Virus record (IMG/VR): IMGVR_UViG_3300042452_000944
Span: 1 to 52,494 of that record
Strand: one strand, 5' to 3'
DNA length: 52,494 nucleotides
Source: a virus
Shown: positions 1-52,494 of the stretch, piece by piece
Position numbering within the stretch: position 1 is the first letter of the stretch
Layout: the number at the start of each line of letters is the position of its first letter
Program-made: the position numbers and the translations under genes
Notes under the pieces: generated by a model
Told to the model about the DNA's origin: nothing
What the model saw: only the letters and a program-made list of their open reading frames with translations
The model's database searches: none

Positions 1-45
1 ATTGAATTAACCTAGTGCGATCGTCCTATCCTATCTTTTATAGAA

Positions 46-483
46 CTAATTAGTCCTATAGAAAAATAGGTTATATACATTTTCCTCCGCTAGATCCCCT
101 TGGTTCATCGCTAGGAGAATTCCTAGCTGAACTTCCTCACTAAGATCCCCCCATTCTTTCTCATGCCCATCATAAGGAGAAAGAAAATGTCCCCTGCCGT
201 CAGATGACATAGCATCTGATACTAGAGTATCCATATCCCCACATTTTTCTACAATGCTAAGAATAGCATCGTTAGATGATTCGCCGTCCTGTTGTAGCGT
301 AGAAAAAACCTCTTCTGGTAGTCCTGTTTGATCCGATAAGAAACTTTTGTTAAATGCCCACAAACTTTCCTCAATGTAAGATTTTACAGCTTTGTCAGCC
401 TCTTCATCGGTGAATAATGCCCACTCTTTCCCATCAATCTCAATCACTTGTAAGCCGTTGTAATCATTAACATCGTAATCCAT
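46..483 (-). CDS. Hypothetical acidic phage protein, 145 aa
   Basis: The function is not recognised. The protein is acidic and soluble, with a stretch near residues 20-50 (WALFTDEEADKAVKSYIEES) that I associate from memory with small conserved proteins of phages and plasmids. The ATG at 483 is preceded by a good Shine-Dalgarno (AAAGG, 8 bases upstream). The gene has its own sigma70-like promoter at 534-562 and a CRP-like palindrome further upstream. One arm of a HIP1 hairpin lies 19 bases beyond the stop, at the window edge. Confidence 0.75.
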   Translation of the reverse strand: MDYDVNDYNGLQVIEIDGKEWALFTDEEADKAVKSYIEESLWAFNKSFLSDQTGLPEEVFSTLQQDGESSNDAILSIVEKCGDMDTLVSDAMSSDGRGHFLSPYDGHEKEWGDLSEEVQLGILLAMNQGDLAEENVYNLFFYRTN

Positions 484-533
484 GACTGTTACCTTTCTCT
501 TTTTTTTTTGCTTGTCTGTACCCTTACCCTTAA

Positions 534-562
534 AAGATAACTTATTAAGGGTAAGTTGTCAA
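534..562 (-). promoter_or_regulatory. Sigma70-like promoter of the 46-483 gene
   Basis: On the minus strand, TTGACA (557-562) and TATCTT (534-539) are separated by exactly 17 bases. An inverted repeat TTACCCTTA/TAAGGGTAA flanks the -10 and could be an operator. The same arrangement recurs at 3681-3709 in front of an unrelated gene. Confidence 0.75.
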
Positions 563-652
563 TCCTTGTTTACAGCTAATTTTTTTTATTTAATTTAGGG
601 CTTAGCTGTAATTCCCTAACAATTCAATAGTAACAGATCCATATTCTAGTAG

Positions 653-668
653 TGTGATCGCAATCACA
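653..668. promoter_or_regulatory. CRP-like palindrome 1
   Basis: TGTGATCGCAATCACA matches the cAMP-receptor-protein consensus TGTGA-N6-TCACA at every half-site base. Cyanobacterial homologues (SYCRP1, AnCrpA) are known to use this consensus. It lies about 95 bases upstream of the -35 box of the 46-483 gene. Binding is inferred, not shown. Confidence 0.6.
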
Positions 669-794
669 ATAAACGTTATTTTTACCTAGTTGTTTTTATA
701 TTATAGCTATAGTGTTTTATCTATGGACGATCGCACTATGGCGGCTATATAATCGCTGTATTATTATATAACCATTTAGCGATAGATAAAACAT

Positions 795-850
795 AGGACG
801 ATCGCATTAGATCCACTCCATTAGTACATGGGATCTAGTGCGATCGTCCT
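795..850. repeat. HIP1-bearing hairpin after gene 868-1395
   Basis: A 20-bp stem (795-814 with 831-850, one T-G wobble) encloses a 16-base loop. Each arm starts with AGGACGATCGCA, an extended HIP1 core. It begins 17 bases after the stop codon of the upstream minus-strand gene. There is no U-run, so it is either a non-canonical terminator or an mRNA 3'-end stabiliser. Confidence 0.75.
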
Positions 851-867
851 GGTTAGGGAATTATATC

Positions 868-1395
868 TTAATTCCCATTACAAACATTCTGGAGTCTTAG
901 CGATTGTCGCTTTCCTCCTTCTAATAAGCCTAACACTTTACCTTCGATCATATCATGTCCTGTTGCGTACAAGGCATTTTTACTTTTATTTAGACTAGAT
1001 CTAAGATGTTTGATCGTATACCGTGCAGCATTAAGGCATTCTTTACGCAATTCTTTATAGTTGTTACCTGTAGCACTATAGTCTACAGACCTTAAACCGT
1101 AAGAATGGCAGCATTCTACCAGGTAATCTTCTGGCAGATCATTATCGTTATCAATGCCACAAAAAGATTTAACCGATCGCATTTTATCGGGTTCTACCTT
1201 TCTACAGTTAACTATCGACAATTCTATCATGTACTTTTCAGTACTTTGGGAATCACTCTCTAATAAGTTGATCAATTCCATTACTAGATAATACCCTTCT
1301 ACTTTGGTATTGTAAAACCATTTACCACCATAATCTAGGTAATTAACATCACCACTTAACCAATTAAATCGAACTGTAGCGTTGTTGTTAGCCAT
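868..1395 (-). CDS. Hypothetical protein, 175 aa
   Basis: Function unknown. The N-terminus (FNWLSGDVNYLDYGGKWFYN, residues 10-29) resembles a conserved small-protein family of phages and plasmids, by recollection only. The ATG at 1395 has an AAGGAAGG ribosome site. Its own promoter is at 1436-1464 and a HIP1 hairpin closes the unit, so it appears to be a monocistronic early gene. Confidence 0.75.
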   Translation of the reverse strand: MANNNATVRFNWLSGDVNYLDYGGKWFYNTKVEGYYLVMELINLLESDSQSTEKYMIELSIVNCRKVEPDKMRSVKSFCGIDNDNDLPEDYLVECCHSYGLRSVDYSATGNNYKELRKECLNAARYTIKHLRSSLNKSKNALYATGHDMIEGKVLGLLEGGKRQSLRLQNVCNGN

Positions 1396-1435
1396 GGTTT
1401 CAATCCTTCCTTTTCGTTTCTTTAACCATACCCTT

Positions 1436-1464
1436 ATATTATCAATCTATTTTCTATTTGTAAA
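1436..1464 (-). promoter_or_regulatory. Sigma70-like promoter of 868-1395
   Basis: TTTACA (1459-1464) and TAATAT (1436-1441) lie 17 bases apart on the minus strand. The sequence just downstream (AAGGGTA) is shared with the promoters at 534-562 and 3681-3709. Confidence 0.65.
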
Positions 1465-1835
1465 CCCTAATTTACAGGTATTTATACTTAATTAGCTTAC
1501 AACATTAATCTATAGCGATCATATATAGAAGTCTATAGCCCTTTATTTTGCGATTTGAGCCCTATTAAAGGCTTATTAGTAGAATACCCTAGGATAGCTA
1601 TTAGAAAGGCTTTATAGGGCACTAGAGCAAGGGTATATGGGAAGATAGATAGAACGATCGCTATCCTAGTGCTAGAGTATTTTATAAATTCATTTGTACT
1701 ACTGTAGATTTATTTATTACTATCTTTATATATAACCATATAGTGATGAATAGGGTAGCAGAGTAGTACGATAGTGTGGTAGTACAAATGATCGCGATCA
1801 AAATAGATCGCGATCTATTTCACTTTGGTATAGTG

Positions 1836-1883
1836 GATAGGACGATCGCTATAGTATATCTGCACTATAGCGATCGCTCTATC
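1836..1883. repeat. HIP1-bearing hairpin after gene 1898-2377
   Basis: Arms 1836-1855 and 1864-1883 pair at 18 of 20 positions around an 8-base loop. Each arm has an intact CGATCGC core. It lies 14 bases beyond the stop of the minus-strand gene, the same placement as the other members of this hairpin family. Confidence 0.75.
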
Positions 1884-1897
1884 TATTTTCTCTATAC

Positions 1898-2377
1898 CTA
1901 GAAAGTATCGGGATCTAGTTCTAGGTACCTCCTGGGTACAGCATACCCTTTGGTAATTTCTGAAGCTAGTAAATCATCACCGTTAGCAAGGGTAAAAAAC
2001 GCTATTTTTTCGCCTTTAGACCGTATTTGTTTTTTACCAGTGATAACCTTGTCAGGGCTAAACGATAAACTATCATGGCTTATTAAGCGTAACTCTCCTA
2101 ACGGATAGTCAGTACTTACATGGGTAGGATATATTATTCCAGCGTTATGATATGGGTCGTAAAACCTGACTCTAGGGGTTATCCCTAAAGCTTTCCTGAT
2201 ATTTGTATCATCAGGACTCCCATCATAAAACTCCCGTTCACTACCAGGATTATATACTTCTAACTTTACAGGCATCTCTAGATTACCAGATCTAAATGCC
2301 TGATTGACTTCGTAACCGTCTTTGGAATTCCCCCAAACGTCATAGGTAATTACTTCCCAGATTGTTGAAATAATCAT
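1898..2377 (-). CDS. Hypothetical protein, 159 aa
   Basis: Not assigned. It opens with MIISTIWEVITYDVWGNSKD, a pattern I associate loosely with conserved plasmid and phage proteins. The rest is mixed alpha/beta, with no membrane segment or catalytic motif. The start at 2377 has a strong GGAAAGG ribosome site. It stands alone between spacers and is followed by a HIP1 hairpin. Confidence 0.75.
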   Translation of the reverse strand: MIISTIWEVITYDVWGNSKDGYEVNQAFRSGNLEMPVKLEVYNPGSEREFYDGSPDDTNIRKALGITPRVRFYDPYHNAGIIYPTHVSTDYPLGELRLISHDSLSFSPDKVITGKKQIRSKGEKIAFFTLANGDDLLASEITKGYAVPRRYLELDPDTF

Positions 2378-2430
2378 GATAACCTTTCCTTTCCCTTTTC
2401 TGTAGTGGATTGTAGCGTATTTTTCCCCTT

Positions 2431-2465
2431 AGGACGATCGCTACCGTGCTAATAGCGATCGTCCT
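2431..2465. repeat. HIP1-bearing hairpin after gene 2482-2931
   Basis: A perfect 13-bp stem (AGGACGATCGCTA, 2431-2443, with 2453-2465) and a 9-base loop, starting 16 bases after the stop codon of 2482-2931. It is the most compact and perfect member of the family. Confidence 0.8.
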
Positions 2466-2481
2466 ATCCTATTGTAACCTA

Positions 2482-2931
2482 TTATTGGAATAGACTACGG
2501 TTAAACCTGTTACCTAATTTTGGTAACATAATATCACCAGATCCCTTTAACCGTGGGGGAGCGGGTTTTCTCCTAAGAACTGTATCAATATTTACAGGCG
2601 ATTTTGTTTTTAACTTTGGCGTATCTGGTTTAATCCGAAATTGGTTATTTTTCTTTACTGGCATAGGCACCGGTTTTTTGTTTGCCTTAAGAATGGGTTT
2701 GGGTAAGAGTGATACTGGGCGATCGTCCTTCTCAGTATCATTATTATCACAAGCTGTTAACAATTGATCTACCAAAGCAATCTCAGAGATTTTCTGAGAT
2801 TCGGGAATATTGTTTTCATAATCGGCGATCAATCCTTCCAATACTGGCTTTTTAGGGTTTACCCCTGTAAATAGATTTAATTGTCGTGCGGTTCTAACAT
2901 CTTGTTGATAATTACCAGTGAAAACAGACAT
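2482..2931 (-). CDS. Hypothetical Pro/Lys-rich protein, 149 aa
   Basis: Unknown function. The N-terminal ~70 residues are mixed helix. Residues 75-135 are rich in proline and lysine (LPKPILKANKKPVPMPVKKN), so probably disordered and basic, suggesting nucleic-acid or protein contacts. An AAAGGA ribosome site lies 8 bases before the ATG at 2931. It is located between a tRNA-like gene and a HIP1 hairpin. Confidence 0.7.
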   Translation of the reverse strand: MSVFTGNYQQDVRTARQLNLFTGVNPKKPVLEGLIADYENNIPESQKISEIALVDQLLTACDNNDTEKDDRPVSLLPKPILKANKKPVPMPVKKNNQFRIKPDTPKLKTKSPVNIDTVLRRKPAPPRLKGSGDIMLPKLGNRFNRSLFQ

Positions 2932-2972
2932 GATTGATATCCTTTGTACTCGTTTACAGCCCTATAAGGGCA

Positions 2973-3049
2973 TGCGATCGAGGGGATTCGAACCCCAGTT
3001 AACCTATCTATCAATATAGCGATAGATGATTAAGCTACCTAGCGATCGC
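2973..3049 (-). tRNA. tRNA-like gene, anticodon uncertain
   Basis: It has a 7-bp acceptor stem GCGATCG/CGATCGC, a 4-bp D stem, and a good T arm (GGGG-TTCGAAT-CCCC) with discriminator A. The anticodon stem CTATC/GATAG encloses an 8-base loop GCTATATT and leaves too many bases between D and T arms, so no standard anticodon can be assigned (AUA is the triplet after U33). No CCA is encoded. The acceptor stem is itself a HIP1 octamer. It lies 18 bases after the stop of 3068-3628, where sister genes carry HIP1 hairpins. It may be a degenerate tRNA. Confidence 0.55.
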
Positions 3050-3067
3050 CGTTTAATTAATCTTTAC

Positions 3068-3628
3068 TCATTTACTCAATAGACAATCCAGTAAATGAGT
3101 AAAGTCTGGGTCAGGCCCATGGTAGCTAACGCCATAGTCGCTATGTTCTACAGTACCTTCCATATTGTCAAATAAAAATCTTAGTTCTTCTTTATCCATA
3201 TTTTGCAGAATGGTTACAAGATACTCCTCAATTTCATTCGAACTAGCGTTATCATATTCACTAATGAAATCACGATAACCGTAAGACTCCCAGGCTTGAT
3301 CATCTCTTTCGGTCTCTAATTGGCTATGATGTTCTTCATTCAAAATGGGATACTCACTCAACAAATTTTCTATTTCTTCTACAAAATCCTGACTATCAGG
3401 AGAAACCAGCAGGATTTCGAACCAACCACAGGCCCAATGCCCGAAATTGTGTACTTCGTATTCTATCTCCTTTTCGTCCATTGTTTGTTGAAGAAATTCC
3501 CAATTTGACAATGTTACACAGCATTCTGTATCACGATTTATCGATATTGGCATAATATGCCAATTTTCGCGATCTTCAATCTGAATATGATTATCAAATC
3601 CCGTAGGCTTAAATCCAGAGTATTGCAT
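3068..3628 (-). CDS. Hypothetical protein, 186 aa
   Basis: No function assigned. The core (NFGHWACGWFEILLVSPDS, about residues 61-79) resembles a conserved protein family seen in phages and plasmids, by recollection only. The C-terminal half is strongly acidic. The start at 3628 is preceded by GGAAAGGG. Upstream regulation mirrors that of 46-483: the promoter at 3681-3709 and the CRP-like site at 3803-3818. Confidence 0.75.
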   Translation of the reverse strand: MQYSGFKPTGFDNHIQIEDRENWHIMPISINRDTECCVTLSNWEFLQQTMDEKEIEYEVHNFGHWACGWFEILLVSPDSQDFVEEIENLLSEYPILNEEHHSQLETERDDQAWESYGYRDFISEYDNASSNEIEEYLVTILQNMDKEELRFLFDNMEGTVEHSDYGVSYHGPDPDFTHLLDCLLSK

Positions 3629-3680
3629 GATTCCCTTTCCTTTACTTGTATGTGGCGTTTCTCTGTACCCTTACCCTTAT

Positions 3681-3709
3681 AATCTATCTTATTAAGGGTA
3701 GATTGTCAA
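3681..3709 (-). promoter_or_regulatory. Sigma70-like promoter of 3068-3628
   Basis: TTGACA (3704-3709) and TAGATT (3681-3686) are 17 bases apart, with the same ACCCTTAATAAG spacer core and downstream TAAGGGTA as the promoter at 534-562. Confidence 0.75.
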
Positions 3710-3802
3710 CTGGTGTTTACAGCTAATTATTTTTTATTTAGTGGTTAGCGCTTAGCTGTAATGCCCTAACAATTTAATAATAGCAAACTGACAAAATGAT
3801 AG

Positions 3803-3818
3803 TGTGATCGCAATCACA
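3803..3818. promoter_or_regulatory. CRP-like palindrome 2
   Basis: TGTGATCGCAATCACA, identical over all 16 bases to the site at 653-668 and at a similar distance (about 175 bases) from the start codon it faces. Host CRP binding is inferred. Confidence 0.6.
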
Positions 3819-4099
3819 ATTAACCTATTTAATAATCTATAGCGATCATTGTATTCTATCTATGCCTTTATTCCCTACTGTAAGGGCCTACAGGCCTAGG
3901 GGATAGCTGTAAGGTATCGGATATTAGGGGATAGATAGCCTAGCTTTGTAGGGCTTAAGAGATAGGGTAGGGATTATTTAGTGGGGATTATTAGGCGAGT
4001 CAGAATAGATTAGTAGATAGGTCAGGACGATCGCACTAGGTTGTAACGTTTATTAGTTATATAGGTATTTAAGTATATAACTATATAGTGATGAATGAG

Positions 4100-4162
4100 A
4101 TAGTACAAATGATCGCGATCGTTCCCTGATATGGTTAGGACGATCGCGATCATTTGTACTAT
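4100..4162. repeat. 23-bp perfect hairpin after gene 4175-4450
   Basis: Arms 4100-4122 and 4140-4162 are perfectly complementary over 23 bp around a 17-base loop. The core of each arm is GATCGCGATCG. It begins 12 bases after the stop of 4175-4450. Nineteen bases of the left arm recur at 1781-1799. Confidence 0.8.
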
Positions 4163-4174
4163 ATTCTTACTAAA

Positions 4175-4450
4175 CTAGAGAAGTTGATACACATCTAATA
4201 GATTGGGATCGGACTCCCAGCTAAATACGGATTGATCGCTAGATTTTGTAATGAAATCTAGCTGATAGCCAGATAGTTTTATTAAATTATCCTCAGCTTG
4301 CCTAAGATCTGAGAATTTTAATACTTGACCGTTTGTCCTAATTTTACATAGAAAGTATATATTATCTTCACAAATAACGGCTACTTCCGCATACAACCAG
4401 GGATCGCAACAAACAGTGTAAAATGATCCAATTATCTTGATAACAGCCAT
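4175..4450 (-). CDS. Hypothetical protein, 91 aa
   Basis: Unrecognised. Predominantly beta-like, with a Cys pair near the N-terminus (VCCDPWLYAEV). The leader AAAGGAGTCTAGAATCATG is identical, base for base, to that of the upstream gene 4543-4923, which suggests duplication of the leader or shared translational control. Confidence 0.65.
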   Translation of the reverse strand: MAVIKIIGSFYTVCCDPWLYAEVAVICEDNIYFLCKIRTNGQVLKFSDLRQAEDNLIKLSGYQLDFITKSSDQSVFSWESDPNLLDVYQLL

Positions 4451-4494
4451 GATTCTAGACTCCTTTGTTATTGTTGTAGTGATCTGTGGACTAA

Positions 4495-4516
4495 TAGCCT
4501 AGGCTTTACTAGGCTA
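4495..4516. repeat. Short hairpin after gene 4543-4923
   Basis: TAGCCTAG (4495-4502) pairs with CTAGGCTA (4509-4516) around a 6-base loop, 27 bases after the stop codon. There is no HIP1 core and no T-run, so its role is uncertain. Confidence 0.4.
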
Positions 4517-4542
4517 GCTTGAAAAAACGTGTTTATGGAATA

Positions 4543-4923
4543 CTAGTGTAGACCGTTATACCATCCTGACTCAACTATATCATCACGTAAATCATAGATA
4601 TCATTATGATCTGGCTGCATGATATATAGATCGCCTTCTCCACTGACCCCCCCATCGTATGTTCTTACTACTACAATAGAGCGAGAATCTAGCTTAAAAG
4701 CGTTATACCATACTTCTATACCATCACCATTATCAAACTCATCGCCCTGTAGAAGATGATCATATATAGCTTGATCATCATCACCGAAATTTATATTATT
4801 CTCTGATCGGTTGCTATAACGATCCATTGCACTATAAATAGATTTTTGTGAAGCTTTCACATCATTACCGGTTAACCGTTTAACGGCGATCGCTCTCTGT
4901 TGTAGTTCCTTACTTGCTGGCAT
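4543..4923 (-). CDS. Hypothetical protein, 126 aa
   Basis: Unknown. The N-terminus is basic and helical, the C-terminus acidic. The ATG at 4923 has an AAAGGAG ribosome site in a leader shared with 4175-4450. A third CRP-like palindrome (5014-5029) lies about 90 bases upstream. Confidence 0.7.
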   Translation of the reverse strand: MPASKELQQRAIAVKRLTGNDVKASQKSIYSAMDRYSNRSENNINFGDDDQAIYDHLLQGDEFDNGDGIEVWYNAFKLDSRSIVVVRTYDGGVSGEGDLYIMQPDHNDIYDLRDDIVESGWYNGLH

Positions 4924-5013
4924 GATTCTAGACTCCTTTACTTGTTTGTAGCGTGTTATTCAGTTAACTTAGTTAACCTTGATAACAATATATCCCTAAC
5001 GCTAATCTGTTTG

Positions 5014-5029
5014 TGTGATCGCAGTCACA
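5014..5029. promoter_or_regulatory. CRP-like palindrome 3
   Basis: TGTGATCGCAGTCACA, one base different from the other two sites and with both TGTGA/TCACA half-sites intact. It faces the 4543-4923 gene. No clear TTGACA-type promoter was found between the two. Confidence 0.55.
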
Positions 5030-5059
5030 ATTTACCTACAATATTTATAAATGATAACC

Positions 5060-5398
5060 ATAGATGTATCTAGATATATATTCTCAGTGTGAGATGCTCC
5101 CCTACAGATTAAAGACGGTAGTACACCTGTACTAGGGGTCGTATAGCACTTCTCCATATTTTTTCAATTTTTTTATCCAATTTTTTATCCAATTTTTTTT
5201 TCGTCTAATTTTTTATCCATATTCTGTTCATTCAAGGACGATCGCCTTTCTATATATCTTCTTTTCCATCCAACCTCTAATCCATACTCTTTTTCGTCCG
5301 ATTTCTACATAAACGATTTTCCTTCAATGACGATCTCTCTTCTATATGTCTTCCTTTCTCATCCGGTTTTGATCATCATCCAAGGACGATCGCGTTTT
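5060..5398. repeat. T-rich spacer with degenerate direct repeats
   Basis: Non-coding. From 5166 to 5219 a unit of the form AATTTTTTATCC occurs about four times. A roughly 41-base unit follows in two diverged copies (5231-5271 and 5323-5364; AAGGACGATCGC in the first has decayed to AATGACGATCTC in the second), and a partial third AAGGACGATCGC occurs at about 5381. No function can be assigned. Confidence 0.55.
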
Positions 5399-5665
5399 TC
5401 ATAATGTTTTCATAATCATCTCTATTGATAGGATAGTTACGTTTTTGACATCAGTGTTAATCAAATTAGCGACATGTTGTTTAGCTTGTGTTTTAGGATC
5501 GCCATTGGGATCTATGTGCATTAAGCATTTAGATGCGATCATTTCGCTGGGTAGTTTAACAAAGTATGATACATTAACGTTATCCAAGGTGACCCCCTTT
5601 AGTTTATATGTGAGAAGTTGAGAATTGAAAAGTCGAATTTTTTTCGGGAATATTTTTTCGATCAA
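5399..5665 (-). CDS. Hypothetical protein, 88 aa (TTG start)
   Basis: Last gene of the Dam operon, starting 3 bases after the dam stop with a TTG codon. A later ATG would remove most of the protein. Unknown function; residues 60-75 (DPKTQAKQHVANLINTDVKN) look helical. Confidence 0.5.
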   Translation of the reverse strand: MIEKIFPKKIRLFNSQLLTYKLKGVTLDNVNVSYFVKLPSEMIASKCLMHIDPNGDPKTQAKQHVANLINTDVKNVTILSIEMIMKTL

Positions 5666-5668
5666 AAA

Positions 5669-6367
5669 TTAGGGTAGTGTGAATAATTTTTCCATAGCTT
5701 TTTTAGATCCTGTATCTTTAGTTAGGCTACTAGATATTTCTTTTTGCCATACGCATTGGAAATCATCGGGTGCTGTATATTCACTTACATAGATAGTATG
5801 ACCTTGATCGCGTTTAGTACGACACCATTGGTAGAAGGCTTGATGATCAAAAGTGGATGTTTTATAGGATGTAGTGTTTTTATAAGGAGGATCGCAATAT
5901 ATCGTACTATTGTCAGGTATAACAAGGTTTTTATAATCGGATACAAAAAGTGCGATCGTCTGGAGTTTAGGTGATTGTTTACAAGCGCTTTTGTAAGCTT
6001 CTTTAATATAATCGCGTCGATGTTCTTTATCTCTACGCCATCCACCAAAGAATTTACCCCCGTAACTAAGAGCGTATCCTATGTAGGATCTATGAGGATA
6101 ATCGAGATTGTTTCTAGCCTCTTTATAATCTTCTTCGGTGAACTCTTGATTATTTCTTGGTAGTTGATCTAGATGGTATTTTATTGATGATAAAGCTTGG
6201 ATAACGGTTTCGTTCAGGTCTGATCCGATACGATCGCCTGTAATTTTGTCTATTAAGTTAGCACCTCCTACAAAAGGTTCTACATAGACTTTACTTGCAC
6301 CATGGTGTTCAAGGATTATAGGAAGGATATGTTTAGCGATTCGCATCTTGCTACCCATGTATTTCAT
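5669..6367 (-). CDS. dam: DNA adenine methylase, Dam/D12 class
   Basis: N6-adenine DNA methyltransferase using S-adenosylmethionine. Visible features are the N-terminal MKYMGSKMRIAKHI, the SAM-binding motif VEPFVGGANLIDKI (residues 29-42) and the catalytic DPPY at 159-162. At 232 aa it is at the short end for the family but keeps both essential motifs. GATC specificity is the family norm and is inferred. It overlaps the upstream gene by ATGA, so it is translationally coupled within a four-gene minus-strand operon. A second Dam-type gene lies at 20757-21608. Confidence 0.88.
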   Translation of the reverse strand: MKYMGSKMRIAKHILPIILEHHGASKVYVEPFVGGANLIDKITGDRIGSDLNETVIQALSSIKYHLDQLPRNNQEFTEEDYKEARNNLDYPHRSYIGYALSYGGKFFGGWRRDKEHRRDYIKEAYKSACKQSPKLQTIALFVSDYKNLVIPDNSTIYCDPPYKNTTSYKTSTFDHQAFYQWCRTKRDQGHTIYVSEYTAPDDFQCVWQKEISSSLTKDTGSKKAMEKLFTLP

Positions 6368-6552
6368 AGAACCACCGTGGTTGACTTCAGAAGATCGCCA
6401 TCAACAAAGATATTAAACGTGAGTGGCCATAGATAACCATTAGTTGAGGCAAAATCTTTAGCGCACTGAAGTTCGATCGCTTCGTTGCGATCAACGTCTA
6501 AGGTTTTAGGTTCTTGTGAGATCCAGTTCTCTACGGTATATGAGACTATCAT
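6364..6552 (-). CDS. Hypothetical protein, 62 aa
   Basis: Unknown. The ATG at 6552 overlaps the stop of the preceding gene (ATGA), which I prefer to a TTG 10 codons upstream; its own stop overlaps the dam start the same way. Compact alpha/beta with two Trp. Confidence 0.6.
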   Translation of the reverse strand: MIVSYTVENWISQEPKTLDVDRNEAIELQCAKDFASTNGYLWPLTFNIFVDGDLLKSTTVVL

Positions 6553-6845
6553 AGGTTTAGGTGTTCGTGTAGTAGTATGCAATCAGCGCTGAATGGGATA
6601 TCGATTTCTTCTAGATATACGGTACCTTCCTTCTCCTTTATCTCTATAATCGTACTTTCAAATACTTCAATGAGAGGTGCTTCATACTTGGATAAAAGGA
6701 CACCGAATACCGTAAGATTGCGGATCTTCCAGGTATATAGTGCGCTATAGCGATCTTTTTCTGACAGGGATCGTATAGGGATGTTCTTCAACCATATATC
6801 GCGCTTTTCAAAAGATCTGAACTGGTATAGCATTGTGCGTTCCAT
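6549..6845 (-). CDS. Hypothetical protein, 98 aa, first gene of the Dam operon
   Basis: Unknown. The start is fixed by a textbook Shine-Dalgarno (AAGGAGG, 5 bases before the ATG at 6845), which rules out the upstream GTG. Alternating basic helix and beta segments, no motif recognised. Divergent from the HTH gene at 6924, with which it shares a 78-base control region. Confidence 0.7.
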   Translation of the reverse strand: MERTMLYQFRSFEKRDIWLKNIPIRSLSEKDRYSALYTWKIRNLTVFGVLLSKYEAPLIEVFESTIIEIKEKEGTVYLEEIDIPFSADCILLHEHLNL

Positions 6846-6923
6846 GTGATCCTCCTTTTTATCCACTATAGCATAAGTGTCACCTTTGTGCTACACTGTT
6901 ATCAGTTTATTAGAGGAGATGCT

Positions 6924-7199
6924 ATGAGGGTTGTTATCGAAATGGAGTTACCGGAGAATTTCTTACAGGTTGTAAAAAATATCATCTGGGACAATGATTC
7001 TAATATATCGGAGATATGTGAAGGTTTAATGAGTAGACAAGGTTTTTACAAGCTCCTTGGAGGTGAGAGGCATACCATTACCCTTGATAAGTTAGATAAG
7101 GTAAGAGAGAGGTTAAACGATAAAAGATTAGATGAATGTCTGGGTGATATAATTCACTTAAGTAGACGTATAGAAGCTTTAGTAAAATCAAGTCAATAG
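6924..7199 (+). CDS. Small HTH regulator-like protein, 91 aa
   Basis: Probably a Cro/XRE-like DNA-binding protein: residues 20-65 read as helix-turn-helix (ISEICEGLMSRQGFYKLLGG, then TLDKLDKVRERL). The start at 6924 is chosen for its GAGGAG ribosome site; the longer open frame begins with hydrophobic spacer sequence. It is transcribed divergently from the Dam operon, and the spacer has an imperfect palindrome GTGTCACC...GCTACAC (about 6878-6897) that could be its operator. The stop codon lies within a shared terminator stem. Confidence 0.65.
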   Translation: MRVVIEMELPENFLQVVKNIIWDNDSNISEICEGLMSRQGFYKLLGGERHTITLDKLDKVRERLNDKRLDECLGDIIHLSRRIEALVKSSQ

Positions 7200-7242
7200 C
7201 AGAAGGAGGATCGCACAAAATATGCGATCCTCCTTCTGCTAT
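7196..7242. terminator. Bidirectional hairpin between convergent genes
   Basis: A perfect 20-bp stem (7196-7215 with 7223-7242) with a 7-base AT-rich loop. The stop codons of both flanking convergent genes (TAG at 7197-7199 on plus, TAG at 7239-7241 on minus) lie inside the stem. There is no long T-run in either direction. Confidence 0.7.
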
Positions 7243-7442
7243 AGTGAAACTTTGTTAGAAAGACATTTGTCTCTTACATCGATTATTTTTTGCGATCGTT
7301 CTAAGGATAACCCTGTTTTGTGGGATAGTTCAAAAGCATCGTATACACCATCGGTAACATCTAAAAGAGCAGCGATAATTTCTTTTAACTCATCTCTAGA
7401 TGCTTTATTAATTTGATTGTCAAACAGTTGTTTTATGTCCAT
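7239..7442 (-). CDS. Small helical protein downstream of actin-like gene, 67 aa
   Basis: Unknown. Mostly helical (DELKEIIAALLDVTDGVYDAFELSHKTG spans about residues 17-44). It follows the actin-like ATPase gene by 69 bases on the same strand, which is where a partner or adaptor would be encoded, but no ParR signature is evident. It ends in the shared hairpin. Confidence 0.6.
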   Translation of the reverse strand: MDIKQLFDNQINKASRDELKEIIAALLDVTDGVYDAFELSHKTGLSLERSQKIIDVRDKCLSNKVSL

Positions 7443-7511
7443 TATTTTTTTAGTTCATTATAGTTAGGTTTACGGTTGATTTGCCCTATTAAAGAATAGG
7501 CCCAAAGGTCA

Positions 7512-8696
7512 TTATGCCGACTGAAGACCTTCCAAAGCGTAGAACTGAGGATTGGGTGCGATAACGTACCGAGGATTGTCTTGAACGAAAGGGGCGATAA
7601 TCGGTGCCGATCCACCAACAACCAAAATTTGAGCAAACTGATTGTGGATTTCTTTCCAACGAGTACGCATCTGGGTTTGGATATCGTCAATCCACTCAGG
7701 TAAGATCGCGTCGTAAGCAGTCTTAAAGTTGATAGCGTGAACAGCGAATGTGCCATCAGCGATCGCGTCTAGAATTTGGCCTTCTGATTTAATTAACCCT
7801 ACTTCAACCGCAATATGAGCGGCTAACGCGGAAGTAGCACCGTCTAGAACCAAATCGTAGTCTCTAACGATAGTCCCATCAGGATGAAACAATCGAGCGA
7901 TCGCTGTACCACCACCTAAGTCCAGAACACCGTTTAGATATTTAGGGTACTGATAAAGACCTTCCTTTAATGCACGATACCAGGCAAACTTACCTTCGGC
8001 GGCTACAATAACTCCCTTAACAGTTACGTTAAACTCACGACCGTTAACTGTAAAGTTATGCACACCTTTTAGATTCAAAAAAGGCGATCTTTGATCTTCG
8101 TCTTGGTCGTCGGGCACGGTACAAAGTAAGTTTTCGATTACAGCGTCTTGAGGTACTAGACCGGAAACGCCTGCGTAGAAAAATTGCTTAACTAGTTTCC
8201 ACTTATCACCACCAAAAGTAGGCTTAGCCAAAAATGAGCCAGCGATTTGACCAACAAGAAAACTGTTACCACCAAAACTAACATCGAAAGAAAGATCGTT
8301 AACAAAATCGTTAGTAGAGTAGTCAACGTCTTGGCGACTGGATTTTCTCAACGAATAACTGGGAAAGTTGATGATGGTTTTCCCATCAGTAATAGCGTTA
8401 AAACGATTACCTAGATCAAAACTGATTCGAGAGATTTGATTTTTTGTCTTTGAAGAAATGGCCATAGAAATTTTCCGCTCCGGTAGTGTAATACTACAAC
8501 TGGTATCTTTAGTATCATCTATCAAACTCAATTGTTCTAAACTAGGATCAGGAGGTAGAATCACTTCTAGATTGGAACCCCAAACGTTTTCCATTAATAG
8601 TTTTACGATTTGGCTAGTCGAAAGACCAGTTTGTTCGGCAGCTATACCTAAAGCTTGTGCGTATTTTCCAAAGAGTACAGGGCGAACAGAATTCAT
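7512..8696 (-). CDS. Actin-like ATPase, ParM/StbA type
   Basis: Filament-forming ATPase of the actin/Hsp70 superfamily, of the kind used for plasmid or phage DNA partition. Phosphate-1 motif FDLGN (D94-N97), phosphate-2 motif LDLGGGT (D259-T264) and adenosine motif VVGGSAPII (GGSA 361-364), followed by PNPQFYALEGL at the C-terminus. Length 394 aa. The ATG at 8696 avoids the 68-base overlap with the glycosyltransferase that an upstream start would create. Residues 1-78 precede the actin core and contain a helix-turn-like stretch (IAAEQTGLSTSQIVKLLMEN), which is unusual for ParM. Role inferred. Confidence 0.82.
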   Translation of the reverse strand: MNSVRPVLFGKYAQALGIAAEQTGLSTSQIVKLLMENVWGSNLEVILPPDPSLEQLSLIDDTKDTSCSITLPERKISMAISSKTKNQISRISFDLGNRFNAITDGKTIINFPSYSLRKSSRQDVDYSTNDFVNDLSFDVSFGGNSFLVGQIAGSFLAKPTFGGDKWKLVKQFFYAGVSGLVPQDAVIENLLCTVPDDQDEDQRSPFLNLKGVHNFTVNGREFNVTVKGVIVAAEGKFAWYRALKEGLYQYPKYLNGVLDLGGGTAIARLFHPDGTIVRDYDLVLDGATSALAAHIAVEVGLIKSEGQILDAIADGTFAVHAINFKTAYDAILPEWIDDIQTQMRTRWKEIHNQFAQILVVGGSAPIIAPFVQDNPRYVIAPNPQFYALEGLQSA

Positions 8697-8709
8697 TGTC
8701 TTTTTTTTT

Positions 8710-9579
8710 CTAAGAATTGATATATAGATCATAGCATCTGTTTGCGAAAGTCGTATCCCTATATTGGTATGTTTCAAAGAGGTTTTTGTAAAAGTCTGAC
8801 AATCTTTTAGATTTGCTTAAAAAGTTGATCGCATCTTGACCGTACAGATCAACTAGATCACATTGGTTATTCAATCTCATCTCGGCACATTGTCTAGCCA
8901 ATTCTGAATATCTTCTTTGTATCAGTATTTTATCAATGTTAAATCGTATGCTGTTAGATATAAATAACCTTTTATATAGAACTTCATCAACAAAACCCAG
9001 TTTGGATATTTCTATCAGTCTAAGCCACAGATCTCTATCTTGAGAGTAGTAGAAAGCGTTTCGATAACCACCAACGCGATCGTAGTGGTATTTTCTTATC
9101 ATTACTTCTCCACCAGTGAAGCAATTACGACCGTTGATTAATGAATATTGGAAAGTGTCGGGATGATCGCATACTCTAGTACGTCGGTATATATTACCTC
9201 CATGAGACATATCACAATCGAAAACATTACAACCCACAGCACTAAGATCGCGATCGTCCTTTAGAAGTCTATATTGTTTTTCCAATCGTGTTGGATAGGA
9301 AATATCTCCTGAACCATGGATGGCAATATAGTCACCAGATGATTGTTCAATGGCGTTGAGTAATCCATTAACAAAACCAATGTTTATGGAATGACGAATT
9401 ACTTTAAGTCGTGGATCTTGAAACTTTAGTAACTCTTCGTAGGTATGGTCCGTTGAACAATCATCGAAGGCAATGATCTCAAGGTTTGTGTAGGTTTGTC
9501 TTAATAGACTGCCAATAGAGGTTCTAACAAGGTTGCCGCGATTATAGAAGCCCGTTACAACACTAATTAAATCACTCAT
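8710..9579 (-). CDS. Glycosyltransferase, family 2
   Basis: GT-A fold nucleotide-sugar transferase. Motifs: the start strand LISVVTGFYNR, DDCSTD (39-44), GSGD (89-92) in place of the usual metal-binding DxD, and SQDRDLWLRL (179-188). At 289 aa it is a complete catalytic domain with no membrane anchor. It overlaps the MurA-like gene by 8 bases, so the two are co-translated. Possible roles are modification of host surface glycans or of phage DNA; the sequence does not decide. Confidence 0.85.
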   Translation of the reverse strand: MSDLISVVTGFYNRGNLVRTSIGSLLRQTYTNLEIIAFDDCSTDHTYEELLKFQDPRLKVIRHSINIGFVNGLLNAIEQSSGDYIAIHGSGDISYPTRLEKQYRLLKDDRDLSAVGCNVFDCDMSHGGNIYRRTRVCDHPDTFQYSLINGRNCFTGGEVMIRKYHYDRVGGYRNAFYYSQDRDLWLRLIEISKLGFVDEVLYKRLFISNSIRFNIDKILIQRRYSELARQCAEMRLNNQCDLVDLYGQDAINFLSKSKRLSDFYKNLFETYQYRDTTFANRCYDLYINS

Positions 9580-10831
9580 CGTCTTTATTAATGCTATGAA
9601 CTATGCCTAGCCCTCCAAGTTTTGTTTGTAGTTGATCATAGCCTCGTAGGGCCATATTTACCTTCCTGACTTTGCTAGGTCCATGATTGATAATTGCTGC
9701 CATCACCAAGGCCATACTACCCCGCAAGTCCGTTGATGTTACCACTGCCGAACCTGAGCGTTGACATCCATTGACGATGATTTTCCCTGAGTCCCAGGTT
9801 AAACAATTAGGGTAAAATCTAGATAATTCCTCAAGGTAGGTAGTGCGCTCTGGATAGCGATAGTCAAGGATTAGACTTCTACCCTTAGCATACAAAGCTA
9901 GAAGCACATAAAAGGGTTGCATATCGGATATGATGCCGGGGTGAGTACCACAGGCTACTTCAAAGGGCTGTAATCCGGAGGGAGCGATTGACTGTGGCGG
10001 AACCCAAACCGAATTAGAGTTTTGGAAGAAATCAAGCCCTATTCTACGGAGGTAGACTAAAGGGATTTCCATGAGATCAAACGGAACGTTCTCAACTAGA
10101 ACATTACCACCAGAGATCGCAGATAGGATAATCCAGGTTAAGGCCTCAATGCGATCTGAAATAATGGGAATTGTCGCTCCCCTAAGCTGTCTAACCCCCT
10201 CAATTTCAATTAGACTAGTTCCACTTACCGATATTTTTGCCCCCATTAAGATGAGCAAGTTAATCAGGTTTTCGATTTCGGGGGTGACATAGGCATTGTA
10301 GATTCTTGTAGTTCCCCTAGCAACTACAGCACATAATATGGCATTCTCTGTGCCTCCCACGGTGGATATGGGGAAATGAATGTCACCGCCGACGAGCTGA
10401 CCACTAACCCTAATATGATCTGGCTTTTCTTCCACCTGACACCCCAAGGATTGCCAGATCATTATGTGTAAGTCATACTTGCGACTACCAATATTACAGC
10501 CTCCTGGATAGGGGATATAGGCATTTCCTTGTCGAATTAATTGACCGGCGGCTAATAAATAGGTCGTTCTAATGGGAAATTTATAGTCCTCTAATTCCTG
10601 GGGTTTTAGATTGGAACAATTGAAGGATGCAGTCGAATCAAGGCTGACCTTTCCCCCCATTAACTCGATAAACCTTGCCTTGTATTGAACATCGAGTAGT
10701 TGGGTTGGGAAGTTAAGTAGGTTAATGGTTTCGTCCGTAAGCATTGATGCTGCCATCAGGCGAGTGGCAGCGTTTTTTGCTCCACTAACCCGAACCCTGC
10801 CTGAAGGAACCTGTTTGCCTTCAATCTGCAT
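9572..10831 (-). CDS. MurA-like enolpyruvyl transferase
   Basis: Closest in pattern to UDP-N-acetylglucosamine 1-carboxyvinyltransferase, the first committed step of peptidoglycan synthesis. It has the VSGAKNA motif (K19), the loop PGGCNIGSRKYDLH with the reactive cysteine at C112, the TDMQ-like SDMQPF segment and the LRGSMALVMAA motif near the C-terminus. About 419 aa, full length. A GTG 8 codons upstream is an alternative start. The stretch 10381-10440 is 31/60 G+C against 20/60 for 8881-8940 in its neighbour, and no full GCGATCGC octamer is seen, suggesting recent transfer. It overlaps the GT2 gene. Confidence 0.85.
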   Translation of the reverse strand: MQIEGKQVPSGRVRVSGAKNAATRLMAASMLTDETINLLNFPTQLLDVQYKARFIELMGGKVSLDSTASFNCSNLKPQELEDYKFPIRTTYLLAAGQLIRQGNAYIPYPGGCNIGSRKYDLHIMIWQSLGCQVEEKPDHIRVSGQLVGGDIHFPISTVGGTENAILCAVVARGTTRIYNAYVTPEIENLINLLILMGAKISVSGTSLIEIEGVRQLRGATIPIISDRIEALTWIILSAISGGNVLVENVPFDLMEIPLVYLRRIGLDFFQNSNSVWVPPQSIAPSGLQPFEVACGTHPGIISDMQPFYVLLALYAKGRSLILDYRYPERTTYLEELSRFYPNCLTWDSGKIIVNGCQRSGSAVVTSTDLRGSMALVMAAIINHGPSKVRKVNMALRGYDQLQTKLGGLGIVHSINKDDE

Positions 10832-10859
10832 GGTCAGATCTTTATGATATATCACATAC

Positions 10860-11072
10860 TTATTCCCAACCGAGAGCAGTTAGCAATTCTACAATTCTAG
10901 GATTTGTTAGGCGATCGCTATTCACTTCTTGTGACTGCAATAGATTGGATATATCAGCAGCTCTCCATATAGCATCTTCTGCCCAATGACGACGACCTAT
11001 GGAGATCGCGTCTAAGTAACGCTGACGTTGTTCATGGAGTAATTCTACTTTCCGATAATGATCATTAGACAT
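10860..11072 (-). CDS. Hypothetical protein, 70 aa
   Basis: Unknown; helical and Arg-rich in the first half (LLHEQRQRYLDAISIGRRHW). The ribosome site GGAG lies 8 bases before the ATG at 11072. It is directly upstream of the MurA-like gene. Confidence 0.6.
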   Translation of the reverse strand: MSNDHYRKVELLHEQRQRYLDAISIGRRHWAEDAIWRAADISNLLQSQEVNSDRLTNPRIVELLTALGWE

Positions 11073-11099
11073 GGTGTGTTCTCCTATGGATAAAAACGA

Positions 11100-11330
11100 T
11101 CAAAGATTGAAAGGAGTAAAATTTACCTCGAATAGTTCACCTTCAGAATTGCAATATAATAACAGATTGAGATCTGTCACCCACCAAAATTGGTTTCTCC
11201 TTCGTTCTCTTAGATCGTCAAGATACTTTGATAGTTCATCGTGGGTACCTCTTAGCATCCGGTAAGCCTGTCCATATCTATCTAATACTATTCCTTCAGC
11301 CCCATCTAGTCCAACTTGACTGGGCGTCAT
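11100..11330 (-). CDS. Hypothetical protein, 76 aa
   Basis: Unknown; contains a charged helix (HDELSKYLDDLRERRRNQFWW). Strong Shine-Dalgarno GGAGG, 8 bases before the ATG at 11330. Confidence 0.6.
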   Translation of the reverse strand: MTPSQVGLDGAEGIVLDRYGQAYRMLRGTHDELSKYLDDLRERRRNQFWWVTDLNLLLYCNSEGELFEVNFTPFNL

Positions 11331-11351
11331 CGTTTAATCCTCCATAATGTT

Positions 11352-11630
11352 CTATAAATTGTCAAGGCGAGATGCAATGGAACACTTGATCGCTTCTTCA
11401 TAAAAAGGTGTGGCTGCTGGGGTTTTATCTCTCTTAGTTTTGTACATAAGAACACGCAACAGCATAGAATAGTCTTTTTCTTCTAATTCTTCTACGACTT
11501 TTGGTACAGTAGTTTGTATGTAACTATAGTCCCCGTAAAGCATTGAGGTACTAACAGACTCATCAATTGCTGTTACGACTTTTGCAAGCTTGCTAGGTTG
11601 ACGCATCAACATCTCAATAATATCAAACAT
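11352..11630 (-). CDS. Hypothetical protein, 92 aa
   Basis: Unknown and largely helical. I chose the ATG at 11630; a GTG three codons upstream (11639) is possible. No clear ribosome site for either. Confidence 0.55.
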   Translation of the reverse strand: MFDIIEMLMRQPSKLAKVVTAIDESVSTSMLYGDYSYIQTTVPKVVEELEEKDYSMLLRVLMYKTKRDKTPAATPFYEEAIKCSIASRLDNL

Positions 11631-11691
11631 CTTTATCACTTCGATACAACACAGAGTTAATCCAATTAAAAGAAAATATGGTAGTACCCTT

Positions 11692-12084
11692 CTACAATCC
11701 TTCTAGGATTCGTCTTTCTAACAGAAAGATCGCATCTTCTTGTGTATCAACGGTTTCAACAGAATCACACCACATCAACATATTTTCTTGGTAGCCTACG
11801 TTGATAACTGGAATATTGGCACCTATAGCAATACCAACTTCAACAAATTTACCACCAGGGATATAGCGATCTGTAGCAAAATGGATTAAAAGATCAGATC
11901 TCAGAACATCGTCCCTATCCATATTAGCTATACGACGACGATCTTCTACACTATACGTCAGTGTACGACGAAAAGGTTCATCTAACCATTTCGCTGTAAT
12001 TTCATATCCTTTTTCGACTAACAGATCGCGTAAAGCTTTGCATTCGTCTATATTACAACCGGCAATGTAACACTTGATAGCCAT
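11692..12084 (-). CDS. Nucleoside 2-deoxyribosyltransferase-like protein, 130 aa
   Basis: Resembles the nucleoside 2-deoxyribosyltransferase/DUF4406 fold: N-terminal strand CYIAGCN, a helix with RDLLVEKGYEITAKWLDEP, DDVLRSDLLIHFAT (about 58-71), then the hallmark GGKFVEVGIAIGANIPVINVG (77-97) with the catalytic-type Glu. In phages such proteins act in nucleotide salvage or base modification; the substrate is not predictable. It lies divergent from the GIY-YIG gene. Confidence 0.75.
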   Translation of the reverse strand: MAIKCYIAGCNIDECKALRDLLVEKGYEITAKWLDEPFRRTLTYSVEDRRRIANMDRDDVLRSDLLIHFATDRYIPGGKFVEVGIAIGANIPVINVGYQENMLMWCDSVETVDTQEDAIFLLERRILEGL

Positions 12085-12117
12085 TGGTACTATTCCTCTA
12101 AGTATTAGTGATGAATT

Positions 12118-12399
12118 ATGGACATCGTATATGTACTGACCACAGGGGACGATCGCTACAAGATAGGAAAAACTACAGAGAACGGTTTCAAAAAAAGATT
12201 ACAAAATCTACAAACAGGAAACGACAAGGATCTAGTGTTATTTGCCTTTAATTATGCGATCGATGGTTTATATTTAGAGAAACGGTTGAAATACAAATAT
12301 CGACAAAACAAAATTAAAGGCGAATGGTTCGTTTTGAAAGATCGCACATTAACTAATTTCATGGACACTTTGAAACGGTTAGATTTTACGATCATATAA
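12118..12399 (+). CDS. GIY-YIG-like (T5orf172/MUG113) protein, 93 aa
   Basis: A single small nuclease-fold domain: VYVLTTGDDRYKIGKTT (4-20) corresponds to the GIY-YIG strands, followed by KKRLQNLQTGN and a Glu in YLEKRLKYKYRQNK, then EWF. It is the only plus-strand gene between 7.2 and 15.8 kb, an island orientation that would fit a mobile or stand-alone endonuclease. Ribosome site weak. Confidence 0.75.
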   Translation: MDIVYVLTTGDDRYKIGKTTENGFKKRLQNLQTGNDKDLVLFAFNYAIDGLYLEKRLKYKYRQNKIKGEWFVLKDRTLTNFMDTLKRLDFTII

Positions 12400-12408
12400 G
12401 ATAACATT

Positions 12409-12657
12409 TCAATTAAAATGTGCCATCCGTTCTAGATCCAATCTGTTAAACACTTGCACAGCGAAAGTTTTAAGAGATTCTTCTGTATATCCTTGTTCAA
12501 TAGCAGCGTTAACACAGATATCCCATGTTGGCGAAAACGTATCAAACATTATTTCTTTAGCCTGTGCGATCGTTTCAGGAGGAACGTCATCGTGCTCTTT
12601 GAAGCGATCTGTAATTAGAACATCAATGATTTCTGTCAATAGTCGTTCATATTTCAT
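12409..12657 (-). CDS. Hypothetical protein, 82 aa
   Basis: Unknown; acidic and helical throughout. It follows 12665-13009 by 7 bases, so probably the same operon; it converges with the GIY-YIG gene with a 9-base gap. Confidence 0.6.
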   Translation of the reverse strand: MKYERLLTEIIDVLITDRFKEHDDVPPETIAQAKEIMFDTFSPTWDICVNAAIEQGYTEESLKTFAVQVFNRLDLERMAHFN

Positions 12658-12664
12658 TGTTGGT

Positions 12665-13009
12665 TTATCCCTTTATGACGATTTTTTCTACTAATTCGAT
12701 CTCAATCCATCCTTCATCTAGGAATATGGGTTTCCATATTTCGTGCGGCTCTCCGAAACCACGATCGCAATAATCCCAGAACCAATCAAATGCCAATCGA
12801 GCAATGTCTCGGAAATATTCTATATCTGTTCTAGTATCGTATCGGGTTAAAGCGATGACGCGATCGTTTACAAATTCAAAGGAACATGTACCCGATTTAG
12901 AAAATCCGTGAATAATGATATGTCCATCTTCATTCACTTCAAAAGGGATACGATTAGCGATCAACGCTTCTTGCAAACTGGCGCGATCAGTTATTGGGTG
13001 GTTTACCAT
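12665..13009 (-). CDS. Hypothetical protein, 114 aa
   Basis: Unknown; Trp/Tyr-rich centre (FDWFWDYCDRGFGEPHEIW, about 74-92). The leader AACCAAAGGAGT before the ATG at 13009 is shared with the SSB-like gene: CTCCTTTGGTTAAATGTTAA on the plus strand occurs at both. Confidence 0.65.
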   Translation of the reverse strand: MVNHPITDRASLQEALIANRIPFEVNEDGHIIIHGFSKSGTCSFEFVNDRVIALTRYDTRTDIEYFRDIARLAFDWFWDYCDRGFGEPHEIWKPIFLDEGWIEIELVEKIVIKG

Positions 13010-13064
13010 GTTTTGATGACTCCTTTGGTTAAATGTTAAGGATTGAACAACTAAAAAACGTTAG

Positions 13065-13397
13065 CTAGACAAGAGTTTCATATTGATCTTGGGGACTAGC
13101 ATCGAGGAAAATATCGGATGCCGTAAGTCGTAGACCGGCGTAGGGTTGATCATCGTACTCGCTGATATAAGGCGAAGGTTCGATAGAACCAGTGACGATG
13201 ATCAGTGATCCCTCTTCGATATGAGGTAACTTGTGTGATGCAAGAGAAGCGTTCCAGACTATGACTCTCACGACAAAGGAACATTCTTTGTGTCTGTTGT
13301 CCACATCGATAACAATTTCGACGTGATCGCTAGTTCTAGTATCAATAGAGATAACACTACCAGCCAATGTACAAACATTGAGTCCAAGACAAGACAT
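13065..13397 (-). CDS. SSB-like OB-fold protein, 110 aa
   Basis: Single-stranded-DNA-binding type OB fold: LNVCTLAGSVIS (6-17), the central strands SFVVRVIVWNASLA, then EEGSLIIVTGSIEPSPY (about 71-87) and LRLTASDIFLD. It is shorter than bacterial SSB and lacks the acidic C-terminal tail with DDDIPF, so protein recruitment may differ. Lies in the early block, consistent with DNA replication. Good AAAGGAG ribosome site. Confidence 0.75.
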   Translation of the reverse strand: MSCLGLNVCTLAGSVISIDTRTSDHVEIVIDVDNRHKECSFVVRVIVWNASLASHKLPHIEEGSLIIVTGSIEPSPYISEYDDQPYAGLRLTASDIFLDASPQDQYETLV

Positions 13398-13414
13398 AAA
13401 AGATACTCCTTTGG

Positions 13415-13588
13415 TTAAATGTTAAGGAAAAGATCTGACAGTTCTTCTAATTCTTCAAAAACCTTTTCTCTATTGCCATCACATTCATCCCAGGCTAAAG
13501 AAAACAATTCTTCTCGTTTTGGATGATCTGCGATCTTTGGTAGCTCTCTGAAAACATCAAACTTGAATTTTATGTGTACTTGTGGGCT
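13415..13588 (-). pseudogene. Startless -1-frame coding fragment, 57 codons
   Basis: An open frame with clear coding character (FDVFRELPKIADHPKREELF, then SLAWDECDGNREKVFEELEE), but it has no ATG/GTG/TTG before residue 30. It overlaps the 3' end of 13570-13764 in the -1 frame. The DHPK...LAW...LF pattern recalls C-termini of conserved phage proteins. Either a frameshift (programmed or decay) joins it to the upstream gene, or it is translated from a non-standard start. Confidence 0.5.
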
Positions 13589-13764
13589 TTATTCTTGGCT
13601 TTATGATAAGCGGTTTTATTCTCAGCGATCGCAGCTTCGATATCGTACAGATGATTTTTAAGTGCGATCTTTCTCTCACGAAGATACGACAATTCTCTTA
13701 CCAATGGCATTGTGTATTCGTCTAAAAGCGTATCGGTTAAAGTCTTGTACTGTTCAAAATCCAT
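13570..13764 (-). CDS. Small helical protein, 64 aa, possibly truncated
   Basis: Helical, with a coiled-coil-like centre (VRELSYLRERKIALKNHLYD). AAAGGAG ribosome site before the ATG at 13764. The adjoining -1 frame (13415-13588) continues with coding-like sequence, so the full protein may originally have been about 115-120 aa. Confidence 0.6.
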   Translation of the reverse strand: MDFEQYKTLTDTLLDEYTMPLVRELSYLRERKIALKNHLYDIEAAIAENKTAYHKAKNKAHKYT

Positions 13765-13803
13765 GGTGAATTCTCCTTTTTTAGATATTGCGTTATTAAA
13801 GAA

Positions 13804-14235
13804 TTAGACGTTTTCTTTAACTAGGGAAATATACTTCTCTTCGACATAGAAGAGTTCATCGATTAATGGTTTATCACAAAGATCGCGTGTTAGGACCACG
13901 TCATAATATACGCCCACACTATAATTATCTGGTTCTCGTTGTTGCAAACACACCTCCACAATTGACCCATATCCTTGTACAGGTGGTGAATATACTTTAA
14001 CTAGATCACCTTCCTTGAACTTGGAATTATTTAGGATGGCTTCGTGTGTTCTGATCCCAGTCTGCGATAGACAGGAAAGGAATTCTAGTAAGAGTTCGGT
14101 ATGATCGCTAACAAGTCTCTGTTCCTCGTTAATAAGTTTCTGTTGATCCGCGTCTTGGGTAAGGCGTATATAATCCAGTGGGAACTTAAACAAGAGTTTT
14201 TGTAACTCGTTTAATTGCTCTGCTAGTGGACTCAT
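13804..14235 (-). CDS. Hypothetical protein with SH3/KOW-like C-terminus, 143 aa
   Basis: The N-terminal half is helical; from about residue 73 a beta-barrel-like stretch begins FKEGDLVKVYSPPVQGYGSI. The gene at 20129-20536 has the same architecture (helical, then FKVGDYVVAKS...EGYV), so they are likely paralogues. The start at 14235 is fixed by AAGGAG, 7 bases upstream. Function unknown. Confidence 0.65.
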   Translation of the reverse strand: MSPLAEQLNELQKLLFKFPLDYIRLTQDADQQKLINEEQRLVSDHTELLLEFLSCLSQTGIRTHEAILNNSKFKEGDLVKVYSPPVQGYGSIVEVCLQQREPDNYSVGVYYDVVLTRDLCDKPLIDELFYVEEKYISLVKENV

Positions 14236-14298
14236 GGTGGTCTCCTTTTGGTTGTATGTGGTCATTATATGTCGTCGATGGATAGTTGTCGAGGATCG

Positions 14299-14655
14299 TT
14301 AAGAACGAAACTCTCTATACACATTGAGCACCAGCCCATCCACAAGGCCGTAATCGGTACATTGATCGCATTCTACCATAAACAGTACGGGATCTTCGCT
14401 GAGGCACGTTACAAGACCGTATGTCTGGGCTAGGAGGGTTTCTCCATCTACTAACTCATTCTCTTCTGCTCCAATGACATCATTAGATGAGAGAATAGGA
14501 GCACCTACAGGGAAGAAACATTCATAGTCATCTTCTGTTTCTACAAAGTCAAATACATCTTCTAGTATTTCAGTTAGATGATCAAAATCTTCAGGAACAT
14601 CGTATAGCTCATGTTGAGCCACACATGGTAGTCGAAGTACTTTAGATATATCCAT
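14299..14655 (-). CDS. Hypothetical acidic protein, 118 aa
   Basis: Unknown. Very acidic (EILEDVFDFVETEDDYECFF near 30-49), which could mimic DNA or bind a basic partner; that is speculation. It is the first minus-strand gene left of the putative origin. Confidence 0.6.
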   Translation of the reverse strand: MDISKVLRLPCVAQHELYDVPEDFDHLTEILEDVFDFVETEDDYECFFPVGAPILSSNDVIGAEENELVDGETLLAQTYGLVTCLSEDPVLFMVECDQCTDYGLVDGLVLNVYREFRS

Positions 14656-14783
14656 CTTAGGTTGTTTGCATAGACGATCTCATCATAGCACGAAAATGGT
14701 GAGGTGTATAGAGAAGGAACGATCGCGATCGTCTTGATCAGATATAAGTATATGTACTCAGATCGTCTAATTTGAGTGAATTT

Positions 14784-15146
14784 CATTTTGACCAATCGAT
14801 CAGGTCAATTTGGTCCAATCGATTAGTCAAAATGGAAAAGGATAGATGATCGTGATCAATCATACAAGGTTCGGTTAATTTCACCCCCAATCATCCAAGA
14901 TGCCTGAAGCGCACCTGATCTCTAGTTTTGAATGAACATACAAGTGCGATCGCGTTATTAAGATCGAAAATGGACAAAAAAACGCAGTTACTATATATAC
15001 TATAGCGATCGCGTTTTTTTGTCCAAATCGAGAGTAAAAGGCGAGGGCTCTCTCTGGCATCTTGGATGATTGGGGGTGTCTTTTGATATATCTAACTTTT
15101 TGGACAATCGATCAGACCAATTTGACCCAATCGATTGGTCAAAATG
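14784..15146. repeat. Nested inverted/direct repeat array (origin core?)
   Basis: Outer pair: two related 50-base imperfect palindromes at 14784-14834 and 15097-15146 sharing CAATCGATCAG...CAATCGATT...GTCAAAATG. Middle pair: a perfect 23-bp inverted repeat, 14882-14904 with 15056-15078. Inner pair: a perfect 15-bp inverted repeat TGGACAAAAAAACGC, 14971-14985 with 15011-15025, around an AT-rich centre ending in a HIP1 octamer. The pairs are nested and roughly concentric near 14980. Confidence 0.85.
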
Positions 15147-15349
15147 AGGAAGAGATGGACTATCGCGATCGTTCCCATATATTACTAGCTCTTTACTTTG
15201 CCTATGATCCTTCTGACACTCTCTGATCTGAATAACAAGGTTTTTTATGGTAAACACTGACTTTTGTCCGAATGCGATTTTTTCTTAACGAGAAAATGCG
15301 GGTTTCAGCGATTTGAACACCAATTTTTTATCGTTTTTCACTTTTTTCT

Positions 15350-15679
15350 ATTAGATCGCTATGATCCATATATATCAATGGTTTCAACGTCCCCCATTAT
15401 AAGTAGCCCTTGCCTCTCTCTTGCTTTCTCTGATCGCTATAACTATTGATATATATGGATTTGAGCCTTATCCTTTTCAGATCTGAAGAAAATCGTGGGC
15501 ACCTATTATTATTATATTTAGACCTCCACGGTTCTCTTCAAATCTGAAAAAGAATGTTCAAAAGTATTGATATATAACGATCATAGCGATTAGTAATGCT
15601 CTGAATGTACACAAAAAGCTTAGATATAAACACAGATCGATGGCAGAGCAAGAGAGAGGGCTACTCAAATGGGGGACGT
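15350..15679. repeat. Second nested inverted-repeat array
   Basis: A perfect 16-bp pair, ATCCATATATATCAAT (15364-15379) with 15445-15460, which also pairs imperfectly, extended over ATCGCTATGATC, with 15566-15593. A long imperfect pair, 15387-15432 with 15644-15679, shares ACGTCCCCCATT, AGTAGCCC and CTCTCTCTTGCT. A shorter pair around CTTTTCAGAT...TGAAGA lies between. Non-coding. Confidence 0.8.
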
Positions 15680-15755
15680 AATAATATATAGTATAAAAAC
15701 AATGATCGCGATCGATAAGAGAGCGTACCTCATAAATACTTTCTTTTTTCTTTTG

Positions 15756-15784
15756 TTGACTTTTATTAAACTCTAAAGTATTAT
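15756..15784 (+). promoter_or_regulatory. Promoter of the primase-helicase operon
   Basis: TTGACT (15756-15761), a 17-base spacer and TATTAT (15779-15784) form a near-consensus sigma70 promoter about 50 bases before the ribbon-helix-helix gene. Confidence 0.75.
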
Positions 15785-15802
15785 TAAAACCTAGAGTATT
15801 AT
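15773..15802. repeat. Direct repeats over the -10, likely operator
   Basis: CTAAAGTATTAT (15773-15784) and CTAGAGTATTAT (15791-15802) are 12-base direct repeats, 18 bases apart start to start, covering the -10 and start site. Ribbon-helix-helix repressors commonly bind such repeats at their own promoter, and one is encoded just downstream. Confidence 0.55.
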
Positions 15803-15831
15803 GATCAATGTAAATATACTTAGAACTCCAG

Positions 15832-16044
15832 ATGTCAACACGCGGAAAATACAGATCTCACAAACGGGCACATAGAACAGATCCGATCGCGATCAATATG
15901 GGCATTTCGATTAGTGTAGAGAATAGAGCGCTTCTTGAGGAACTTTCCAAAAAGATCGGGTATTCGATGTCGAACACGATCGCGATCGCTCTTCAAGAAA
16001 TGGATCAACGTTTACGATTAGAGGATGTTGGTGATGAAGTTTAA
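15832..16044 (+). CDS. CopG-like ribbon-helix-helix regulator, 70 aa
   Basis: Small DNA-binding protein: basic N-terminal arm, beta strand ISISVE (about 25-30), helix RALLEELSKKIG and second helix MSNTIAIALQEMDQRL, the order expected for a CopG/Arc fold. It overlaps the primase-helicase start, and operator-like direct repeats cover its promoter, recalling the copG-rep autoregulation of plasmids. Expected role: keeping replication protein levels in check. Confidence 0.72.
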   Translation: MSTRGKYRSHKRAHRTDPIAINMGISISVENRALLEELSKKIGYSMSNTIAIALQEMDQRLRLEDVGDEV

Positions 16045-18673
16045 GGTTTGTTTGGATACGAAGTCATTCTCGACGAAACCAGCAACGAATGATATTAAGG
16101 GTATTAGTTATCGTCTACCTAAGAATGAGATTGAACTAACACTGGATGAACTTGCGGAAGCTGCGATTCAAGGTTATTCGTTCACTACTGCTACTTTTGG
16201 TGGTAAGACAAAAAATAAATCAAACTGGATTGGTCCTCAGTATTTATTTGGTAAGGACTTTGATCGCAATACTGAACCTGAATATATCTACAACAAGGCT
16301 CAGGAATTGGGTTTAGGATTTGGATTTGCCTACACTACATTCTCTGATACTCCTGAATATCGCAAGTTGCGTTTCGTATTTTACGTTGATAATCCTATTA
16401 TCATTACTTCTACTCAAGCTGAGGGTATCTTGACTGCACTGGATACTTTCTTTGGTGATAGTGACATTTCGTGTAAAAATTGCGATCGTGTTTGGTATGG
16501 AGGAAAAGAGAGAATCTTTGGAGATAGACCTCAACGACCCATTACAATTGAATCTCTGATCCAACTACTCGAATTAGCAGCGGTTGTTAAATCCGATAAA
16601 GTCAATAAAGCTCGGGATCTAAAGGTCGTTCAAGATAAAAACGAAACGCTTCGTGAGTTATTAGATCAGAATCAGATTGATACAAAATTTATTGGCTACA
16701 AACTTCCCGACATAATAGAAGATGTGGACATCGAAGCGACATTAGTGCCGCAACTCAAGATATTACAATCCATTAAAGAATGTGGCTTCATCGAACCTGT
16801 AAGTTGTTATGAGAGAGGTGAACGTCTACACCGCCCTCAAATATGGGGATTAGCCATGAATCTTCGCTATATCAAAGGTGGATTAAACTGGCTAGAGAAA
16901 TATATGGACAGAGATGGTCGATACGAAGATTATCACTATGACATTCTCAGTGTTAGTGGTTATCATCCAACACGGTTACAAACGTTCAGCCCTTTTGAAT
17001 CCGATCATTTGGCCTATAACCTGTTATACTTAACTGGCAGGAAGGAATATGCTATTACTGAAGATACGCAATTCTTAAGGAGCCAATCGGTGTTTACAGT
17101 AGAAGCCGCCCGCCATCATTTGCAAAATTATTGGAATCAGTTTATTAACGCTGACGATAACAAAGTCTATGTTTTTAAGACGATTACCGGATTAGGCAAA
17201 ACTCAATTGATTGCGGATCTCATCAAAGATGGCAAAACTACTGGATATACGATCGCGTTTTCTACCCATGATCTTAAAGATGAATTTTGCGAAAGAGCTA
17301 ACGTACTGAACGCTGAAGAATTTGCCAAAGCTAAACGAGATCGTACTTTGCAATCTAACGTTACTTACGTTAATCCTAAGCTGCCTGACAGCCTCCCTAG
17401 CGAGATTAGAACTAAGTTGAGCTATCTATACTCTACAGGTGCAGAAAAGGCCGCTGAGAGGCTTCTGAAGGGCTATATCAAACTTCTTAAAACTACAGGT
17501 CAAGATACTGAAGAACTTGACGATTATCGTGTAGCCAAACAAGCGATCCACGGTTGTACTTTTGGAAACATTGTCACTACTCACGCTAATGCTTTTAGTA
17601 AAGATCGCAAAGGCAAGCATCTCTATGGTCACAATAATACGATTATTTTCGACGAAGATCCTTTGACTGAGATTGTCAACACCTTTACTGTAACTCTTAG
17701 AGATTTTAAGACGTTACGTGGTCATACAAAGAATGCAGAACTTCGTCGTATCTGCGATTACTACATCAACCATATTGAAAACGATCCTGCTGTTCTTCGA
17801 CAGAAAGAGGAATTTACTACAGTGGGTATGGGTGAGGAGATTGTTTCTATAATCACTCAAACTCAACACGACAAGTTGTTCAATAGTAATATCGGTCAGT
17901 TCTTCACTAGTGATGTAGCTTTCTACAGTTCTCATTCTTCTAGGTGGGATGATCCTCAGAATAAGGACCACATTGTTTTTGTAGTCAAGAGAACCTTACC
18001 AACAAATCGTAAGATTGGAATTTTTTCAGCAACGGCTGATGAGAAAATATATCGCTTACTCTTAGGCGATCGTTTGGTATTTATCGATCTTACTTCTGTA
18101 CTCTGTCAAGGTCAATTAGTTCAGCACACTAAACATTCCTGTTCTAGAGCTTCCCTTAATAACGAAAACGTATTGGGAAAGGTTGTGGAGGAGGTGAATC
18201 AGTTAGGTCATCCTGTTATTACTTTTAAGTCTTTCCAAAAGCATTTTGATGGCGCTATTGAGGATGTTTATTTAGGTAATAGTTCTGGTACCGATAAGTT
18301 AAATGGTCAATCTGTAACCATTGTAGGCACCCCTCACGTTCCTTATACCACCTATATATTATTTGCAAAGGCGCTAGGGTTGGATGTAACCTCATTCTTT
18401 CTACATAAACCCGTTAATCGTAGAATTGAACGCAATGGATTTGTATTCCCTTTGATGACTTTTGAACGTGATGATCTAGTTGATGTTCAGTGTTATTTTA
18501 TTGAACGTGAACTGTATCAAGCTGTTGGTCGTCCACGTTTAATTAACAACGATGTCGAAGCTCACCTTTTTAGTAATTATCCTTTACGCCTTTATTCCAG
18601 TAAGGACGATCGCGTGATGATGGATAGTCGCATTGTCTGCGTTCAAGACAATAATGAATCAACCGGACTATGA
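16034..18673 (+). CDS. AEP primase-SF2 helicase fusion, replication protein
   Basis: About 879 aa. The N-terminal third looks like an archaeo-eukaryotic primase of plasmid/phage type: metal motif KDFD (D75, D77), then FAYTTFSDTPEYRKLRFVFY and CKNCDRVWYGG. The C-terminal half is a superfamily 2 helicase: Walker A GLGKT (386-390), Walker B FDEDP (D540-E541), motif III SAT (665-667) and motif VI QAVGRPR (829-835). The ATG at 16034 is preferred because GAGG lies 9 bases upstream, whereas at 16025 it abuts the codon. It overlaps the CopG-like gene. Likely the replication initiator/primase-helicase. Confidence 0.8.
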   Translation: MKFKVCLDTKSFSTKPATNDIKGISYRLPKNEIELTLDELAEAAIQGYSFTTATFGGKTKNKSNWIGPQYLFGKDFDRNTEPEYIYNKAQELGLGFGFAYTTFSDTPEYRKLRFVFYVDNPIIITSTQAEGILTALDTFFGDSDISCKNCDRVWYGGKERIFGDRPQRPITIESLIQLLELAAVVKSDKVNKARDLKVVQDKNETLRELLDQNQIDTKFIGYKLPDIIEDVDIEATLVPQLKILQSIKECGFIEPVSCYERGERLHRPQIWGLAMNLRYIKGGLNWLEKYMDRDGRYEDYHYDILSVSGYHPTRLQTFSPFESDHLAYNLLYLTGRKEYAITEDTQFLRSQSVFTVEAARHHLQNYWNQFINADDNKVYVFKTITGLGKTQLIADLIKDGKTTGYTIAFSTHDLKDEFCERANVLNAEEFAKAKRDRTLQSNVTYVNPKLPDSLPSEIRTKLSYLYSTGAEKAAERLLKGYIKLLKTTGQDTEELDDYRVAKQAIHGCTFGNIVTTHANAFSKDRKGKHLYGHNNTIIFDEDPLTEIVNTFTVTLRDFKTLRGHTKNAELRRICDYYINHIENDPAVLRQKEEFTTVGMGEEIVSIITQTQHDKLFNSNIGQFFTSDVAFYSSHSSRWDDPQNKDHIVFVVKRTLPTNRKIGIFSATADEKIYRLLLGDRLVFIDLTSVLCQGQLVQHTKHSCSRASLNNENVLGKVVEEVNQLGHPVITFKSFQKHFDGAIEDVYLGNSSGTDKLNGQSVTIVGTPHVPYTTYILFAKALGLDVTSFFLHKPVNRRIERNGFVFPLMTFERDDLVDVQCYFIERELYQAVGRPRLINNDVEAHLFSNYPLRLYSSKDDRVMMDSRIVCVQDNNESTGL

Positions 18674-18706
18674 TATACTCTATCCATCGCACATTAAAGG
18701 ACGTTT

Positions 18707-19396
18707 ATGATCTCTAAACCTGTCATTCTAACACCTGAACAAAAAGCAGATCGCTCTAAAAAGCCATCTTATAAAAAAGGTAACAAAATTGACTTCAAAT
18801 GTGTTGCATGGCTCAATGGTAGACTAGTACGATCTTTGCCTAACGATAAGGGCGATCGCACGTTGATGTTTAGATGCACTGATGGATCAGTATTTAGAGT
18901 TTTGGATCTGGCGCGATCTGATTCCACTTTTATTACTAGAGTTCTAGCGGATATAGAAAAGTATTTCAAAGAGGATCATCTCTGGTCAGTTTATCCTCAA
19001 GCATTGAACAAATTTCAGGGTATCGTACCGTTTGCTTGTGGTGATGGTCGCGATCGTCCTGTTGACTGGCTAGAATTTGAAGCTAGTGTCGGTAAGAGCA
19101 CAAGTGATACATCTTTAGCTTTGTATGTAGGACGTAGAGGACACAGCAACAAAGATTTTAATTTTTATAATGTTGTCATACCAGAAGATTTCAAGTTACC
19201 AAAAGGATTAAAATTCGGTCGTCATGTAGTCGGCAAAGCTAAGAGAGATGGTAATATATTTGTATTGAGTGAGTTAAAAATCATCTATGACACTAAAAAC
19301 TCTGTTCGACCTGACAAATCCAGCTCCTCTAAGGGAGAACTATCCGAACGACGAGATGTGGGCACAAGCTCATCGCAATTGGATGTGCCAACGTAA
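18707..19396 (+). CDS. Hypothetical protein in the replication operon, 229 aa
   Basis: Unrecognised. The first ~195 residues look like a folded beta-rich domain (KGLKFGRHVVGKAKRDGNIF near 178-197). The last ~30 are low complexity (Ser/Lys/Arg) and overlap the 57-aa gene in another frame. AAAGGA ribosome site before the ATG, 33 bases after the helicase stop. A replication accessory role is inferred from position only. Confidence 0.7.
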   Translation: MISKPVILTPEQKADRSKKPSYKKGNKIDFKCVAWLNGRLVRSLPNDKGDRTLMFRCTDGSVFRVLDLARSDSTFITRVLADIEKYFKEDHLWSVYPQALNKFQGIVPFACGDGRDRPVDWLEFEASVGKSTSDTSLALYVGRRGHSNKDFNFYNVVIPEDFKLPKGLKFGRHVVGKAKRDGNIFVLSELKIIYDTKNSVRPDKSSSSKGELSERRDVGTSSSQLDVPT

Positions 19397-19460
19397 TGGT
19401 TGGACCTATGGTCAATTCGCACGATATTGTAACAAAGTGCGATCGTCTGAAGAAAGTTAG
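19287..19460 (+). CDS. Small overlapping ORF, 57 aa
   Basis: Overlaps the tail of 18707-19396 by 110 bases in another frame. Its sequence (MWAQAHRNWMCQRNGWTYGQ, then FARYCNKV) has more protein-like composition than the overlapped tail of the longer gene. Ribosome site weak. Ends 35 bases before the operon terminator. Confidence 0.5.
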   Translation: MTLKTLFDLTNPAPLRENYPNDEMWAQAHRNWMCQRNGWTYGQFARYCNKVRSSEES

Positions 19461-19495
19461 TCTATAATAGTTTTAGGTTTAGGACATGGTTTCCG

Positions 19496-19533
19496 GATCG
19501 CAATTGGGTGACTCAATTGCGATCTTTTTTTTT
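19496..19533 (+). terminator. Intrinsic terminator of the replication operon
   Basis: A perfect 11-bp stem GATCGCAATTG (19496-19506) with 19514-19524, 7-base loop, then nine T (19525-19533). Confidence 0.92.
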
Positions 19534-19542
19534 GTAATGAGA

Positions 19543-19800
19543 TCAGGTGAGACAACTATTATCAGCGATCTTTTTGCCGCAAGATATAGCTAGTCTGCGA
19601 GTATCGTAAACACCAACGATATACGACCGTTCCCAATCGCTTTCGTCTATTGTTACAAAGGCTAGTTCATTCGAGGCTTTATAACGGACACGGACGATTC
19701 TAATTTGGGTTAGATTATGATGTCCTCCTCTGAAGAATGTACCGGCGTTGTAAATAATAAACCCTTTTGTGTCGAGTTCTTTAACAATAGATGGGTTCAT
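19543..19800 (-). CDS. Hypothetical protein, 85 aa
   Basis: Unknown; beta-rich and basic (ITQ/RIVRVRY core). No clear ribosome site, but codon use matches the neighbours. It lies between the terminator and the tRNA cluster. Confidence 0.55.
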   Translation of the reverse strand: MNPSIVKELDTKGFIIYNAGTFFRGGHHNLTQIRIVRVRYKASNELAFVTIDESDWERSYIVGVYDTRRLAISCGKKIADNSCLT

Positions 19801-19827
19801 GGTAATTTAGTATGGTTAATGTATCAG

Positions 19828-19903
19828 TCCTCTGCCCTGGACTTGAACCAGGATGATGAACACCTTAGAAGGGTGGTGGCTTGTCCAATTAGCCCAGCAG
19901 AGG
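19828..19903 (-). tRNA. tRNA-Arg (UCU)
   Basis: A full cloverleaf: acceptor CCTCTGC/GCAGAGG, D stem GGCT/AGCC, anticodon loop CTTCTAA (anticodon TCT), T arm CCTGG-TTCAAGT-CCAGG, discriminator A. The anticodon stem has one mismatch at its base. It reads AGA, a codon common in this AT-rich genome. No CCA encoded. Confidence 0.9.
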
Positions 19904-19910
19904 AAAAATA

Positions 19911-19999
19911 TGGGAGTATAGGGAATCGAACCCTAACACGGCACTAATCAGGTGCGCTTCGGCTTATAAGACCGACGATGCTCCATACATCATACTCCC
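19911..19999 (-). tRNA. Class II tRNA with UAU anticodon
   Basis: Acceptor GGGAGTA/TACTCCC, D arm ATG/CAT with GG in the loop, anticodon stem TCGGT/GCCGA with loop CTTATAA (anticodon TAT), T arm TAGGG-TTCGATT-CCCTA, discriminator A. A 23-base variable arm has a 4-bp stem GCAC/GTGC, typical of Leu, Ser or Tyr tRNAs, whereas UAU would decode Ile AUA. It lies 7 bases upstream of tRNA-Arg and is probably co-transcribed. Amino acid identity unresolved. Confidence 0.8.
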
Positions 20000-20128
20000 T
20001 TGCGTTATCTTGATTATACACCACTTATCAAATTAATTCATATTTCTTAGCTCATTTGCGTACAGATCCGCTAGATACATTGTATTTTCTAGCTATAGCT
20101 TCCCATACTTTTGGACGGACGATCGCAC

Positions 20129-20536
20129 TTACAAGCTATACCAGGTTTTCCTGAGTAAACTGCGCGAAATACTCATTGTTACTAGCCGACCCTTTTTACT
20201 GAATTTACCGTTACGACCAGGGGCTCGTAATTCATAGTAGAAGTCATATTTTCCGTATCTATAGGGGTCTGCAATCCTAATGTTTGATACATACCCTTCG
20301 ATATCATCAGTTGGAGTTTCACTGGATTTAGCTACAACATAGTCTCCTACTTTGAATGGGGACTTCTCTGAGAGTAGTTCCATCAACATTGCTTCGGTGT
20401 TTTTTACAGTTGATAGAACATCTAACATAGAGTCCAATGATAGACTTTCACTAGATCCTAGATGATTCCCAGTTACTTTTAGAAGTTCGTTCGAAATTTT
20501 ACCTAAAGCTACACTTAGATCATCGTGATTGTTCAT
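20129..20536 (-). CDS. Hypothetical protein with SH3/KOW-like C-terminus, 135 aa
   Basis: The N-terminal helices are followed from about residue 69 by a barrel-like stretch (FKVGDYVVAKSSE ... EGYVSNIRI), the same plan as 13804-14235. The start is placed at the ATG at 20536 because the upstream ATG (20578) lies inside tRNA-Lys. Confidence 0.65.
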   Translation of the reverse strand: MNNHDDLSVALGKISNELLKVTGNHLGSSESLSLDSMLDVLSTVKNTEAMLMELLSEKSPFKVGDYVVAKSSETPTDDIEGYVSNIRIADPYRYGKYDFYYELRAPGRNGKFSKKGRLVTMSISRSLLRKTWYSL

Positions 20537-20570
20537 TGTATGTTCTTCTTTGTTAACTATTTGACGGCAA

Positions 20571-20641
20571 TGAGACATGGAAGAATCGAACTTCCATCAA
20601 GAGGTTAAAAGCCCCGTGCTTTACCGTTAAGCTAATGTCTC
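20571..20641 (-). tRNA. tRNA-Lys (UUU)
   Basis: Acceptor GAGACAT/ATGTCTC, D stem GCTT/AAGC, anticodon loop CTTTTAA (anticodon TTT), T arm GGAAG-TTCGATT-CTTCC, discriminator A. The anticodon stem has a terminal mismatch and one G-T pair. It abuts the truncated gene tail at 20640-20702. Confidence 0.88.
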
Positions 20642-20702
20642 ACTTTTTTCTATAATACACGAGGTCTTCTATGACCGTCAATAGAAACACCAACTGGATA
20701 TT
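20640..20702 (-). pseudogene. Duplicated C-terminal tail of gene 21617-22018
   Basis: Reads [18 protein letters not shown] then stop, against [18 protein letters not shown] then stop in the intact gene. A stop codon two codons upstream of QLVF shows it is only a remnant. Thirty-three bases (20664-20696) are identical to 21641-21673. The Dam gene lies exactly between the two copies. Confidence 0.8.
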
Positions 20703-20756
20703 CTATTTATTTCTATCTTATATTAAACGCTTTTAGAACTATTACTATTTTTTTCA

Positions 20757-21608
20757 TTAGAATTCATAAGGTGTAGTGTTGTAATTAGTAATAATAGCTT
20801 CAATCATGGGATTGCGGTTGTTATTACTTGCTCCAACATGGTAAAAATGTTCTTTAGTTAAAATATTAAACTTACCCCATAAAGATTTAACATATTCATT
20901 TTCTCTGAAGTCATTATGATGCCATGTAGATAATATAAATTTACTTTTTGTGTTTGATAGAGCTTTGAAGAGACACGTTTCGTGCTCACTATCCCAACTG
21001 TTGTAATAATCAACGTGTCTATCAATGTATGGTGGATCACAGTAAATAATATCTTCTGCCCCACTTTCGGAGATAGTTTTCTCGAAATCCTGACATTTAA
21101 AAATAAAATCTTTAGTCTTTAACAAAAGGCAGACATGAGAAATCTGATTAGTAATTTTCGTAATGTAAGCCTGAGCAAATCGCTGCGGTTTTCGACAGAA
21201 AGGTATATTGAATTCTCTTTTGCGGTTAAACCGAATCATTCCATTGAAGCCAGCCCTATTCAAAAACAAGAAATCGAGTGGTTGATGCTCCTTGTTGAAC
21301 CTCTCACGCACCTTGTAGTAGTGAGATTCGCCTTTATCTAAAAGCTTCGCACCTTCCTCTTCTAAGTAGCTTCTGACTTTTTCTGGCGTAATATTTCCGT
21401 CAGAAATACCTTTATAAAAGGCGATTAAATGAGGGTTTGTATCGCATAAGAGTGCATGTTTTGGTGCTAGGTTAAAGGCGACAACACCCGTACCCATAAA
21501 TGGCTCAACCCATCTTCCGTCAAATTCATGTGGGACTATGCTACTAATCCAAGGAACAAGCTTAGTTTTTATTCCTTGAGATTTTATGGGTGGAATATTT
21601 ACTTTCAT
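20757..21608 (-). CDS. Second DNA adenine methylase, D12/Dam class
   Basis: N6-adenine methyltransferase of 283 aa. It has the N-terminal [16 protein letters not shown] motif EPFMGTG (F37-G41), FNRAGFNGM-like [14 protein letters not shown] (115-128), IPFCRKP and catalytic DPPY (191-194). It is more like restriction-modification methylases in size than the first Dam. The ATG at 21608 is preferred over a start 26 codons upstream that would overlap the neighbouring gene. No cognate endonuclease is visible. Direct repeats flank it. Confidence 0.9.
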
Positions 21609-21616
21609 TTCTTGTG

Positions 21617-22018
21617 TTATCTTTTTTTGTAATATATGATGTCTTCTATGACCGTCAATAGAAACACCAACTGAATAATCGGCCACAGTAGACGCAGCCC
21701 TCTATAGTCAGATCGCATCTCTACATTCAGAAAGTGATGATTTTCCTTCTCTTCTTCAATGGTGAAAATTAACATACAGTTATTAACGTTAACTTTCGTA
21801 ACGTTGCGATCTTGTTCTATAGTCACTTCTTGTGTGTGACCAAAACGTTCTAAATTAAATCGTACTAATTCAGAAGATTTTGAAAAAACTTCTTTTACTT
21901 TTACACCGCACAAAGTAAACCAATGCGCTTTGTCTAGATGCCATATATCTAGGAGATGGTTTCTTTGAAGACTAATAGGTATATCAAACCTATATTTATT
22001 TTTAGCGATCAGATACAT
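21617..22018 (-). CDS. Membrane-anchored hypothetical protein, 133 aa
   Basis: A soluble beta-rich N-terminus is followed by one C-terminal hydrophobic segment ([20 protein letters not shown]) and a basic end, so probably tail-anchored in the membrane. The ATG at 22018 overlaps the previous gene by 17 bases; a start at 22063 is possible. Third gene of the nblA operon. Its last ~18 codons are duplicated at 20640-20702. Confidence 0.65.
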
Positions 22019-22253
22019 TTGAATTAATCCCGAGATTTCGATTTTCAAAAAGCTCCCTTTCATTAATAACTTTACAGGTGTTCAAACACCCTTCTCTTTT
22101 AGCATACTGACAAATACGTGTGTGTTGTACATCTGGTGCAAACTCTACATCATAGATCCGCTCGAACGTTTCGCCGTTCTTAACGGGTCTACTAACATAA
22201 AATATACCTTCTAAAACCCGAGTTTCACACACAGGACAGATTTGAATTTTCAT
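22002..22253 (-). CDS. Zinc-ribbon-like small protein, 83 aa
   Basis: CPVC at residues 6-9 and a later ICQYAKREGCLNTC cluster suggest zinc binding. ATGA overlap with nblA implies translational coupling. No further function visible; an accessory to NblA action is possible but untested. Confidence 0.65.
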   Translation of the reverse strand: MKIQICPVCETRVLEGIFYVSRPVKNGETFERIYDVEFAPDVQHTRICQYAKREGCLNTCKVINERELFENRNLGINSNVSDR

Positions 22254-22450
22254 AGTTGACGATTAATGTTTTGTTGATAATCCTCTACACCCAGCCTTTT
22301 TTTCAGTATAGCCTTATACATTGCTTCTCTGATCATCATGGTTCTGTGAACCTTCTTTAATAAATCCCTGGCCTGATCGGCACTCATCATATCGACTTTT
22401 TTATCGAATACGACCAATTCAAGTTCTTGTTCTAAAGTAAGTTCTTCCAT
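22250..22450 (-). CDS. nblA: NblA-like phycobilisome degradation protein, 66 aa
   Basis: NblA is a small helical adaptor that brings phycobilisomes to Clp protease. The order of conserved positions fits: LTLEQ (4-8), V19, MMS (21-23), QA (26-27), LL (30-31), MMIRE (38-42), Y45, L49 and G54, in a typical length of about 60 aa. Phage NblA homologues are known from some freshwater cyanophages. AGGA ribosome site 4 bases before the ATG at 22450. First gene of the operon nblA - zinc ribbon - membrane protein - dam, with a possible TATGAT -10 on the minus strand at about 22480. Confidence 0.85.
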   Translation of the reverse strand: MEELTLEQELELVVFDKKVDMMSADQARDLLKKVHRTMMIREAMYKAILKKRLGVEDYQQNINRQL

Positions 22451-22513
22451 TGGTTCCTAAGCTAATTGGTTGTCGATATCATATCATAGGTGTTATAGTA
22501 TTGCACAGGTCAT

Positions 22514-22586
22514 GCCGCCATAGCTCAATCGGTGGAGCAACAGTTTTGTAAACTGAAGGTTCCGAGTTCGAGTCTCGGTGGCGGCT
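22514..22586 (+). tRNA. tRNA-Thr (UGU)
   Basis: Acceptor GCCGCCA/TGGCGGC, D arm GCTC/GAGC, anticodon stem ACAGT/ACTGA with loop TTTGTAA (anticodon TGT), T arm CCGAG-TTCGAGT-CTCGG, discriminator T, no CCA. It is the only plus-strand tRNA of the group. Confidence 0.92.
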
Positions 22587-22603
22587 TCTACAGGAGGACA
22601 ACC

Positions 22604-22762
22604 ATGATACAACCTAACTGGCAAGCAAGCGGGGAGCCTCAAAGGAAGAGCAAGAAAACGCCGCGCAAACATCAAGCATGGTTAGCAGCACATCGATTAC
22701 TGGTAGAACGCCTTAAGAAGGGCATCAATTGCGACCCTGAAAAGGGTCTTTTTTTTGTCTAA
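22604..22762 (+). CDS. Small basic protein, 52 aa
   Basis: Perfect AGGAGG, 6 bases before the ATG, 18 bases after tRNA-Thr. Rich in Lys/Arg (RKSKKTPRKHQAWLAAHRLL), so possibly nucleic-acid binding. The last codons encode the terminator hairpin itself. Function unknown. Confidence 0.65.
   Translation: MIQPNWQASGEPQRKSKKTPRKHQAWLAAHRLLVERLKKGINCDPEKGLFFV
22733..22756 (+). terminator. Intrinsic terminator after tRNA-Thr unit
   Basis: Stem GACCCT/AGGGTC closed by a GAAA tetraloop, followed by eight T. It lies inside the 3' end of the 52-aa reading frame. Confidence 0.88.
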
Positions 22763-22825
22763 ATCCGTCCTTTTGATCGCACGAGTTTGAATCAATTATT
22801 ATATAGATCGATGCGATCTGTGTGA

Positions 22826-24145
22826 ATGATGGTAAAGTATTACGTTCTAGATACCAATGTTCTATTGCATGACAGTCTATCCATATACAAGTTTGATGAC
22901 AATGTTGTAGTTCTTTGTATAAGTGTTTTAGAAGAATTGGATTCTTTCAAAACAGGAGATGGCGTATTAAATCGTAATGCAAGACACGTTTCTAGGGAGC
23001 TTGATAAATTACGTCAACAAGGCGATTTAATTCAAGGTGTATCTTTACCTAACGGTGGCAAACTAATTATATCTGTCATCAGTCAAGAAATTATATCTAA
23101 GATACCGGCTGAATTGTCTAGAGATAAAGTTGATAATTGTCTACTCGCCACAGCCAAATATCTGACTGAGTTACGAGAAAAGAGTGATGAACAAGTTGTT
23201 CTTGTAACTAAAGATATAAATCTTCGTGTAAAAGCGGGTGGACTTCGTGTAAAAACAGAAGATTATAGATCTGAGAAAATCGACCATACACATTTATATG
23301 ATGGTCACTCAGAAACCGTTATGACAGCAGATCAAATGAGTCAGTTATTTGATCGCGGTATTGTTACAAACGATCCTTACTTCCCTAACGAGTGTATAAC
23401 TGTACGAGATGTAGCGAATCCTTCTCATACTGTTCTAGCGATCTATAAACAGGGAGCGATCAGAGCGTTACCAAAGCTGGATCAAATTAGTAGAATCACT
23501 CCTAAGAATAGAGAACAATCATTTGCGTTGCATCTACTCTTAGATGACTCTGTACCCCTTGTAACGATAAGTGGTGCTGCTGGTACAGGTAAGAGTCTTA
23601 TGGCCTTAGCTGTGGGCTTATCAAAGGTACAAGCGGGTGTTTATACTCGTATGTTGGTTTCCAAGCCTACAATGCCTATGGGAGGCTCTAAGAACGATTT
23701 AGGGTTTTTACCAGGATCATTAAGTGAGAAACTAACACCTTGGTTAGCTCCGATCAAAGATAATCTTGATGTGATTTGTAACTATAAGCACGACAAAAAG
23801 ACCAAACGTAGTGCTTATGATGATCTAGAAGAACAAGGTCTTATACAGGCTGAATCACTTGCTCACATACGAGGACGATCGCTACCAAAACAATATATAT
23901 GGGTAGACGAAGCTCAGAATATGAGTCCATCAGAAGTGAAGACCGTTTTAACTAGAATCGGTGAAGGTTCTAAATGTATACTATCTGGAGATCCTACTCA
24001 AATAGATAGTAGTTATTTAGATAGTGGTAGCAATGGGTTAAGTCTTGTCGTAGAACGGTTCAAAGAAAGCGATCTTTCTGCTCATATAACATTGAGTAAA
24101 ACAGAGAGATCGCCTTTGAGTGAATTAGCTGCTAGACTCCTCTGA
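22826..24145 (+). CDS. phoH: PIN domain-PhoH fusion ATPase, 439 aa
   Basis: N-terminal PIN nuclease fold (YYVLDTNVLLHD at 5-16, VLEELDSFK, then a later acidic DNCLLATA and VTKDINLR), followed by a PhoH P-loop ATPase: Walker A GAAGTGKS (250-257), the substrate loop RGRSLPKQYIWVDEAQNMSP with D361-E362, and SGDPTQID. Length and order match bacterial PIN-PhoH (YlaK-like) proteins. PhoH homologues are common in cyanophages; the role is unsettled, probably RNA metabolism. Its 3' end overlaps the convergent gene by 21 bases. Confidence 0.92.
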   Translation: MMVKYYVLDTNVLLHDSLSIYKFDDNVVVLCISVLEELDSFKTGDGVLNRNARHVSRELDKLRQQGDLIQGVSLPNGGKLIISVISQEIISKIPAELSRDKVDNCLLATAKYLTELREKSDEQVVLVTKDINLRVKAGGLRVKTEDYRSEKIDHTHLYDGHSETVMTADQMSQLFDRGIVTNDPYFPNECITVRDVANPSHTVLAIYKQGAIRALPKLDQISRITPKNREQSFALHLLLDDSVPLVTISGAAGTGKSLMALAVGLSKVQAGVYTRMLVSKPTMPMGGSKNDLGFLPGSLSEKLTPWLAPIKDNLDVICNYKHDKKTKRSAYDDLEEQGLIQAESLAHIRGRSLPKQYIWVDEAQNMSPSEVKTVLTRIGEGSKCILSGDPTQIDSSYLDSGSNGLSLVVERFKESDLSAHITLSKTERSPLSELAARLL

Positions 24146-24745
24146 AGTTAGTCTGTATGACCAATCATCCGTAGCGATAGATCCTCCTTCACAGTAGTAT
24201 CTTTTGGAGGCCACTTTGAATTTAGGTAAGGGAGGATTATCGCTACCACTTAAACTTGCGTCTACAAACTGAACTCTATTGTTAGGTAGAAGTGCAAATT
24301 GACCGTTATCTAACGCGATCATATTAAAACTTTTATGTTCTTCGGGATCTTCTGTATAACTCAGAGATAATCTATCTGATGGCGTATAACTATCTATAGT
24401 AAGAACATAATAACCTCGTATCTTTTTGTTTCTTATGTAAGCTATACAATCTATATTGTTTACAACACTTTTTTTTATTACATGAATGTAATTATCAAAA
24501 CAATCCCATAACTGTAATTCGTTTGTCTGTAAATAGTTATTCCCCTCTTTGTGTAGAATACATTCTATTGGAAGTTTGTCATATAACGCCCCGTATTCTG
24601 GTATATACACCTCAAATCTAAACGCCTCTCCAGGTACACTTTTTACAGTGGCTAATCGCGCCCTTATAAGTCTTTTAGAGTCACCATTCTCTACATACTC
24701 AGATCTTATAAGAACTGGGAGAGGCGGCAGATTCACTATGTTCAT
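24125..24745 (-). CDS. Hypothetical protein, 206 aa
   Basis: Unknown; beta-rich with no motif recognised. The ATGA overlap with 24742-24972 shows it is the last gene of a seven-gene minus-strand operon that runs back to 26083. Confidence 0.65.
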   Translation of the reverse strand: MNIVNLPPLPVLIRSEYVENGDSKRLIRARLATVKSVPGEAFRFEVYIPEYGALYDKLPIECILHKEGNNYLQTNELQLWDCFDNYIHVIKKSVVNNIDCIAYIRNKKIRGYYVLTIDSYTPSDRLSLSYTEDPEEHKSFNMIALDNGQFALLPNNRVQFVDASLSGSDNPPLPKFKVASKRYYCEGGSIATDDWSYRLTSEESSS

Positions 24746-24972
24746 AGCGGTGTCAGAAACAGCTCTTTACTATCTACATACATTGGATTAACGTTTAGCG
24801 ATTTTGTTATGTAGTATCCATCTCTTTTCCCGTGTTTGGCAAAAAAGACAATACCGTAATGTAACATCGCACCATCCTTGTATTGTATGGCTATAGCTTT
24901 TCTATATGCCGTGTGTTTACCTTTAATCTTTCCAATGTAATGTATACACCAGGCTTTTCTAGGACTTTTCAT
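24742..24972 (-). CDS. Hypothetical basic protein, 76 aa
   Basis: Unknown, basic and beta-rich. AAAGG ribosome site before the ATG at 24972; it overlaps both neighbours slightly. Confidence 0.6.
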   Translation of the reverse strand: MKSPRKAWCIHYIGKIKGKHTAYRKAIAIQYKDGAMLHYGIVFFAKHGKRDGYYITKSLNVNPMYVDSKELFLTPL

Positions 24973-25171
24973 TTTTTACCTTTTTGAAAAGTTCTATCAC
25001 CTTTGTTTCTATTTCTCCACGACTTTTATTTATCACTTCGTCGTCCGAGTTTGTGACAGTTTTCAATTTTTGATAAAGAACTTCCAATTCTTTTCTACCA
25101 AATGTTTTTACCAAATACGAGATTTTTTCCAACGTGGTAGTTTTAATTAACTGATCCAAGTAGTTCAACAT
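24959..25171 (-). CDS. Hypothetical helical protein, 70 aa
   Basis: Unknown; helical and charged (GRKELEVLYQKLKTV). Overlaps the preceding gene by 7 bases and the following one by 14. Confidence 0.6.
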   Translation of the reverse strand: MLNYLDQLIKTTTLEKISYLVKTFGRKELEVLYQKLKTVTNSDDEVINKSRGEIETKVIELFKKVKNEKS

Positions 25172-25530
25172 TTGTTTTGCTCGTTGTCATAAAGTATTAG
25201 AGCCATTTCTAGAGTAGCACGGAAGCAACGTTCGAGTACATCTATTTTTCCTTGATCTTCATTAGCTATAAGGGCTTCTGTTACAGCTTGAACAAGGTAA
25301 CATAGCAGATCTAAACAATTTTGAAACCCGTCAATATACGGAGATTTACCGTTTTGAGGCTGTATATACAGACCGTCTCTGTTATAGAGATATTCTGATC
25401 GCTCAGCTATAGCTTTCCCTATTTCCGTATAACGATCCATACCGTTTATACGTTGCAGGACGATCGCAAAACACGGCATTAAGTTATTTTTTTTGGGATT
25501 ATTTTGTTCAATAGTTGCGATCCTTGTCAT
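25165..25530 (-). CDS. Hypothetical protein, 121 aa
   Basis: Unknown; the C-terminal half is helical (CLDLLCYLVQAVTEALIANE). Coupled to 25527-25784 by an ATGA overlap. Confidence 0.6.
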   Translation of the reverse strand: MTRIATIEQNNPKKNNLMPCFAIVLQRINGMDRYTEIGKAIAERSEYLYNRDGLYIQPQNGKSPYIDGFQNCLDLLCYLVQAVTEALIANEDQGKIDVLERCFRATLEMALILYDNEQNKC

Positions 25531-25784
25531 AGAGATTCGTACAAAGTTTGTATAAATTGATATATGACGCGATCGTTCTCGTATTCTTTGGCTAATCGCG
25601 CCAATAATGTTCTAATAGCTATACTACATCCATATTGAGCTATATTGGTTCCGGTAGCTATTTCATATATGTCTCTATGCAAAGAATTATTATCGTTGAT
25701 GTTCTTAGAAACAACTCTTTTCAACGCTACCAATTCTAATTCTACTTTAGTGAGCCTATCGTAAATATCAGTCTGGTCTCCCAT
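25527..25784 (-). CDS. Hypothetical protein, 85 aa
   Basis: Unknown; the N-terminus is coiled-coil-like (LTKVELELVALKRVVSKNIN). Overlaps the preceding gene by 17 bases and the following by 4. Confidence 0.6.
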   Translation of the reverse strand: MGDQTDIYDRLTKVELELVALKRVVSKNINDNNSLHRDIYEIATGTNIAQYGCSIAIRTLLARLAKEYENDRVIYQFIQTLYESL

Positions 25785-25956
25785 CGAAGTACTCCTTTAC
25801 TCCTTTAACAAGTACGAACTCTGTTTCGTTTCGTCCACAGCCCCAACAATATGCGATAATCAACACAGCTACTTGCACAGATTGTTGAAAGGATAATTGT
25901 GATACAATACTCCTTGCTAACAATTCAAGGGTGTCATTCGTTAGGTGTTTCATCAT
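25768..25956 (-). CDS. Hypothetical protein, 62 aa
   Basis: Unknown; contains a semi-hydrophobic stretch with CWGC (QVAVLIIAYCWGC, about 28-40). Overlaps its neighbours on both sides within the operon. Confidence 0.55.
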   Translation of the reverse strand: MMKHLTNDTLELLARSIVSQLSFQQSVQVAVLIIAYCWGCGRNETEFVLVKGVKEYFDGRPD

Positions 25957-26083
25957 CTCTAAAAAGTAAAAGAAAAACGAACGTGAAACTTACGGTTAGC
26001 GATAATGTTAACATGGTGCCCAATAAAAAAGAAAATAAGGCAAGACTTATCGGCTCTGTTTGTACTAAGTTATTTATGTCCAT
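25934..26083 (-). CDS. Small single-span membrane protein candidate, 49 aa
   Basis: One strong hydrophobic segment (LALFSFLLGTMLTLSLTVSF) followed by a charged tail RDDETPNE. The start at 26083 is tentative; ribosome site poor. It would be first in the minus-strand operon, divergent from portal. A plus-strand frame (25899-26123) competes for the same DNA. Confidence 0.45.
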   Translation of the reverse strand: MDINNLVQTEPISLALFSFLLGTMLTLSLTVSFTFVFLLLFRDDETPNE

Positions 26084-26123
26084 AATGGTTGATCTTATTA
26101 CTCCGATTGAGAGTTTAACATAA

Positions 26124-27491
26124 ATGGCTTCTTTTTTCAAGAATGTTAGCGATCTATTATACTTAGTCAACGGCAGATCGCGTTCTCGCAAGCGTGGAAG
26201 ACCTTCTCAAGGTGCTGATCTTATAGGAAGCCAAGATCAACTTCGTCCTGTCGGTCACAACACTTACAGAACGAGAGTATGGGACATTGTAGAGTTACCC
26301 ATACGAGGATTACTTTACGGTGATGTAGCATTAGCCATAGAGTGTGAGGAGATGATAACATGGAGTCCTGAGATGACAACATGTTTACGTCTTATCAGTC
26401 AAAATTGTTTCCAGTCATCTGATGGTAGTGTTGAATCGTGGCGTGTTAAAACAAAAAGGGATGATGGTTTACTGTTAGAACGCTCTCCTAACGATAGAGT
26501 AATAGGAATCGCAAGGGATTTATCCAATAGATATTCTGGTAGAGATCCTGTACTTGGTGCTCAACGCCTCGAACAAGCTGTATACGGGGCGTATGGTAGA
26601 GGTGATGCTTTTATGGAATTAAGCATCCAAAACGATGGTGCAGGACGATGGTACATTGAGCGATCTAATTATTTACCAGCATGGTCGATGTTTGTAGAAG
26701 AGGATGAAACAGGGAAATTAATCAGCTATCGACAACAAGTAAGAACACAAACTTCTGAAAGCGATCGCATTTGGGGAGGTTATGATACAGCTCGTATATT
26801 ACAGTTCTCTTATGGTATGCGACAACGTTATGGATTCCCAGCGTGTTTCGCACAAATAGAAAGCTGGCGTAAAATGAAAGATGCCAGTATTCTTTTAGAG
26901 CGATCGGCAGGAGAATCACTGGCCTTTTGGATACACACCTGTGGTGAACAACACGATAATACTTATTTACAAAATTATAGAAGCGAATTTGAGGCCAACT
27001 TAGCAAGTGGTCAAGGTTACATAAGTCACGTCTATCTACCTCATGGTAGTGACATTAGACGCAGTAGTGAAGCCAATCCTTCTTTGAAAGGACTTATGGA
27101 TTACTATATGCAAACGCGGTATTCCTGTATGTTACCTACGGTTCCTGTACCTCTTATTGCAGGACTAGGTATTGTTCAAGGTGCAAGTAAAGAATTAGGT
27201 AATTTACCTGCTATATCCTATGGTAGAACGATCGCACATGCGAGATCTATCATTGCCGAACAGATTATATACGCCATAGGACTTGAATATACATTGAACT
27301 ATGGATATGAAGAATGGTGTGAAGAACGACCTTTTGTTGAAATAGCATGGCCTAGTTGGGTAAACTTTGATGGTATCCCTGGATTAAACCCAGTTAGTCA
27401 ACCTAGTAAACCTATAGAAGTTCAGGAAGAGGAAGCAAAAGAGAAATTTGTTCAACTTAACGGGAATTTTGTAAGAGCCAATCTTGGATGA
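26124..27491 (+). CDS. Portal protein
   Basis: Forms the dodecameric DNA gate at one capsid vertex. Length 455 aa, in the normal range. The recognisable portal-like core is FMELSI...GRWYIERSNYLPAWSMFVEEDETGKLISYRQQ (about 172-214), then GFPACFAQIESWRKMKDASILLERSA (252-277) in the wing/stem region. First gene of the virion cluster; the terminase normally found next to it is not in this window. Acidic C-terminal tail. Confidence 0.75.
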   Translation: MASFFKNVSDLLYLVNGRSRSRKRGRPSQGADLIGSQDQLRPVGHNTYRTRVWDIVELPIRGLLYGDVALAIECEEMITWSPEMTTCLRLISQNCFQSSDGSVESWRVKTKRDDGLLLERSPNDRVIGIARDLSNRYSGRDPVLGAQRLEQAVYGAYGRGDAFMELSIQNDGAGRWYIERSNYLPAWSMFVEEDETGKLISYRQQVRTQTSESDRIWGGYDTARILQFSYGMRQRYGFPACFAQIESWRKMKDASILLERSAGESLAFWIHTCGEQHDNTYLQNYRSEFEANLASGQGYISHVYLPHGSDIRRSSEANPSLKGLMDYYMQTRYSCMLPTVPVPLIAGLGIVQGASKELGNLPAISYGRTIAHARSIIAEQIIYAIGLEYTLNYGYEEWCEERPFVEIAWPSWVNFDGIPGLNPVSQPSKPIEVQEEEAKEKFVQLNGNFVRANLG

Positions 27492-27557
27492 ATTGCTATC
27501 TTTGTACGATGAATGATCCAATCTTCTCTAATCTATCTATAGAACATTTAGAGTATC

Positions 27558-28826
27558 ATGGCTAATCCAAAAGATTTCAAAGTAGGTGAGTTTGTAAGTT
27601 GGAACTCTAGTGGTGGTAGAGCTAGAGGTAAAATAACTAAAAAAGTCACTGATGGTCTTGTGCCAGACATTGATGTGAAAGTGGAAGGAACTCCAGAAGA
27701 TCCGGCTTATCAAATTAGAGTCTATAGAGATTCTGAACCTACTGATACATTGGTTGGTCATAAAGGTTCTGCTTTAACGAAAATCCAACCTATCGAATCC
27801 AAAAGAGCTGTCGATAGTGACAGACTGGACGAAGTATATGGAAAATATAGAGATGCTGTAAATATGTCGGCTTCTGAATTGCAAAGATGGTCAGAAACCG
27901 AATGTAGCAGGAAAGCTTCTGTGTCTCGCGCTCCAATTAAAAGAAATTTAGAACTTCTAAAAACTAAAAAGGCAGAGTGGACTAATAAGCATATTAGATG
28001 GGCTAACAGAACCATTAGTTTTGTAAGTCGTATGAAGAATATGCCTAATGGAGAACCTGTTTCTAAAGAGTGTCCTAGTAAACGTGACATATCGTTAAAG
28101 AATTGGGCTTATGATCCTAGTAAATCCTCTAACAAGAGTGTTACGTCCTCAGATAATTCAAGACGTTTTGTGTTAGACGTTTCAGAAGACGAGTTTTATA
28201 GAGCTTTCTCAAACGCTACAGATGTAACTGAGAAAGAACTCACCCAGATACGTGAATTAACAGATGAAAGTACGATCTCTGATAATTGGGTTATCGTAAA
28301 ACTAAACATCGCTAATAACCTTGTCAATCAGAACGATCGCAAGTTAGATGTGAAGTTGTTAACTATGATTGGAGCTAATCTCGTAGGAGAGAATCTTGTC
28401 GTAGACGATGACAATTTTATCTTATCCAGTTCAGTTGTTATCGACGAAAATTCTGAAGGCTTTAGCGATCATAACAAAGAGATTATAGAGAAAGAAGGAT
28501 TAGCTTCGTTGGTATTAGCGATCGCTGTTTCTCGTAGTTCTACATTGTTTAAGAACATTGAAGATAAGGTTTATAAGAGTGTATCATTTACTATTTCTCT
28601 ATATAAACCTCATCTCCGCTGTCCTAATTGCGAAATGCTAAAATCAGGCGATCAAGTACGTGTGGATACTTATTATGAAGACGAACACAACAATAGAACG
28701 TTTTCTTGTCCACACTTAGCAGCGTCTACTCCTATACAGGACATTGTGGGTGACGCATTTCATTTCAACGACTATGTTATTCTTGATTCACAAGATGTGG
28801 ATAGTGTTGATTTAGTAATCGATTAA
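27558..28826 (+). CDS. Tudor-like/DUF3140-like protein with degenerate protease-like domain, 422 aa
   Basis: Three parts. Residues 6-76 (FKVGEFVSWNSSGGRARGKI ... VGHKGSALTKI) look like a DUF2945/HVA1 Tudor domain. Residues 94-187 resemble DUF3140-type sequence (MSASELQRWSE, then LKNWAYDPS). Residues 242-390 align with the protease-like protein 34248-35144: DNWVIVKLN...NNLVNQ, LVGENLVVDDD, NKEIIEKEG, and CPNC ... CPHL (355-387). The histidine of the partner's VDHD is Asp284 here, so this copy is probably not catalytic. It sits between portal and accessory genes; a structural or scaffolding role is inferred. Confidence 0.65.
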   Translation: MANPKDFKVGEFVSWNSSGGRARGKITKKVTDGLVPDIDVKVEGTPEDPAYQIRVYRDSEPTDTLVGHKGSALTKIQPIESKRAVDSDRLDEVYGKYRDAVNMSASELQRWSETECSRKASVSRAPIKRNLELLKTKKAEWTNKHIRWANRTISFVSRMKNMPNGEPVSKECPSKRDISLKNWAYDPSKSSNKSVTSSDNSRRFVLDVSEDEFYRAFSNATDVTEKELTQIRELTDESTISDNWVIVKLNIANNLVNQNDRKLDVKLLTMIGANLVGENLVVDDDNFILSSSVVIDENSEGFSDHNKEIIEKEGLASLVLAIAVSRSSTLFKNIEDKVYKSVSFTISLYKPHLRCPNCEMLKSGDQVRVDTYYEDEHNNRTFSCPHLAASTPIQDIVGDAFHFNDYVILDSQDVDSVDLVID

Positions 28827-29120
28827 TCCTTCTCTATACATAGGAAAATCTTCGCTCAATCTAAGGAGTACTGTTTTTCCTTTCTCTGTACAATAATATA
28901 GTCTTTTCTTAGTATTCAATTCTATCAAACCTAGATCTAACATAGGTTTAATGTAGAATTCGTATTTACCTTTTTTGTCTATTTGTTTTTGTTGTTCGTT
29001 ATCGCACTGTTCGTACCACAGTTCATCTAGTTCGTTTAGATCCTCATCTATGTACGAGATGAACGTAGCTTCTAACAGACTCCTGTGTATGTCAGAAATG
29101 AGTATCAGTTCCGGTAGCAT
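28812..29120 (-). CDS. Winged-helix-like protein, 102 aa
   Basis: The C-terminal FYIKPMLDLGLIELNTKKRL followed by YYCTEKGKTVLLRL has the helix plus wing pattern of wHTH proteins. It is on the minus strand within plus-strand late genes and overlaps 27558-28826 by 15 bases. Regulatory role possible. Confidence 0.55.
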   Translation of the reverse strand: MLPELILISDIHRSLLEATFISYIDEDLNELDELWYEQCDNEQQKQIDKKGKYEFYIKPMLDLGLIELNTKKRLYYCTEKGKTVLLRLSEDFPMYREGLIDY

Positions 29121-29212
29121 AATATAGTATTAAAGTTCCAACAACATAGCTATTATGCTAGCACACGTTTCTCTTGCTGTGTTATGATTCTTAAAACATA
29201 TCCTAGTGGCGC

Positions 29213-29437
29213 ATGTGGTTAATCACTAAAATCCAAAGATTGTGGCGTAGGTTGTTACGCCAGCAGTTGTATTGGGTTCAGTGCGATCGCTACAGTAGAA
29301 GACACAATCGATTCCTAGATCGCACCATCATCGCCATATGGGCGCGAAACGAATTGTCGGCTATTCATAGAGCTGAAAAACATCTATCTAACAAGAGTGT
29401 TATAGTGTTACCATGTATAGCGAAATTCTTAGTGTGA
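29213..29437 (+). CDS. Hypothetical Arg/Trp-rich protein, 74 aa
   Basis: Basic N-terminal half (KIQRLWRRLLRQQLYW). No good ribosome site; it overlaps the next gene by 25 bases. Could be spurious. Confidence 0.45.
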   Translation: MWLITKIQRLWRRLLRQQLYWVQCDRYSRRHNRFLDRTIIAIWARNELSAIHRAEKHLSNKSVIVLPCIAKFLV

Positions 29438-29679
29438 TCTTTGAGCTTTGTGTATCATACATACTGGTAGGTGTGGTTTTAACAACACTCCTACTATTAT
29501 TGGTCTTAACGGCGTTGATTATCAACGACGAAGGATTATTTGTTATATTAGGTTTGGAGTTTGGTAATAGTGCTGAAAAGATATTCTCTTCTCATTTTTG
29601 GATAAAATGGTTTGTGCTATCGTTGTTTGGATGGCCCTATGTAATATATAAAATCAAGAATCTGAATAATGAAGTCTAA
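29413..29679 (+). CDS. Two-span membrane protein, 88 aa
   Basis: Hydrophobic segments at about 12-37 (VSYILVGVVLTTLLLLLVLTA) and 63-80 (WIKWFVLSLFGWPYVIYK). Size and topology would fit a holin, and the endolysin is 2.5 kb downstream, but no holin family is recognised. Confidence 0.65.
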   Translation: MYSEILSVIFELCVSYILVGVVLTTLLLLLVLTALIINDEGLFVILGLEFGNSAEKIFSSHFWIKWFVLSLFGWPYVIYKIKNLNNEV

Positions 29680-30049
29680 ACAAAGCGATCGTCATAAAAA
29701 TAGAGAACATCTAAAAAAGACTTTACTGAATTTTTACAATGATGAAGTTAAGATTCGTGTTCTCCAATCTTTTACAAGGTGTCAACATTGTGATAAATTA
29801 TACAGTGATACAGTACACCATAAAAGAGGGAGACAAGGTGTTATACGTCTAGATAGAGATTCTATAAAGGAGGAACTCTTGCTATATAGTCCACAATTAG
29901 TGGAAATCATTCAAGGACATTTTATCGATAGCATTCCACTTCTCATATATTCTGGTAACTTAATGGCTGTAAATAACGTATGTCATCGTTACATACATGA
30001 TAATCCTGCTATAAGTTACGAGAACGGTTGGATGTTAAAACGTATATAA
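29669..30049 (+). CDS. HNH-like endonuclease, 126 aa
   Basis: CQHC (38-41), VHHKRGRQG (49-57) and NNVCHRYIHDNP (102-113) give the order of an HNH/His-Me finger with a zinc-type Cys pair. The spacing is wider than standard. Phages often carry such an enzyme near portal and terminase for packaging or as a homing element. It overlaps the membrane protein gene by 11 bases. Confidence 0.7.
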   Translation: MKSKQSDRHKNREHLKKTLLNFYNDEVKIRVLQSFTRCQHCDKLYSDTVHHKRGRQGVIRLDRDSIKEELLLYSPQLVEIIQGHFIDSIPLLIYSGNLMAVNNVCHRYIHDNPAISYENGWMLKRI

Positions 30050-30061
30050 CGAGGAGTATCT

Positions 30062-30673
30062 ATGATCCAATATATTCTCGGTTTTATTTCAGGAAGTGCA
30101 GCTATTCTTGCTTATGGAGCTTTTCTAAATAAGAAGAATAAAGCTGAACAACTTATTAAAGCCAACCTACTCAACGTTGTAATAGGAGATATACCATCTG
30201 GCTTTGATGGATATTGTTATCAGAGAGAAGACAATATATTTCTTATTCGATTGTTTGAAGAACGTATGGAAGAAGAGATTAACGAAGATAATCTTGATCT
30301 ACCTGAAGTGGTAACAACTAAGAGACTGATACCTATTGCTCATGGTATATCTAAACGTAATTTCGTAAAAGAAATATCGTTTGAGGAATGGGCTATACAA
30401 GTCATGATGAGTTGTGTTGATGGTGTATTGTCATCAGTGCCCGTGGAGAACTATATCATAGAGGGACCGGAAGAGAACTATCACTTGTTGCGTATTATTG
30501 AACCAGATGGTGATACCATCAAAACGATCGCCCATGGCGTAAAAGATTCTAATGGACTTCGTTTGGTTGATGAATATCAATGGGCTATGCAAGGAGGTAT
30601 TCAATTAATTAACCAAGAAGGTAATCCTATTCTTTACAGCATTAACGACGACGAAGATCTAGAAGAAGTTTGA
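30062..30673 (+). CDS. Membrane-anchored hypothetical protein, 203 aa
   Basis: N-terminal membrane segment (YILGFISGSAAILAYGAFLN, residues 4-23) followed by KKNK and a soluble domain of unknown type. GAGGAG ribosome site. Residues 85-108 and 158-180 contain two similar stretches around IPIAHGISK and TIAHGVKDS, perhaps an internal repeat. Confidence 0.65.
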   Translation: MIQYILGFISGSAAILAYGAFLNKKNKAEQLIKANLLNVVIGDIPSGFDGYCYQREDNIFLIRLFEERMEEEINEDNLDLPEVVTTKRLIPIAHGISKRNFVKEISFEEWAIQVMMSCVDGVLSSVPVENYIIEGPEENYHLLRIIEPDGDTIKTIAHGVKDSNGLRLVDEYQWAMQGGIQLINQEGNPILYSINDDEDLEEV

Positions 30674-30729
30674 TTTTTTCTGTATCCTGTAATAGAATAT
30701 AACTTTCCAACTATTTTCTATGGATCCTT

Positions 30730-32058
30730 ATGGAAACAAAAGAGTGTGACACTTGTAAAGAAATTTTGTCCATAGATAAGTTTGAACTTCGTTCTGATCG
30801 CGGAACATATAGAAAGGATTGTAAATCTTGTCGTTACAAAGCAAAACGCGATCGTCGTAAACAAGGAGTTTCTAAAACTGAAGTAACAGTTGATATACAA
30901 AAAGATGACGCAACTGGTATCATAACGGCCAATATAACAACGATTGGATCTCCAGCAGATCCTATTGAGTATCTAAAGTCTAAGGGTATAGATACCGACT
31001 CTTACACAATGACTAATGGGCGTGTAAAGAGTTGGACGACCTCTATGAAACTTAGAGACAAAGGAGGTCAAGACACTCTTACACAAATCGAAAATTTTGG
31101 TGTTACTGCTAACATCGTACCTAAGACAATTAATCCTATTGAATTTGGTCTACAACAAGTAACATGGACTAGACCTGAATCAAAGTATAAATTCGATAGT
31201 AGACCAAAATACGTAGAGAATATATTAGTATTACCTGATATTCATTTTGGATATCGTTCTGTAAATGGAAATCTAGTATCCACCCATGACGAAAAAGCTT
31301 TGGTTCTAGTTCTAAAGTTGGTAGAATTGTTAAATCCACATCTTATTGTAGCGTTAGGTGACACATTAGACTTTCCTGAATTTGGTCGTCATCCCCATGG
31401 AGTAGATCTTAAAGGTCATACTCAAAAATCATTACAGACGGCAGCGACTTTCTTCCACGATATCAGAGAACTTACAGATTGTGAATTTAGAGTTATAGAA
31501 GGAAATCACGATAAAAGAGTTGGCGACTATGTAAGAGAGGCGATAAAAACAGTCGTGGACGTTCCTGGATTTACGTTTACCATCCCTAGCATATCTGACA
31601 TGTTAGACTTTGATGGTAAGAACATAATCTATCACGGTGGATTCACTAAAGAAGGCTTCGACGGTTATACTAGCGGAGCTAACGTATGGAAACATCGTGA
31701 TTGGATTTATACTCATGGCGAAAAATGTGGTAAAGACGCGATCGCCGATACAATGAAAGCTTATTATTCAAATGTTGTCATGGGACATATCCACAGACAA
31801 TCTACGGTCTCACAAATGATTCCTGTACCTACGGATTCTGGTATAAGATACAAGAGAATGTGGGGTGTTTGTCCAGGTATGATTGGTAAACAAGACCCTA
31901 CACTACCTGGTTATGGCGTAGAACGTAATTACCAACAAGGTGTAACTATTATTACCCATTTTTCAAAAGATGACTGGCACACTTTTGATTCTACAGTTAC
32001 ACAAATACCTTTCATTGATGGACACTGTTTTTATAACGGAGATCTTTTAGTAGCATAA
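30730..32058 (+). CDS. Zn-ribbon metallophosphoesterase, 442 aa
   Basis: The N-terminus has a C-x2-C...C-x2-C ribbon (C6, C9, C31, C34) and a basic linker. The calcineurin-like phosphoesterase domain starts near 160 with the complete metal set: DIH (170-172), GD..D (210-214), GNHD (258-261), THG (H329) and GHIH (352-355). Substrate unknown; related phage enzymes include DNA exonuclease and protein phosphatase types. Its place among virion genes is unusual for a replication nuclease. Confidence 0.85.
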   Translation: METKECDTCKEILSIDKFELRSDRGTYRKDCKSCRYKAKRDRRKQGVSKTEVTVDIQKDDATGIITANITTIGSPADPIEYLKSKGIDTDSYTMTNGRVKSWTTSMKLRDKGGQDTLTQIENFGVTANIVPKTINPIEFGLQQVTWTRPESKYKFDSRPKYVENILVLPDIHFGYRSVNGNLVSTHDEKALVLVLKLVELLNPHLIVALGDTLDFPEFGRHPHGVDLKGHTQKSLQTAATFFHDIRELTDCEFRVIEGNHDKRVGDYVREAIKTVVDVPGFTFTIPSISDMLDFDGKNIIYHGGFTKEGFDGYTSGANVWKHRDWIYTHGEKCGKDAIADTMKAYYSNVVMGHIHRQSTVSQMIPVPTDSGIRYKRMWGVCPGMIGKQDPTLPGYGVERNYQQGVTIITHFSKDDWHTFDSTVTQIPFIDGHCFYNGDLLVA

Positions 32059-32082
32059 ACCAAACATCTTATTGTCTTTAGT

Positions 32083-32090
32083 TATAAATA
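32083..32090 (+). promoter_or_regulatory. TATAAATA late-promoter-like box
   Basis: TATAAATA, 52 bases before the endolysin start, with no -35 box. It is identical to the box before the capsid gene (35915-35922) and to the T4-family late -10 consensus. No cognate sigma factor is seen in this window. Confidence 0.4.
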
Positions 32091-32141
32091 AATAAAAGGC
32101 TAAAACGCTAAAATGGTATTTGTAAATAGCGTTGTATAGCC

Positions 32142-32888
32142 ATGGAACTTATCACAACTTCAGATACGTATCTAAAACCTAGTGCCGCAGATAGCAGCAC
32201 TATTGGTAAAGAAGAACTCGCTATTGCCAAACGTGGTAAGACTTTTCCTATTGCAGCATATAGGGAAGAAGGGAGTCACATTGTCTTCACGTTAGATATT
32301 GAAAAGATTGATCCTAAAACTATTCACAAAAGCGGCAAAAACACTTGGTATGTCTGGAAAGGTGCTATAGAAGATCAAAGCGGTTTTAGTATGGACAATA
32401 AACCTATAGATTCTTCTGTAAGTAAGCCTAAGGATCTCGGTGTATCATTTCTTTTACCCGGTAACAGTGTTAGAACTTGGTCAGGACAACCTGTACACGA
32501 TCGCAAGGCACCTAATATTACATGGGGTGAAGTATTACATTTTACACCTTCTGGTAATTATCGTCGTCCTGCTAATGCGTCTGTAGTGGCGAATTTAATA
32601 AGTATTTCTATAAAAGCTCAAAAGATATGCGATCGTTTTGGAAAATCCATTATCATCCGTAGTGGTTACAGAGATCCTGAGACTAATGCCCGTGTTGGAG
32701 GTGCCCCTTTTAGTATGCACGTTCAAGGCAAAGCGTTAGATATAGCCATTCCTGGACGATCGCCTTTAGAACTTTATAGACTTCTTAATGATGAATGGCG
32801 AGGTGGTTTAGCATATAGTAACAGTATGCAGTTTCTACACGTTGATGATAGATCTGGTGATGCCAGATGGATTTATCCTGGCGGTTAA
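32142..32888 (+). CDS. M15-family peptidase, probable endolysin
   Basis: Cell-wall peptidase of the M15 D-Ala-D-Ala carboxypeptidase type. SMHVQGKALDIAI supplies H193 and D200, and FLHVD supplies H233, the three zinc ligands, preceded by the usual IIRSGYRDPETNARVGG. The N-terminal ~78 residues (TSDTYLKPS ... NTWYVWKGAIE) look like an SH3-like wall-binding domain. 248 aa, no signal peptide, so a holin would be needed for export. Confidence 0.85.
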   Translation: MELITTSDTYLKPSAADSSTIGKEELAIAKRGKTFPIAAYREEGSHIVFTLDIEKIDPKTIHKSGKNTWYVWKGAIEDQSGFSMDNKPIDSSVSKPKDLGVSFLLPGNSVRTWSGQPVHDRKAPNITWGEVLHFTPSGNYRRPANASVVANLISISIKAQKICDRFGKSIIIRSGYRDPETNARVGGAPFSMHVQGKALDIAIPGRSPLELYRLLNDEWRGGLAYSNSMQFLHVDDRSGDARWIYPGG

Positions 32889-32975
32889 CGGTATTCTGTA
32901 CTTGTTAATTCGGTTTGTTGCTATTTGTAGATCGCGTCTTAGATCAGATAATCTAACTATGGTTTAGGTAGAGTC

Positions 32976-33287
32976 ATGGATCAGCGAAAGATAAGCATCC
33001 TAAAATCTGTCGTCCAAGCCAGTCATAAACCCGCACATCTACGGGCTATTCACCCTGATGTATTATATGTGGAACCTGCTTATGTGCCTCACACAGGCAA
33101 GTTTCTATATCGTATCATAATGAAAGACGGAGAAACCATATACGGTTATGCCAAGGTGCAAAATCGTGGTGGTCCCTCTTATCTTTCTCTTTACATGGTA
33201 GATGCTTGGGACTGGTTAAGTATGGGCGGTTTATACCTTCTCGCTGATAAATTTGATTCTGATTCTTTAGAAACTGAGAATCGCTAA
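32976..33287 (+). CDS. Hypothetical protein, 103 aa
   Basis: Unknown; beta-rich with a YIY/YGYAKV core. AGGT ribosome site before the ATG. Located directly after the endolysin. Confidence 0.65.
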   Translation: MDQRKISILKSVVQASHKPAHLRAIHPDVLYVEPAYVPHTGKFLYRIIMKDGETIYGYAKVQNRGGPSYLSLYMVDAWDWLSMGGLYLLADKFDSDSLETENR

Positions 33288-33416
33288 ACCGTTGTAGCGT
33301 TCTATATTGGATTAGATGATTGACAATATTTTTGAAAACTACAACACAATTTTCTTGTCTATTAGATCTCCTCCCCATGTTAAAATCGTGTAAACGATCG
33401 CAAGAGGTTCACTAAA

Positions 33417-33542
33417 ATGCACAATAGAGAATTTTTGTTGATGATGTCTAATTATCAGGAGGTTGGCAAACGTCGTGAAAGATTAAGAAAGAGGGCCGAA
33501 CAATATGTGTTTCGACCCGTACACAATCCGATGACGCCTTAA
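33417..33542 (+). CDS. Small basic protein, 41 aa
   Basis: AAGAGG ribosome site 9 bases upstream. Basic helix (EVGKRRERLRKRAEQYVF). Its last 95 bases overlap the minus-strand gene 33448-33660, so only one of the two may be real. Confidence 0.45.
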   Translation: MHNREFLLMMSNYQEVGKRRERLRKRAEQYVFRPVHNPMTP

Positions 33543-33660
33543 AATCAGCGATCGCTATTTGTAGTTCTTCCTCTATAGAACTATCTAGCGATCGCTGATC
33601 TTCTTTAACGACAAATACAACAGCGATCGTGTTTAGATCAATAATCAAAAGTTCTAACAT
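33448..33660 (-). CDS. Hypothetical protein, 70 aa
   Basis: The start at 33660 overlaps the end of 33638-33802 by 23 bases, typical coupling. The core IIDLNTIAVVFVVKEDQRSL then EEELQIAIADFKAS has convincing alternating composition. The 3' part is antisense to the 41-aa plus-strand frame. Confidence 0.5.
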   Translation of the reverse strand: MLELLIIDLNTIAVVFVVKEDQRSLDSSIEEELQIAIADFKASSDCVRVETHIVRPSFLIFHDVCQPPDN

Positions 33661-33802
33661 GGTTTTTGGTAAGTTCCAATTCCAATGCAAGTCTGGATAA
33701 ATGACGTGATACCCAAAAAGATCTATTATCGTTTGGCGATAAATCGCTTAACATATTTTTGTAGGATTGGATCTCTTCTAAGAGAGCTTCGGTTAAGGTC
33801 AT
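33638..33802 (-). CDS. Small helical protein, 54 aa
   Basis: Reads MTLTEALLEEIQSYKNMLSD and continues with LSRLALELELTK. ATG at 33802. It would form a two-gene minus-strand unit with 33448-33660 inside the late region. Confidence 0.5.
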   Translation of the reverse strand: MTLTEALLEEIQSYKNMLSDLSPNDNRSFWVSRHLSRLALELELTKNHVRTFDY

Positions 33803-33852
33803 AAATTATGTACTAGATAGGGTATACTTGAAAAAGTCTATCATAAAACAAG

Positions 33853-34173
33853 ATGCTTAACAAAACAACCGTTAGCGAATTAACTATAGGCGATTGTATA
33901 CAGTTTTTAAACGGACAACTACAAACTCCAGATCCGAGTATGTCTATATTTTGTCCATTGCAGGCCGAGATATTAGAAATAGATAGATGTTGGAATAGCG
34001 ATCAAAAGAAATACTTTTATCGTTTTCGTAGTGTCGCCGCTAATAATAGTTGGTCAATCTGGTTCAATGAAGATTATCGCTTTACTGTAGTCAATAAAAA
34101 GACATCATCGAATATATATACAGCCCCGTGGGCGTTTGAAAGTGAAAAGGTGGGGAATATTTCTATAGATTAA
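33853..34173 (+). CDS. Hypothetical protein, 106 aa
   Basis: Unknown; beta-rich with an SH3-like opening (VSELTIGDCIQFLNG). Immediately upstream of the protease-like gene. Confidence 0.6.
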   Translation: MLNKTTVSELTIGDCIQFLNGQLQTPDPSMSIFCPLQAEILEIDRCWNSDQKKYFYRFRSVAANNSWSIWFNEDYRFTVVNKKTSSNIYTAPWAFESEKVGNISID

Positions 34174-34247
34174 GGCAAATGGCTATCTATATACCTTAAG
34201 TGTGTAGGAATTTACTATTGTGAAAAATAGTGTAATTCTGTAGGATC

Positions 34248-35144
34248 ATGACGACTGAATCTTCTTCTACTATTAGTAACGAAGAATTGATGGCCACTAT
34301 CAATTCTGTTCAAAAATCTATCGAAGATCTTTTAGAACTACAACGTAGCACCGTGGTTACTATAGAAGTGGAAGAAGAAGAAACCGATAATGATGAAGAC
34401 GATGAAGAATACGAAAACGGTATTCGTAATCAAATTGGTTTTCCCAATAAATATGAATTAGATCTTATTTCAAAACTTACGGGTAATGTATATACGTCTA
34501 CTGATTGGACAATGGTTCCTTTCATGGCCAGTAACAATCTAGTGGACTATGGTCTTCGTCGGTGGCATCCTAGCTCAATGTTACAGCTAGCATCTACAGC
34601 CGTAGGAAGACCTCTTCTAGTAGATCATGACATGGCTAATAGTTACGCTGCCAAAGGCTTTATTGTTGATGCTAAAGTCGTCAGAGAACGTACAGTAGAA
34701 GATCGCATCATCGATGGTGGTGGTCATAGAGGATATAATCAAGAAATAATTCAAAATGAAGGCTACATTTGGTTATTCTTAAACGTAGCTATCCCTACGG
34801 GTTCTGACACAGCTAAAACTTTGAATGATCGCATTCACAATGATTGTTCCACAGGTAGTAAGCTAGACAAACCTATTTTTATTTGTCCTGACTGTAGTGC
34901 TAAATACAATAGGGATGTGTCATTCTACGAGAATACTAAAGATTCTAAAGGTAAGACAATCTACACGTGCGATCATTTGATACCTTCACCTTGGATGTTG
35001 GATATGTGTAATGCTGAAGGTATAGATGTAACGGCATTTAACTTTAGTAGATATTGCACGTTAGGTGGAGAAAGACACGAATTGTTAGAACACTCTATTT
35101 GTAATAGAGGCGCACTACCCGCCGCAAGCTGTTTAAGATCCTAA
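34248..35144 (+). CDS. Putative prohead maturation protease with zinc insert
   Basis: 298 aa. An acidic coiled-coil N-terminus (residues 1-60), then GRPLLVDHDMANSYAAKGFI (120-139), which looks like the strand-His-Asp-turn of head maturation proteases, NQEIIQNEGYIWLFLNVAIP (164-183), a CSTGS stretch with a candidate Ser (201 or 204), and a zinc knuckle CPDC (213-216)...CDHL (241-244). It precedes the capsid gene, as expected. A paralogous but altered copy forms the end of 27558-28826. Catalytic assignment (H127 and Ser) is inference. Confidence 0.6.
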   Translation: MTTESSSTISNEELMATINSVQKSIEDLLELQRSTVVTIEVEEEETDNDEDDEEYENGIRNQIGFPNKYELDLISKLTGNVYTSTDWTMVPFMASNNLVDYGLRRWHPSSMLQLASTAVGRPLLVDHDMANSYAAKGFIVDAKVVRERTVEDRIIDGGGHRGYNQEIIQNEGYIWLFLNVAIPTGSDTAKTLNDRIHNDCSTGSKLDKPIFICPDCSAKYNRDVSFYENTKDSKGKTIYTCDHLIPSPWMLDMCNAEGIDVTAFNFSRYCTLGGERHELLEHSICNRGALPAASCLRS

Positions 35145-35830
35145 CAGTACTCGTTTCTCAGGCGTTGAATATCTTGCGTAGTTATAACATCTTCGGATAA
35201 TAAAATCTCTCCTAGATCCAAATAGTTCATATTCCATATATTAGAGATTTCCATGAGTTCTTCTAACTTTATAGGAGTCTCTCCACTCTCACGATGTTGA
35301 ACGAAAGAAGGGTTATAACCAAGGTTCATAGCGAACACCCATTGTGAACTCATACCTTGCTTTATTCGTGTTGCCATTAACCAACGCCCTTGTCTAGTTA
35401 ATGTTTCTTTTATAGTAACTTCATTAAGAGGAAATGGAGTTAATTCATGTACGGTTCTTTTACCCTCTTCCATATCATATTTGAAGTCATCTTTACTATC
35501 GTTTATGTGCATCTTATAAGTGGTCAGGAAATATTCAAAATCTTTAACAGAAGTCAATTCTTCTTTTTTTTCTGTTATAACTTTTAAAACATTTCTAGGT
35601 GTTATATTAAACGCCTTACTAAAGGCGTATACATCTACTAATCTAATCGAAGCATAACCACATTCTCTATCTCGTACTTGATGTTTTTCCCATTCAAGAG
35701 CGTTAGCTAAATCTTCCTGTTTGAATATACCATATTGATATCTTAATGCTTTTAAGCCCATACCGTATATTCTATTGCTTTTACTCCGAGATTTTGGTGA
35801 AGATTTACTTTTTGAAATCACGACGAACAT
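35141..35830 (-). CDS. Tandem HTH (XRE-like) regulator, 229 aa
   Basis: Two helix-turn-helix units: N-terminal (LKALRYQYGIFKQEDLANAL ... VDVYAFSKAFNI, about 26-76) and C-terminal (WLMATRIKQGMSSQWVFAMN ... LEELMEISNIWN, about 149-200), joined by an acidic linker. Transcribed against the surrounding virion genes and divergent from the capsid gene, so its promoter faces the capsid promoter. It overlaps the protease stop by 4 bases. Likely controls late transcription or itself. Confidence 0.72.
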   Translation of the reverse strand: MFVVISKSKSSPKSRSKSNRIYGMGLKALRYQYGIFKQEDLANALEWEKHQVRDRECGYASIRLVDVYAFSKAFNITPRNVLKVITEKKEELTSVKDFEYFLTTYKMHINDSKDDFKYDMEEGKRTVHELTPFPLNEVTIKETLTRQGRWLMATRIKQGMSSQWVFAMNLGYNPSFVQHRESGETPIKLEELMEISNIWNMNYLDLGEILLSEDVITTQDIQRLRNEYC

Positions 35831-35914
35831 CTATTAGGAACAACTATTCATAGTACAACAAGATAGCTAATACAGTATATCTTAATCGCTATCATGCGAA
35901 TATATTTCTTTTTG

Positions 35915-35922
35915 TATAAATA
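35915..35922 (+). promoter_or_regulatory. TATAAATA late-promoter-like box before capsid
   Basis: TATAAATA, 42 bases before the capsid ATG, without a -35 box; identical to the box at 32083. Confidence 0.45.
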
Positions 35923-35964
35923 AGCTAGTTTGTGACCCCTTTTATGGAGATGGAGGTGAGCCGC

Positions 35965-37806
35965 ATGGGCAAAAACTCCTTACGTGAAATTATCAAGCTG
36001 GGTAACCTCAGCGAAGAAGAACAGATGAAACTATCTATCAACCTTCAAAAATCTGGAGTTCAAGCTCATAATAACGGCTTTGCGAAGGCCCTGGGCCTTT
36101 CCTCCAGCATGGTTGTCAACGATTCTGTTGATGAACGAGAAGTTGAAGAAGTTAGCGATCAAGACGAAGAAACAGTCGAAAAAGCTGTTGAACCTGAACT
36201 AGAAATTGAGCAGGAAACAGCCGTTGTAGAAAAATCTGAACCCGCTATCACGGCTGAAATTCTACAACAGTTTGTCAGAACAGCCGTCGAAAATGCGATC
36301 GCTCCTTTGCAGGAAGAGCTAGAGAAAGCTAAGGTTCAAAATCGAACACTGGCTGATGAATTGAATAAGGCTAAGGAATCTGACAAGGTTCTCGAAGGTC
36401 TATCTAGGTTGATTGGTCGTCCAGAAGGTGCGAAAGAAATCTCTATGCCTAACGTTAATATTCGTACATCTCCTAACGGCGATCGTTTGGATGGACGACT
36501 AGCCGAATTTATGTCTATCCGTGACAGCCTGGGTGTCACCTATAGGACTACCAGTGGCGGTTCTTTGATGCCTGTGTACCCCACCCACGAAATCGATCAG
36601 TGGATGGCAGAACAACGGTACAATGATAGCAGCTACAAGTCTCTTCTCAAAGAGATGACTGATCTGGGTAAGAAACATGGTTTATTCCGTGGTTCTAAGA
36701 TGATCACTGAATCTGAGCGGAGAGCTGCTACCACTTCCTCTGATGTTCCTGGTGGTTTTCTGGAAGTTCTATCTTCCATCATGCGGGTTAGCTCCCGTCC
36801 CGGACTGGTGTTCTGGCAATTCCCTCAAACTGTTCACCGGTACGATCGCGGTAACGGCGAAGTTATTGACATCCCTCGGGCTGCTTATCCTGAGGTAGCG
36901 ACCAATTCGCAACAGCGTTTGCTCTCTGGATCTAATACCTACGTTCCCATTGATTCTAGTAATCAACGGGTTCGTACTGGCCTTGTTAAGATGATTCTTA
37001 ATGAATACGGTCGTGGTCGTTCGGAAGCACCTCCTATCTCTATCCCTCGGTTCGTAGAAGAGTACGCCATGTTGCCTCTGATGAGGATCTTGGAAAGAGA
37101 TCTTTTCTACGACTATTACAACTGGGAAGATCTGGTTATCCGTGAACAGTGGAGACCTACCACTAAGAACTACTATAACAATGGCGATAACATTGTTACA
37201 GCAGCGGCTTCTGTGACTGTGGGTGGTACTATGACACGGCAGTTTCTCAATCAGGTATACACAAGGCTATCGAACGATCGCGTTGTGCCTCTACCTGATG
37301 GTAACTACGGTCTTGTTACCAATCCTACCGCTATGTCTCAACTGAAGAGTTCTCTAGTCAACCAATACTTTGAAGCTCCTAGTGTTGAACAGATCCGGGA
37401 AATGACCAACATGATGCTTGGTGATTACCCTGCTGGTGAAAACATCAAGGTTGAAGGTTATCAAGGGTTGTTTGAGGGCTTCCACATTTGGCAAACTAAC
37501 GCCTTTGCTAATGCTACTGGGGCAGAAGGTGTAGCTACTGAAACCAATGGTGATAGCACCTCTTCTGTGGTTCGTACTTCTTACGCCTTTGGTGGTATGG
37601 CTTCTGGTCGTGGTATCGGCGGCTCTGGTGTTCAGATTCTCTTTGATGAGAAGACTGACTTTGGTCGGATGGATCGCGCCATTTGGCAATCCTACGAAGC
37701 CCACGGACCACTAGACGTTGACGCTACTGGTTACAATGATACATCTGACATTCCTCAGGAAACACGGGTGTTCAAGGTCAACACGTTTGATGTAGCACTT
37801 ACCTGA
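35965..37806 (+). CDS. Major capsid protein with N-terminal scaffold domain
   Basis: 613 aa from the ATG at 35965, which has a perfect Shine-Dalgarno (GGAGGTGA); the longer GTG start is rejected. The N-terminal ~150 residues are acidic and coiled-coil (LQEELEKAKVQNRTLADELN), as in HK97-type delta/scaffold regions removed on maturation. The remainder (VIDIPRAAYPEV ... VEGYQGLFEGFHIWQTNAFA ... AYAFGGMASGR) has capsid-fold character. Base composition and codon use differ from neighbours (less AT-rich, preferred CGG/CCT), consistent with very high expression. Confidence 0.82.
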   Translation: MGKNSLREIIKLGNLSEEEQMKLSINLQKSGVQAHNNGFAKALGLSSSMVVNDSVDEREVEEVSDQDEETVEKAVEPELEIEQETAVVEKSEPAITAEILQQFVRTAVENAIAPLQEELEKAKVQNRTLADELNKAKESDKVLEGLSRLIGRPEGAKEISMPNVNIRTSPNGDRLDGRLAEFMSIRDSLGVTYRTTSGGSLMPVYPTHEIDQWMAEQRYNDSSYKSLLKEMTDLGKKHGLFRGSKMITESERRAATTSSDVPGGFLEVLSSIMRVSSRPGLVFWQFPQTVHRYDRGNGEVIDIPRAAYPEVATNSQQRLLSGSNTYVPIDSSNQRVRTGLVKMILNEYGRGRSEAPPISIPRFVEEYAMLPLMRILERDLFYDYYNWEDLVIREQWRPTTKNYYNNGDNIVTAAASVTVGGTMTRQFLNQVYTRLSNDRVVPLPDGNYGLVTNPTAMSQLKSSLVNQYFEAPSVEQIREMTNMMLGDYPAGENIKVEGYQGLFEGFHIWQTNAFANATGAEGVATETNGDSTSSVVRTSYAFGGMASGRGIGGSGVQILFDEKTDFGRMDRAIWQSYEAHGPLDVDATGYNDTSDIPQETRVFKVNTFDVALT

Positions 37807-37818
37807 TTGGTGAACTAA

Positions 37819-38190
37819 ATGACTCAGCAGCTTTCTAAAGACGATTACAAAGCTTGGTTAAGTACACAAGGATGGCGAATTATCCAATCTGAAGCAGAAA
37901 CTGTCAATTTTGATAAGGCTGACGACCAGAAATGGATTGAAGTCATCGATGAGATTGTGGAACTGAAATATCCTCCCCAAGTGGAAGATATTCAGGTTGA
38001 ACAATCGGTACAAACTGAAGCGATCGCTATTGTTTCTGAAGAAGCTGCTGAAGTCAACTTCGATTACATTAAGGTGGATGGGATAAGAATTTGTCCCGTT
38101 TGTAACTATCCTATGCGTACAGCTTTGGAAAGTTCAGATCCCATCTGTCCTACATCTGTTCCTAATTGTCCTCGTCTCGGAGTTTCCTAA
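37819..38190 (+). CDS. Small zinc-motif head-cluster protein, 123 aa
   Basis: Acidic N-terminus and a C-terminal CPVC...CPTSVPNCP cluster (about 96-119), which could bind zinc. Overlaps the next gene by one base (TAATG). Perhaps a minor head protein; function unknown. Confidence 0.65.
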   Translation: MTQQLSKDDYKAWLSTQGWRIIQSEAETVNFDKADDQKWIEVIDEIVELKYPPQVEDIQVEQSVQTEAIAIVSEEAAEVNFDYIKVDGIRICPVCNYPMRTALESSDPICPTSVPNCPRLGVS

Positions 38191-38672
38191 TGCCTAAAAG
38201 ATCATACGTTCATAATCGTGTTGTACGCGACAATCTTAGTGGTAAGGCTGTAGATTTCTACGATTTCGCCGTCCATGGTGGTGCTCAAGCAACTATCACA
38301 CTGCCTCTAGAACTTGAATCCCAGTCTATCATCACTAGCGGTTTCGTGTATGTGGACACCCCTTGTGTGGGTTCTGGGGCCTCTATTGCTGTTGGCCTTA
38401 ACACCAACACTGATCTTCTTGCTGCAACTGGTGTAGCCTCCTTTACTGATAACGCTGTACTGAACTTGATTCCTTCTACTACTGCTAATATCAGTGGTGA
38501 TGGTCATAACTCAGGTGTTGCTAACAACCGTCCTTTGGTACTTACCGCTGATCGCCACTTGAAAGTGACCATCAGTGGAGCAGCTCTTACCGCTGGTAAA
38601 CTAGCGATCGTTCTGTTCTATGTCGGTCCCTTTGATGGCGTAAGACCTGTAACCTACAGCATGGAAGGTTAA
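38190..38672 (+). CDS. Head decoration-like protein, 161 aa
   Basis: All-beta, Gly/Ala/Thr-rich (AVGLNTNTDLLAATGVASFT ... LTADRHLKVTISGAALTAGK), the composition of capsid cementing or decoration proteins, directly after the capsid gene. The ATG at 38190 overlaps the previous stop (TAATG). Confidence 0.6.
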   Translation: MPKRSYVHNRVVRDNLSGKAVDFYDFAVHGGAQATITLPLELESQSIITSGFVYVDTPCVGSGASIAVGLNTNTDLLAATGVASFTDNAVLNLIPSTTANISGDGHNSGVANNRPLVLTADRHLKVTISGAALTAGKLAIVLFYVGPFDGVRPVTYSMEG

Positions 38673-38675
38673 CAG

Positions 38676-39416
38676 TTGGCAATATTAACGCCTACTGACC
38701 TTGTTAAATTAGCGCCTGAGTTGGAATTAGACTCAGGCGCTATTAACAGTGCCATATTGACAGCGCAAATGATCGCTGAATCACCTATGGGTGCTAATCG
38801 TCCTTTAGAAGAGCAACGATTTGTTGAAACACCTATATTAAACGGCAAAGGTATTATTAAACTATCTAGATTGCCTATTAATAATACTGTTCAAAAGGCT
38901 CCTGTTGTATCCATTCGCGGTAGACGCTTATTAGCCTCTTTTGGATTACCTCTATCTGACAATCAATGGATAACACTTAATCCTTCTACTGATTATGAAT
39001 TTGATTATCAACTAGGAGAAGTAAGAATTTTAAGTGCTAATCTTGCGGGTCTTACTACTGAGTCTTGGGGATTAGGTAGTGCAGCTAGGGCTCGATATAG
39101 TGGTAGACCATTTAGACGCCCTACACAAGCTCACGAAAAGTCTGAAATGAAGGTCGAATACACTACAGGGTTTGATTTCAAAGCTGTTCCCATAGATCCA
39201 AGGGCGCAAGAGATAAAGATCGCTCTTATATCCATACTTAAACTACAAAGAAGTCCCATGGCTTCTGGTATGAAACAATATACACTTAACAATTTTTATT
39301 CCGTTCTTTATGGTAGTGAAGCTACCAACGTAAATACCAGTAGTACTGATAGTACGTTACTACAAGACGTTTTGATGGTACTAAAACGTTATCGTCCTAG
39401 GGAGTTTGTGTCATGA
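38676..39416 (+). CDS. Head-tail connector (adaptor) protein, 246 aa
   Basis: TTG start after GGAAGG. The opening LTPTDLVKLAPELELDSGAI followed by NSAILTAQMIAES fits connector proteins of the gp6/gp15 type, as does its slot between head and neck genes. Assignment mainly by order. Confidence 0.55.
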   Translation: MAILTPTDLVKLAPELELDSGAINSAILTAQMIAESPMGANRPLEEQRFVETPILNGKGIIKLSRLPINNTVQKAPVVSIRGRRLLASFGLPLSDNQWITLNPSTDYEFDYQLGEVRILSANLAGLTTESWGLGSAARARYSGRPFRRPTQAHEKSEMKVEYTTGFDFKAVPIDPRAQEIKIALISILKLQRSPMASGMKQYTLNNFYSVLYGSEATNVNTSSTDSTLLQDVLMVLKRYRPREFVS

Positions 39417-39826
39417 CTATACTTCCTATTACACCTCCAGTAATTCCTCTCGTTCCTAACGCAACGTTATTCTTTCAAGTGCCTACAGGTCAACATCAAA
39501 TTGATCCTGTGACGCTTAATGAAGTACAGATCTTTGAAGAGATTCAGCTTAAAGCCGCGATCGTTGAATTAGGTTATGAAACCTTCCAGAATGAGAGTCC
39601 CGGTCTAGACAATATGGAACGTAGAGTTAGAGGATATATCCTTGTTAAATCTCTACCTGAGGGTCTTAGAAGCAGCGATCGCGTCAAAGTTATAGTGAGT
39701 AGTAGTGGTAGGCCCGAGGAAGGTACATTGTTTTTCACTGAAAGACTAACGGCGATGTTTTATAACATTGTACCTTCTGTTGGTATTCCCTTCGAGGCTT
39801 ATTTTCAGACTACAGGAGGAGGTTAA
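39413..39826 (+). CDS. Head closure (stopper)-like protein, 137 aa
   Basis: Beta-rich protein overlapping the connector by 4 bases. The pattern RRVRGYILVKSLPEGLRSSDRVKVIV...FFTERL matches stopper/head-completion proteins. Second in the connector-stopper-neck-terminator series. Confidence 0.55.
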   Translation: MTILPITPPVIPLVPNATLFFQVPTGQHQIDPVTLNEVQIFEEIQLKAAIVELGYETFQNESPGLDNMERRVRGYILVKSLPEGLRSSDRVKVIVSSSGRPEEGTLFFTERLTAMFYNIVPSVGIPFEAYFQTTGGG

Positions 39827-39827
39827 C

Positions 39828-40214
39828 ATGGTTCGATTAGAGAATTGGAATCCTCCAACACTAGAATATCGTAAAGCTGTCTTCACTTGGGATACAGAAT
39901 ACGCCGCTCAGGTTCATGAAGGTGCTGGAGAAAGTTATCCAGCAAGACCTTGGGTAGACAATGCGATCGCTCAATTGGATCTTGAACAAGAGTTTTCTGA
40001 TGGATATAGAGAAGGCGAAGATCTGAATAAAGCATTTTTACATCTAACCGACATGGTTAGTGAACAAAGTCTTTATGAATTAGAAAATCCTGTTTACGAT
40101 TGGCCTAGAGTGACCAAACGTAGATCAGGAGACGTTGTAACGTCACCTCGGGATATTTACGATTTGGGTAATCTTTATGATTCTCAATCTGTAAAACTGG
40201 AGGAAACGTTATGA
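39828..40214 (+). CDS. Neck/tail-completion protein (HK97 gp10-like), 128 aa
   Basis: Start fixed by AGGAGG, 5 bases before the ATG at 39828. AAQVHEGAGESYPARPWVDN (25-44) resembles the HK97 gp10 family signature with its ARP(F/W) motif, and SPRDIYDLGNLYDSQSV lies near the C-terminus. Confidence 0.6.
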   Translation: MVRLENWNPPTLEYRKAVFTWDTEYAAQVHEGAGESYPARPWVDNAIAQLDLEQEFSDGYREGEDLNKAFLHLTDMVSEQSLYELENPVYDWPRVTKRRSGDVVTSPRDIYDLGNLYDSQSVKLEETL

Positions 40215-40636
40215 ACGCGATAAAAGCTCTTAACGACATATCAGCTTTAGTAACAGATCTAAGATCTTTGTTAAATAACGAACTTGGAATATTTGATGAC
40301 GGAACAAAAGCGTTTTGGGTGGAACCTCCCTTCATTCCTTCCAAACGCACTTTTTCCGGTGTAAAAATTGTGGTTGCGCGTAATCAAGAGGCTTTACAAC
40401 CACAAAAACCTTGCGTTGGTGTACCTCAGGCTATCCAGCGCATGTATTGGCGAGTAACACTTATCAATAATGACTATTCCTCTTCAGGATTAGCCAAATG
40501 GGATAGTGCGATCGACAAAATCCGTAGGCGTTTCCCCCTTCATCGGGAAAGAGCCGTGGAAGTAACTGAGGATCAATTTCCACAACGGACTTTTCTGTTG
40601 GAAGCTGTCAAAGTCGTTAACTTAATCACTGTTTAG
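40211..40636 (+). CDS. Tail terminator-like protein, 141 aa
   Basis: ATGA overlap with the neck protein. Alpha/beta protein of the right size and order just before the major tail protein. Absence of a sheath-sized gene between the two supports a siphovirus tail. Confidence 0.55.
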   Translation: MNAIKALNDISALVTDLRSLLNNELGIFDDGTKAFWVEPPFIPSKRTFSGVKIVVARNQEALQPQKPCVGVPQAIQRMYWRVTLINNDYSSSGLAKWDSAIDKIRRRFPLHRERAVEVTEDQFPQRTFLLEAVKVVNLITV

Positions 40637-40649
40637 GAGGAAACTCTAC

Positions 40650-41606
40650 ATGGGACAAATTATCAACTACGCTAGCGAACGAGGCACTAGCGTATTTACA
40701 GAACTTCGGTTTGTGCTTCTTCCTAAAGGTACTCGGGTACCTACGGAATATACTGTTACTGTAGGAGCTGCTGCTGCTGCGATCAACGTTACCACTTCGG
40801 CAGCTCCTACGGCTAAAGGCGCTACTTCGTTAACACTCGCTGCTAGTGCCACCATTCCTGCTTTTTCCAAGATCCGTTTTGTAAATGGTGTTGAAGCTCG
40901 TACTAGCACAGCGGTGACTGGTGCCACAGCGGTGACTCTTTTGTATCCGTTGTCAGCAGCTATTCCTGCTTCCACCGCTGGTACCGTAGACGCCTCTGTG
41001 CTGACTGTCGGTACTGAAGTGTTACCTGTTACGCCCCTTCCCACCAATATCTATCCTGGTGAGAAACTGACATTTAACAATGGTGCGTATAGTGTAACGG
41101 TCAGTGATTTCACTCCTGCTGGTGCCATTCGTCTGCAAATCCAACCTAGTACTGTTTTGGCTGTTGAAAACCATACAGCTAAAACTACAGCTACCGTTTA
41201 CATCGCTGGTGCCACTGACGCTTCTCCGTCTTCTCAGCCCAAGACTGTTGACGCAGCCAACTTCCTCAGTGGTAGCGGTATGGAAATGGTTACTACAGGT
41301 AGTAACAGAACCATGTCATTCACTTTCCAAAGAATTATTGGCGATCCCGGCGCGGATCTTCTCATGAAGATTCTTTACGACGATCGCTTCTTTGGTTCTG
41401 AGATTTACGCTACCCTCAGACGCCCCTTTGGCGAAGAATTTGCTGGAGCTGCCATTTTGACCTCTGGTAACCAAAGTTCACCTGTACAAGACCTTATTAC
41501 AGTACAGGCTGACCTTCAGTTCCAAGGTTCTTCCTTCAAGTATACTGCACCTACTGGCGCATTTGATCCTCTGTCTAACGTCTATACGCCTCCTCTGGGC
41601 GCGTAA
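40650..41606 (+). CDS. Major tail (tube) protein, 318 aa
   Basis: Strong AGGAGG ribosome site. Ala/Thr-rich beta protein with an inserted repeat-like domain (KGATSLTLAASATIPAFSKI, then a similar VTGATAVTLLYPLSAAIPAS) and a C-terminal tube-like part (GSNRTMSFTFQRIIGDPGAD ... YATLRRPFGEEF). Followed by a strong terminator, as expected for a highly made structural protein. Confidence 0.72.
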   Translation: MGQIINYASERGTSVFTELRFVLLPKGTRVPTEYTVTVGAAAAAINVTTSAAPTAKGATSLTLAASATIPAFSKIRFVNGVEARTSTAVTGATAVTLLYPLSAAIPASTAGTVDASVLTVGTEVLPVTPLPTNIYPGEKLTFNNGAYSVTVSDFTPAGAIRLQIQPSTVLAVENHTAKTTATVYIAGATDASPSSQPKTVDAANFLSGSGMEMVTTGSNRTMSFTFQRIIGDPGADLLMKILYDDRFFGSEIYATLRRPFGEEFAGAAILTSGNQSSPVQDLITVQADLQFQGSSFKYTAPTGAFDPLSNVYTPPLGA

Positions 41607-41624
41607 GCGTTAGGTTATATACAG

Positions 41625-41663
41625 AACGTCCTTCATTGGTTTACACTGATGGAGGACGTTTTT
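41625..41663 (+). terminator. Intrinsic terminator after major tail gene
   Basis: 12-bp stem (AACGTCCTTCAT 41625-41636 with 41649-41660, one G-T pair), 12-base loop and a T tract to 41663. Confidence 0.88.
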
Positions 41664-41674
41664 AATGCGCTAAG

Positions 41675-41929
41675 ATGGAATACGATATTTTATATTCGGG
41701 AACTGCAATATGTCTTATTAATTGCCGTGTCGCAGACGAAGGTGTTTATTATGGTTTTGGTTACTATGCGGCGAACACCCCTCCAGTAGTACCACTAAGA
41801 ACCGGAGAAGGAAAAGAAGTTATCACTATAGAGGTTCCACAAGAAGCGGTTAACGAATCTATCATGATCGCTATGGGAGATCATGACGGATTAAACTTTG
41901 CTAAACGAGCGATCATCCAAGTTGTTTGA
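41675..41929 (+). CDS. Hypothetical protein, 84 aa
   Basis: Unknown; beta-rich, Gly/Tyr-rich N-terminal half (EGVYYGFGYYAANTPP). Lies between the tail tube terminator and the chaperone genes. Ribosome site weak. Confidence 0.6.
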   Translation: MEYDILYSGTAICLINCRVADEGVYYGFGYYAANTPPVVPLRTGEGKEVITIEVPQEAVNESIMIAMGDHDGLNFAKRAIIQVV

Positions 41930-42005
41930 CCCGTGTTTCGCTATTTTTATTATTTACAGTAAAAGAGCAATATATTATTGTCTATAAAGTTTCTAATTTC
42001 TTCCA

Positions 42006-42866
42006 ATGAAAGTAATTCCGTTTCTTGCAAAGAAACCAAAAATTGTTATGGTTCCTGTCGGCAATGACCTAACAGGCACCGTGTTTCTATTAAAGCGAGG
42101 TTATATTTCTCCGTCGGAGAGCCCTGTTGATTACCAAACGCTCGAACGAAATCGCCGCAAATTTTTTGTGGCTTATAATGCGAGGGTTAAGGAGTTAGCA
42201 AAAGAACGTAATGAATCGATCGCAGAGACTCGTAAATATCTAGAAAGCCTACAAGGTGGCGAACAGGGCGACGTTCAGATCGATACAGGTGAAACCTTTA
42301 TGGACGCTCTGGACGATGAAACTCTAGAGGTAATGTTCCGACTTCAAGAAGACACTCGTACCCTATCTATCAGGGCCGCTACCTATATGTTGAAATATAG
42401 AGCGGCCATTCCTGTCATCCTGACTAAGAACGCCGAAGCAGGGTCACGTAAGCTGTCTGTAGAACCTTTGACAAATCCTATTGGATCAGGAGATCTAGTA
42501 AGATTCGATGATTACATTGTCAAAGTACGAGACTATGCCAATTATGGTTCTGAAACGTTGATGGTTGAGGATCTGCCTATTCCATTGACTGTAAAGAGCG
42601 TGGGTTATTTGTGCGATCGCGATACTTCTCAGATCAAGGTAGGTTTTTCTGATTGGACTACTGACGATACTTCTGAACTTATTGGAGAAGAGCTTATCGC
42701 TCAACTTTATCAGTTCTATCAAGTAGAGGCAGGGGAAGCGGTTAATGAAAATGCTCTTCCTGAAGGAAATGAGGAGATTGTAGAAGAAATGGGGGAATCG
42801 CTATTATCGAGTGGGGAGACATATATCTCAGACTCCAATATCTCGGTTGTACCGACCCCCGTCTAG
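42006..42866 (+). CDS. Tail assembly chaperone, upstream (gpG-like) product
   Basis: 286 aa, in the position of lambda gpG between tail tube and tape measure. Basic helical N-terminal half, later ELIGEELIAQLYQFYQVEAG and an acidic end. The heptamer GGGGGAA at 42791-42797, read as G-GGG-GAA, is a slippery sequence of the type used in phage tail chaperone genes; a -1 shift there enters the frame of 42797-43210. Family similarity itself is weak. Confidence 0.68.
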   Translation: MKVIPFLAKKPKIVMVPVGNDLTGTVFLLKRGYISPSESPVDYQTLERNRRKFFVAYNARVKELAKERNESIAETRKYLESLQGGEQGDVQIDTGETFMDALDDETLEVMFRLQEDTRTLSIRAATYMLKYRAAIPVILTKNAEAGSRKLSVEPLTNPIGSGDLVRFDDYIVKVRDYANYGSETLMVEDLPIPLTVKSVGYLCDRDTSQIKVGFSDWTTDDTSELIGEELIAQLYQFYQVEAGEAVNENALPEGNEEIVEEMGESLLSSGETYISDSNISVVPTPV

Positions 42867-43210
42867 ATTACGAACATTTTGGTGATGAGAATCCAGCGTT
42901 GATATTTGAGACGCTTAAATTCTATGAGGAGGCGTATAGACAAGACATCAATGTAAAATCCATAACTCATGCGATCGGTTGGTCTGGTCTGTTTAATGGT
43001 TTTGCAGGTAAGGACTCTAAACAAATAAAGCCAGAAGACATTGTGCCTTTTCCTGATCTTATGAAACAAGGCGCAGAGAAGACTGTATTTAGTAGTAAGA
43101 CGAGATCTATTGTCTATCGGTTGCTTAAGGATAAGCGAATACCTCCTGCTGTTGCCGCTTTCCTACAAACTATTCCTGAGATACGCGAGAGGTATATCAA
43201 AGATGGCTGA
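42797..43210 (+). CDS. Tail assembly chaperone -1 frame extension (gpT-like)
   Basis: The frame is open from 42773 and has no ATG near its beginning (first candidate TTG at 42899). After a -1 shift at 42791-42797 it reads IAIIEWGDIYLRLQYLGCTD and PRLDYEHFGDENPALIFETL, convincing sequence continuous with the rest. The fusion would be about 401 aa. Its C-terminus overlaps the next gene's start. Confidence 0.7.
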   Translation: MAIIEWGDIYLRLQYLGCTDPRLDYEHFGDENPALIFETLKFYEEAYRQDINVKSITHAIGWSGLFNGFAGKDSKQIKPEDIVPFPDLMKQGAEKTVFSSKTRSIVYRLLKDKRIPPAVAAFLQTIPEIRERYIKDG

Positions 43211-43595
43211 TCTGTTACAAAGCAAATTTGAACTTGTCCATACTGATGACGGTAAACAGATTCGTCACGGAGAATCTGTACTTGACAATGTAACAAGTGT
43301 TGAAAAAGAAGACGTTGACGGTGTTCCTTATGTCGTTTTCAAAGCGGAACTGGGATCAGAAGTTTATAATCCTTATAGCCGTTTTGTTCTTTCTCATAAT
43401 GAAGAAGGCGACATCGTTAAACACGCTGGTGTAACCTTAGAAGGTGTTGAATCTGTTACGACATCAATAGAAGGTGGTAAGTGCGTTGTAACGGTGAAAG
43501 CTGCTTTAGCTGGCGAGGACTTCACTTCTATCCTTAAGAGAAAAGAAGTCAAAAAACCACAACCCAAAGTCGTTCCTGAAGTCAAACCTCAATAA
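43203..43595 (+). CDS. Hypothetical tail-cluster protein, 130 aa
   Basis: Begins at the ATG at 43203 inside the previous stop region; the longer frame from 43110 is a shadow of the chaperone. Beta-rich, with a Pro/Lys-rich tail (KKPQPKVVPEVKPQ). Function unknown, possibly a minor tail component. Confidence 0.65.
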   Translation: MADLLQSKFELVHTDDGKQIRHGESVLDNVTSVEKEDVDGVPYVVFKAELGSEVYNPYSRFVLSHNEEGDIVKHAGVTLEGVESVTTSIEGGKCVVTVKAALAGEDFTSILKRKEVKKPQPKVVPEVKPQ

Positions 43596-43634
43596 GACAG
43601 CATACGATAGATTCACCACGAATCTTTAGAGCTA

Positions 43635-43678
43635 ATAAAGTGTTTGGTTCGTGTGATTAGTTGAACCAAACACTTTAT
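43635..43678. repeat. Hairpin before the tape-measure gene
   Basis: A perfect 15-bp stem ATAAAGTGTTTGGTT (43635-43649) with 43664-43678, 14-base loop, without a T-run. It ends 23 bases before the tape-measure ATG, so it could attenuate readthrough or stabilise the mRNA start. Confidence 0.7.
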
Positions 43679-43701
43679 CGTTACACATATCACTTTTTAT
43701 A

Positions 43702-46700
43702 ATGGCAACAACTCTTGGGAGTTTAATTTTAGAATTGGGGTTGGATGACAGTAAACTCCGACCCCAATTTAACGCTGTAAAAGCCAAAGCTTTGGGTTAT
43801 GCAAAGGAATTAGAAAAAATTCTAAAGGTTTCTCCTAATATAGATTTAGATACAATAAAACCAACTGTAGACTACAGCGATCTAACTCAATTAGATACGG
43901 AACTTTCATATCTTCCTACGAAAATAAACGATGTAAATGAAAAGTTTACAGTGGTTCCAAAGGTTGACTTTACTGATTTAGATACATTAAACACTAGACT
44001 AGAAAGTTTACGAACTGAAAATATTGGTGTAAATATCGATAGCATTACAAAAGATTCTGTTGAAGAACAAACCACTTCAGACCTTAATAGTAATATTAAA
44101 ATTCTCTCTAAAGGAATATCTAAACTATCGTCATCTATAGAAGAACTTTCTGAAGTTGTTTTCGATCTAAATAATACAATGAGTATGATCGAAGAAGATA
44201 GGAGAGCGTTTATAGATAAGAAAGTAAAAGAAAAACCGAAACGTGGTAGTAAATTCGTTCTTACCGAAACAGAACTAGAAGTTCTAAGACCGGAAGTAGA
44301 TCATAAACCGCTGAAAGAACTTAATGAACACTTAAATGAAAAAGAGATTCATTTCAAAGAAGTGCAGAAATTATTTTCTAAAAAATTAAAACCAAAGGTT
44401 GACACTTCTGATATAGATAGTATGAAATCTAAATTAGAAGGGTTATATAATAGAAATATTAGAGTTAATGTATCTAGTAGATTAGAAAAATCCTCTAGAA
44501 ACGATCGCTTTTCACAAACTCAGACAAGCTCAAGAGTTAAACAGACAATAGGAATAGACAAAGCTTCGATAGACAGCATTACTGCTCCTATGGGAGTTTT
44601 AGGTGAGATATTTTCTAATTTTGCAACTGAGTTCAGTAAAAAATCAAAAGAGGGATTATTTAGTAGAATAGGTAAAGGTATAGGGGCTGTGGCATCACCT
44701 ATATTTTCAGGTGTGGCTCAAGGGGTCGCTATACCATTAACGGCTAATTTTAGCCAAGGTTTAGCAGATTCGTTGGAAAGTTTAGTAGGCGAAAGTGTAG
44801 GTTCAACTTTTCTAGTTGGTAAAACATTAGGTGATGCAATAGGAAACGCTTTATCGGATGCTCTTAAAGAAAACCTTTCTGAAAACTTTATAAAAGATGT
44901 CAACGGTATTATCGACGAGGTAATACCGTCTGCTGAACGAGAATTAGAGAGATTTGCTGAACAAGGTAGACAGAGAAAGAGAAGAGAAGGGCTTTCTCAA
45001 CCAGCTAGAGAAGAAATCGCTAGAGAGAACAGGGACTTATACAGAGAATTTACCAATGTAAAATCCAATATAAGAAGTATAGACCAGGACTTTATTGAAA
45101 ACGAAGTTGCCCAAGATCGTGGGGCTAATTTAAGACAAAGATTAGTAAGGCAGAGAAACGCTTTATATGAATCTTTGATACCAAATGTAGAGATTGAAAA
45201 CCTTCAACGAGAGGGTGAAACGGAAGCGGCAGCAGAGGCGCTTAAAAATAATGATGCTTTTATAAAACAAATTCAAGTATTAGACGAAGAAATAAAACAG
45301 GTTGATGATATATTAGATGATCTATCGCTTGCTCTAATGGAGAAAGGCGATGATCTACGTAAGAGACAAGAAGAACTCAAAAAAAACCTAAAAAATATTA
45401 AGGTTCGTTTTGAGAAGAATAAAGCTATCGAACCTGAACTACGTTTATCAGAGGAGGTTCCTAAAACATTTGCCGATGCTGTTAAACGTATAAATCCAGA
45501 AATAGAACCTCAGAACATACCACGTCTGATAATAGACGACGAAAGACTGCGTGAAACCGGAGCCAACGCTGGATATGTAGCAGAGGGTAACGTAGTGGTC
45601 GTTACCCAGGATATGTACGATGCTATCGAAAACGGTGTACTGACTCTTAAGCAATATATAACACTATTCCATGAACTTCAACATGCTCATGATCAGGGCT
45701 TTGGTAGTATAGATGGTATTTTAGCTGGATTAGAAAACGAAATTTTAACCACTCCATTGGTGCCCACCGAAGAAGAAAAAGTGAAACTTCAAAGTTTTTT
45801 AGAGAACTTTGAAACTGGGGGTTACAATGAAAGTCAAAGAACAGAGGAAGTAAACGCTCAGTTAGCAGGAATACGATATGGCGAAGAAGCCTATCAAAAA
45901 CAACAAGAAAAACTATACAGACAAAATATAAGAAAAGTTACTGGTGCTGCTGGAGGAACGTTTGAGACAGATTTCGGTGATGAAATTAATAAAATTAAAA
46001 ACAATTTAGAGATAATTGATCAAACTGCTTCTGCGTTGAACATAGAAGTTGGCGATACTATAGAAACGATCGCTGTTAATCTTATCCAACTAGTAGACTC
46101 TTATAACAGAACCCTTTCTAAAATACAAAATATAGACTACTTAGATCTTAGAGAGTTACAAGGATTAGAAGTAGATTTACTCAGTAATAAATCTAATTTA
46201 GTCAAGCTTAAGAAAGAATATGGAACTGTCAAACAACAATTTACAAAGCAGACAGAAGATCCTCTAAGTGAGATTAGATCTCGATCTCTCGATAAACAAC
46301 TCGCTTTAGGTGAAGATCCTTGGACTACAAAAGCTTCTGATAGTATTGCGATCGCGAAAACTTTAGAGAGACAGTTTGCAACGTTTGAAGGTGTTCAACC
46401 CAAACCTGAATTTATTTTAGACGAAGATTTATGGGGAAGTGACTCTCAACAACTTTCCGAAAACCTTACAAAAACTATTGAAGAAGAGCAGAGAAATATA
46501 GAAGACTTATTCATAGAACTAAATAGATTAAAAGAAGAAGCTCAACAGGGAGTCCAAAATAGTGGCGTCAGTCCTAAACTAAAGACTGATATGATTAGAT
46601 TGAATGAGGCTGCATTCCTAGAAAAAGAAATAGATCGGCCTGTCATTGGACAGTCTACAAGTCGAGACATAGAACGTTATAACGAAAGATTGAGACAGGA

Positions 46701-49700
46701 AGCTCTAACACCTAAACCAGCGCAGATTATTGAACCTATACCCAATAGATTAGTAGAGTTCACTGGTCAGGCGGGTGAAGTTACGGGAAATTTATTCAGA
46801 GCTTTTCAAGAAGAACTCGAATTAAGTAGAGCGACGCTTAGTTTGATGAACCAAGGTGTTAGAGAAGTAACTAATACACTAGGAGTCATTTCTAACTCCG
46901 CGCCTGTTAGAGCGTTTGTCGGAGCGCTTACTGATAATGTTCAGGCTTTAGTGAATGTAGCGGATGTTAGTTACAAAATGGCTTCGTCTGTAGAGAATCT
47001 TGTATTAGACTTAATACCAGCAGGGAAGCTAACAAAAGGGTTGCTACAACAAACAGCCGTTCCTGCTGCCATATTTGGGGCCACAAGCTACATGTTACCA
47101 GGTGGACAAGCAGCGGCCTCTAGTGCGATTCAGCTTGCTCAGGGGGCCGCTGCTCCTATTGGTAACATGTTAGGTTCGGCTGGTGCTGCTCAAGCCGCAG
47201 AATTTCTAAGTTTTTTACCGGAAGCTTTTGGAATACAAGGTGGAGCGGTAGCTGCAACCAGTGAATTACTAACTATAACAGCCAACGGGGTTGTTAACTT
47301 ATTGGCGGCAGGAGGAGTGGCTATAGCAGGTGGTAAAGCCATTCAAACTTCTGTTAGATCAGCATTACCAGATCCAACGAACGTCTATCAAGCTCCTCGT
47401 TTAGAACCGTTTAGGAGTAAAACTAGAAGTTTAGAACCTTTGGCTGTAGAGGTAATAAGTAGTGAAGTTTCTAAACAACCGTTAGCATTACCTAGTACGA
47501 TCGATCCACAAGATGTAAACGTAGCAGAACAAAAAGCCATAGCTGTTACTAGAAAAATTACAGAGCCTCTTGTTTTAGCTGTAGAAAGTATAAAACGATT
47601 GCCGTCTGGAGATAAGAGTGCAGAGAATTTTGCGTTGGATAAAGCAAAAGCAATTGAAACATTCTTTGTAGATGCTTATAAGAATTTCAAAGATATATTG
47701 AAAGGTGGTAATTTAGCAGAAATCGAGAAAGCCGCAAGAAATCTATTGCAAATTAGTCAGAAAGCAAAAAGCGATATTGATGAATTAATTAAAGGCCTTT
47801 CTAATTCAGGAATAGATACTAATTTTGCTAAAACATTAGGTGGTACACTTCAGGGTGTTAAAGGACGCTTAACCCAAAAAGAAAATAGAGTCAAGACATC
47901 TTTAGCTAAACATGATATTCCAACTATAGATGTCTCAGCTCAAGTGATTGACGAAGCTAGAAACGTCGGTAACGCGATTAATGATGCGTTAGCGGAAGGA
48001 ATAGTAGGGAATCAGAGTCAGATCGCTGGAGAAAAACTAGGTGAGGACGTAATAGACGGTCTTAAGGACTCGATAGATATGAAATCTCCGCCTAGAGTGT
48101 TCGTAACTATTGGTGAGGCTATAAGTAAGGCTTTAGCATGGGGTATAGAAAAAACTAAAAACGTCGCTAAACAAGCGGCGGAAGCCTTAGGCATATCGTC
48201 TGCTGAAGGAGCAAGTGTAAGAAAACAAAGGTTTATGCCGTTAAAAATAACTTCTGATATGACAGAAGGAGAAATTAACGATATAAACAAAATTAACAAA
48301 GAAATAGAAGAGTTGATCAATAGTGTCAATGAAGCTTCTAATAATGCTGAAAATTTTCGACAAAACTTAGAAAAATACAAAAATATAGAAATATTTATCA
48401 ATGATAATTTTGATGAATCCGAAGAGGGTGTGAAAAGGGTTCTTGATTACTTAGATAAACTGCAAAATTATAAACCCGGTGATGAAATACCTGTATTCGA
48501 TATTGAGACTGAAAACGCCGAACAAAATATCTCGTCTTTAGAAGATAGTTTAATCAAATTGGGTAAGGGTGTTCTGACTGTAATGGTCATGCAACAAATA
48601 ATTCCTCTCTTCCAAGAATTAGCCTCTACTAGCATAGATACAGCATTAGCGTTTGAACGTATTGAGATTAAAATGCGTTTCGTCGAAGGTTCTGCCGTGG
48701 CTGCTACGGAAAAAATTAGAGAATTAAGAGCAGAAGCTAATAAAATGGGTGTGGATGCTACAGCTACTATATCTAGCTACACCCAATATTCAGCAGCAGT
48801 TCGAGATACTCCACTAGAAGGATCTAAAGATACTGTCATAAAAGGTTTAATGACGGCTCAAACTGTTATGGGTGTCAATGCAGAAGACGCTGAACGGATG
48901 AATATGGCGATCGAACAGATCGCATCAAAAGGTGTGGTGTCTATGGAAGAATTACGACAACAGTTAGGCGAACATTTACCAGGTGCATTTCAGATCGCGG
49001 CTAGATCCATGGGTCTTACCTCTGCGGAGATGAACAAACTGGTTAGTACTGGAAAACTGTTATCTGATGAGTTTCTTCCTAAGCTTTTTCAGCAAGTAGA
49101 TATTGAATTAAGTTCTGGTCTGGAAGAAGCTTCTAGATCTGGTATAGCTTCTATAAACAGACTTAATAACGCTTTTGAATTATTTCAGATTAATATAGGT
49201 AAAATAGCCATGCCTATATTTGTTCAAGGTGTTAAAGCTGCCACAGCGGTATTAAATCTATTAAACTCTGGTTTGGAATACACTGGGGCCGCCGCTGGGG
49301 TTGCGGGTTTAGTAATTATAAAAAGCTTTGGTGGATTAATCAACACTGTTATAGCAGCAACAGTAGCATTTGCTAAATTATTTGGACTGCAAGGTTTACT
49401 AGTAGAGTTTGCTGGTCTGCTTGTGATGAGTCTTTCACAAGTGCAAGCCATGTTGTTAAAACTTATCGCCACAATATCAAAGATGGCGCTCCAATTTGTG
49501 TTCTTTCATGTTGTTTTGTCTGCGGCTCAAATTGGATTACAGTACTTCCGTGATATGTCGGGAGAATCTGGGAAACGTGCAAGAGAAGGTGCCAAAGAGA
49601 TCGCTAAACTAAAAGAAGAATTAAGTGGGGTTGGAAAAGAAGCAACTAAAGCTGCGAAAAATTTAGAAGACATTAAATTAAGAGGAACCGCTGGGAGTTT

Positions 49701-52494
49701 TCTACAAGAAGGTTTATTCGGAGCTATAAACGAATCGGTTAAAGAAACTCGTAAGGATAATAATTTAGCTAGTAACATAATTGATGCTCCGATTGACTCT
49801 CCATTTATGGCGATGAATTTTGTTATAGGTAGATTACAGAAAAAACAAATAGAAGATGAAATAAAAGCTGGAGAAGAATTAACTAAGAACGTAGGAGATC
49901 TTACGATTCAAGCCGATGTCGTTCTCAACGATGAACAAGCCATATCAAAATTCAAAGAAATCGAAGAATTAATTACAGCTAATCGTCAGGAGCAACAATT
50001 AACTAGAACATTTGATCCGGGTAATGCTGAACTAATTAAAAAATTAATAGAAGAAGAAAAAACATTATACGAACAAAGAGGAGAAGCCGCTTCTAATATT
50101 GCTAAAGTACAAAAACTTGTCAATAGCAATTTAGAAAGGTATAAACAAGACTTAAAAGATTTAGAAGGTAAACGCGATCTCGGAGAGATAGACGAGGATA
50201 CTTTTGAGATAAGATCTCAAGGATTAATTGAAGATATTGCTGAGTTAGAAAGTCTACAATCTCGGTTCAATAAATTATTGAATACGGGAACTGACAAATT
50301 TGATCAAATGGCGATGGCTGCACGGGCTATGAAAGCTGCTACTGAAGATGCTGCTTTTGCGGCTGAGAAGATAGCTAATTCACAACGAGCTGTGTTGGCT
50401 AGAACGGATACAGGACTCAATACGGGACTTGTACAAGGAACTTCTACGGCAATAGATCAACAGTCTATAGCAAGACAATTAGAAGCCAATAGGGCCGAAC
50501 TTCAATTACTCCAAGGTCAATTGAATACTACTGAGATGACACAGGCTATTAGGGTTTTAGCCGAAAGAATACCTAATTTTGATCAGCTTGGTCCACAAGT
50601 GTTAACCGTTCTAAAAGATCAGATGAGCGAAGCCGAAGGAGATCCTAAATTAATCCAAAGTTTAGACAATTTAATTAATACTAAACTTATCGAGGGACAG
50701 ATAAATGAGTTAACGGCTCAGTTTGAACAATCTGGGGCGCAACTTAGAGGACAGATCAATCAACTAGGTCGTCAACTGGAAGATATGTTGATAGAGGTGG
50801 GTCAACAAACTGAAGAAATCGCTCACAGTTTTAAGGAATTTGAGAACGATCGCAAGGTTGCTAATGCCAGTAATACGATAACTCGTACTATGGGTAAATT
50901 GAGAACCGATCACTTCAGTGGCATGATGAACATATTAGAAAGATTTATCAATGTCATAGGAGAACAATTAAAAAGTACATCTGATTTCTTAAAACAGAAA
51001 ATGGATGTTATGAATCAATTATTCAATACTCTTCGACAGAATGAACAATTTGCATTAAGTATACCTCAAATAGATCAAGGTATTATTGGTAGTCAAAACG
51101 CAAATGGTAGAAATGTAGCTTCTCCATTGATGGGACAATCTATAGAGTCATTAGTAAGTTATAAACCTACTGAAGAACAATCGTTCAGGGCTGGTAGAAC
51201 ACGAAATGGACAACAAGGATATCACTCAGGGATTGATTGGGATTCAAGAGTAGGAGGAGGAAGAGGTGCTGATGTAGCAGCTCCTTTTTCTGGTACGGCT
51301 AGGGTAATAGACATAGCTGAACAAAAGGGTGATAGAGGTAATGCTGTCCAAGTGAGAATAACGACTCAGGACGCTAAAGGCATACCTATTGATTTGCAAT
51401 TTAATCATTTAGAATTAGAATCTGTTAAAAAAGCCTTAGGTATAGGCATAGGAGAGAGCACCAATGTATCGATGGGACAGCTCGTTGGAGAAGTAATACA
51501 ACACCATCTCGATATGAAGGTGAAAGTTAATGGTGAATTCGTAGACGCTCAGCAATGGTTAGCAGCTATGAACGCCGGTGGTGGAGTTGCACGTAACTTA
51601 CAGGGCGTAAATGTCAATATAAATCCTATATCACAACCGGCCTCTAGAACGGCTCAGAGCACGCCTCAACAGTCTGGAATAGAGATGTTTAGAAACTATG
51701 GTCAAGTAGCCTCTGGGGTGGCTAGAACAGGCTTTGGTAGAATACCTATGGGCGGTACAGTAGGAACAGCAGAAAGAGTTCAAAGCGACCCTGCTGGGGC
51801 ACAAGCTATGATAGCCACAGCTCAACGTTTAGGATTAGATCCAAGAGAATTTGCCGCTCTTATGTCTTGGGAATCAGCAGGATCTTTCAACCCTAACATA
51901 CGAGGAGGTGATAATAATTTATATAAGGGTTTGATCCAATTCAGTCCTGAGAACCAACGTAAATATGGAACCAATACCCAACAAAGTATAGCTCAACAAA
52001 TGCCTGCTATAGAAAGATATTTGCTAGATCGCGGTTTCAGACCTGGTGAACATGATATACGACACGCCTATTCAGCAATATTAGCTGGTCAAGCTGGAGA
52101 AAGTTATTGGAATCGTACAGATAGTAACGGAACATCTGTAAGAAACGCTGCGCCGAGATTCAGACAAGGCGATCACCGTCAACGAGCTGAACAATTCCTT
52201 CGTGATAGCGGAATTGACATAAATGGACCTATGTCAGCAAGGGAGGGCTACCAACAACTCAACGACGATCAGTTTGAAAGATTCATGCGCGAAGGTTATG
52301 CTCTGACTCAAAGAAAAGACTACCAATCAGCATTGATCAATTTTAGACGAGCCGAAGAATTACGACCAGATAATAAATATGCTACCCAAGCTATCAGTAA
52401 TGTAACAGGCTATATCAATAGATCACGTCCGACAACGACCAGTAGTAGTGCTACAACTTTAGATGTAAGTAGTTATACACAAAGTTCTAACCAA
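43702..52494 (+). CDS. Tape-measure protein with embedded enzyme-like domains (3' end outside window)
   Basis: Open for 2,931 codons and continuing past the edge. Long helical stretches set tail length. Visible segments: hydrophobic region near 320-360; a zincin-type HELQH (657-661) with a later RTEEVNAQ (E715/716); hydrophobic block about 1115-1215; a TIGR02675-type tape-measure domain about 1640-1835 followed by hydrophobic spans to about 1965; an M23-like fold with HSGID (H2508, D2512), NHLE and HHLDMKV (2601-2607); a lytic-transglycosylase-like domain beginning MIATAQRLGLDPREFAALMS with E2724; and a TPR-like stretch near the end. The M23-like second HxH has Asp in place of the last His. 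Confidence 0.85.
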   Translation, partial: MATTLGSLILELGLDDSKLRPQFNAVKAKALGYAKELEKILKVSPNIDLDTIKPTVDYSDLTQLDTELSYLPTKINDVNEKFTVVPKVDFTDLDTLNTRLESLRTENIGVNIDSITKDSVEEQTTSDLNSNIKILSKGISKLSSSIEELSEVVFDLNNTMSMIEEDRRAFIDKKVKEKPKRGSKFVLTETELEVLRPEVDHKPLKELNEHLNEKEIHFKEVQKLFSKKLKPKVDTSDIDSMKSKLEGLYNRNIRVNVSSRLEKSSRNDRFSQTQTSSRVKQTIGIDKASIDSITAPMGVLGEIFSNFATEFSKKSKEGLFSRIGKGIGAVASPIFSGVAQGVAIPLTANFSQGLADSLESLVGESVGSTFLVGKTLGDAIGNALSDALKENLSENFIKDVNGIIDEVIPSAERELERFAEQGRQRKRREGLSQPAREEIARENRDLYREFTNVKSNIRSIDQDFIENEVAQDRGANLRQRLVRQRNALYESLIPNVEIENLQREGETEAAAEALKNNDAFIKQIQVLDEEIKQVDDILDDLSLALMEKGDDLRKRQEELKKNLKNIKVRFEKNKAIEPELRLSEEVPKTFADAVKRINPEIEPQNIPRLIIDDERLRETGANAGYVAEGNVVVVTQDMYDAIENGVLTLKQYITLFHELQHAHDQGFGSIDGILAGLENEILTTPLVPTEEEKVKLQSFLENFETGGYNESQRTEEVNAQLAGIRYGEEAYQKQQEKLYRQNIRKVTGAAGGTFETDFGDEINKIKNNLEIIDQTASALNIEVGDTIETIAVNLIQLVDSYNRTLSKIQNIDYLDLRELQGLEVDLLSNKSNLVKLKKEYGTVKQQFTKQTEDPLSEIRSRSLDKQLALGEDPWTTKASDSIAIAKTLERQFATFEGVQPKPEFILDEDLWGSDSQQLSENLTKTIEEEQRNIEDLFIELNRLKEEAQQGVQNSGVSPKLKTDMIRLNEAAFLEKEIDRPVIGQSTSRDIERYNERLRQEALTPKPAQIIEPIPNRLVEFTGQAGEVTGNLFRAFQEELELSRATLSLMNQGVREVTNTLGVISNSAPVRAFVGALTDNVQALVNVADVSYKMASSVENLVLDLIPAGKLTKGLLQQTAVPAAIFGATSYMLPGGQAAASSAIQLAQGAAAPIGNMLGSAGAAQAAEFLSFLPEAFGIQGGAVAATSELLTITANGVVNLLAAGGVAIAGGKAIQTSVRSALPDPTNVYQAPRLEPFRSKTRSLEPLAVEVISSEVSKQPLALPSTIDPQDVNVAEQKAIAVTRKITEPLVLAVESIKRLPSGDKSAENFALDKAKAIETFFVDAYKNFKDILKGGNLAEIEKAARNLLQISQKAKSDIDELIKGLSNSGIDTNFAKTLGGTLQGVKGRLTQKENRVKTSLAKHDIPTIDVSAQVIDEARNVGNAINDALAEGIVGNQSQIAGEKLGEDVIDGLKDSIDMKSPPRVFVTIGEAISKALAWGIEKTKNVAKQAAEALGISSAEGASVRKQRFMPLKITSDMTEGEINDINKINKEIEELINSVNEASNNAENFRQNLEKYKNIEIFINDNFDESEEGVKRVLDYLDKLQNYKPGDEIPVFDIETENAEQNISSLEDSLIKLGKGVLTVMVMQQIIPLFQELASTSIDTALAFERIEIKMRFVEGSAVAATEKIRELRAEANKMGVDATATISSYTQYSAAVRDTPLEGSKDTVIKGLMTAQTVMGVNAEDAERMNMAIEQIASKGVVSMEELRQQLGEHLPGAFQIAARSMGLTSAEMNKLVSTGKLLSDEFLPKLFQQVDIELSSGLEEASRSGIASINRLNNAFELFQINIGKIAMPIFVQGVKAATAVLNLLNSGLEYTGAAAGVAGLVIIKSFGGLINTVIAATVAFAKLFGLQGLLVEFAGLLVMSLSQVQAMLLKLIATISKMALQFVFFHVVLSAAQIGLQYFRDMSGESGKRAREGAKEIAKLKEELSGVGKEATKAAKNLEDIKLRGTAGSFLQEGLFGAINESVKETRKDNNLASNIIDAPIDSPFMAMNFVIGRLQKKQIEDEIKAGEELTKNVGDLTIQADVVLNDEQAISKFKEIEELITANRQEQQLTRTFDPGNAELIKKLIEEEKTLYEQRGEAASNIAKVQKLVNSNLERYKQDLKDLEGKRDLGEIDEDTFEIRSQGLIEDIAELESLQSRFNKLLNTGTDKFDQMAMAARAMKAATEDAAFAAEKIANSQRAVLARTDTGLNTGLVQGTSTAIDQQSIARQLEANRAELQLLQGQLNTTEMTQAIRVLAERIPNFDQLGPQVLTVLKDQMSEAEGDPKLIQSLDNLINTKLIEGQINELTAQFEQSGAQLRGQINQLGRQLEDMLIEVGQQTEEIAHSFKEFENDRKVANASNTITRTMGKLRTDHFSGMMNILERFINVIGEQLKSTSDFLKQKMDVMNQLFNTLRQNEQFALSIPQIDQGIIGSQNANGRNVASPLMGQSIESLVSYKPTEEQSFRAGRTRNGQQGYHSGIDWDSRVGGGRGADVAAPFSGTARVIDIAEQKGDRGNAVQVRITTQDAKGIPIDLQFNHLELESVKKALGIGIGESTNVSMGQLVGEVIQHHLDMKVKVNGEFVDAQQWLAAMNAGGGVARNLQGVNVNINPISQPASRTAQSTPQQSGIEMFRNYGQVASGVARTGFGRIPMGGTVGTAERVQSDPAGAQAMIATAQRLGLDPREFAALMSWESAGSFNPNIRGGDNNLYKGLIQFSPENQRKYGTNTQQSIAQQMPAIERYLLDRGFRPGEHDIRHAYSAILAGQAGESYWNRTDSNGTSVRNAAPRFRQGDHRQRAEQFLRDSGIDINGPMSAREGYQQLNDDQFERFMREGYALTQRKDYQSALINFRRAEELRPDNKYATQAISNVTGYINRSRPTTTSSSATTLDVSSYTQSSNQ

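Follow-up and report, generated by a model that had tools for sequence, protein, structure and literature searches.

CRP-type palindromes at predicted class II promoters of a small-gene cluster in a HIP1-rich, probably cyanobacterial phage

Palindromes and promoter elements in a leftward gene cluster

The window analysed here, meaning the whole 52,494-base stretch, is a 52-kb, HIP1-rich virus fragment whose capsid protein is 40% identical to the capsid of Cylindrospermopsis (Raphidiopsis) phages, which makes a cyanobacterial host likely. A capsid-protein search for that host across 386 cyanobacterial genomes returned one match, weak and partial. The window includes a leftward cluster of small ORFs without assigned function, and palindromes matching TGTGA-N6-TCACA sit in its long spacers. 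An earlier note on this DNA had reported three such palindromes, at 653, 3803 and 5014, in front of genes that it called early; the coordinates and sequences were verified in the window, and the gene layout suggests that the genes are probably early or accessory. The features of the three leaders are as follows, with counterparts in the related phage genome G004, which is described below.

653..668, minus strand: CRP-type palindrome, exact, TGTGATTGCGATCACA on the gene strand; precedes ORF 46-483; ortholog TGTGACTGCGATCACA at G004:108671
627..632, minus strand: predicted -10 box TACTAT, 20 nt past the site; identical in G004; predicted start ~620, site centre -40.5
570..611, unstranded: leader inverted repeat TTACAGCTAA/TTAGCTGTAA; counterpart at G004:108728
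534..562, minus strand: proximal sigma70-type promoter TTGACA-N17-TATCTT; counterpart at G004:108776
520..552, unstranded: inverted repeat ACCCTTA/TAAGGGT around the proximal -10; possible operator
46..483, minus strand: 145-aa ORF downstream of site 653; weak match to phrog_15770
3803..3818, minus strand: CRP-type palindrome, exact, TGTGATTGCGATCACA on the gene strand; precedes ORF 3068-3628; ortholog TGTGATCGCTATCACA at G004:105278
3777..3782, minus strand: predicted -10 box TATTAT, 20 nt past the site; identical in G004; predicted start ~3770, site centre -40.5
3717..3761, unstranded: leader inverted repeat TTACAGCTAA/TTAGCTGTAA; counterpart at G004:105335
3681..3709, minus strand: proximal sigma70-type promoter TTGACA-N17-TAGATT; counterpart at G004:105386
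3667..3699, unstranded: inverted repeat ACCCTTA/TAAGGGT around the proximal -10; possible operator
3068..3628, minus strand: 186-aa ORF downstream of site 3803; weak match to phrog_3906
5014..5029, minus strand: CRP-type palindrome, exact, TGTGACTGCGATCACA on the gene strand; precedes ORF 4543-4923; ortholog TGTGATCGTAATCACA at G004:101817
4987..4992, minus strand: predicted -10 box TATATT, 21 nt past the site; identical in G004; predicted start ~4980, site centre -41.5
4543..4923, minus strand: 126-aa ORF downstream of site 5014; function not assigned

These three copies are the only exact matches in the window. The earlier note had proposed a genome-wide count against expectation; run on the window, this count yielded three copies against a mean of 0.13 in dinucleotide shuffles, none of which reached three (0 of 100), and against an expectation of 0.015 from a fifth-order Markov model, in which HIP1-like hexamers are already accounted for. 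The excess was specific to spacing: among TGTGA-Nk-TCACA patterns with k from 0 to 14, k = 6 gave three matches, k = 5 and k = 8 gave one each, and the rest gave none. Coding sequence makes up about 89% of the window, yet all three palindromes lie outside ORFs, in leftward spacers, with no exact match in coding DNA, bearing out the note's claim that the sites are confined to these spacers. That note would have abandoned its reading had the motif been equally common in coding DNA after correction for HIP1, and the count found there was zero. When up to two mismatches were allowed, the window contained 34 matches compared to 26 by chance; because this count is near chance, the CRP-type signal is confined to the perfect sites.

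On the gene strand, every one of the seven sites in the window and G004 is followed by TATTAT, TACTAT or TATATT exactly 20 or 21 nt past the gene-proximal half. In these spacers TAN3T has a background frequency of 3.75% per position, and the chance that four distinct spacers would all carry it at one or the other of these offsets is about 3e-5, a figure that disregards shared promoter ancestry. The spacer letters between site and -10 box differ largely among promoters, and the -35 position retains only zero to two of six matches to TTGACA, leaving no recognisable -35. With starts predicted from the -10 box, the implied site centre falls at -40.5 or -41.5 in 7/7 cases, which is the class II position. 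The sequence thus displays the features of a class II CRP-dependent promoter, namely TGTGA-N6-TCACA half-sites, a centre near -41.5 of the predicted start and a poor -35.

Among the CRP-activated genes identified in Synechocystis and Anabaena, most have a TAN3T box about 22 bp past a TGTGAN6TCACA site (PMC2633013), and the phage promoters fit this description closely. They resemble the CRP promoters of Synechocystis PCC 6803 and Anabaena PCC 7120 (SyCRP1, AnCrpA; PMC2633013) in the motif and in a TAN3T located ~20-22 nt downstream, whereas the present sites stand in a phage genome before phage genes and are known from sequence. Across the motif-bearing host loci that we sampled, TAN3T was only weakly concentrated at 22 nt, in 5 of 60 orientations.

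The leaders of ORFs 46-483 and 3068-3628 also carry TTGACA-N17-TATCTT and TTGACA-N17-TAGATT, respectively, inside the ACCCTTA/TAAGGGT inverted repeat, and in both leaders the TTACAGCTAA/TTAGCTGTAA inverted repeat precedes this proximal promoter, with counterparts in G004. The 5014 promoter has no companion proximal promoter. This arrangement suggests tandem promoters, with a distal one that would depend on an activator and a proximal one possibly under the control of a phage repressor. At the two genes with this second, consensus promoter, CRP would therefore boost or tune expression and would not be the sole switch.

Selective conservation in a related phage

Capsid proteins 99-100% identical to that of the window were encoded on six IMG/VR contigs, only two of which reach the cluster, and these two represent one phage (G005 matches part of G004 at 99.999% identity). 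G004 spans 139 kb and has a 102-bp terminal repeat, so the genome is probably complete. Its exact TGTGA-N6-TCACA matches number four, at 101,817, 103,664, 105,278 and 108,671, all falling within 6.9 kb of the 139 kb and none elsewhere in the genome. Three are orthologous to the window sites and stand before orthologous genes; the fourth lies upstream of an ORF with an amidoligase domain. G004 also contains a weaker fifth candidate, GGTGATTGCGATCACT at 116,957, with TAAAAT 20 nt downstream.

Comparison of the three orthologous pairs revealed that the half-sites differ at 0 of 30 positions and the -10 boxes at 0 of 18, compared to 7 of 18 in the N6 core and about 10% in the flanks (44 of 446 upstream, 25 of 234 downstream). 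In this test of two independent phage genomes, whose promoters are partly duplicates of each other, the probability that all seven within-site changes would land in the core by chance is P = 0.0004; two pairs align better with one palindrome reverse-complemented, in which case four changes remain, all in the core (P = 0.016). Fixed half-sites flanking a drifting core therefore support sequence-specific recognition of the half-sites, with the HIP1-like centre free to change. The sites are real and selected.

A motif scan of viral contigs yielded 46 stretches, of which only the two assemblies of the G004 phage were homologous to window ORFs; most of the others lack HIP1, and they were judged to be chance. 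A narrower scan combining motif and -10 box again left the G004 phage as the sole match among HIP1-rich contigs. The corresponding motif scan of bacterial genomes returned 49 stretches, mostly scattered matches, with one cyanobacterium among them. Distant homologues of the 145-aa and 186-aa proteins had no site in the 450 nt upstream, and the phages that carry them are HIP1-poor or HIP1-free. Eleven isolated cyanophages had zero or one motif match each, and the three with one match all lacked the -10 spacing, indicating that the arrangement is not general to cyanophages.

Candidate regulators and competing explanations

Seven phage records yielded no HTH_Crp or cNMP-binding domain and three yielded no adenylyl cyclase, and we therefore rejected a phage-encoded CRP or adenylyl cyclase as the source of control. 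In a Leptolyngbyaceae genome, an NtcA-like protein (helix STRVTVTR) occurs together with a CRP-type protein (ARETVTR), the latter retaining the R-E-x-x-x-R with which CRP contacts DNA. When this CRP-type protein was compared to 292 cyanobacterial genomes, 86 contained an ortholog and 10 more a homologue (about 33-41% identity). TGTGAN6TCACA outnumbered its reversed control by 375 to 211 in the ortholog genomes and by 103 to 10 in the homologue genomes; the ratio was intermediate in 35 genomes with weak CRP matches only (77:27), and cyanobacterial genomes without a CRP match exhibited no excess (192:202). In this phylum the motif therefore goes with the presence of CRP-like proteins.

We consider it probable that the three palindromes are class II promoter sites of a host CRP of the SyCRP1/AnCrpA type, a protein that the host of the window phage is assumed to own. 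The earlier note had proposed host cAMP-receptor proteins as readers of the sites, and that part is well supported, though indirectly, by the fixed half-sites, the class II spacing, the lack of a -35, the failure to find a CRP-family gene in the phage and the enrichment of the motif in cyanobacteria with CRP homologues. Its further suggestion, that the sites may have arisen from HIP1, did not survive analysis. The phage is HIP1-rich and the window sites contain GATCGC, but a by-product of HIP1 or of chance is extremely improbable given the fifth-order expectation, the restriction of the enrichment to a spacing of 6, and a HIP1-like centre that varies between invariant half-sites. The HIP1 element GCGATCGC occurs in none of the sites, and G004 cores include TCGTAA and TCGCTA. 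GATCGC occurs 214 times in the window (both strands); TGT precedes just three of these, and all three have TCACA correctly placed (expected 0.002-0.06). On this conditional count, together with which bases vary, a HIP1 origin was rejected.

It is unlikely, in our judgement, that a phage-encoded protein of a different helix-turn-helix family, whether repressor or activator, reads TGTGA-N6-TCACA and uses the palindromes as its operators. The same leaders hold other inverted repeats resembling phage operators, repression would also be compatible with a site that overlaps the -35 position, and G004 has weak HTH matches (HTH_36 at L098:18831-19760, HTH_3-like at 35618). Such a regulator would, however, need to reproduce exactly not only the CRP consensus but also the class II geometry; the absent -35 points to an activator, and the window itself yielded no HTH_3 match. 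It is very unlikely that the sites are recognised by a different CRP/FNR-family protein of the host, chiefly NtcA, which shares the class II spacing. NtcA is a CRP-family activator that co-occurs with the CRP-type protein in the cyanobacterium examined, its sites have been predicted in cyanomyoviruses (PMC3037559), and non-CRP family members may bind CRP-like sites (PMC2633013), but it needs GTA-N8-TAC and all seven sites carry GTG/CAC. NtcA sites with a correctly spaced -10 box numbered 1 in the window versus 2.5 expected, and 14 in G004 versus 8.1, a mild excess. With the wrong half-site and no class II-spaced enrichment in the window, an NtcA promoter was rejected. We give next to no credence to a function of the palindrome as an RNA hairpin: a fold of 5-6 bp is possible (-3.7 to -4.7 kcal/mol), but the TGTGA/TCACA stem letters are the same in all seven copies, three of the copies do not form the sixth pair, and no T-run follows. 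The absence of compensatory change led us to reject this explanation, and the predicted start, being downstream of the site, would place the site outside that transcript.

Proposed coupling of the cluster to host cAMP

In the host-CRP model, cAMP-CRP of the host would bind each palindrome at about -41 and, as a class II activator, bring in the host RNA polymerase, a mode that we propose because the site lies at about -41, a -10 box is present and a -35 is absent. The phage would thereby couple its small-gene cluster, probably early or accessory, to host cAMP. Cyanobacterial cAMP has been associated with nutrient conditions, nitrogen starvation among them (PMC4284465). At two of the three genes CRP would supplement the proximal promoter. 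What we infer here is that CRP binds and activates, where transcription begins and which signal is sensed. A single GATC, which overlaps a half-site, is present in every site, and two D12-class adenine methyltransferases are encoded by the phage, raising the possibility that adenine methylation might switch CRP access during infection. Taken as a whole, the wider scenario is quite unlikely: a freshwater-type cyanophage lineage would tie a gene cluster to host cAMP, so that infection strategy follows the cAMP-signalled state, with a second promoter that is possibly repressible in two cases and methylation that might gate CRP.

Cyanophage promoters under host regulators are already known as a kind (PhoB, with NtcA predicted), and the CRP-type sites would add to it. 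The PhoB promoters of S-PM2d likewise place a host stress regulator on cyanophage promoters, but regulator and signal differ, and PhoB binding was observed by gel shift whereas the present sites are recognised by sequence only (PMC10976474). PhoB control of cyanophage genes was shown by gel shift and transcriptomics, and the same work found that a host-regulator box predicted in a cyanophage does not always bind in gel shifts (PMC10976474). The NtcA promoters of T4-like cyanophages (PMC3037559) also represent sequence predictions for a CRP-family host activator; those are GTAN8TAC sites in marine myoviruses, whereas the sites described here are TGTGAN6TCACA, belong to another phage group, are restricted to one cluster and were tested for conservation and spacing. 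In coliphage T1 (PMC6737242), phage promoters similarly answer to host cAMP-CRP, but the effect there is repression in E. coli, in contrast to the activation that geometry predicts for the present cyanophage. Our literature search found no paper on CRP or cAMP control of cyanophage genes.

The host-CRP reading is simple to test: the sites, the predicted starts and the candidate regulators have each been named. In the literature examined, host control of cyanophage genes has been demonstrated for phosphate (PhoB) and just predicted for nitrogen (NtcA). If the reading is true, this phage would sense a second messenger instead of a single nutrient, and its promoters would provide a strongly conserved class II CRP set for cyanobacterial biology, where experimentally determined CRP sites are few.

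Orientation of the palindromes in the two phages

The CRP-type sites (exact TGTGA-N6-TCACA) at window 3803-3818 and 5014-5029 have orthologues in the 139-kb relative phage genome G004, at G004:105278 and G004:101817. Reverse-complementing one palindrome of each pair reduces the differences from two to one for the former and from four to two for the latter, and the flanks diverge far less than the N6 core. Exactly one GATC overlaps a half-site in all seven CRP-type sites of the window and G004, and in both orthologous pairs it switches half-site. From these alignments, the palindromes look as if inverted in place. Two D12-class adenine methyltransferases are encoded in the window:

5669-6367 (minus strand), D12-class adenine methyltransferase
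20757-21686 (minus strand), D12-class adenine methyltransferase

Further promoter and operator candidates

A weaker fifth candidate for a CRP-type promoter in G004 precedes the ORF at G004:117020:

G004:116957-116972 (L098:16957), GGTGATTGCGATCACT, with TAAAAT 20 nt downstream

Nested inverted repeats are common to the leaders of the leftward window ORFs 46-483 and 3068-3628, and also occur in G004:

window 520-611, nested inverted repeats
window 3667-3761, nested inverted repeats

In both leaders, an ACCCTTA/TAAGGGT repeat encloses a consensus promoter, accompanied by a second inverted repeat, TTACAGCTAA/TTAGCTGTAA; they are possible operators of a phage repressor.

Elsewhere, the window encodes an EPSP-synthase-family enzyme, MurA/AroA-like (PF00275; 9572-10855, minus strand), unusual for a phage, and a ParM/MreB-like actin homologue (7512-8777, minus strand) with weak ALP_N and MreB-like_C matches.

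The motif in small cyanobacterial genomes

Five small cyanobacterial genomes (G144, G148, G271, G232 and G295; 1.9-2.6 Mb) contain 12-22 exact TGTGAN6TCACA sites, versus 0-2 for reversed-motif controls, and a CRP homologue with 33-40% identity to the Leptolyngbyaceae query. These genomes thus apparently hold sizeable CRP regulons.

Follow-up and report, generated by a model that had tools for sequence, protein, structure and literature searches.

Lambdoid phages carry the iterons of their origin inside the gene for the O initiator (PMC7466680). The Sulfolobus plasmid pRN1 encodes a CopG protein (orf56) and a primase-polymerase/helicase (orf904) together with a stem-loop origin, which is required for replication and is conserved in structure but variable in sequence, and similar phage stem-loops are noted by the same authors (PMC4234260). 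In oriV of RSF1010, the ssiA and ssiB sites are hairpins recognised by RepB', a primase of the archaeo-eukaryotic primase (AEP) superfamily (PMC4434180), while in the PLE satellites of Vibrio cholerae the repA allele covaries with its cognate origin, and the two are swapped as one module (PMC8263062). The pairing of a Rep protein with its origin has usually been deduced from single plasmids.

The DNA analysed here, referred to as the window, comprises the 52,494 bases of a virus record and is a fragment of the genome of a ~139-kb freshwater phage. It contains, at 14716–15175, an array of nested inverted repeats which mixes two kinds of element, with iterons outside and a long hairpin at the centre. 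We consider it somewhat probable that this array belongs to a replication-origin region, modular and probably accessory in character, in the genome of the ~139-kb freshwater cyanophage. By analogy, pRN1, RSF1010 and PLE may serve as precedents for each half of an origin composed of iterons and a hairpin.

Compared with the lambdoid origin, the relative G001 likewise has short tandem dyad repeats in an O-like gene immediately before the replicative helicase gene, and the hairpin of the window is flanked by the same repeats. Unlike in lambdoid phages, G001 has extra clusters outside the initiator gene, adjoining a second type of replication gene and hairpins; the unit here is 23 bp with an unrelated sequence, and the O-like gene is outside the window, whose repeat copies do not lie in any such gene. 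As in pRN1, a small gene, here tentatively copG-like, is followed by a primase-polymerase/helicase gene (AEP by predicted fold), accompanied by a stem-loop conserved in structure and not in sequence. However, the helicase here is of the SF2 XPD/DinG type, that of pRN1 being SF3, and the hairpin is located upstream of copG instead of downstream of rep and is two to four times longer. As the helicase is not SF3 and the hairpin is upstream, the system does not belong to the pRN1 family. The PLE origins differ in being of the iteron type and not hairpins, and the available part of that report mentions no old origins left in tandem; here the carrier is a phage and Rep is a predicted PrimPol-helicase.

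Source genome, relatives and host

The window has four close relatives, G004 (37,516 bases), G002 (71,158 bases), G003 (89,011 bases) and G001 (139,448 bases). G001 possesses a 102-bp terminal repeat, which fits a complete circular map of ~139.3 kb, and is apparently a complete genome; its gene content includes a terminase-like protein, tail proteins, DnaB and RecD2, and it is ~96% identical to the window outside a replaced cassette described below. G004 covers window positions 14979–52494, its start falling within the central stem of the array. The host is probably cyanobacterial, as suggested by HIP1 octamers and by a Rep relative in Pseudanabaena. DNA and protein searches of a phage collection yielded no relatives of the array or of Rep, and the array DNA gave nothing beyond weak 28-nt matches against 38 genomes of the Pseudanabaena family.

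Nested repeats of the array

The preliminary description reported three nested repeat pairs, placed between divergent gene blocks and 0.7 kb from the primase-helicase operon, and all three are present at that position, the end of the array being 0.69 kb before copG (15832). The outer pair (14783–14832 and 15098–15147; 50 nt, 84% complementary) has arms that are each palindromic by themselves, the middle pair (14882–14907 and 15053–15078; 26 nt, 96%) has a perfect 23-bp core, and the inner pair (14971–14995 and 15001–15025) is perfect over 15 bp in its outer part. A fourth inverted repeat (14716–14733 and 15158–15175; 17/18 nt paired) encloses the other three and contains the palindrome GATCGCGATC at 14721 within its left arm. 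The centres of the four pairs drift from 14945.5 through 14965 and 14980 to 14998, and the pairs, described earlier as concentric, are therefore nested but not strictly concentric. These inverted repeats are far above chance: the four top ungapped scores in the intergenic region 14656–15831 are 27, 23, 19 and 17, against a top score of 11 in 60 dinucleotide shuffles of the same region. DNA folding of the strand at 14770–15160 gives a z value of -12.7. The HIP1 octamer noted at the centre exists in two copies (14946 and 15005) instead of one. A second, larger nested array, closer to the operon (15355–15690), had been missed, and the flagged array is not a single unique structure but consists of iterons plus one of two tandem hairpins.

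Iterons and the O-like initiator gene

The outer arms, previously called 50-base palindromes, are indeed palindromic, but each is explained by two tandem iterons with 23-bp spacing, whose unit has dyad symmetry. The left pair (14786–14837, plus strand), which is also a palindrome, comprises the units 14792–14814 and 14815–14837 (scores 25.1 and 18.0), and the right pair (15098–15147, plus strand) comprises the unit 15104–15126 and an opposite-strand reading at 15116–15138 (scores 17.4 and 22.9). The scores derive from a matrix trained solely on the repeats of L098 and L110, which lie inside O-like/DnaD-like genes of unrelated phages. With a cut-off of at least 14 bits, this matrix has five matches in the 52-kb window, all of them within 14792–15138, while 20 of the 22 matches in G001 fall into four clusters, at 14.0–14.2 kb (locus B, one of two rep loci in that genome), 36.57 kb, 94.6 kb (locus A, the other) and 122.2 kb; after dinucleotide shuffling, 139 kb of sequence contains ~1.4 matches on average.

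The second G001 cluster (36568–36647) is inside an O-like gene (36148–37425; 425 aa), which matches helicase-loader/O-like initiator families (phrog_6493, E 1e-32; phrog_345, E 7e-10) and is directly followed by the gene for DnaB (37563–39692; DnaB_C, E 1.8e-91). Repeats of the 23-bp type are also present within initiator genes of the otherwise unrelated contigs L098, L104, L110 and L112, where the repeat-bearing genes match replication-initiation/helicase-loader families. For the outer pair, the view that the array does not have the usual iteron design is wrong; this pair is iteron-like and matches repeats in phage initiator genes. The other three G001 clusters are intergenic, and two of these occupy the gaps between divergent genes that precede the copG-rep operons. 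In a related phage group (the G429 group), one iteron unit is found before a terminase-like gene.

The cluster at 122.2 kb (G001 122217–122343), at a distance of 86 kb from the O-like gene, is a non-coding duplicate of the iteron segment in that gene; it shares 76% identity with the in-gene segment over ~152 nt, falls between listed open reading frames and is possibly a third initiation or regulatory site. Several copies of a repeat with GAGTATAAGTGCGTA, GGTACCTCT and AGGTGCCA in this order are found in G001 (L024 13640–13950), with the left genes on one side and the locus B iterons on the other.

The copG-rep operon and its protein

The operon is preceded by a sigma-70-like promoter (15756–15784, plus strand; TTGACT-17-TATTAT), located downstream of both hairpins. 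The gene copG (15832–16044, plus strand) encodes a ribbon-helix-helix-like protein of 70 aa and overlaps rep; its assignment as CopG-like is weak, with PSK_trans_fac as the top Pfam match (E 0.019, below the cut-off). A small gene is found directly before rep in all six rep loci compared (window, G001-A, G001-B, G429, G430 and G426), with Pfam matches below the cut-off.

The gene rep (16025–18673, plus strand) encodes a protein of 882 aa, which has no significant family in Pfam and no significant sequence match in the PDB. On the basis of structure predictions built on shallow alignments, Rep is predicted to combine an N-terminal AEP primase-polymerase with a C-terminal SF2 helicase of the XPD/DinG type. 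The predicted N-terminal domain (mean pLDDT 80) has archaeo-eukaryotic primases as its top structural matches, including the PrimPol of cyanophage S-2L (Z 8.8), RepB' of RSF1010 (Z 8.3) and a CRISPR-associated Prim-Pol (Z 8.2); the Z values are moderate, yet the leading matches are nearly all primases of the AEP superfamily. The modelled C-terminal part matches XPD/DinG helicases (Foldseek E 9e-11), and PADLOC yields a weak match of Rep to PbeC (E 0.003) confined to the helicase part. The system may thus resemble RSF1010 in the modelled N-terminus of Rep and in having hairpins, here nearly strand-symmetric, while the ssi sites differ in being 40 nt. The helicase and the primase of RSF1010 are separate proteins.

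Among 386 cyanobacterial genomes, one full-length relative of Rep was identified (Pseudanabaena SR411), the others mostly corresponding to the N-terminal domain. Distant relatives adjoin integrases (called from their sequences, not by a domain search) in mobile elements of Pseudanabaena and Epilithonimonas. No long hairpin of the kind described below is present upstream of the Rep homologue in Pseudanabaena, which counts against the origin reading.

Hairpins upstream of copG

The core hairpin of the array (14882–15078; ~197 bp) has arms at 14882–14907 and 15053–15078 and an inner stem at 14971–15025, and each of its strands folds with a z value of about -10 to -14. The second long-hairpin region (15355–15690) contains a stem at 15387–15679 and an inner hairpin at 15471–15553, with z values of -10.8 and -13.2. 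This second hairpin adjoins the window's own copG-rep and is presumed to be cognate to its Rep. The motif TTGATATATA occurs at 15446–15455 and 15567–15576 (both plus strand) and at 15369–15378 (minus strand), and similar motifs are located within or beside the hairpins of other rep loci. The palindrome GATCGCGATC is found again after the second hairpin (15704–15713), and this 10-mer also occurs at module borders in related loci.

A long hairpin (193–399 nt) lies upstream of the copG promoter in 6/6 rep loci, and iterons are found at both rep loci of G001. The nine hairpins have folding z values of -5.7 to -13.8 on either strand, and the hairpin types are strongly divergent in sequence but retain their stems. 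In eight elements, 7 of the first 11 stem pairs are changed on both sides, with non-pairs in 5/88 cells; the pairs were counted by a script from the stem base, as a MAFFT alignment of the arms misplaced two elements, and outside the stem base the elements share too little sequence for reliable alignment.

Cassette exchange between rep loci

G001 encodes two copG-rep operons, of which locus A (91103–93709) is syntenic with that of the window and specifies a Rep 34% identical to the window's, and locus B (15143–17692) specifies one 31% identical. Three further rep loci (G429, G430 and G426) were obtained by a palindrome scan. Across the six loci the Reps are 29–75% identical, while the flanks are 90–98% identical. 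The segment exchanged in G430 and G426 relative to G001-B has its borders at identical bases (14822 and 17699), with Reps of 30–59% identity, and the segment 15506–18646 of the window is replaced in G001 by a different hairpin and the 34%-identical Rep.

Tandem hairpin pairs are present at three rep loci, where the upstream member matches another Rep type. The core hairpin of the window is 99% identical, in inverted orientation, to the hairpin beside rep of G001-A, though the Reps of the two loci are 34% identical, and G001-A in its turn still carries the left half of the second hairpin of the window. Similarly, a G430 hairpin (G430_1) shares 97.8% identity with the hairpin of G001-B, the Reps being 59% identical, and a G426 hairpin (G426_1) is of the G429/G430 type (about 80–93% in pieces) with a Rep 29% identical to theirs. 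From these sequence comparisons, we read the hairpin, copG and rep as a cassette that is exchanged as a whole, with the resident hairpin left behind. A possible fixed pairing of Rep and hairpin is drawn from the six loci, among which G429 and G430, with similar Reps and similar hairpins, provide the single direct test.

Possible origin function and alternative explanations

In the proposed scheme, the outer repeats would be iterons and presumed binding sites of the O-like/DnaD-like initiator of the phage, while the core hairpin would belong to a second system, in which hairpins are paired with a cassette of copG and a primase-polymerase/SF2-helicase (Rep). We infer that the initiator, bound to the flanking iterons, would open the DNA, so that the hairpin could either extrude or become accessible in single-stranded form, and that the primase of Rep would specifically recognise its cognate hairpin and prime there, giving origin activity. 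Rep and hairpin would be transferred together, as a single cassette, from one phage to another, often without loss of the older hairpin. The rep of the window would use the hairpin at 15387–15679, and the core hairpin of the flagged array, which has the opposite orientation in G001, would be retained from another Rep type as a relic or a second origin.

The earlier suggestion of a replication origin thus remains plausible, given the repeats of the type found in initiator genes and the hairpin family linked to a PrimPol-helicase, but its points on a single structure, a non-iteron design of the outer pair and GC skew do not stand. The cumulative GC skew of G001, proposed as a check, has a broad minimum at 84–104 kb, which includes the array but follows gene orientation, and the strand-separated third-position (GC3) skew of G001 contains no replication signal; skew was rejected as origin evidence since it tracks the gene strand. 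Rep is not necessarily the driver of replication, as DnaB and an O-like protein are encoded by the phage itself.

In a further-reaching reading, which is possible though rather doubtful, the identity of the replicon in this cyanophage lineage is switched by exchange of a cassette of hairpin origin, copG and PrimPol-helicase at a fixed site, and the flagged array is a retained origin framed by the iterons of the main initiator, a composite of two unrelated initiation systems. If so, each switch would leave the earlier origin hairpin upstream, and the succession of earlier replicon types would be physically recorded in the locus. Such switching could be driven by escape from origin-directed nucleases, from satellites or from incompatibility. 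Otherwise near-identical phage genomes here carry Rep alleles of 29–60% identity, each beside its own hairpin and with older hairpins kept, so it becomes directly testable by what rule AEP primases and hairpin origins are paired and what selection underlies the switching of replicons in phages, and candidate origins are supplied for large freshwater cyanophages.

A purely regulatory role is unlikely. In that case, the 23-bp repeats would be operators through which a phage regulator, perhaps the O-like protein in the role of a repressor, controls divergent early promoters, and the hairpins would insulate or tune the copG-rep promoter. The location of three G001 clusters out of four between genes, including the two in the divergent gaps before copG-rep, the unit before the terminase-like gene in the G429 group and the copG-rep promoters just downstream of hairpins are all consistent with this, and iteron clusters at promoters could indeed be operators, which counts against the origin reading. 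However, conserved units occur in initiator coding sequence beside DnaB, the place of the origin in lambdoid phages (PMC7466680), and also within O-like genes of unrelated phages, while the hairpins precede the promoter instead of forming part of the leader, and they accompany the Rep allele in exchanges. It is improbable that the hairpins encode structured or antisense RNAs controlling rep expression or copy number; extreme RNA folding energies and covarying stems would suit such RNAs, but both strands fold equally well, and the similar numbers of G-U pairs on the two strands (57 vs 69, summed with the core counted once; no clear strand bias) lend no support to a one-strand RNA. The core is also inverted between the window and G001 at 99% identity, the copG promoter is beyond the hairpin, and an Rfam scan returned no family at the gathering score, the sub-threshold matches being mostly of microRNA type.

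That same inversion, the different place of the core in G001 and its 23-bp terminal inverted repeats are features expected of a MITE-like mobile inverted repeat or an invertible DNA switch, an explanation with little probability, as relatives of the hairpins in the window and G001 are confined to rep loci and no target-site duplication is seen at the borders of the core; the neighbouring sequence differs too, which indicates that a cassette was rearranged and that the core was not simply inverted. A telomere-resolution (protelomerase) site of a linear phage-plasmid would account for large nested palindromes and for the start of the G004 contig within the central stem (14979), but is highly improbable: the terminal repeat of G001 suggests a circular map, the same core is internal to the G001 contig, the points at which contigs break fall at the variable cassette, and no protelomerase was found among the proteins scanned, which represent part of the open reading frames. 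The reading of the array as part of a modular origin region is preferred.

Additional features of the window and G001

A 58-bp direct repeat (about 90%; window 20643–20700 and 21621–21677) flanks a D12-class adenine methyltransferase gene (20757–21686); G001 is without the stretch between the repeats, and the gene thus looks like a gained or lost cassette. The region 7445–8710 of the window, containing an actin-like gene (ParM/MreB-like, with weak Pfam matches), is absent at that position in G001, and pieces of it are found elsewhere in G002, near the rep region, so that it looks mobile. On the minus strand, 9572–10855 encodes an EPSP-synthase/MurA-like enzyme that shares about 33% identity with bacterial MurA, adjoining a glycosyltransferase gene (8710–9579), and the two are possibly cell-wall auxiliary genes. 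A giant open reading frame (43702–52494; >2931 aa) runs off the end of the window and is 5072 aa in G001; G004 and the window end at exactly the same base. A tail-tip J-like protein is encoded by L025 4232–6868 (G001 24232–26868), with a Hint-type match (PF07591) at residues 18–135 which is possibly an intein-like insert.

Follow-up and report, generated by a model that had tools for sequence, protein, structure and literature searches.

Genes of the NblA family occur in PaV-LD and marine cyanophages as well as in the Microcystis phages Ma-LMM01 and MaMV-DC, whose NblA proteins share ~40-47% identity over the core with the one described here. Phage-borne nblA as such is thus already known, and it has hitherto been viewed as an auxiliary function carried by one gene; in Ma-LMM01, which belongs to a different phage group from ours, nblA adjoins nrdA and there is no NblD. 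NblA serves as an adaptor between phycobilisomes and ClpC (PMC7966870), phage NblAs cause loss of phycobilins when expressed (PMC9602691), and nblA of Ma-LMM01, an early gene, runs some twenty-fold higher than its host counterpart (PMC4103541). The host protein NblD, 66 aa long, takes part in phycobilisome degradation and is an interaction partner of beta-phycocyanin (PMC7760959); NblA, NblB and NblD have been described as NtcA-induced, and the precise function of NblD has been called unclear (PMC12638213). No phage NblD was found in literature treating NblD together with phage or cyanophage, a coverage outside which the original NblD paper lay.

The window analysed here is the whole of a 52,494-nucleotide stretch of DNA, a 52-kb virus fragment from IMG/VR. 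Its portal, major capsid and tail genes were homologous to those of the Cylindrospermopsis phages Cr-LKS4 and CrV-01T (major capsid 40% identical), and the likely host is therefore a freshwater filamentous cyanobacterium. Unlike the window phage, neither Cr-LKS4 nor CrV-01T had a match to nblA or nblD. A host search by DNA matches returned similarity in the methyltransferase, tRNA and phoH only, with no near-identical spacer-like match. The same locus was present in four IMG/VR contigs at 97-100% DNA identity, and in the window it comprised an overlapping run of genes on the minus strand (22450-22250, 22253-22002, 22063-21617 and 21686-20757) with the following features:

22451 to 22513, minus strand: 63-bp intergenic stretch between nblA and a divergent tRNA-Thr, presumed site of the operon promoter
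22250 to 22450, minus strand: nblA, encoding a 66-aa NblA homologue (PF04485, 61.6 bits; 1ojh, E 1.3e-8)
22002 to 22253, minus strand: nblD-like gene, 83 aa, with the Cys4 motif CPxC...RICQYAKREGCLN (NF053522, hhalign, shuffle and ORF controls, motif alignment)
21617 to 22063, minus strand: 148-aa orphan, possibly an SRPBCC-like domain with a hydrophobic C-terminal helix or tail anchor (AF2, Foldseek)
21622 to 21680, minus strand: upstream copy of a 59-bp direct repeat, at the 3' end of the 148-aa gene (54/59 identical to the empty site)
20757 to 21686, minus strand: Dam-type (D12) adenine methyltransferase on an inserted cassette (PF02086, 168.7 bits; TIGR00571, 204 bits)
20645 to 20703, minus strand: downstream copy of the repeat (57/59 identical to the empty site)

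The nblA and nblD-like genes overlapped by 4 bp (ATGA) and are probably translationally coupled, while the nblD-like and 148-aa ORFs overlapped by 62 bp; from gene overlap alone, we infer that the run would be co-transcribed. An AGGA ribosome-binding-like sequence lay ahead of nblA, and the 63-bp intergenic stretch was nearly unchanged among relatives. A promoter scan gave matches no commoner than in shuffles and, on the operon strand, none to the sigma-70 consensus for nblA. A cluster of tRNA genes surrounded the operon (19827-22586), with Arg-TCT, Ile-TAT and Lys-TTT on the minus strand and Thr-TGT on the plus strand. Against relatives, dN/dS was 0.14-0.16 for the Cys4 gene (~0.14) and the 148-aa gene (~0.15), values that rest on few changes and indicate that both genes are under purifying selection.

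The first-pass annotation had described a four-gene operon headed by nblA. Four overlapping genes on one strand are indeed present, but three of the four relatives lack the fourth, an insertion, and the conserved module is made up of three genes, namely nblA and those for the Cys4 and 148-aa proteins. In the three relatives lacking the methyltransferase (L003, L004 and L005), the DNA jumped from window position 21622 straight to 20703, and in the window the gene was bracketed by the 59-bp direct repeat, whose two copies were identical at 52 of 59 positions. Since the downstream copy is nearer to the empty site than the upstream one, the cassette seems to have supplied a substitute 3' end of the 148-aa gene. 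A second in-frame start of the methyltransferase (ATG at 21608) lay just past the stop of that gene. Judging from these junctions, the methyltransferase is a later-inserted cassette outside the conserved operon, and its absence in three relatives rules it out as an operon partner. No integrase or transposase was seen beside the cassette (20645-21686), and cyanobacterial genomes were found with methyltransferase genes 65-68% identical to that of the cassette. The window held a second D12-class adenine methyltransferase at 5669-6367 on the minus strand (43 bits).

Identification of the first gene as a phage-encoded NblA homologue, made in the first-pass annotation, was borne out by a Pfam profile search, in which the 66-aa ORF exceeded the PF04485 cut-off of 25 bits (E 9.7e-17) and was the one place matched in the whole 52-kb record. 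The accompanying claim that conserved NblA positions were matched along the whole product held for residues 3-51, which corresponded to profile positions 1-49; the C-terminal 15 residues lay outside the match. The solved Anabaena NblA 1ojh was matched by phmmer, as were further solved NblAs, and these comparisons make the assignment as an NblA homologue well supported. The protein was 91% identical to its counterparts in relatives and diverged from solved NblAs (31-43% identity); since it fell below the cut-off of the NCBIfam NblA equivalog NF045916 (17.4 bits, cut-off 100), we filed it under the Pfam family and not under that equivalog. Anabaena NblA reportedly binds phycobiliproteins through L51 and K53, a finding credited to Bienert et al. 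in 2006. The K53 equivalent was K50 in the window NblA, and the L51 position was I48, a conservative change; Ma-LMM01 NblA likewise has Ile there. In an NblA tree of 65 columns with long branches, the window NblA stood beside no host clade, and no donor was therefore indicated.

The second gene, whose ORF ended at residue 77 in L003, we named an NblD-like homologue and not NblD, because its product missed the 80-bit cut-off of the NCBIfam NblD equivalog NF053522 (22.6 bits, E 5.6e-5, in the window; 23.8 bits, E 2.2e-5, in L003) and had lost the central FSxGxPGTR of NblD, of which just F and one P were left. Profile-profile comparison with NblD by hhalign gave a probability of 96%. Against a host-only profile built from fetched cyanobacterial NblDs, proteins of the window group scored 20.6-22.3 bits, and the score of the NblD-like protein was reached by 0 of 20,000 shuffles and by a single one of 20,000 shuffles with cysteines fixed. 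When ~9,000 ORFs were ranked by NblD score, the window group came directly under the true NblDs, with the next ORF at 10.4 bits; among 335 ORFs that contained CxxC and four or more cysteines, the maximum outside NblD and the window group was 9.8 bits. An alignment of ten NblD and NblD-like sequences had in common a CPxC near the N-terminus and R[VI]CxYx5C[IL]N, with C, P, C, F, R, C, C and N invariant and the C-x7-C spacing exact. These two short segments were the full extent of the match, and they included the Cys-free positions R, Y, N and A-K; the linker was 11 residues shorter in the cyanobacterial NblD L133 than in the window protein.

Blind single-sequence queries with the NblD-like protein led to the same family. 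Across 386 cyanobacterial genomes the best match was L114 (E 7.1e-4 per genome, weak alone), which proved to be an NblD at 81.6 bits, and among other nblA phages the sole match was an ORF of contig G009 that is itself an NblD (63.1 bits). Neither Pfam nor PHROG gave a family for the Cys4 protein, no relative was found among phage records, and its AF2 model (pLDDT 47) was too low in confidence for use. On these comparisons we regard it as a diverged relative of NblD, the homology being distant but well supported. The earlier description of this product as a zinc-ribbon protein was right as to a real gene with a Cys4 motif, but NblD-like is the better name than an anonymous zinc ribbon.

No sequence relatives of the 148-aa product of the third gene were found outside this phage group, other phages included. 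Its only match in the 386 cyanobacterial genomes, L116, was secreted-looking, had no Pfam match and was set aside as chance level for that number of genomes; DUF3161 and DUF2112 were likewise rejected, their matches lying below cut-off. With a low-confidence AF2 model (pLDDT 59, pTM 0.55), nearly all best PDB matches in Foldseek were SRPBCC/START/Bet v 1 proteins at E 2e-3 and worse, and the strand and helix order of the model fitted the SRPBCC helix-grip topology. The protein had one hydrophobic C-terminal helix (Kyte-Doolittle maximum 2.05 over 19 residues, 125-143, with E140 and D141 within), which is hydrophobic enough for a membrane anchor but might just as well close an SRPBCC fold. A tail-anchored membrane protein had been proposed here; the single hydrophobic helix stands, but anchoring is uncertain, as the low-confidence model makes the helix part of an SRPBCC-like fold.

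We then compared the locus with nblA and nblD elsewhere. A search of IMG/VR for NblD (cut-off 80 bits) returned loci L177 (95.9 bits, contig G686), L178 and L179 (85.5 bits, contigs G687 and G688), G009 (63.1 bits) and L196 (66.4 bits). NblD genes of the L177, L178/L179 and G009 groups were set among phage terminase, portal, head, tail or replication genes, adjoining thyX in L178 and L179, and L196 was taken as phage from its IMG/VR classification and a thymidylate-synthase neighbour. An NblA-family gene was present in all four NblD contigs searched whole (G009 90 bits, G687 34.8, G688 34.3 and, marginally, G686 26.2; Pfam cut-off 25), and none was found in the 12.6 kb read of the 23-kb L196/L197 contig. 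Because the NblD loci of G687 and G688 are near copies of each other, and G686 is perhaps a distant relative of these contigs, these amount to two or three independent NblD groups besides that of the window. In G009, G686, G687 and G688, nblA and nblD lay 12-54 kb apart, whereas they overlapped in the window group only. Ma-LMM01 and contigs G008 and G010-G013 had nblA and no significant NblD match; a set of 50,697 phage records yielded no NblD, and there a host-like query recognised NblA in nine records only, all of Microcystis cyanophages. In hosts, nblD was absent from the fetched flanks of 80 nblA loci, and nblA from those of 21 nblD loci. As none of these host loci paired the two genes, their adjacency in the window looks phage-made. 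An ORF near nblD in G686 (L177, 5850-6515) was similar-looking to one directly after nblA in G687 (L191, 3413-4072), as if nblA and nblD shared one slot in related phages. The borderline NblA-family protein of G686 (L187, 2189-2389, minus strand) lay in a tail-gene module and may not cause bleaching.

We consider it likely that the locus is a cyanophage bleaching operon in which NblA and the NblD-like protein degrade the antenna, the third gene is a helper or bystander and the methyltransferase joined later by insertion and has a separate role, in DNA modification. NblA would link the rods of host phycobilisomes to the ClpC/ClpP protease, and the NblD-like Cys4 protein may bind the beta-phycocyanin subunit and aid its removal. 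Co-produced in infection, the pair would start phycobilisome degradation without the host nitrogen-starvation signal, with the effect of releasing amino acids and lowering light absorption. The first-pass annotation had suggested that the downstream products could be partners in dismantling antennae, an idea to which the resemblance of the second gene to NblD, a degradation factor that the annotation had not named, lends independent support; the third gene is unsupported in this role and the fourth, as an insertion, drops out. A fuller version, possible though unlikely, would make all three conserved genes a complete bleaching cassette, with NblA delivering to ClpC, the NblD-like protein stripping beta-phycocyanin, and the SRPBCC-like or membrane protein holding released bilins or pinning the complex at the thylakoid; if true, phages would have assembled an operon from genes scattered in their hosts.

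Other readings narrow the role of one or both proteins. If only NblA acts on phycobilisomes, the Cys4 product would be an unrelated small zinc-binding phage protein, such as a transcription or anti-defence factor, placed in this operon by chance and with convergent cysteine spacing. CPxC zinc ribbons are common, and the missed equivalog cut-off and just two short matching segments fit this, yet the match extends beyond the cysteines to R, Y, N and A-K, the result of the cysteine-fixed shuffles and the low scores of other CxxC ORFs speak against convergence, the best matches are genuine NblDs, and NblD accompanies NblA in other phages; we judge this explanation improbable. Retention of the K53 equivalent and the change of L51 to Ile as in Ma-LMM01, positions with a reported binding role, together with a partner that points to phycocyanin, argue against a phage NblA redirected as a ClpC adaptor to other host proteins, with bleaching not its purpose. 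That NblA is a ClpC adaptor (PMC7966870), and a diverged one in the window, would allow redirection, which nevertheless strikes us as extremely improbable. The pair might also remodel or trim the antenna, or handle free bilins or newly made phycobiliproteins, without wholesale phycobilisome degradation: NblA and NblB have been reported in chromophore rearrangement besides degradation (PMC7760959), and the exact function of NblD is unclear (PMC12638213), but the phage NblAs tested so far led to phycobilin loss (PMC9602691), and we find remodelling very unlikely.

New here are the NblD-like partner and the repeated occurrence of NblD in phages that also have NblA, and they suggest that in some phages the set of host bleaching genes goes beyond the one known so far. 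If phages also carry NblD, its recruitment with NblA by several phage groups would be natural-experiment evidence that NblD matters in phycobilisome disassembly. The compact two-gene unit lends itself to testing whether NblA and NblD do better as a pair, and could serve to mark bleaching phages in blooms.

Elsewhere in the window, an EPSP-synthase-family protein with a MurA-looking sequence (9572-10855, minus strand; PF00275, 155 bits) was followed by a family-2 glycosyltransferase (8710-9579), and the two are possible phage cell-wall genes. An actin-like protein (7512-8777, minus strand) had sub-threshold MreB-like and ALP matches and is possibly ParM-like, with parts rearranged in L005. A further phage contig (L109, 3926-4186 and 82-1476), whose capsid was 30% identical to that of the window, had an nblA of more host-like sequence at another position, and nblA may therefore have entered the window's phage group more than once.
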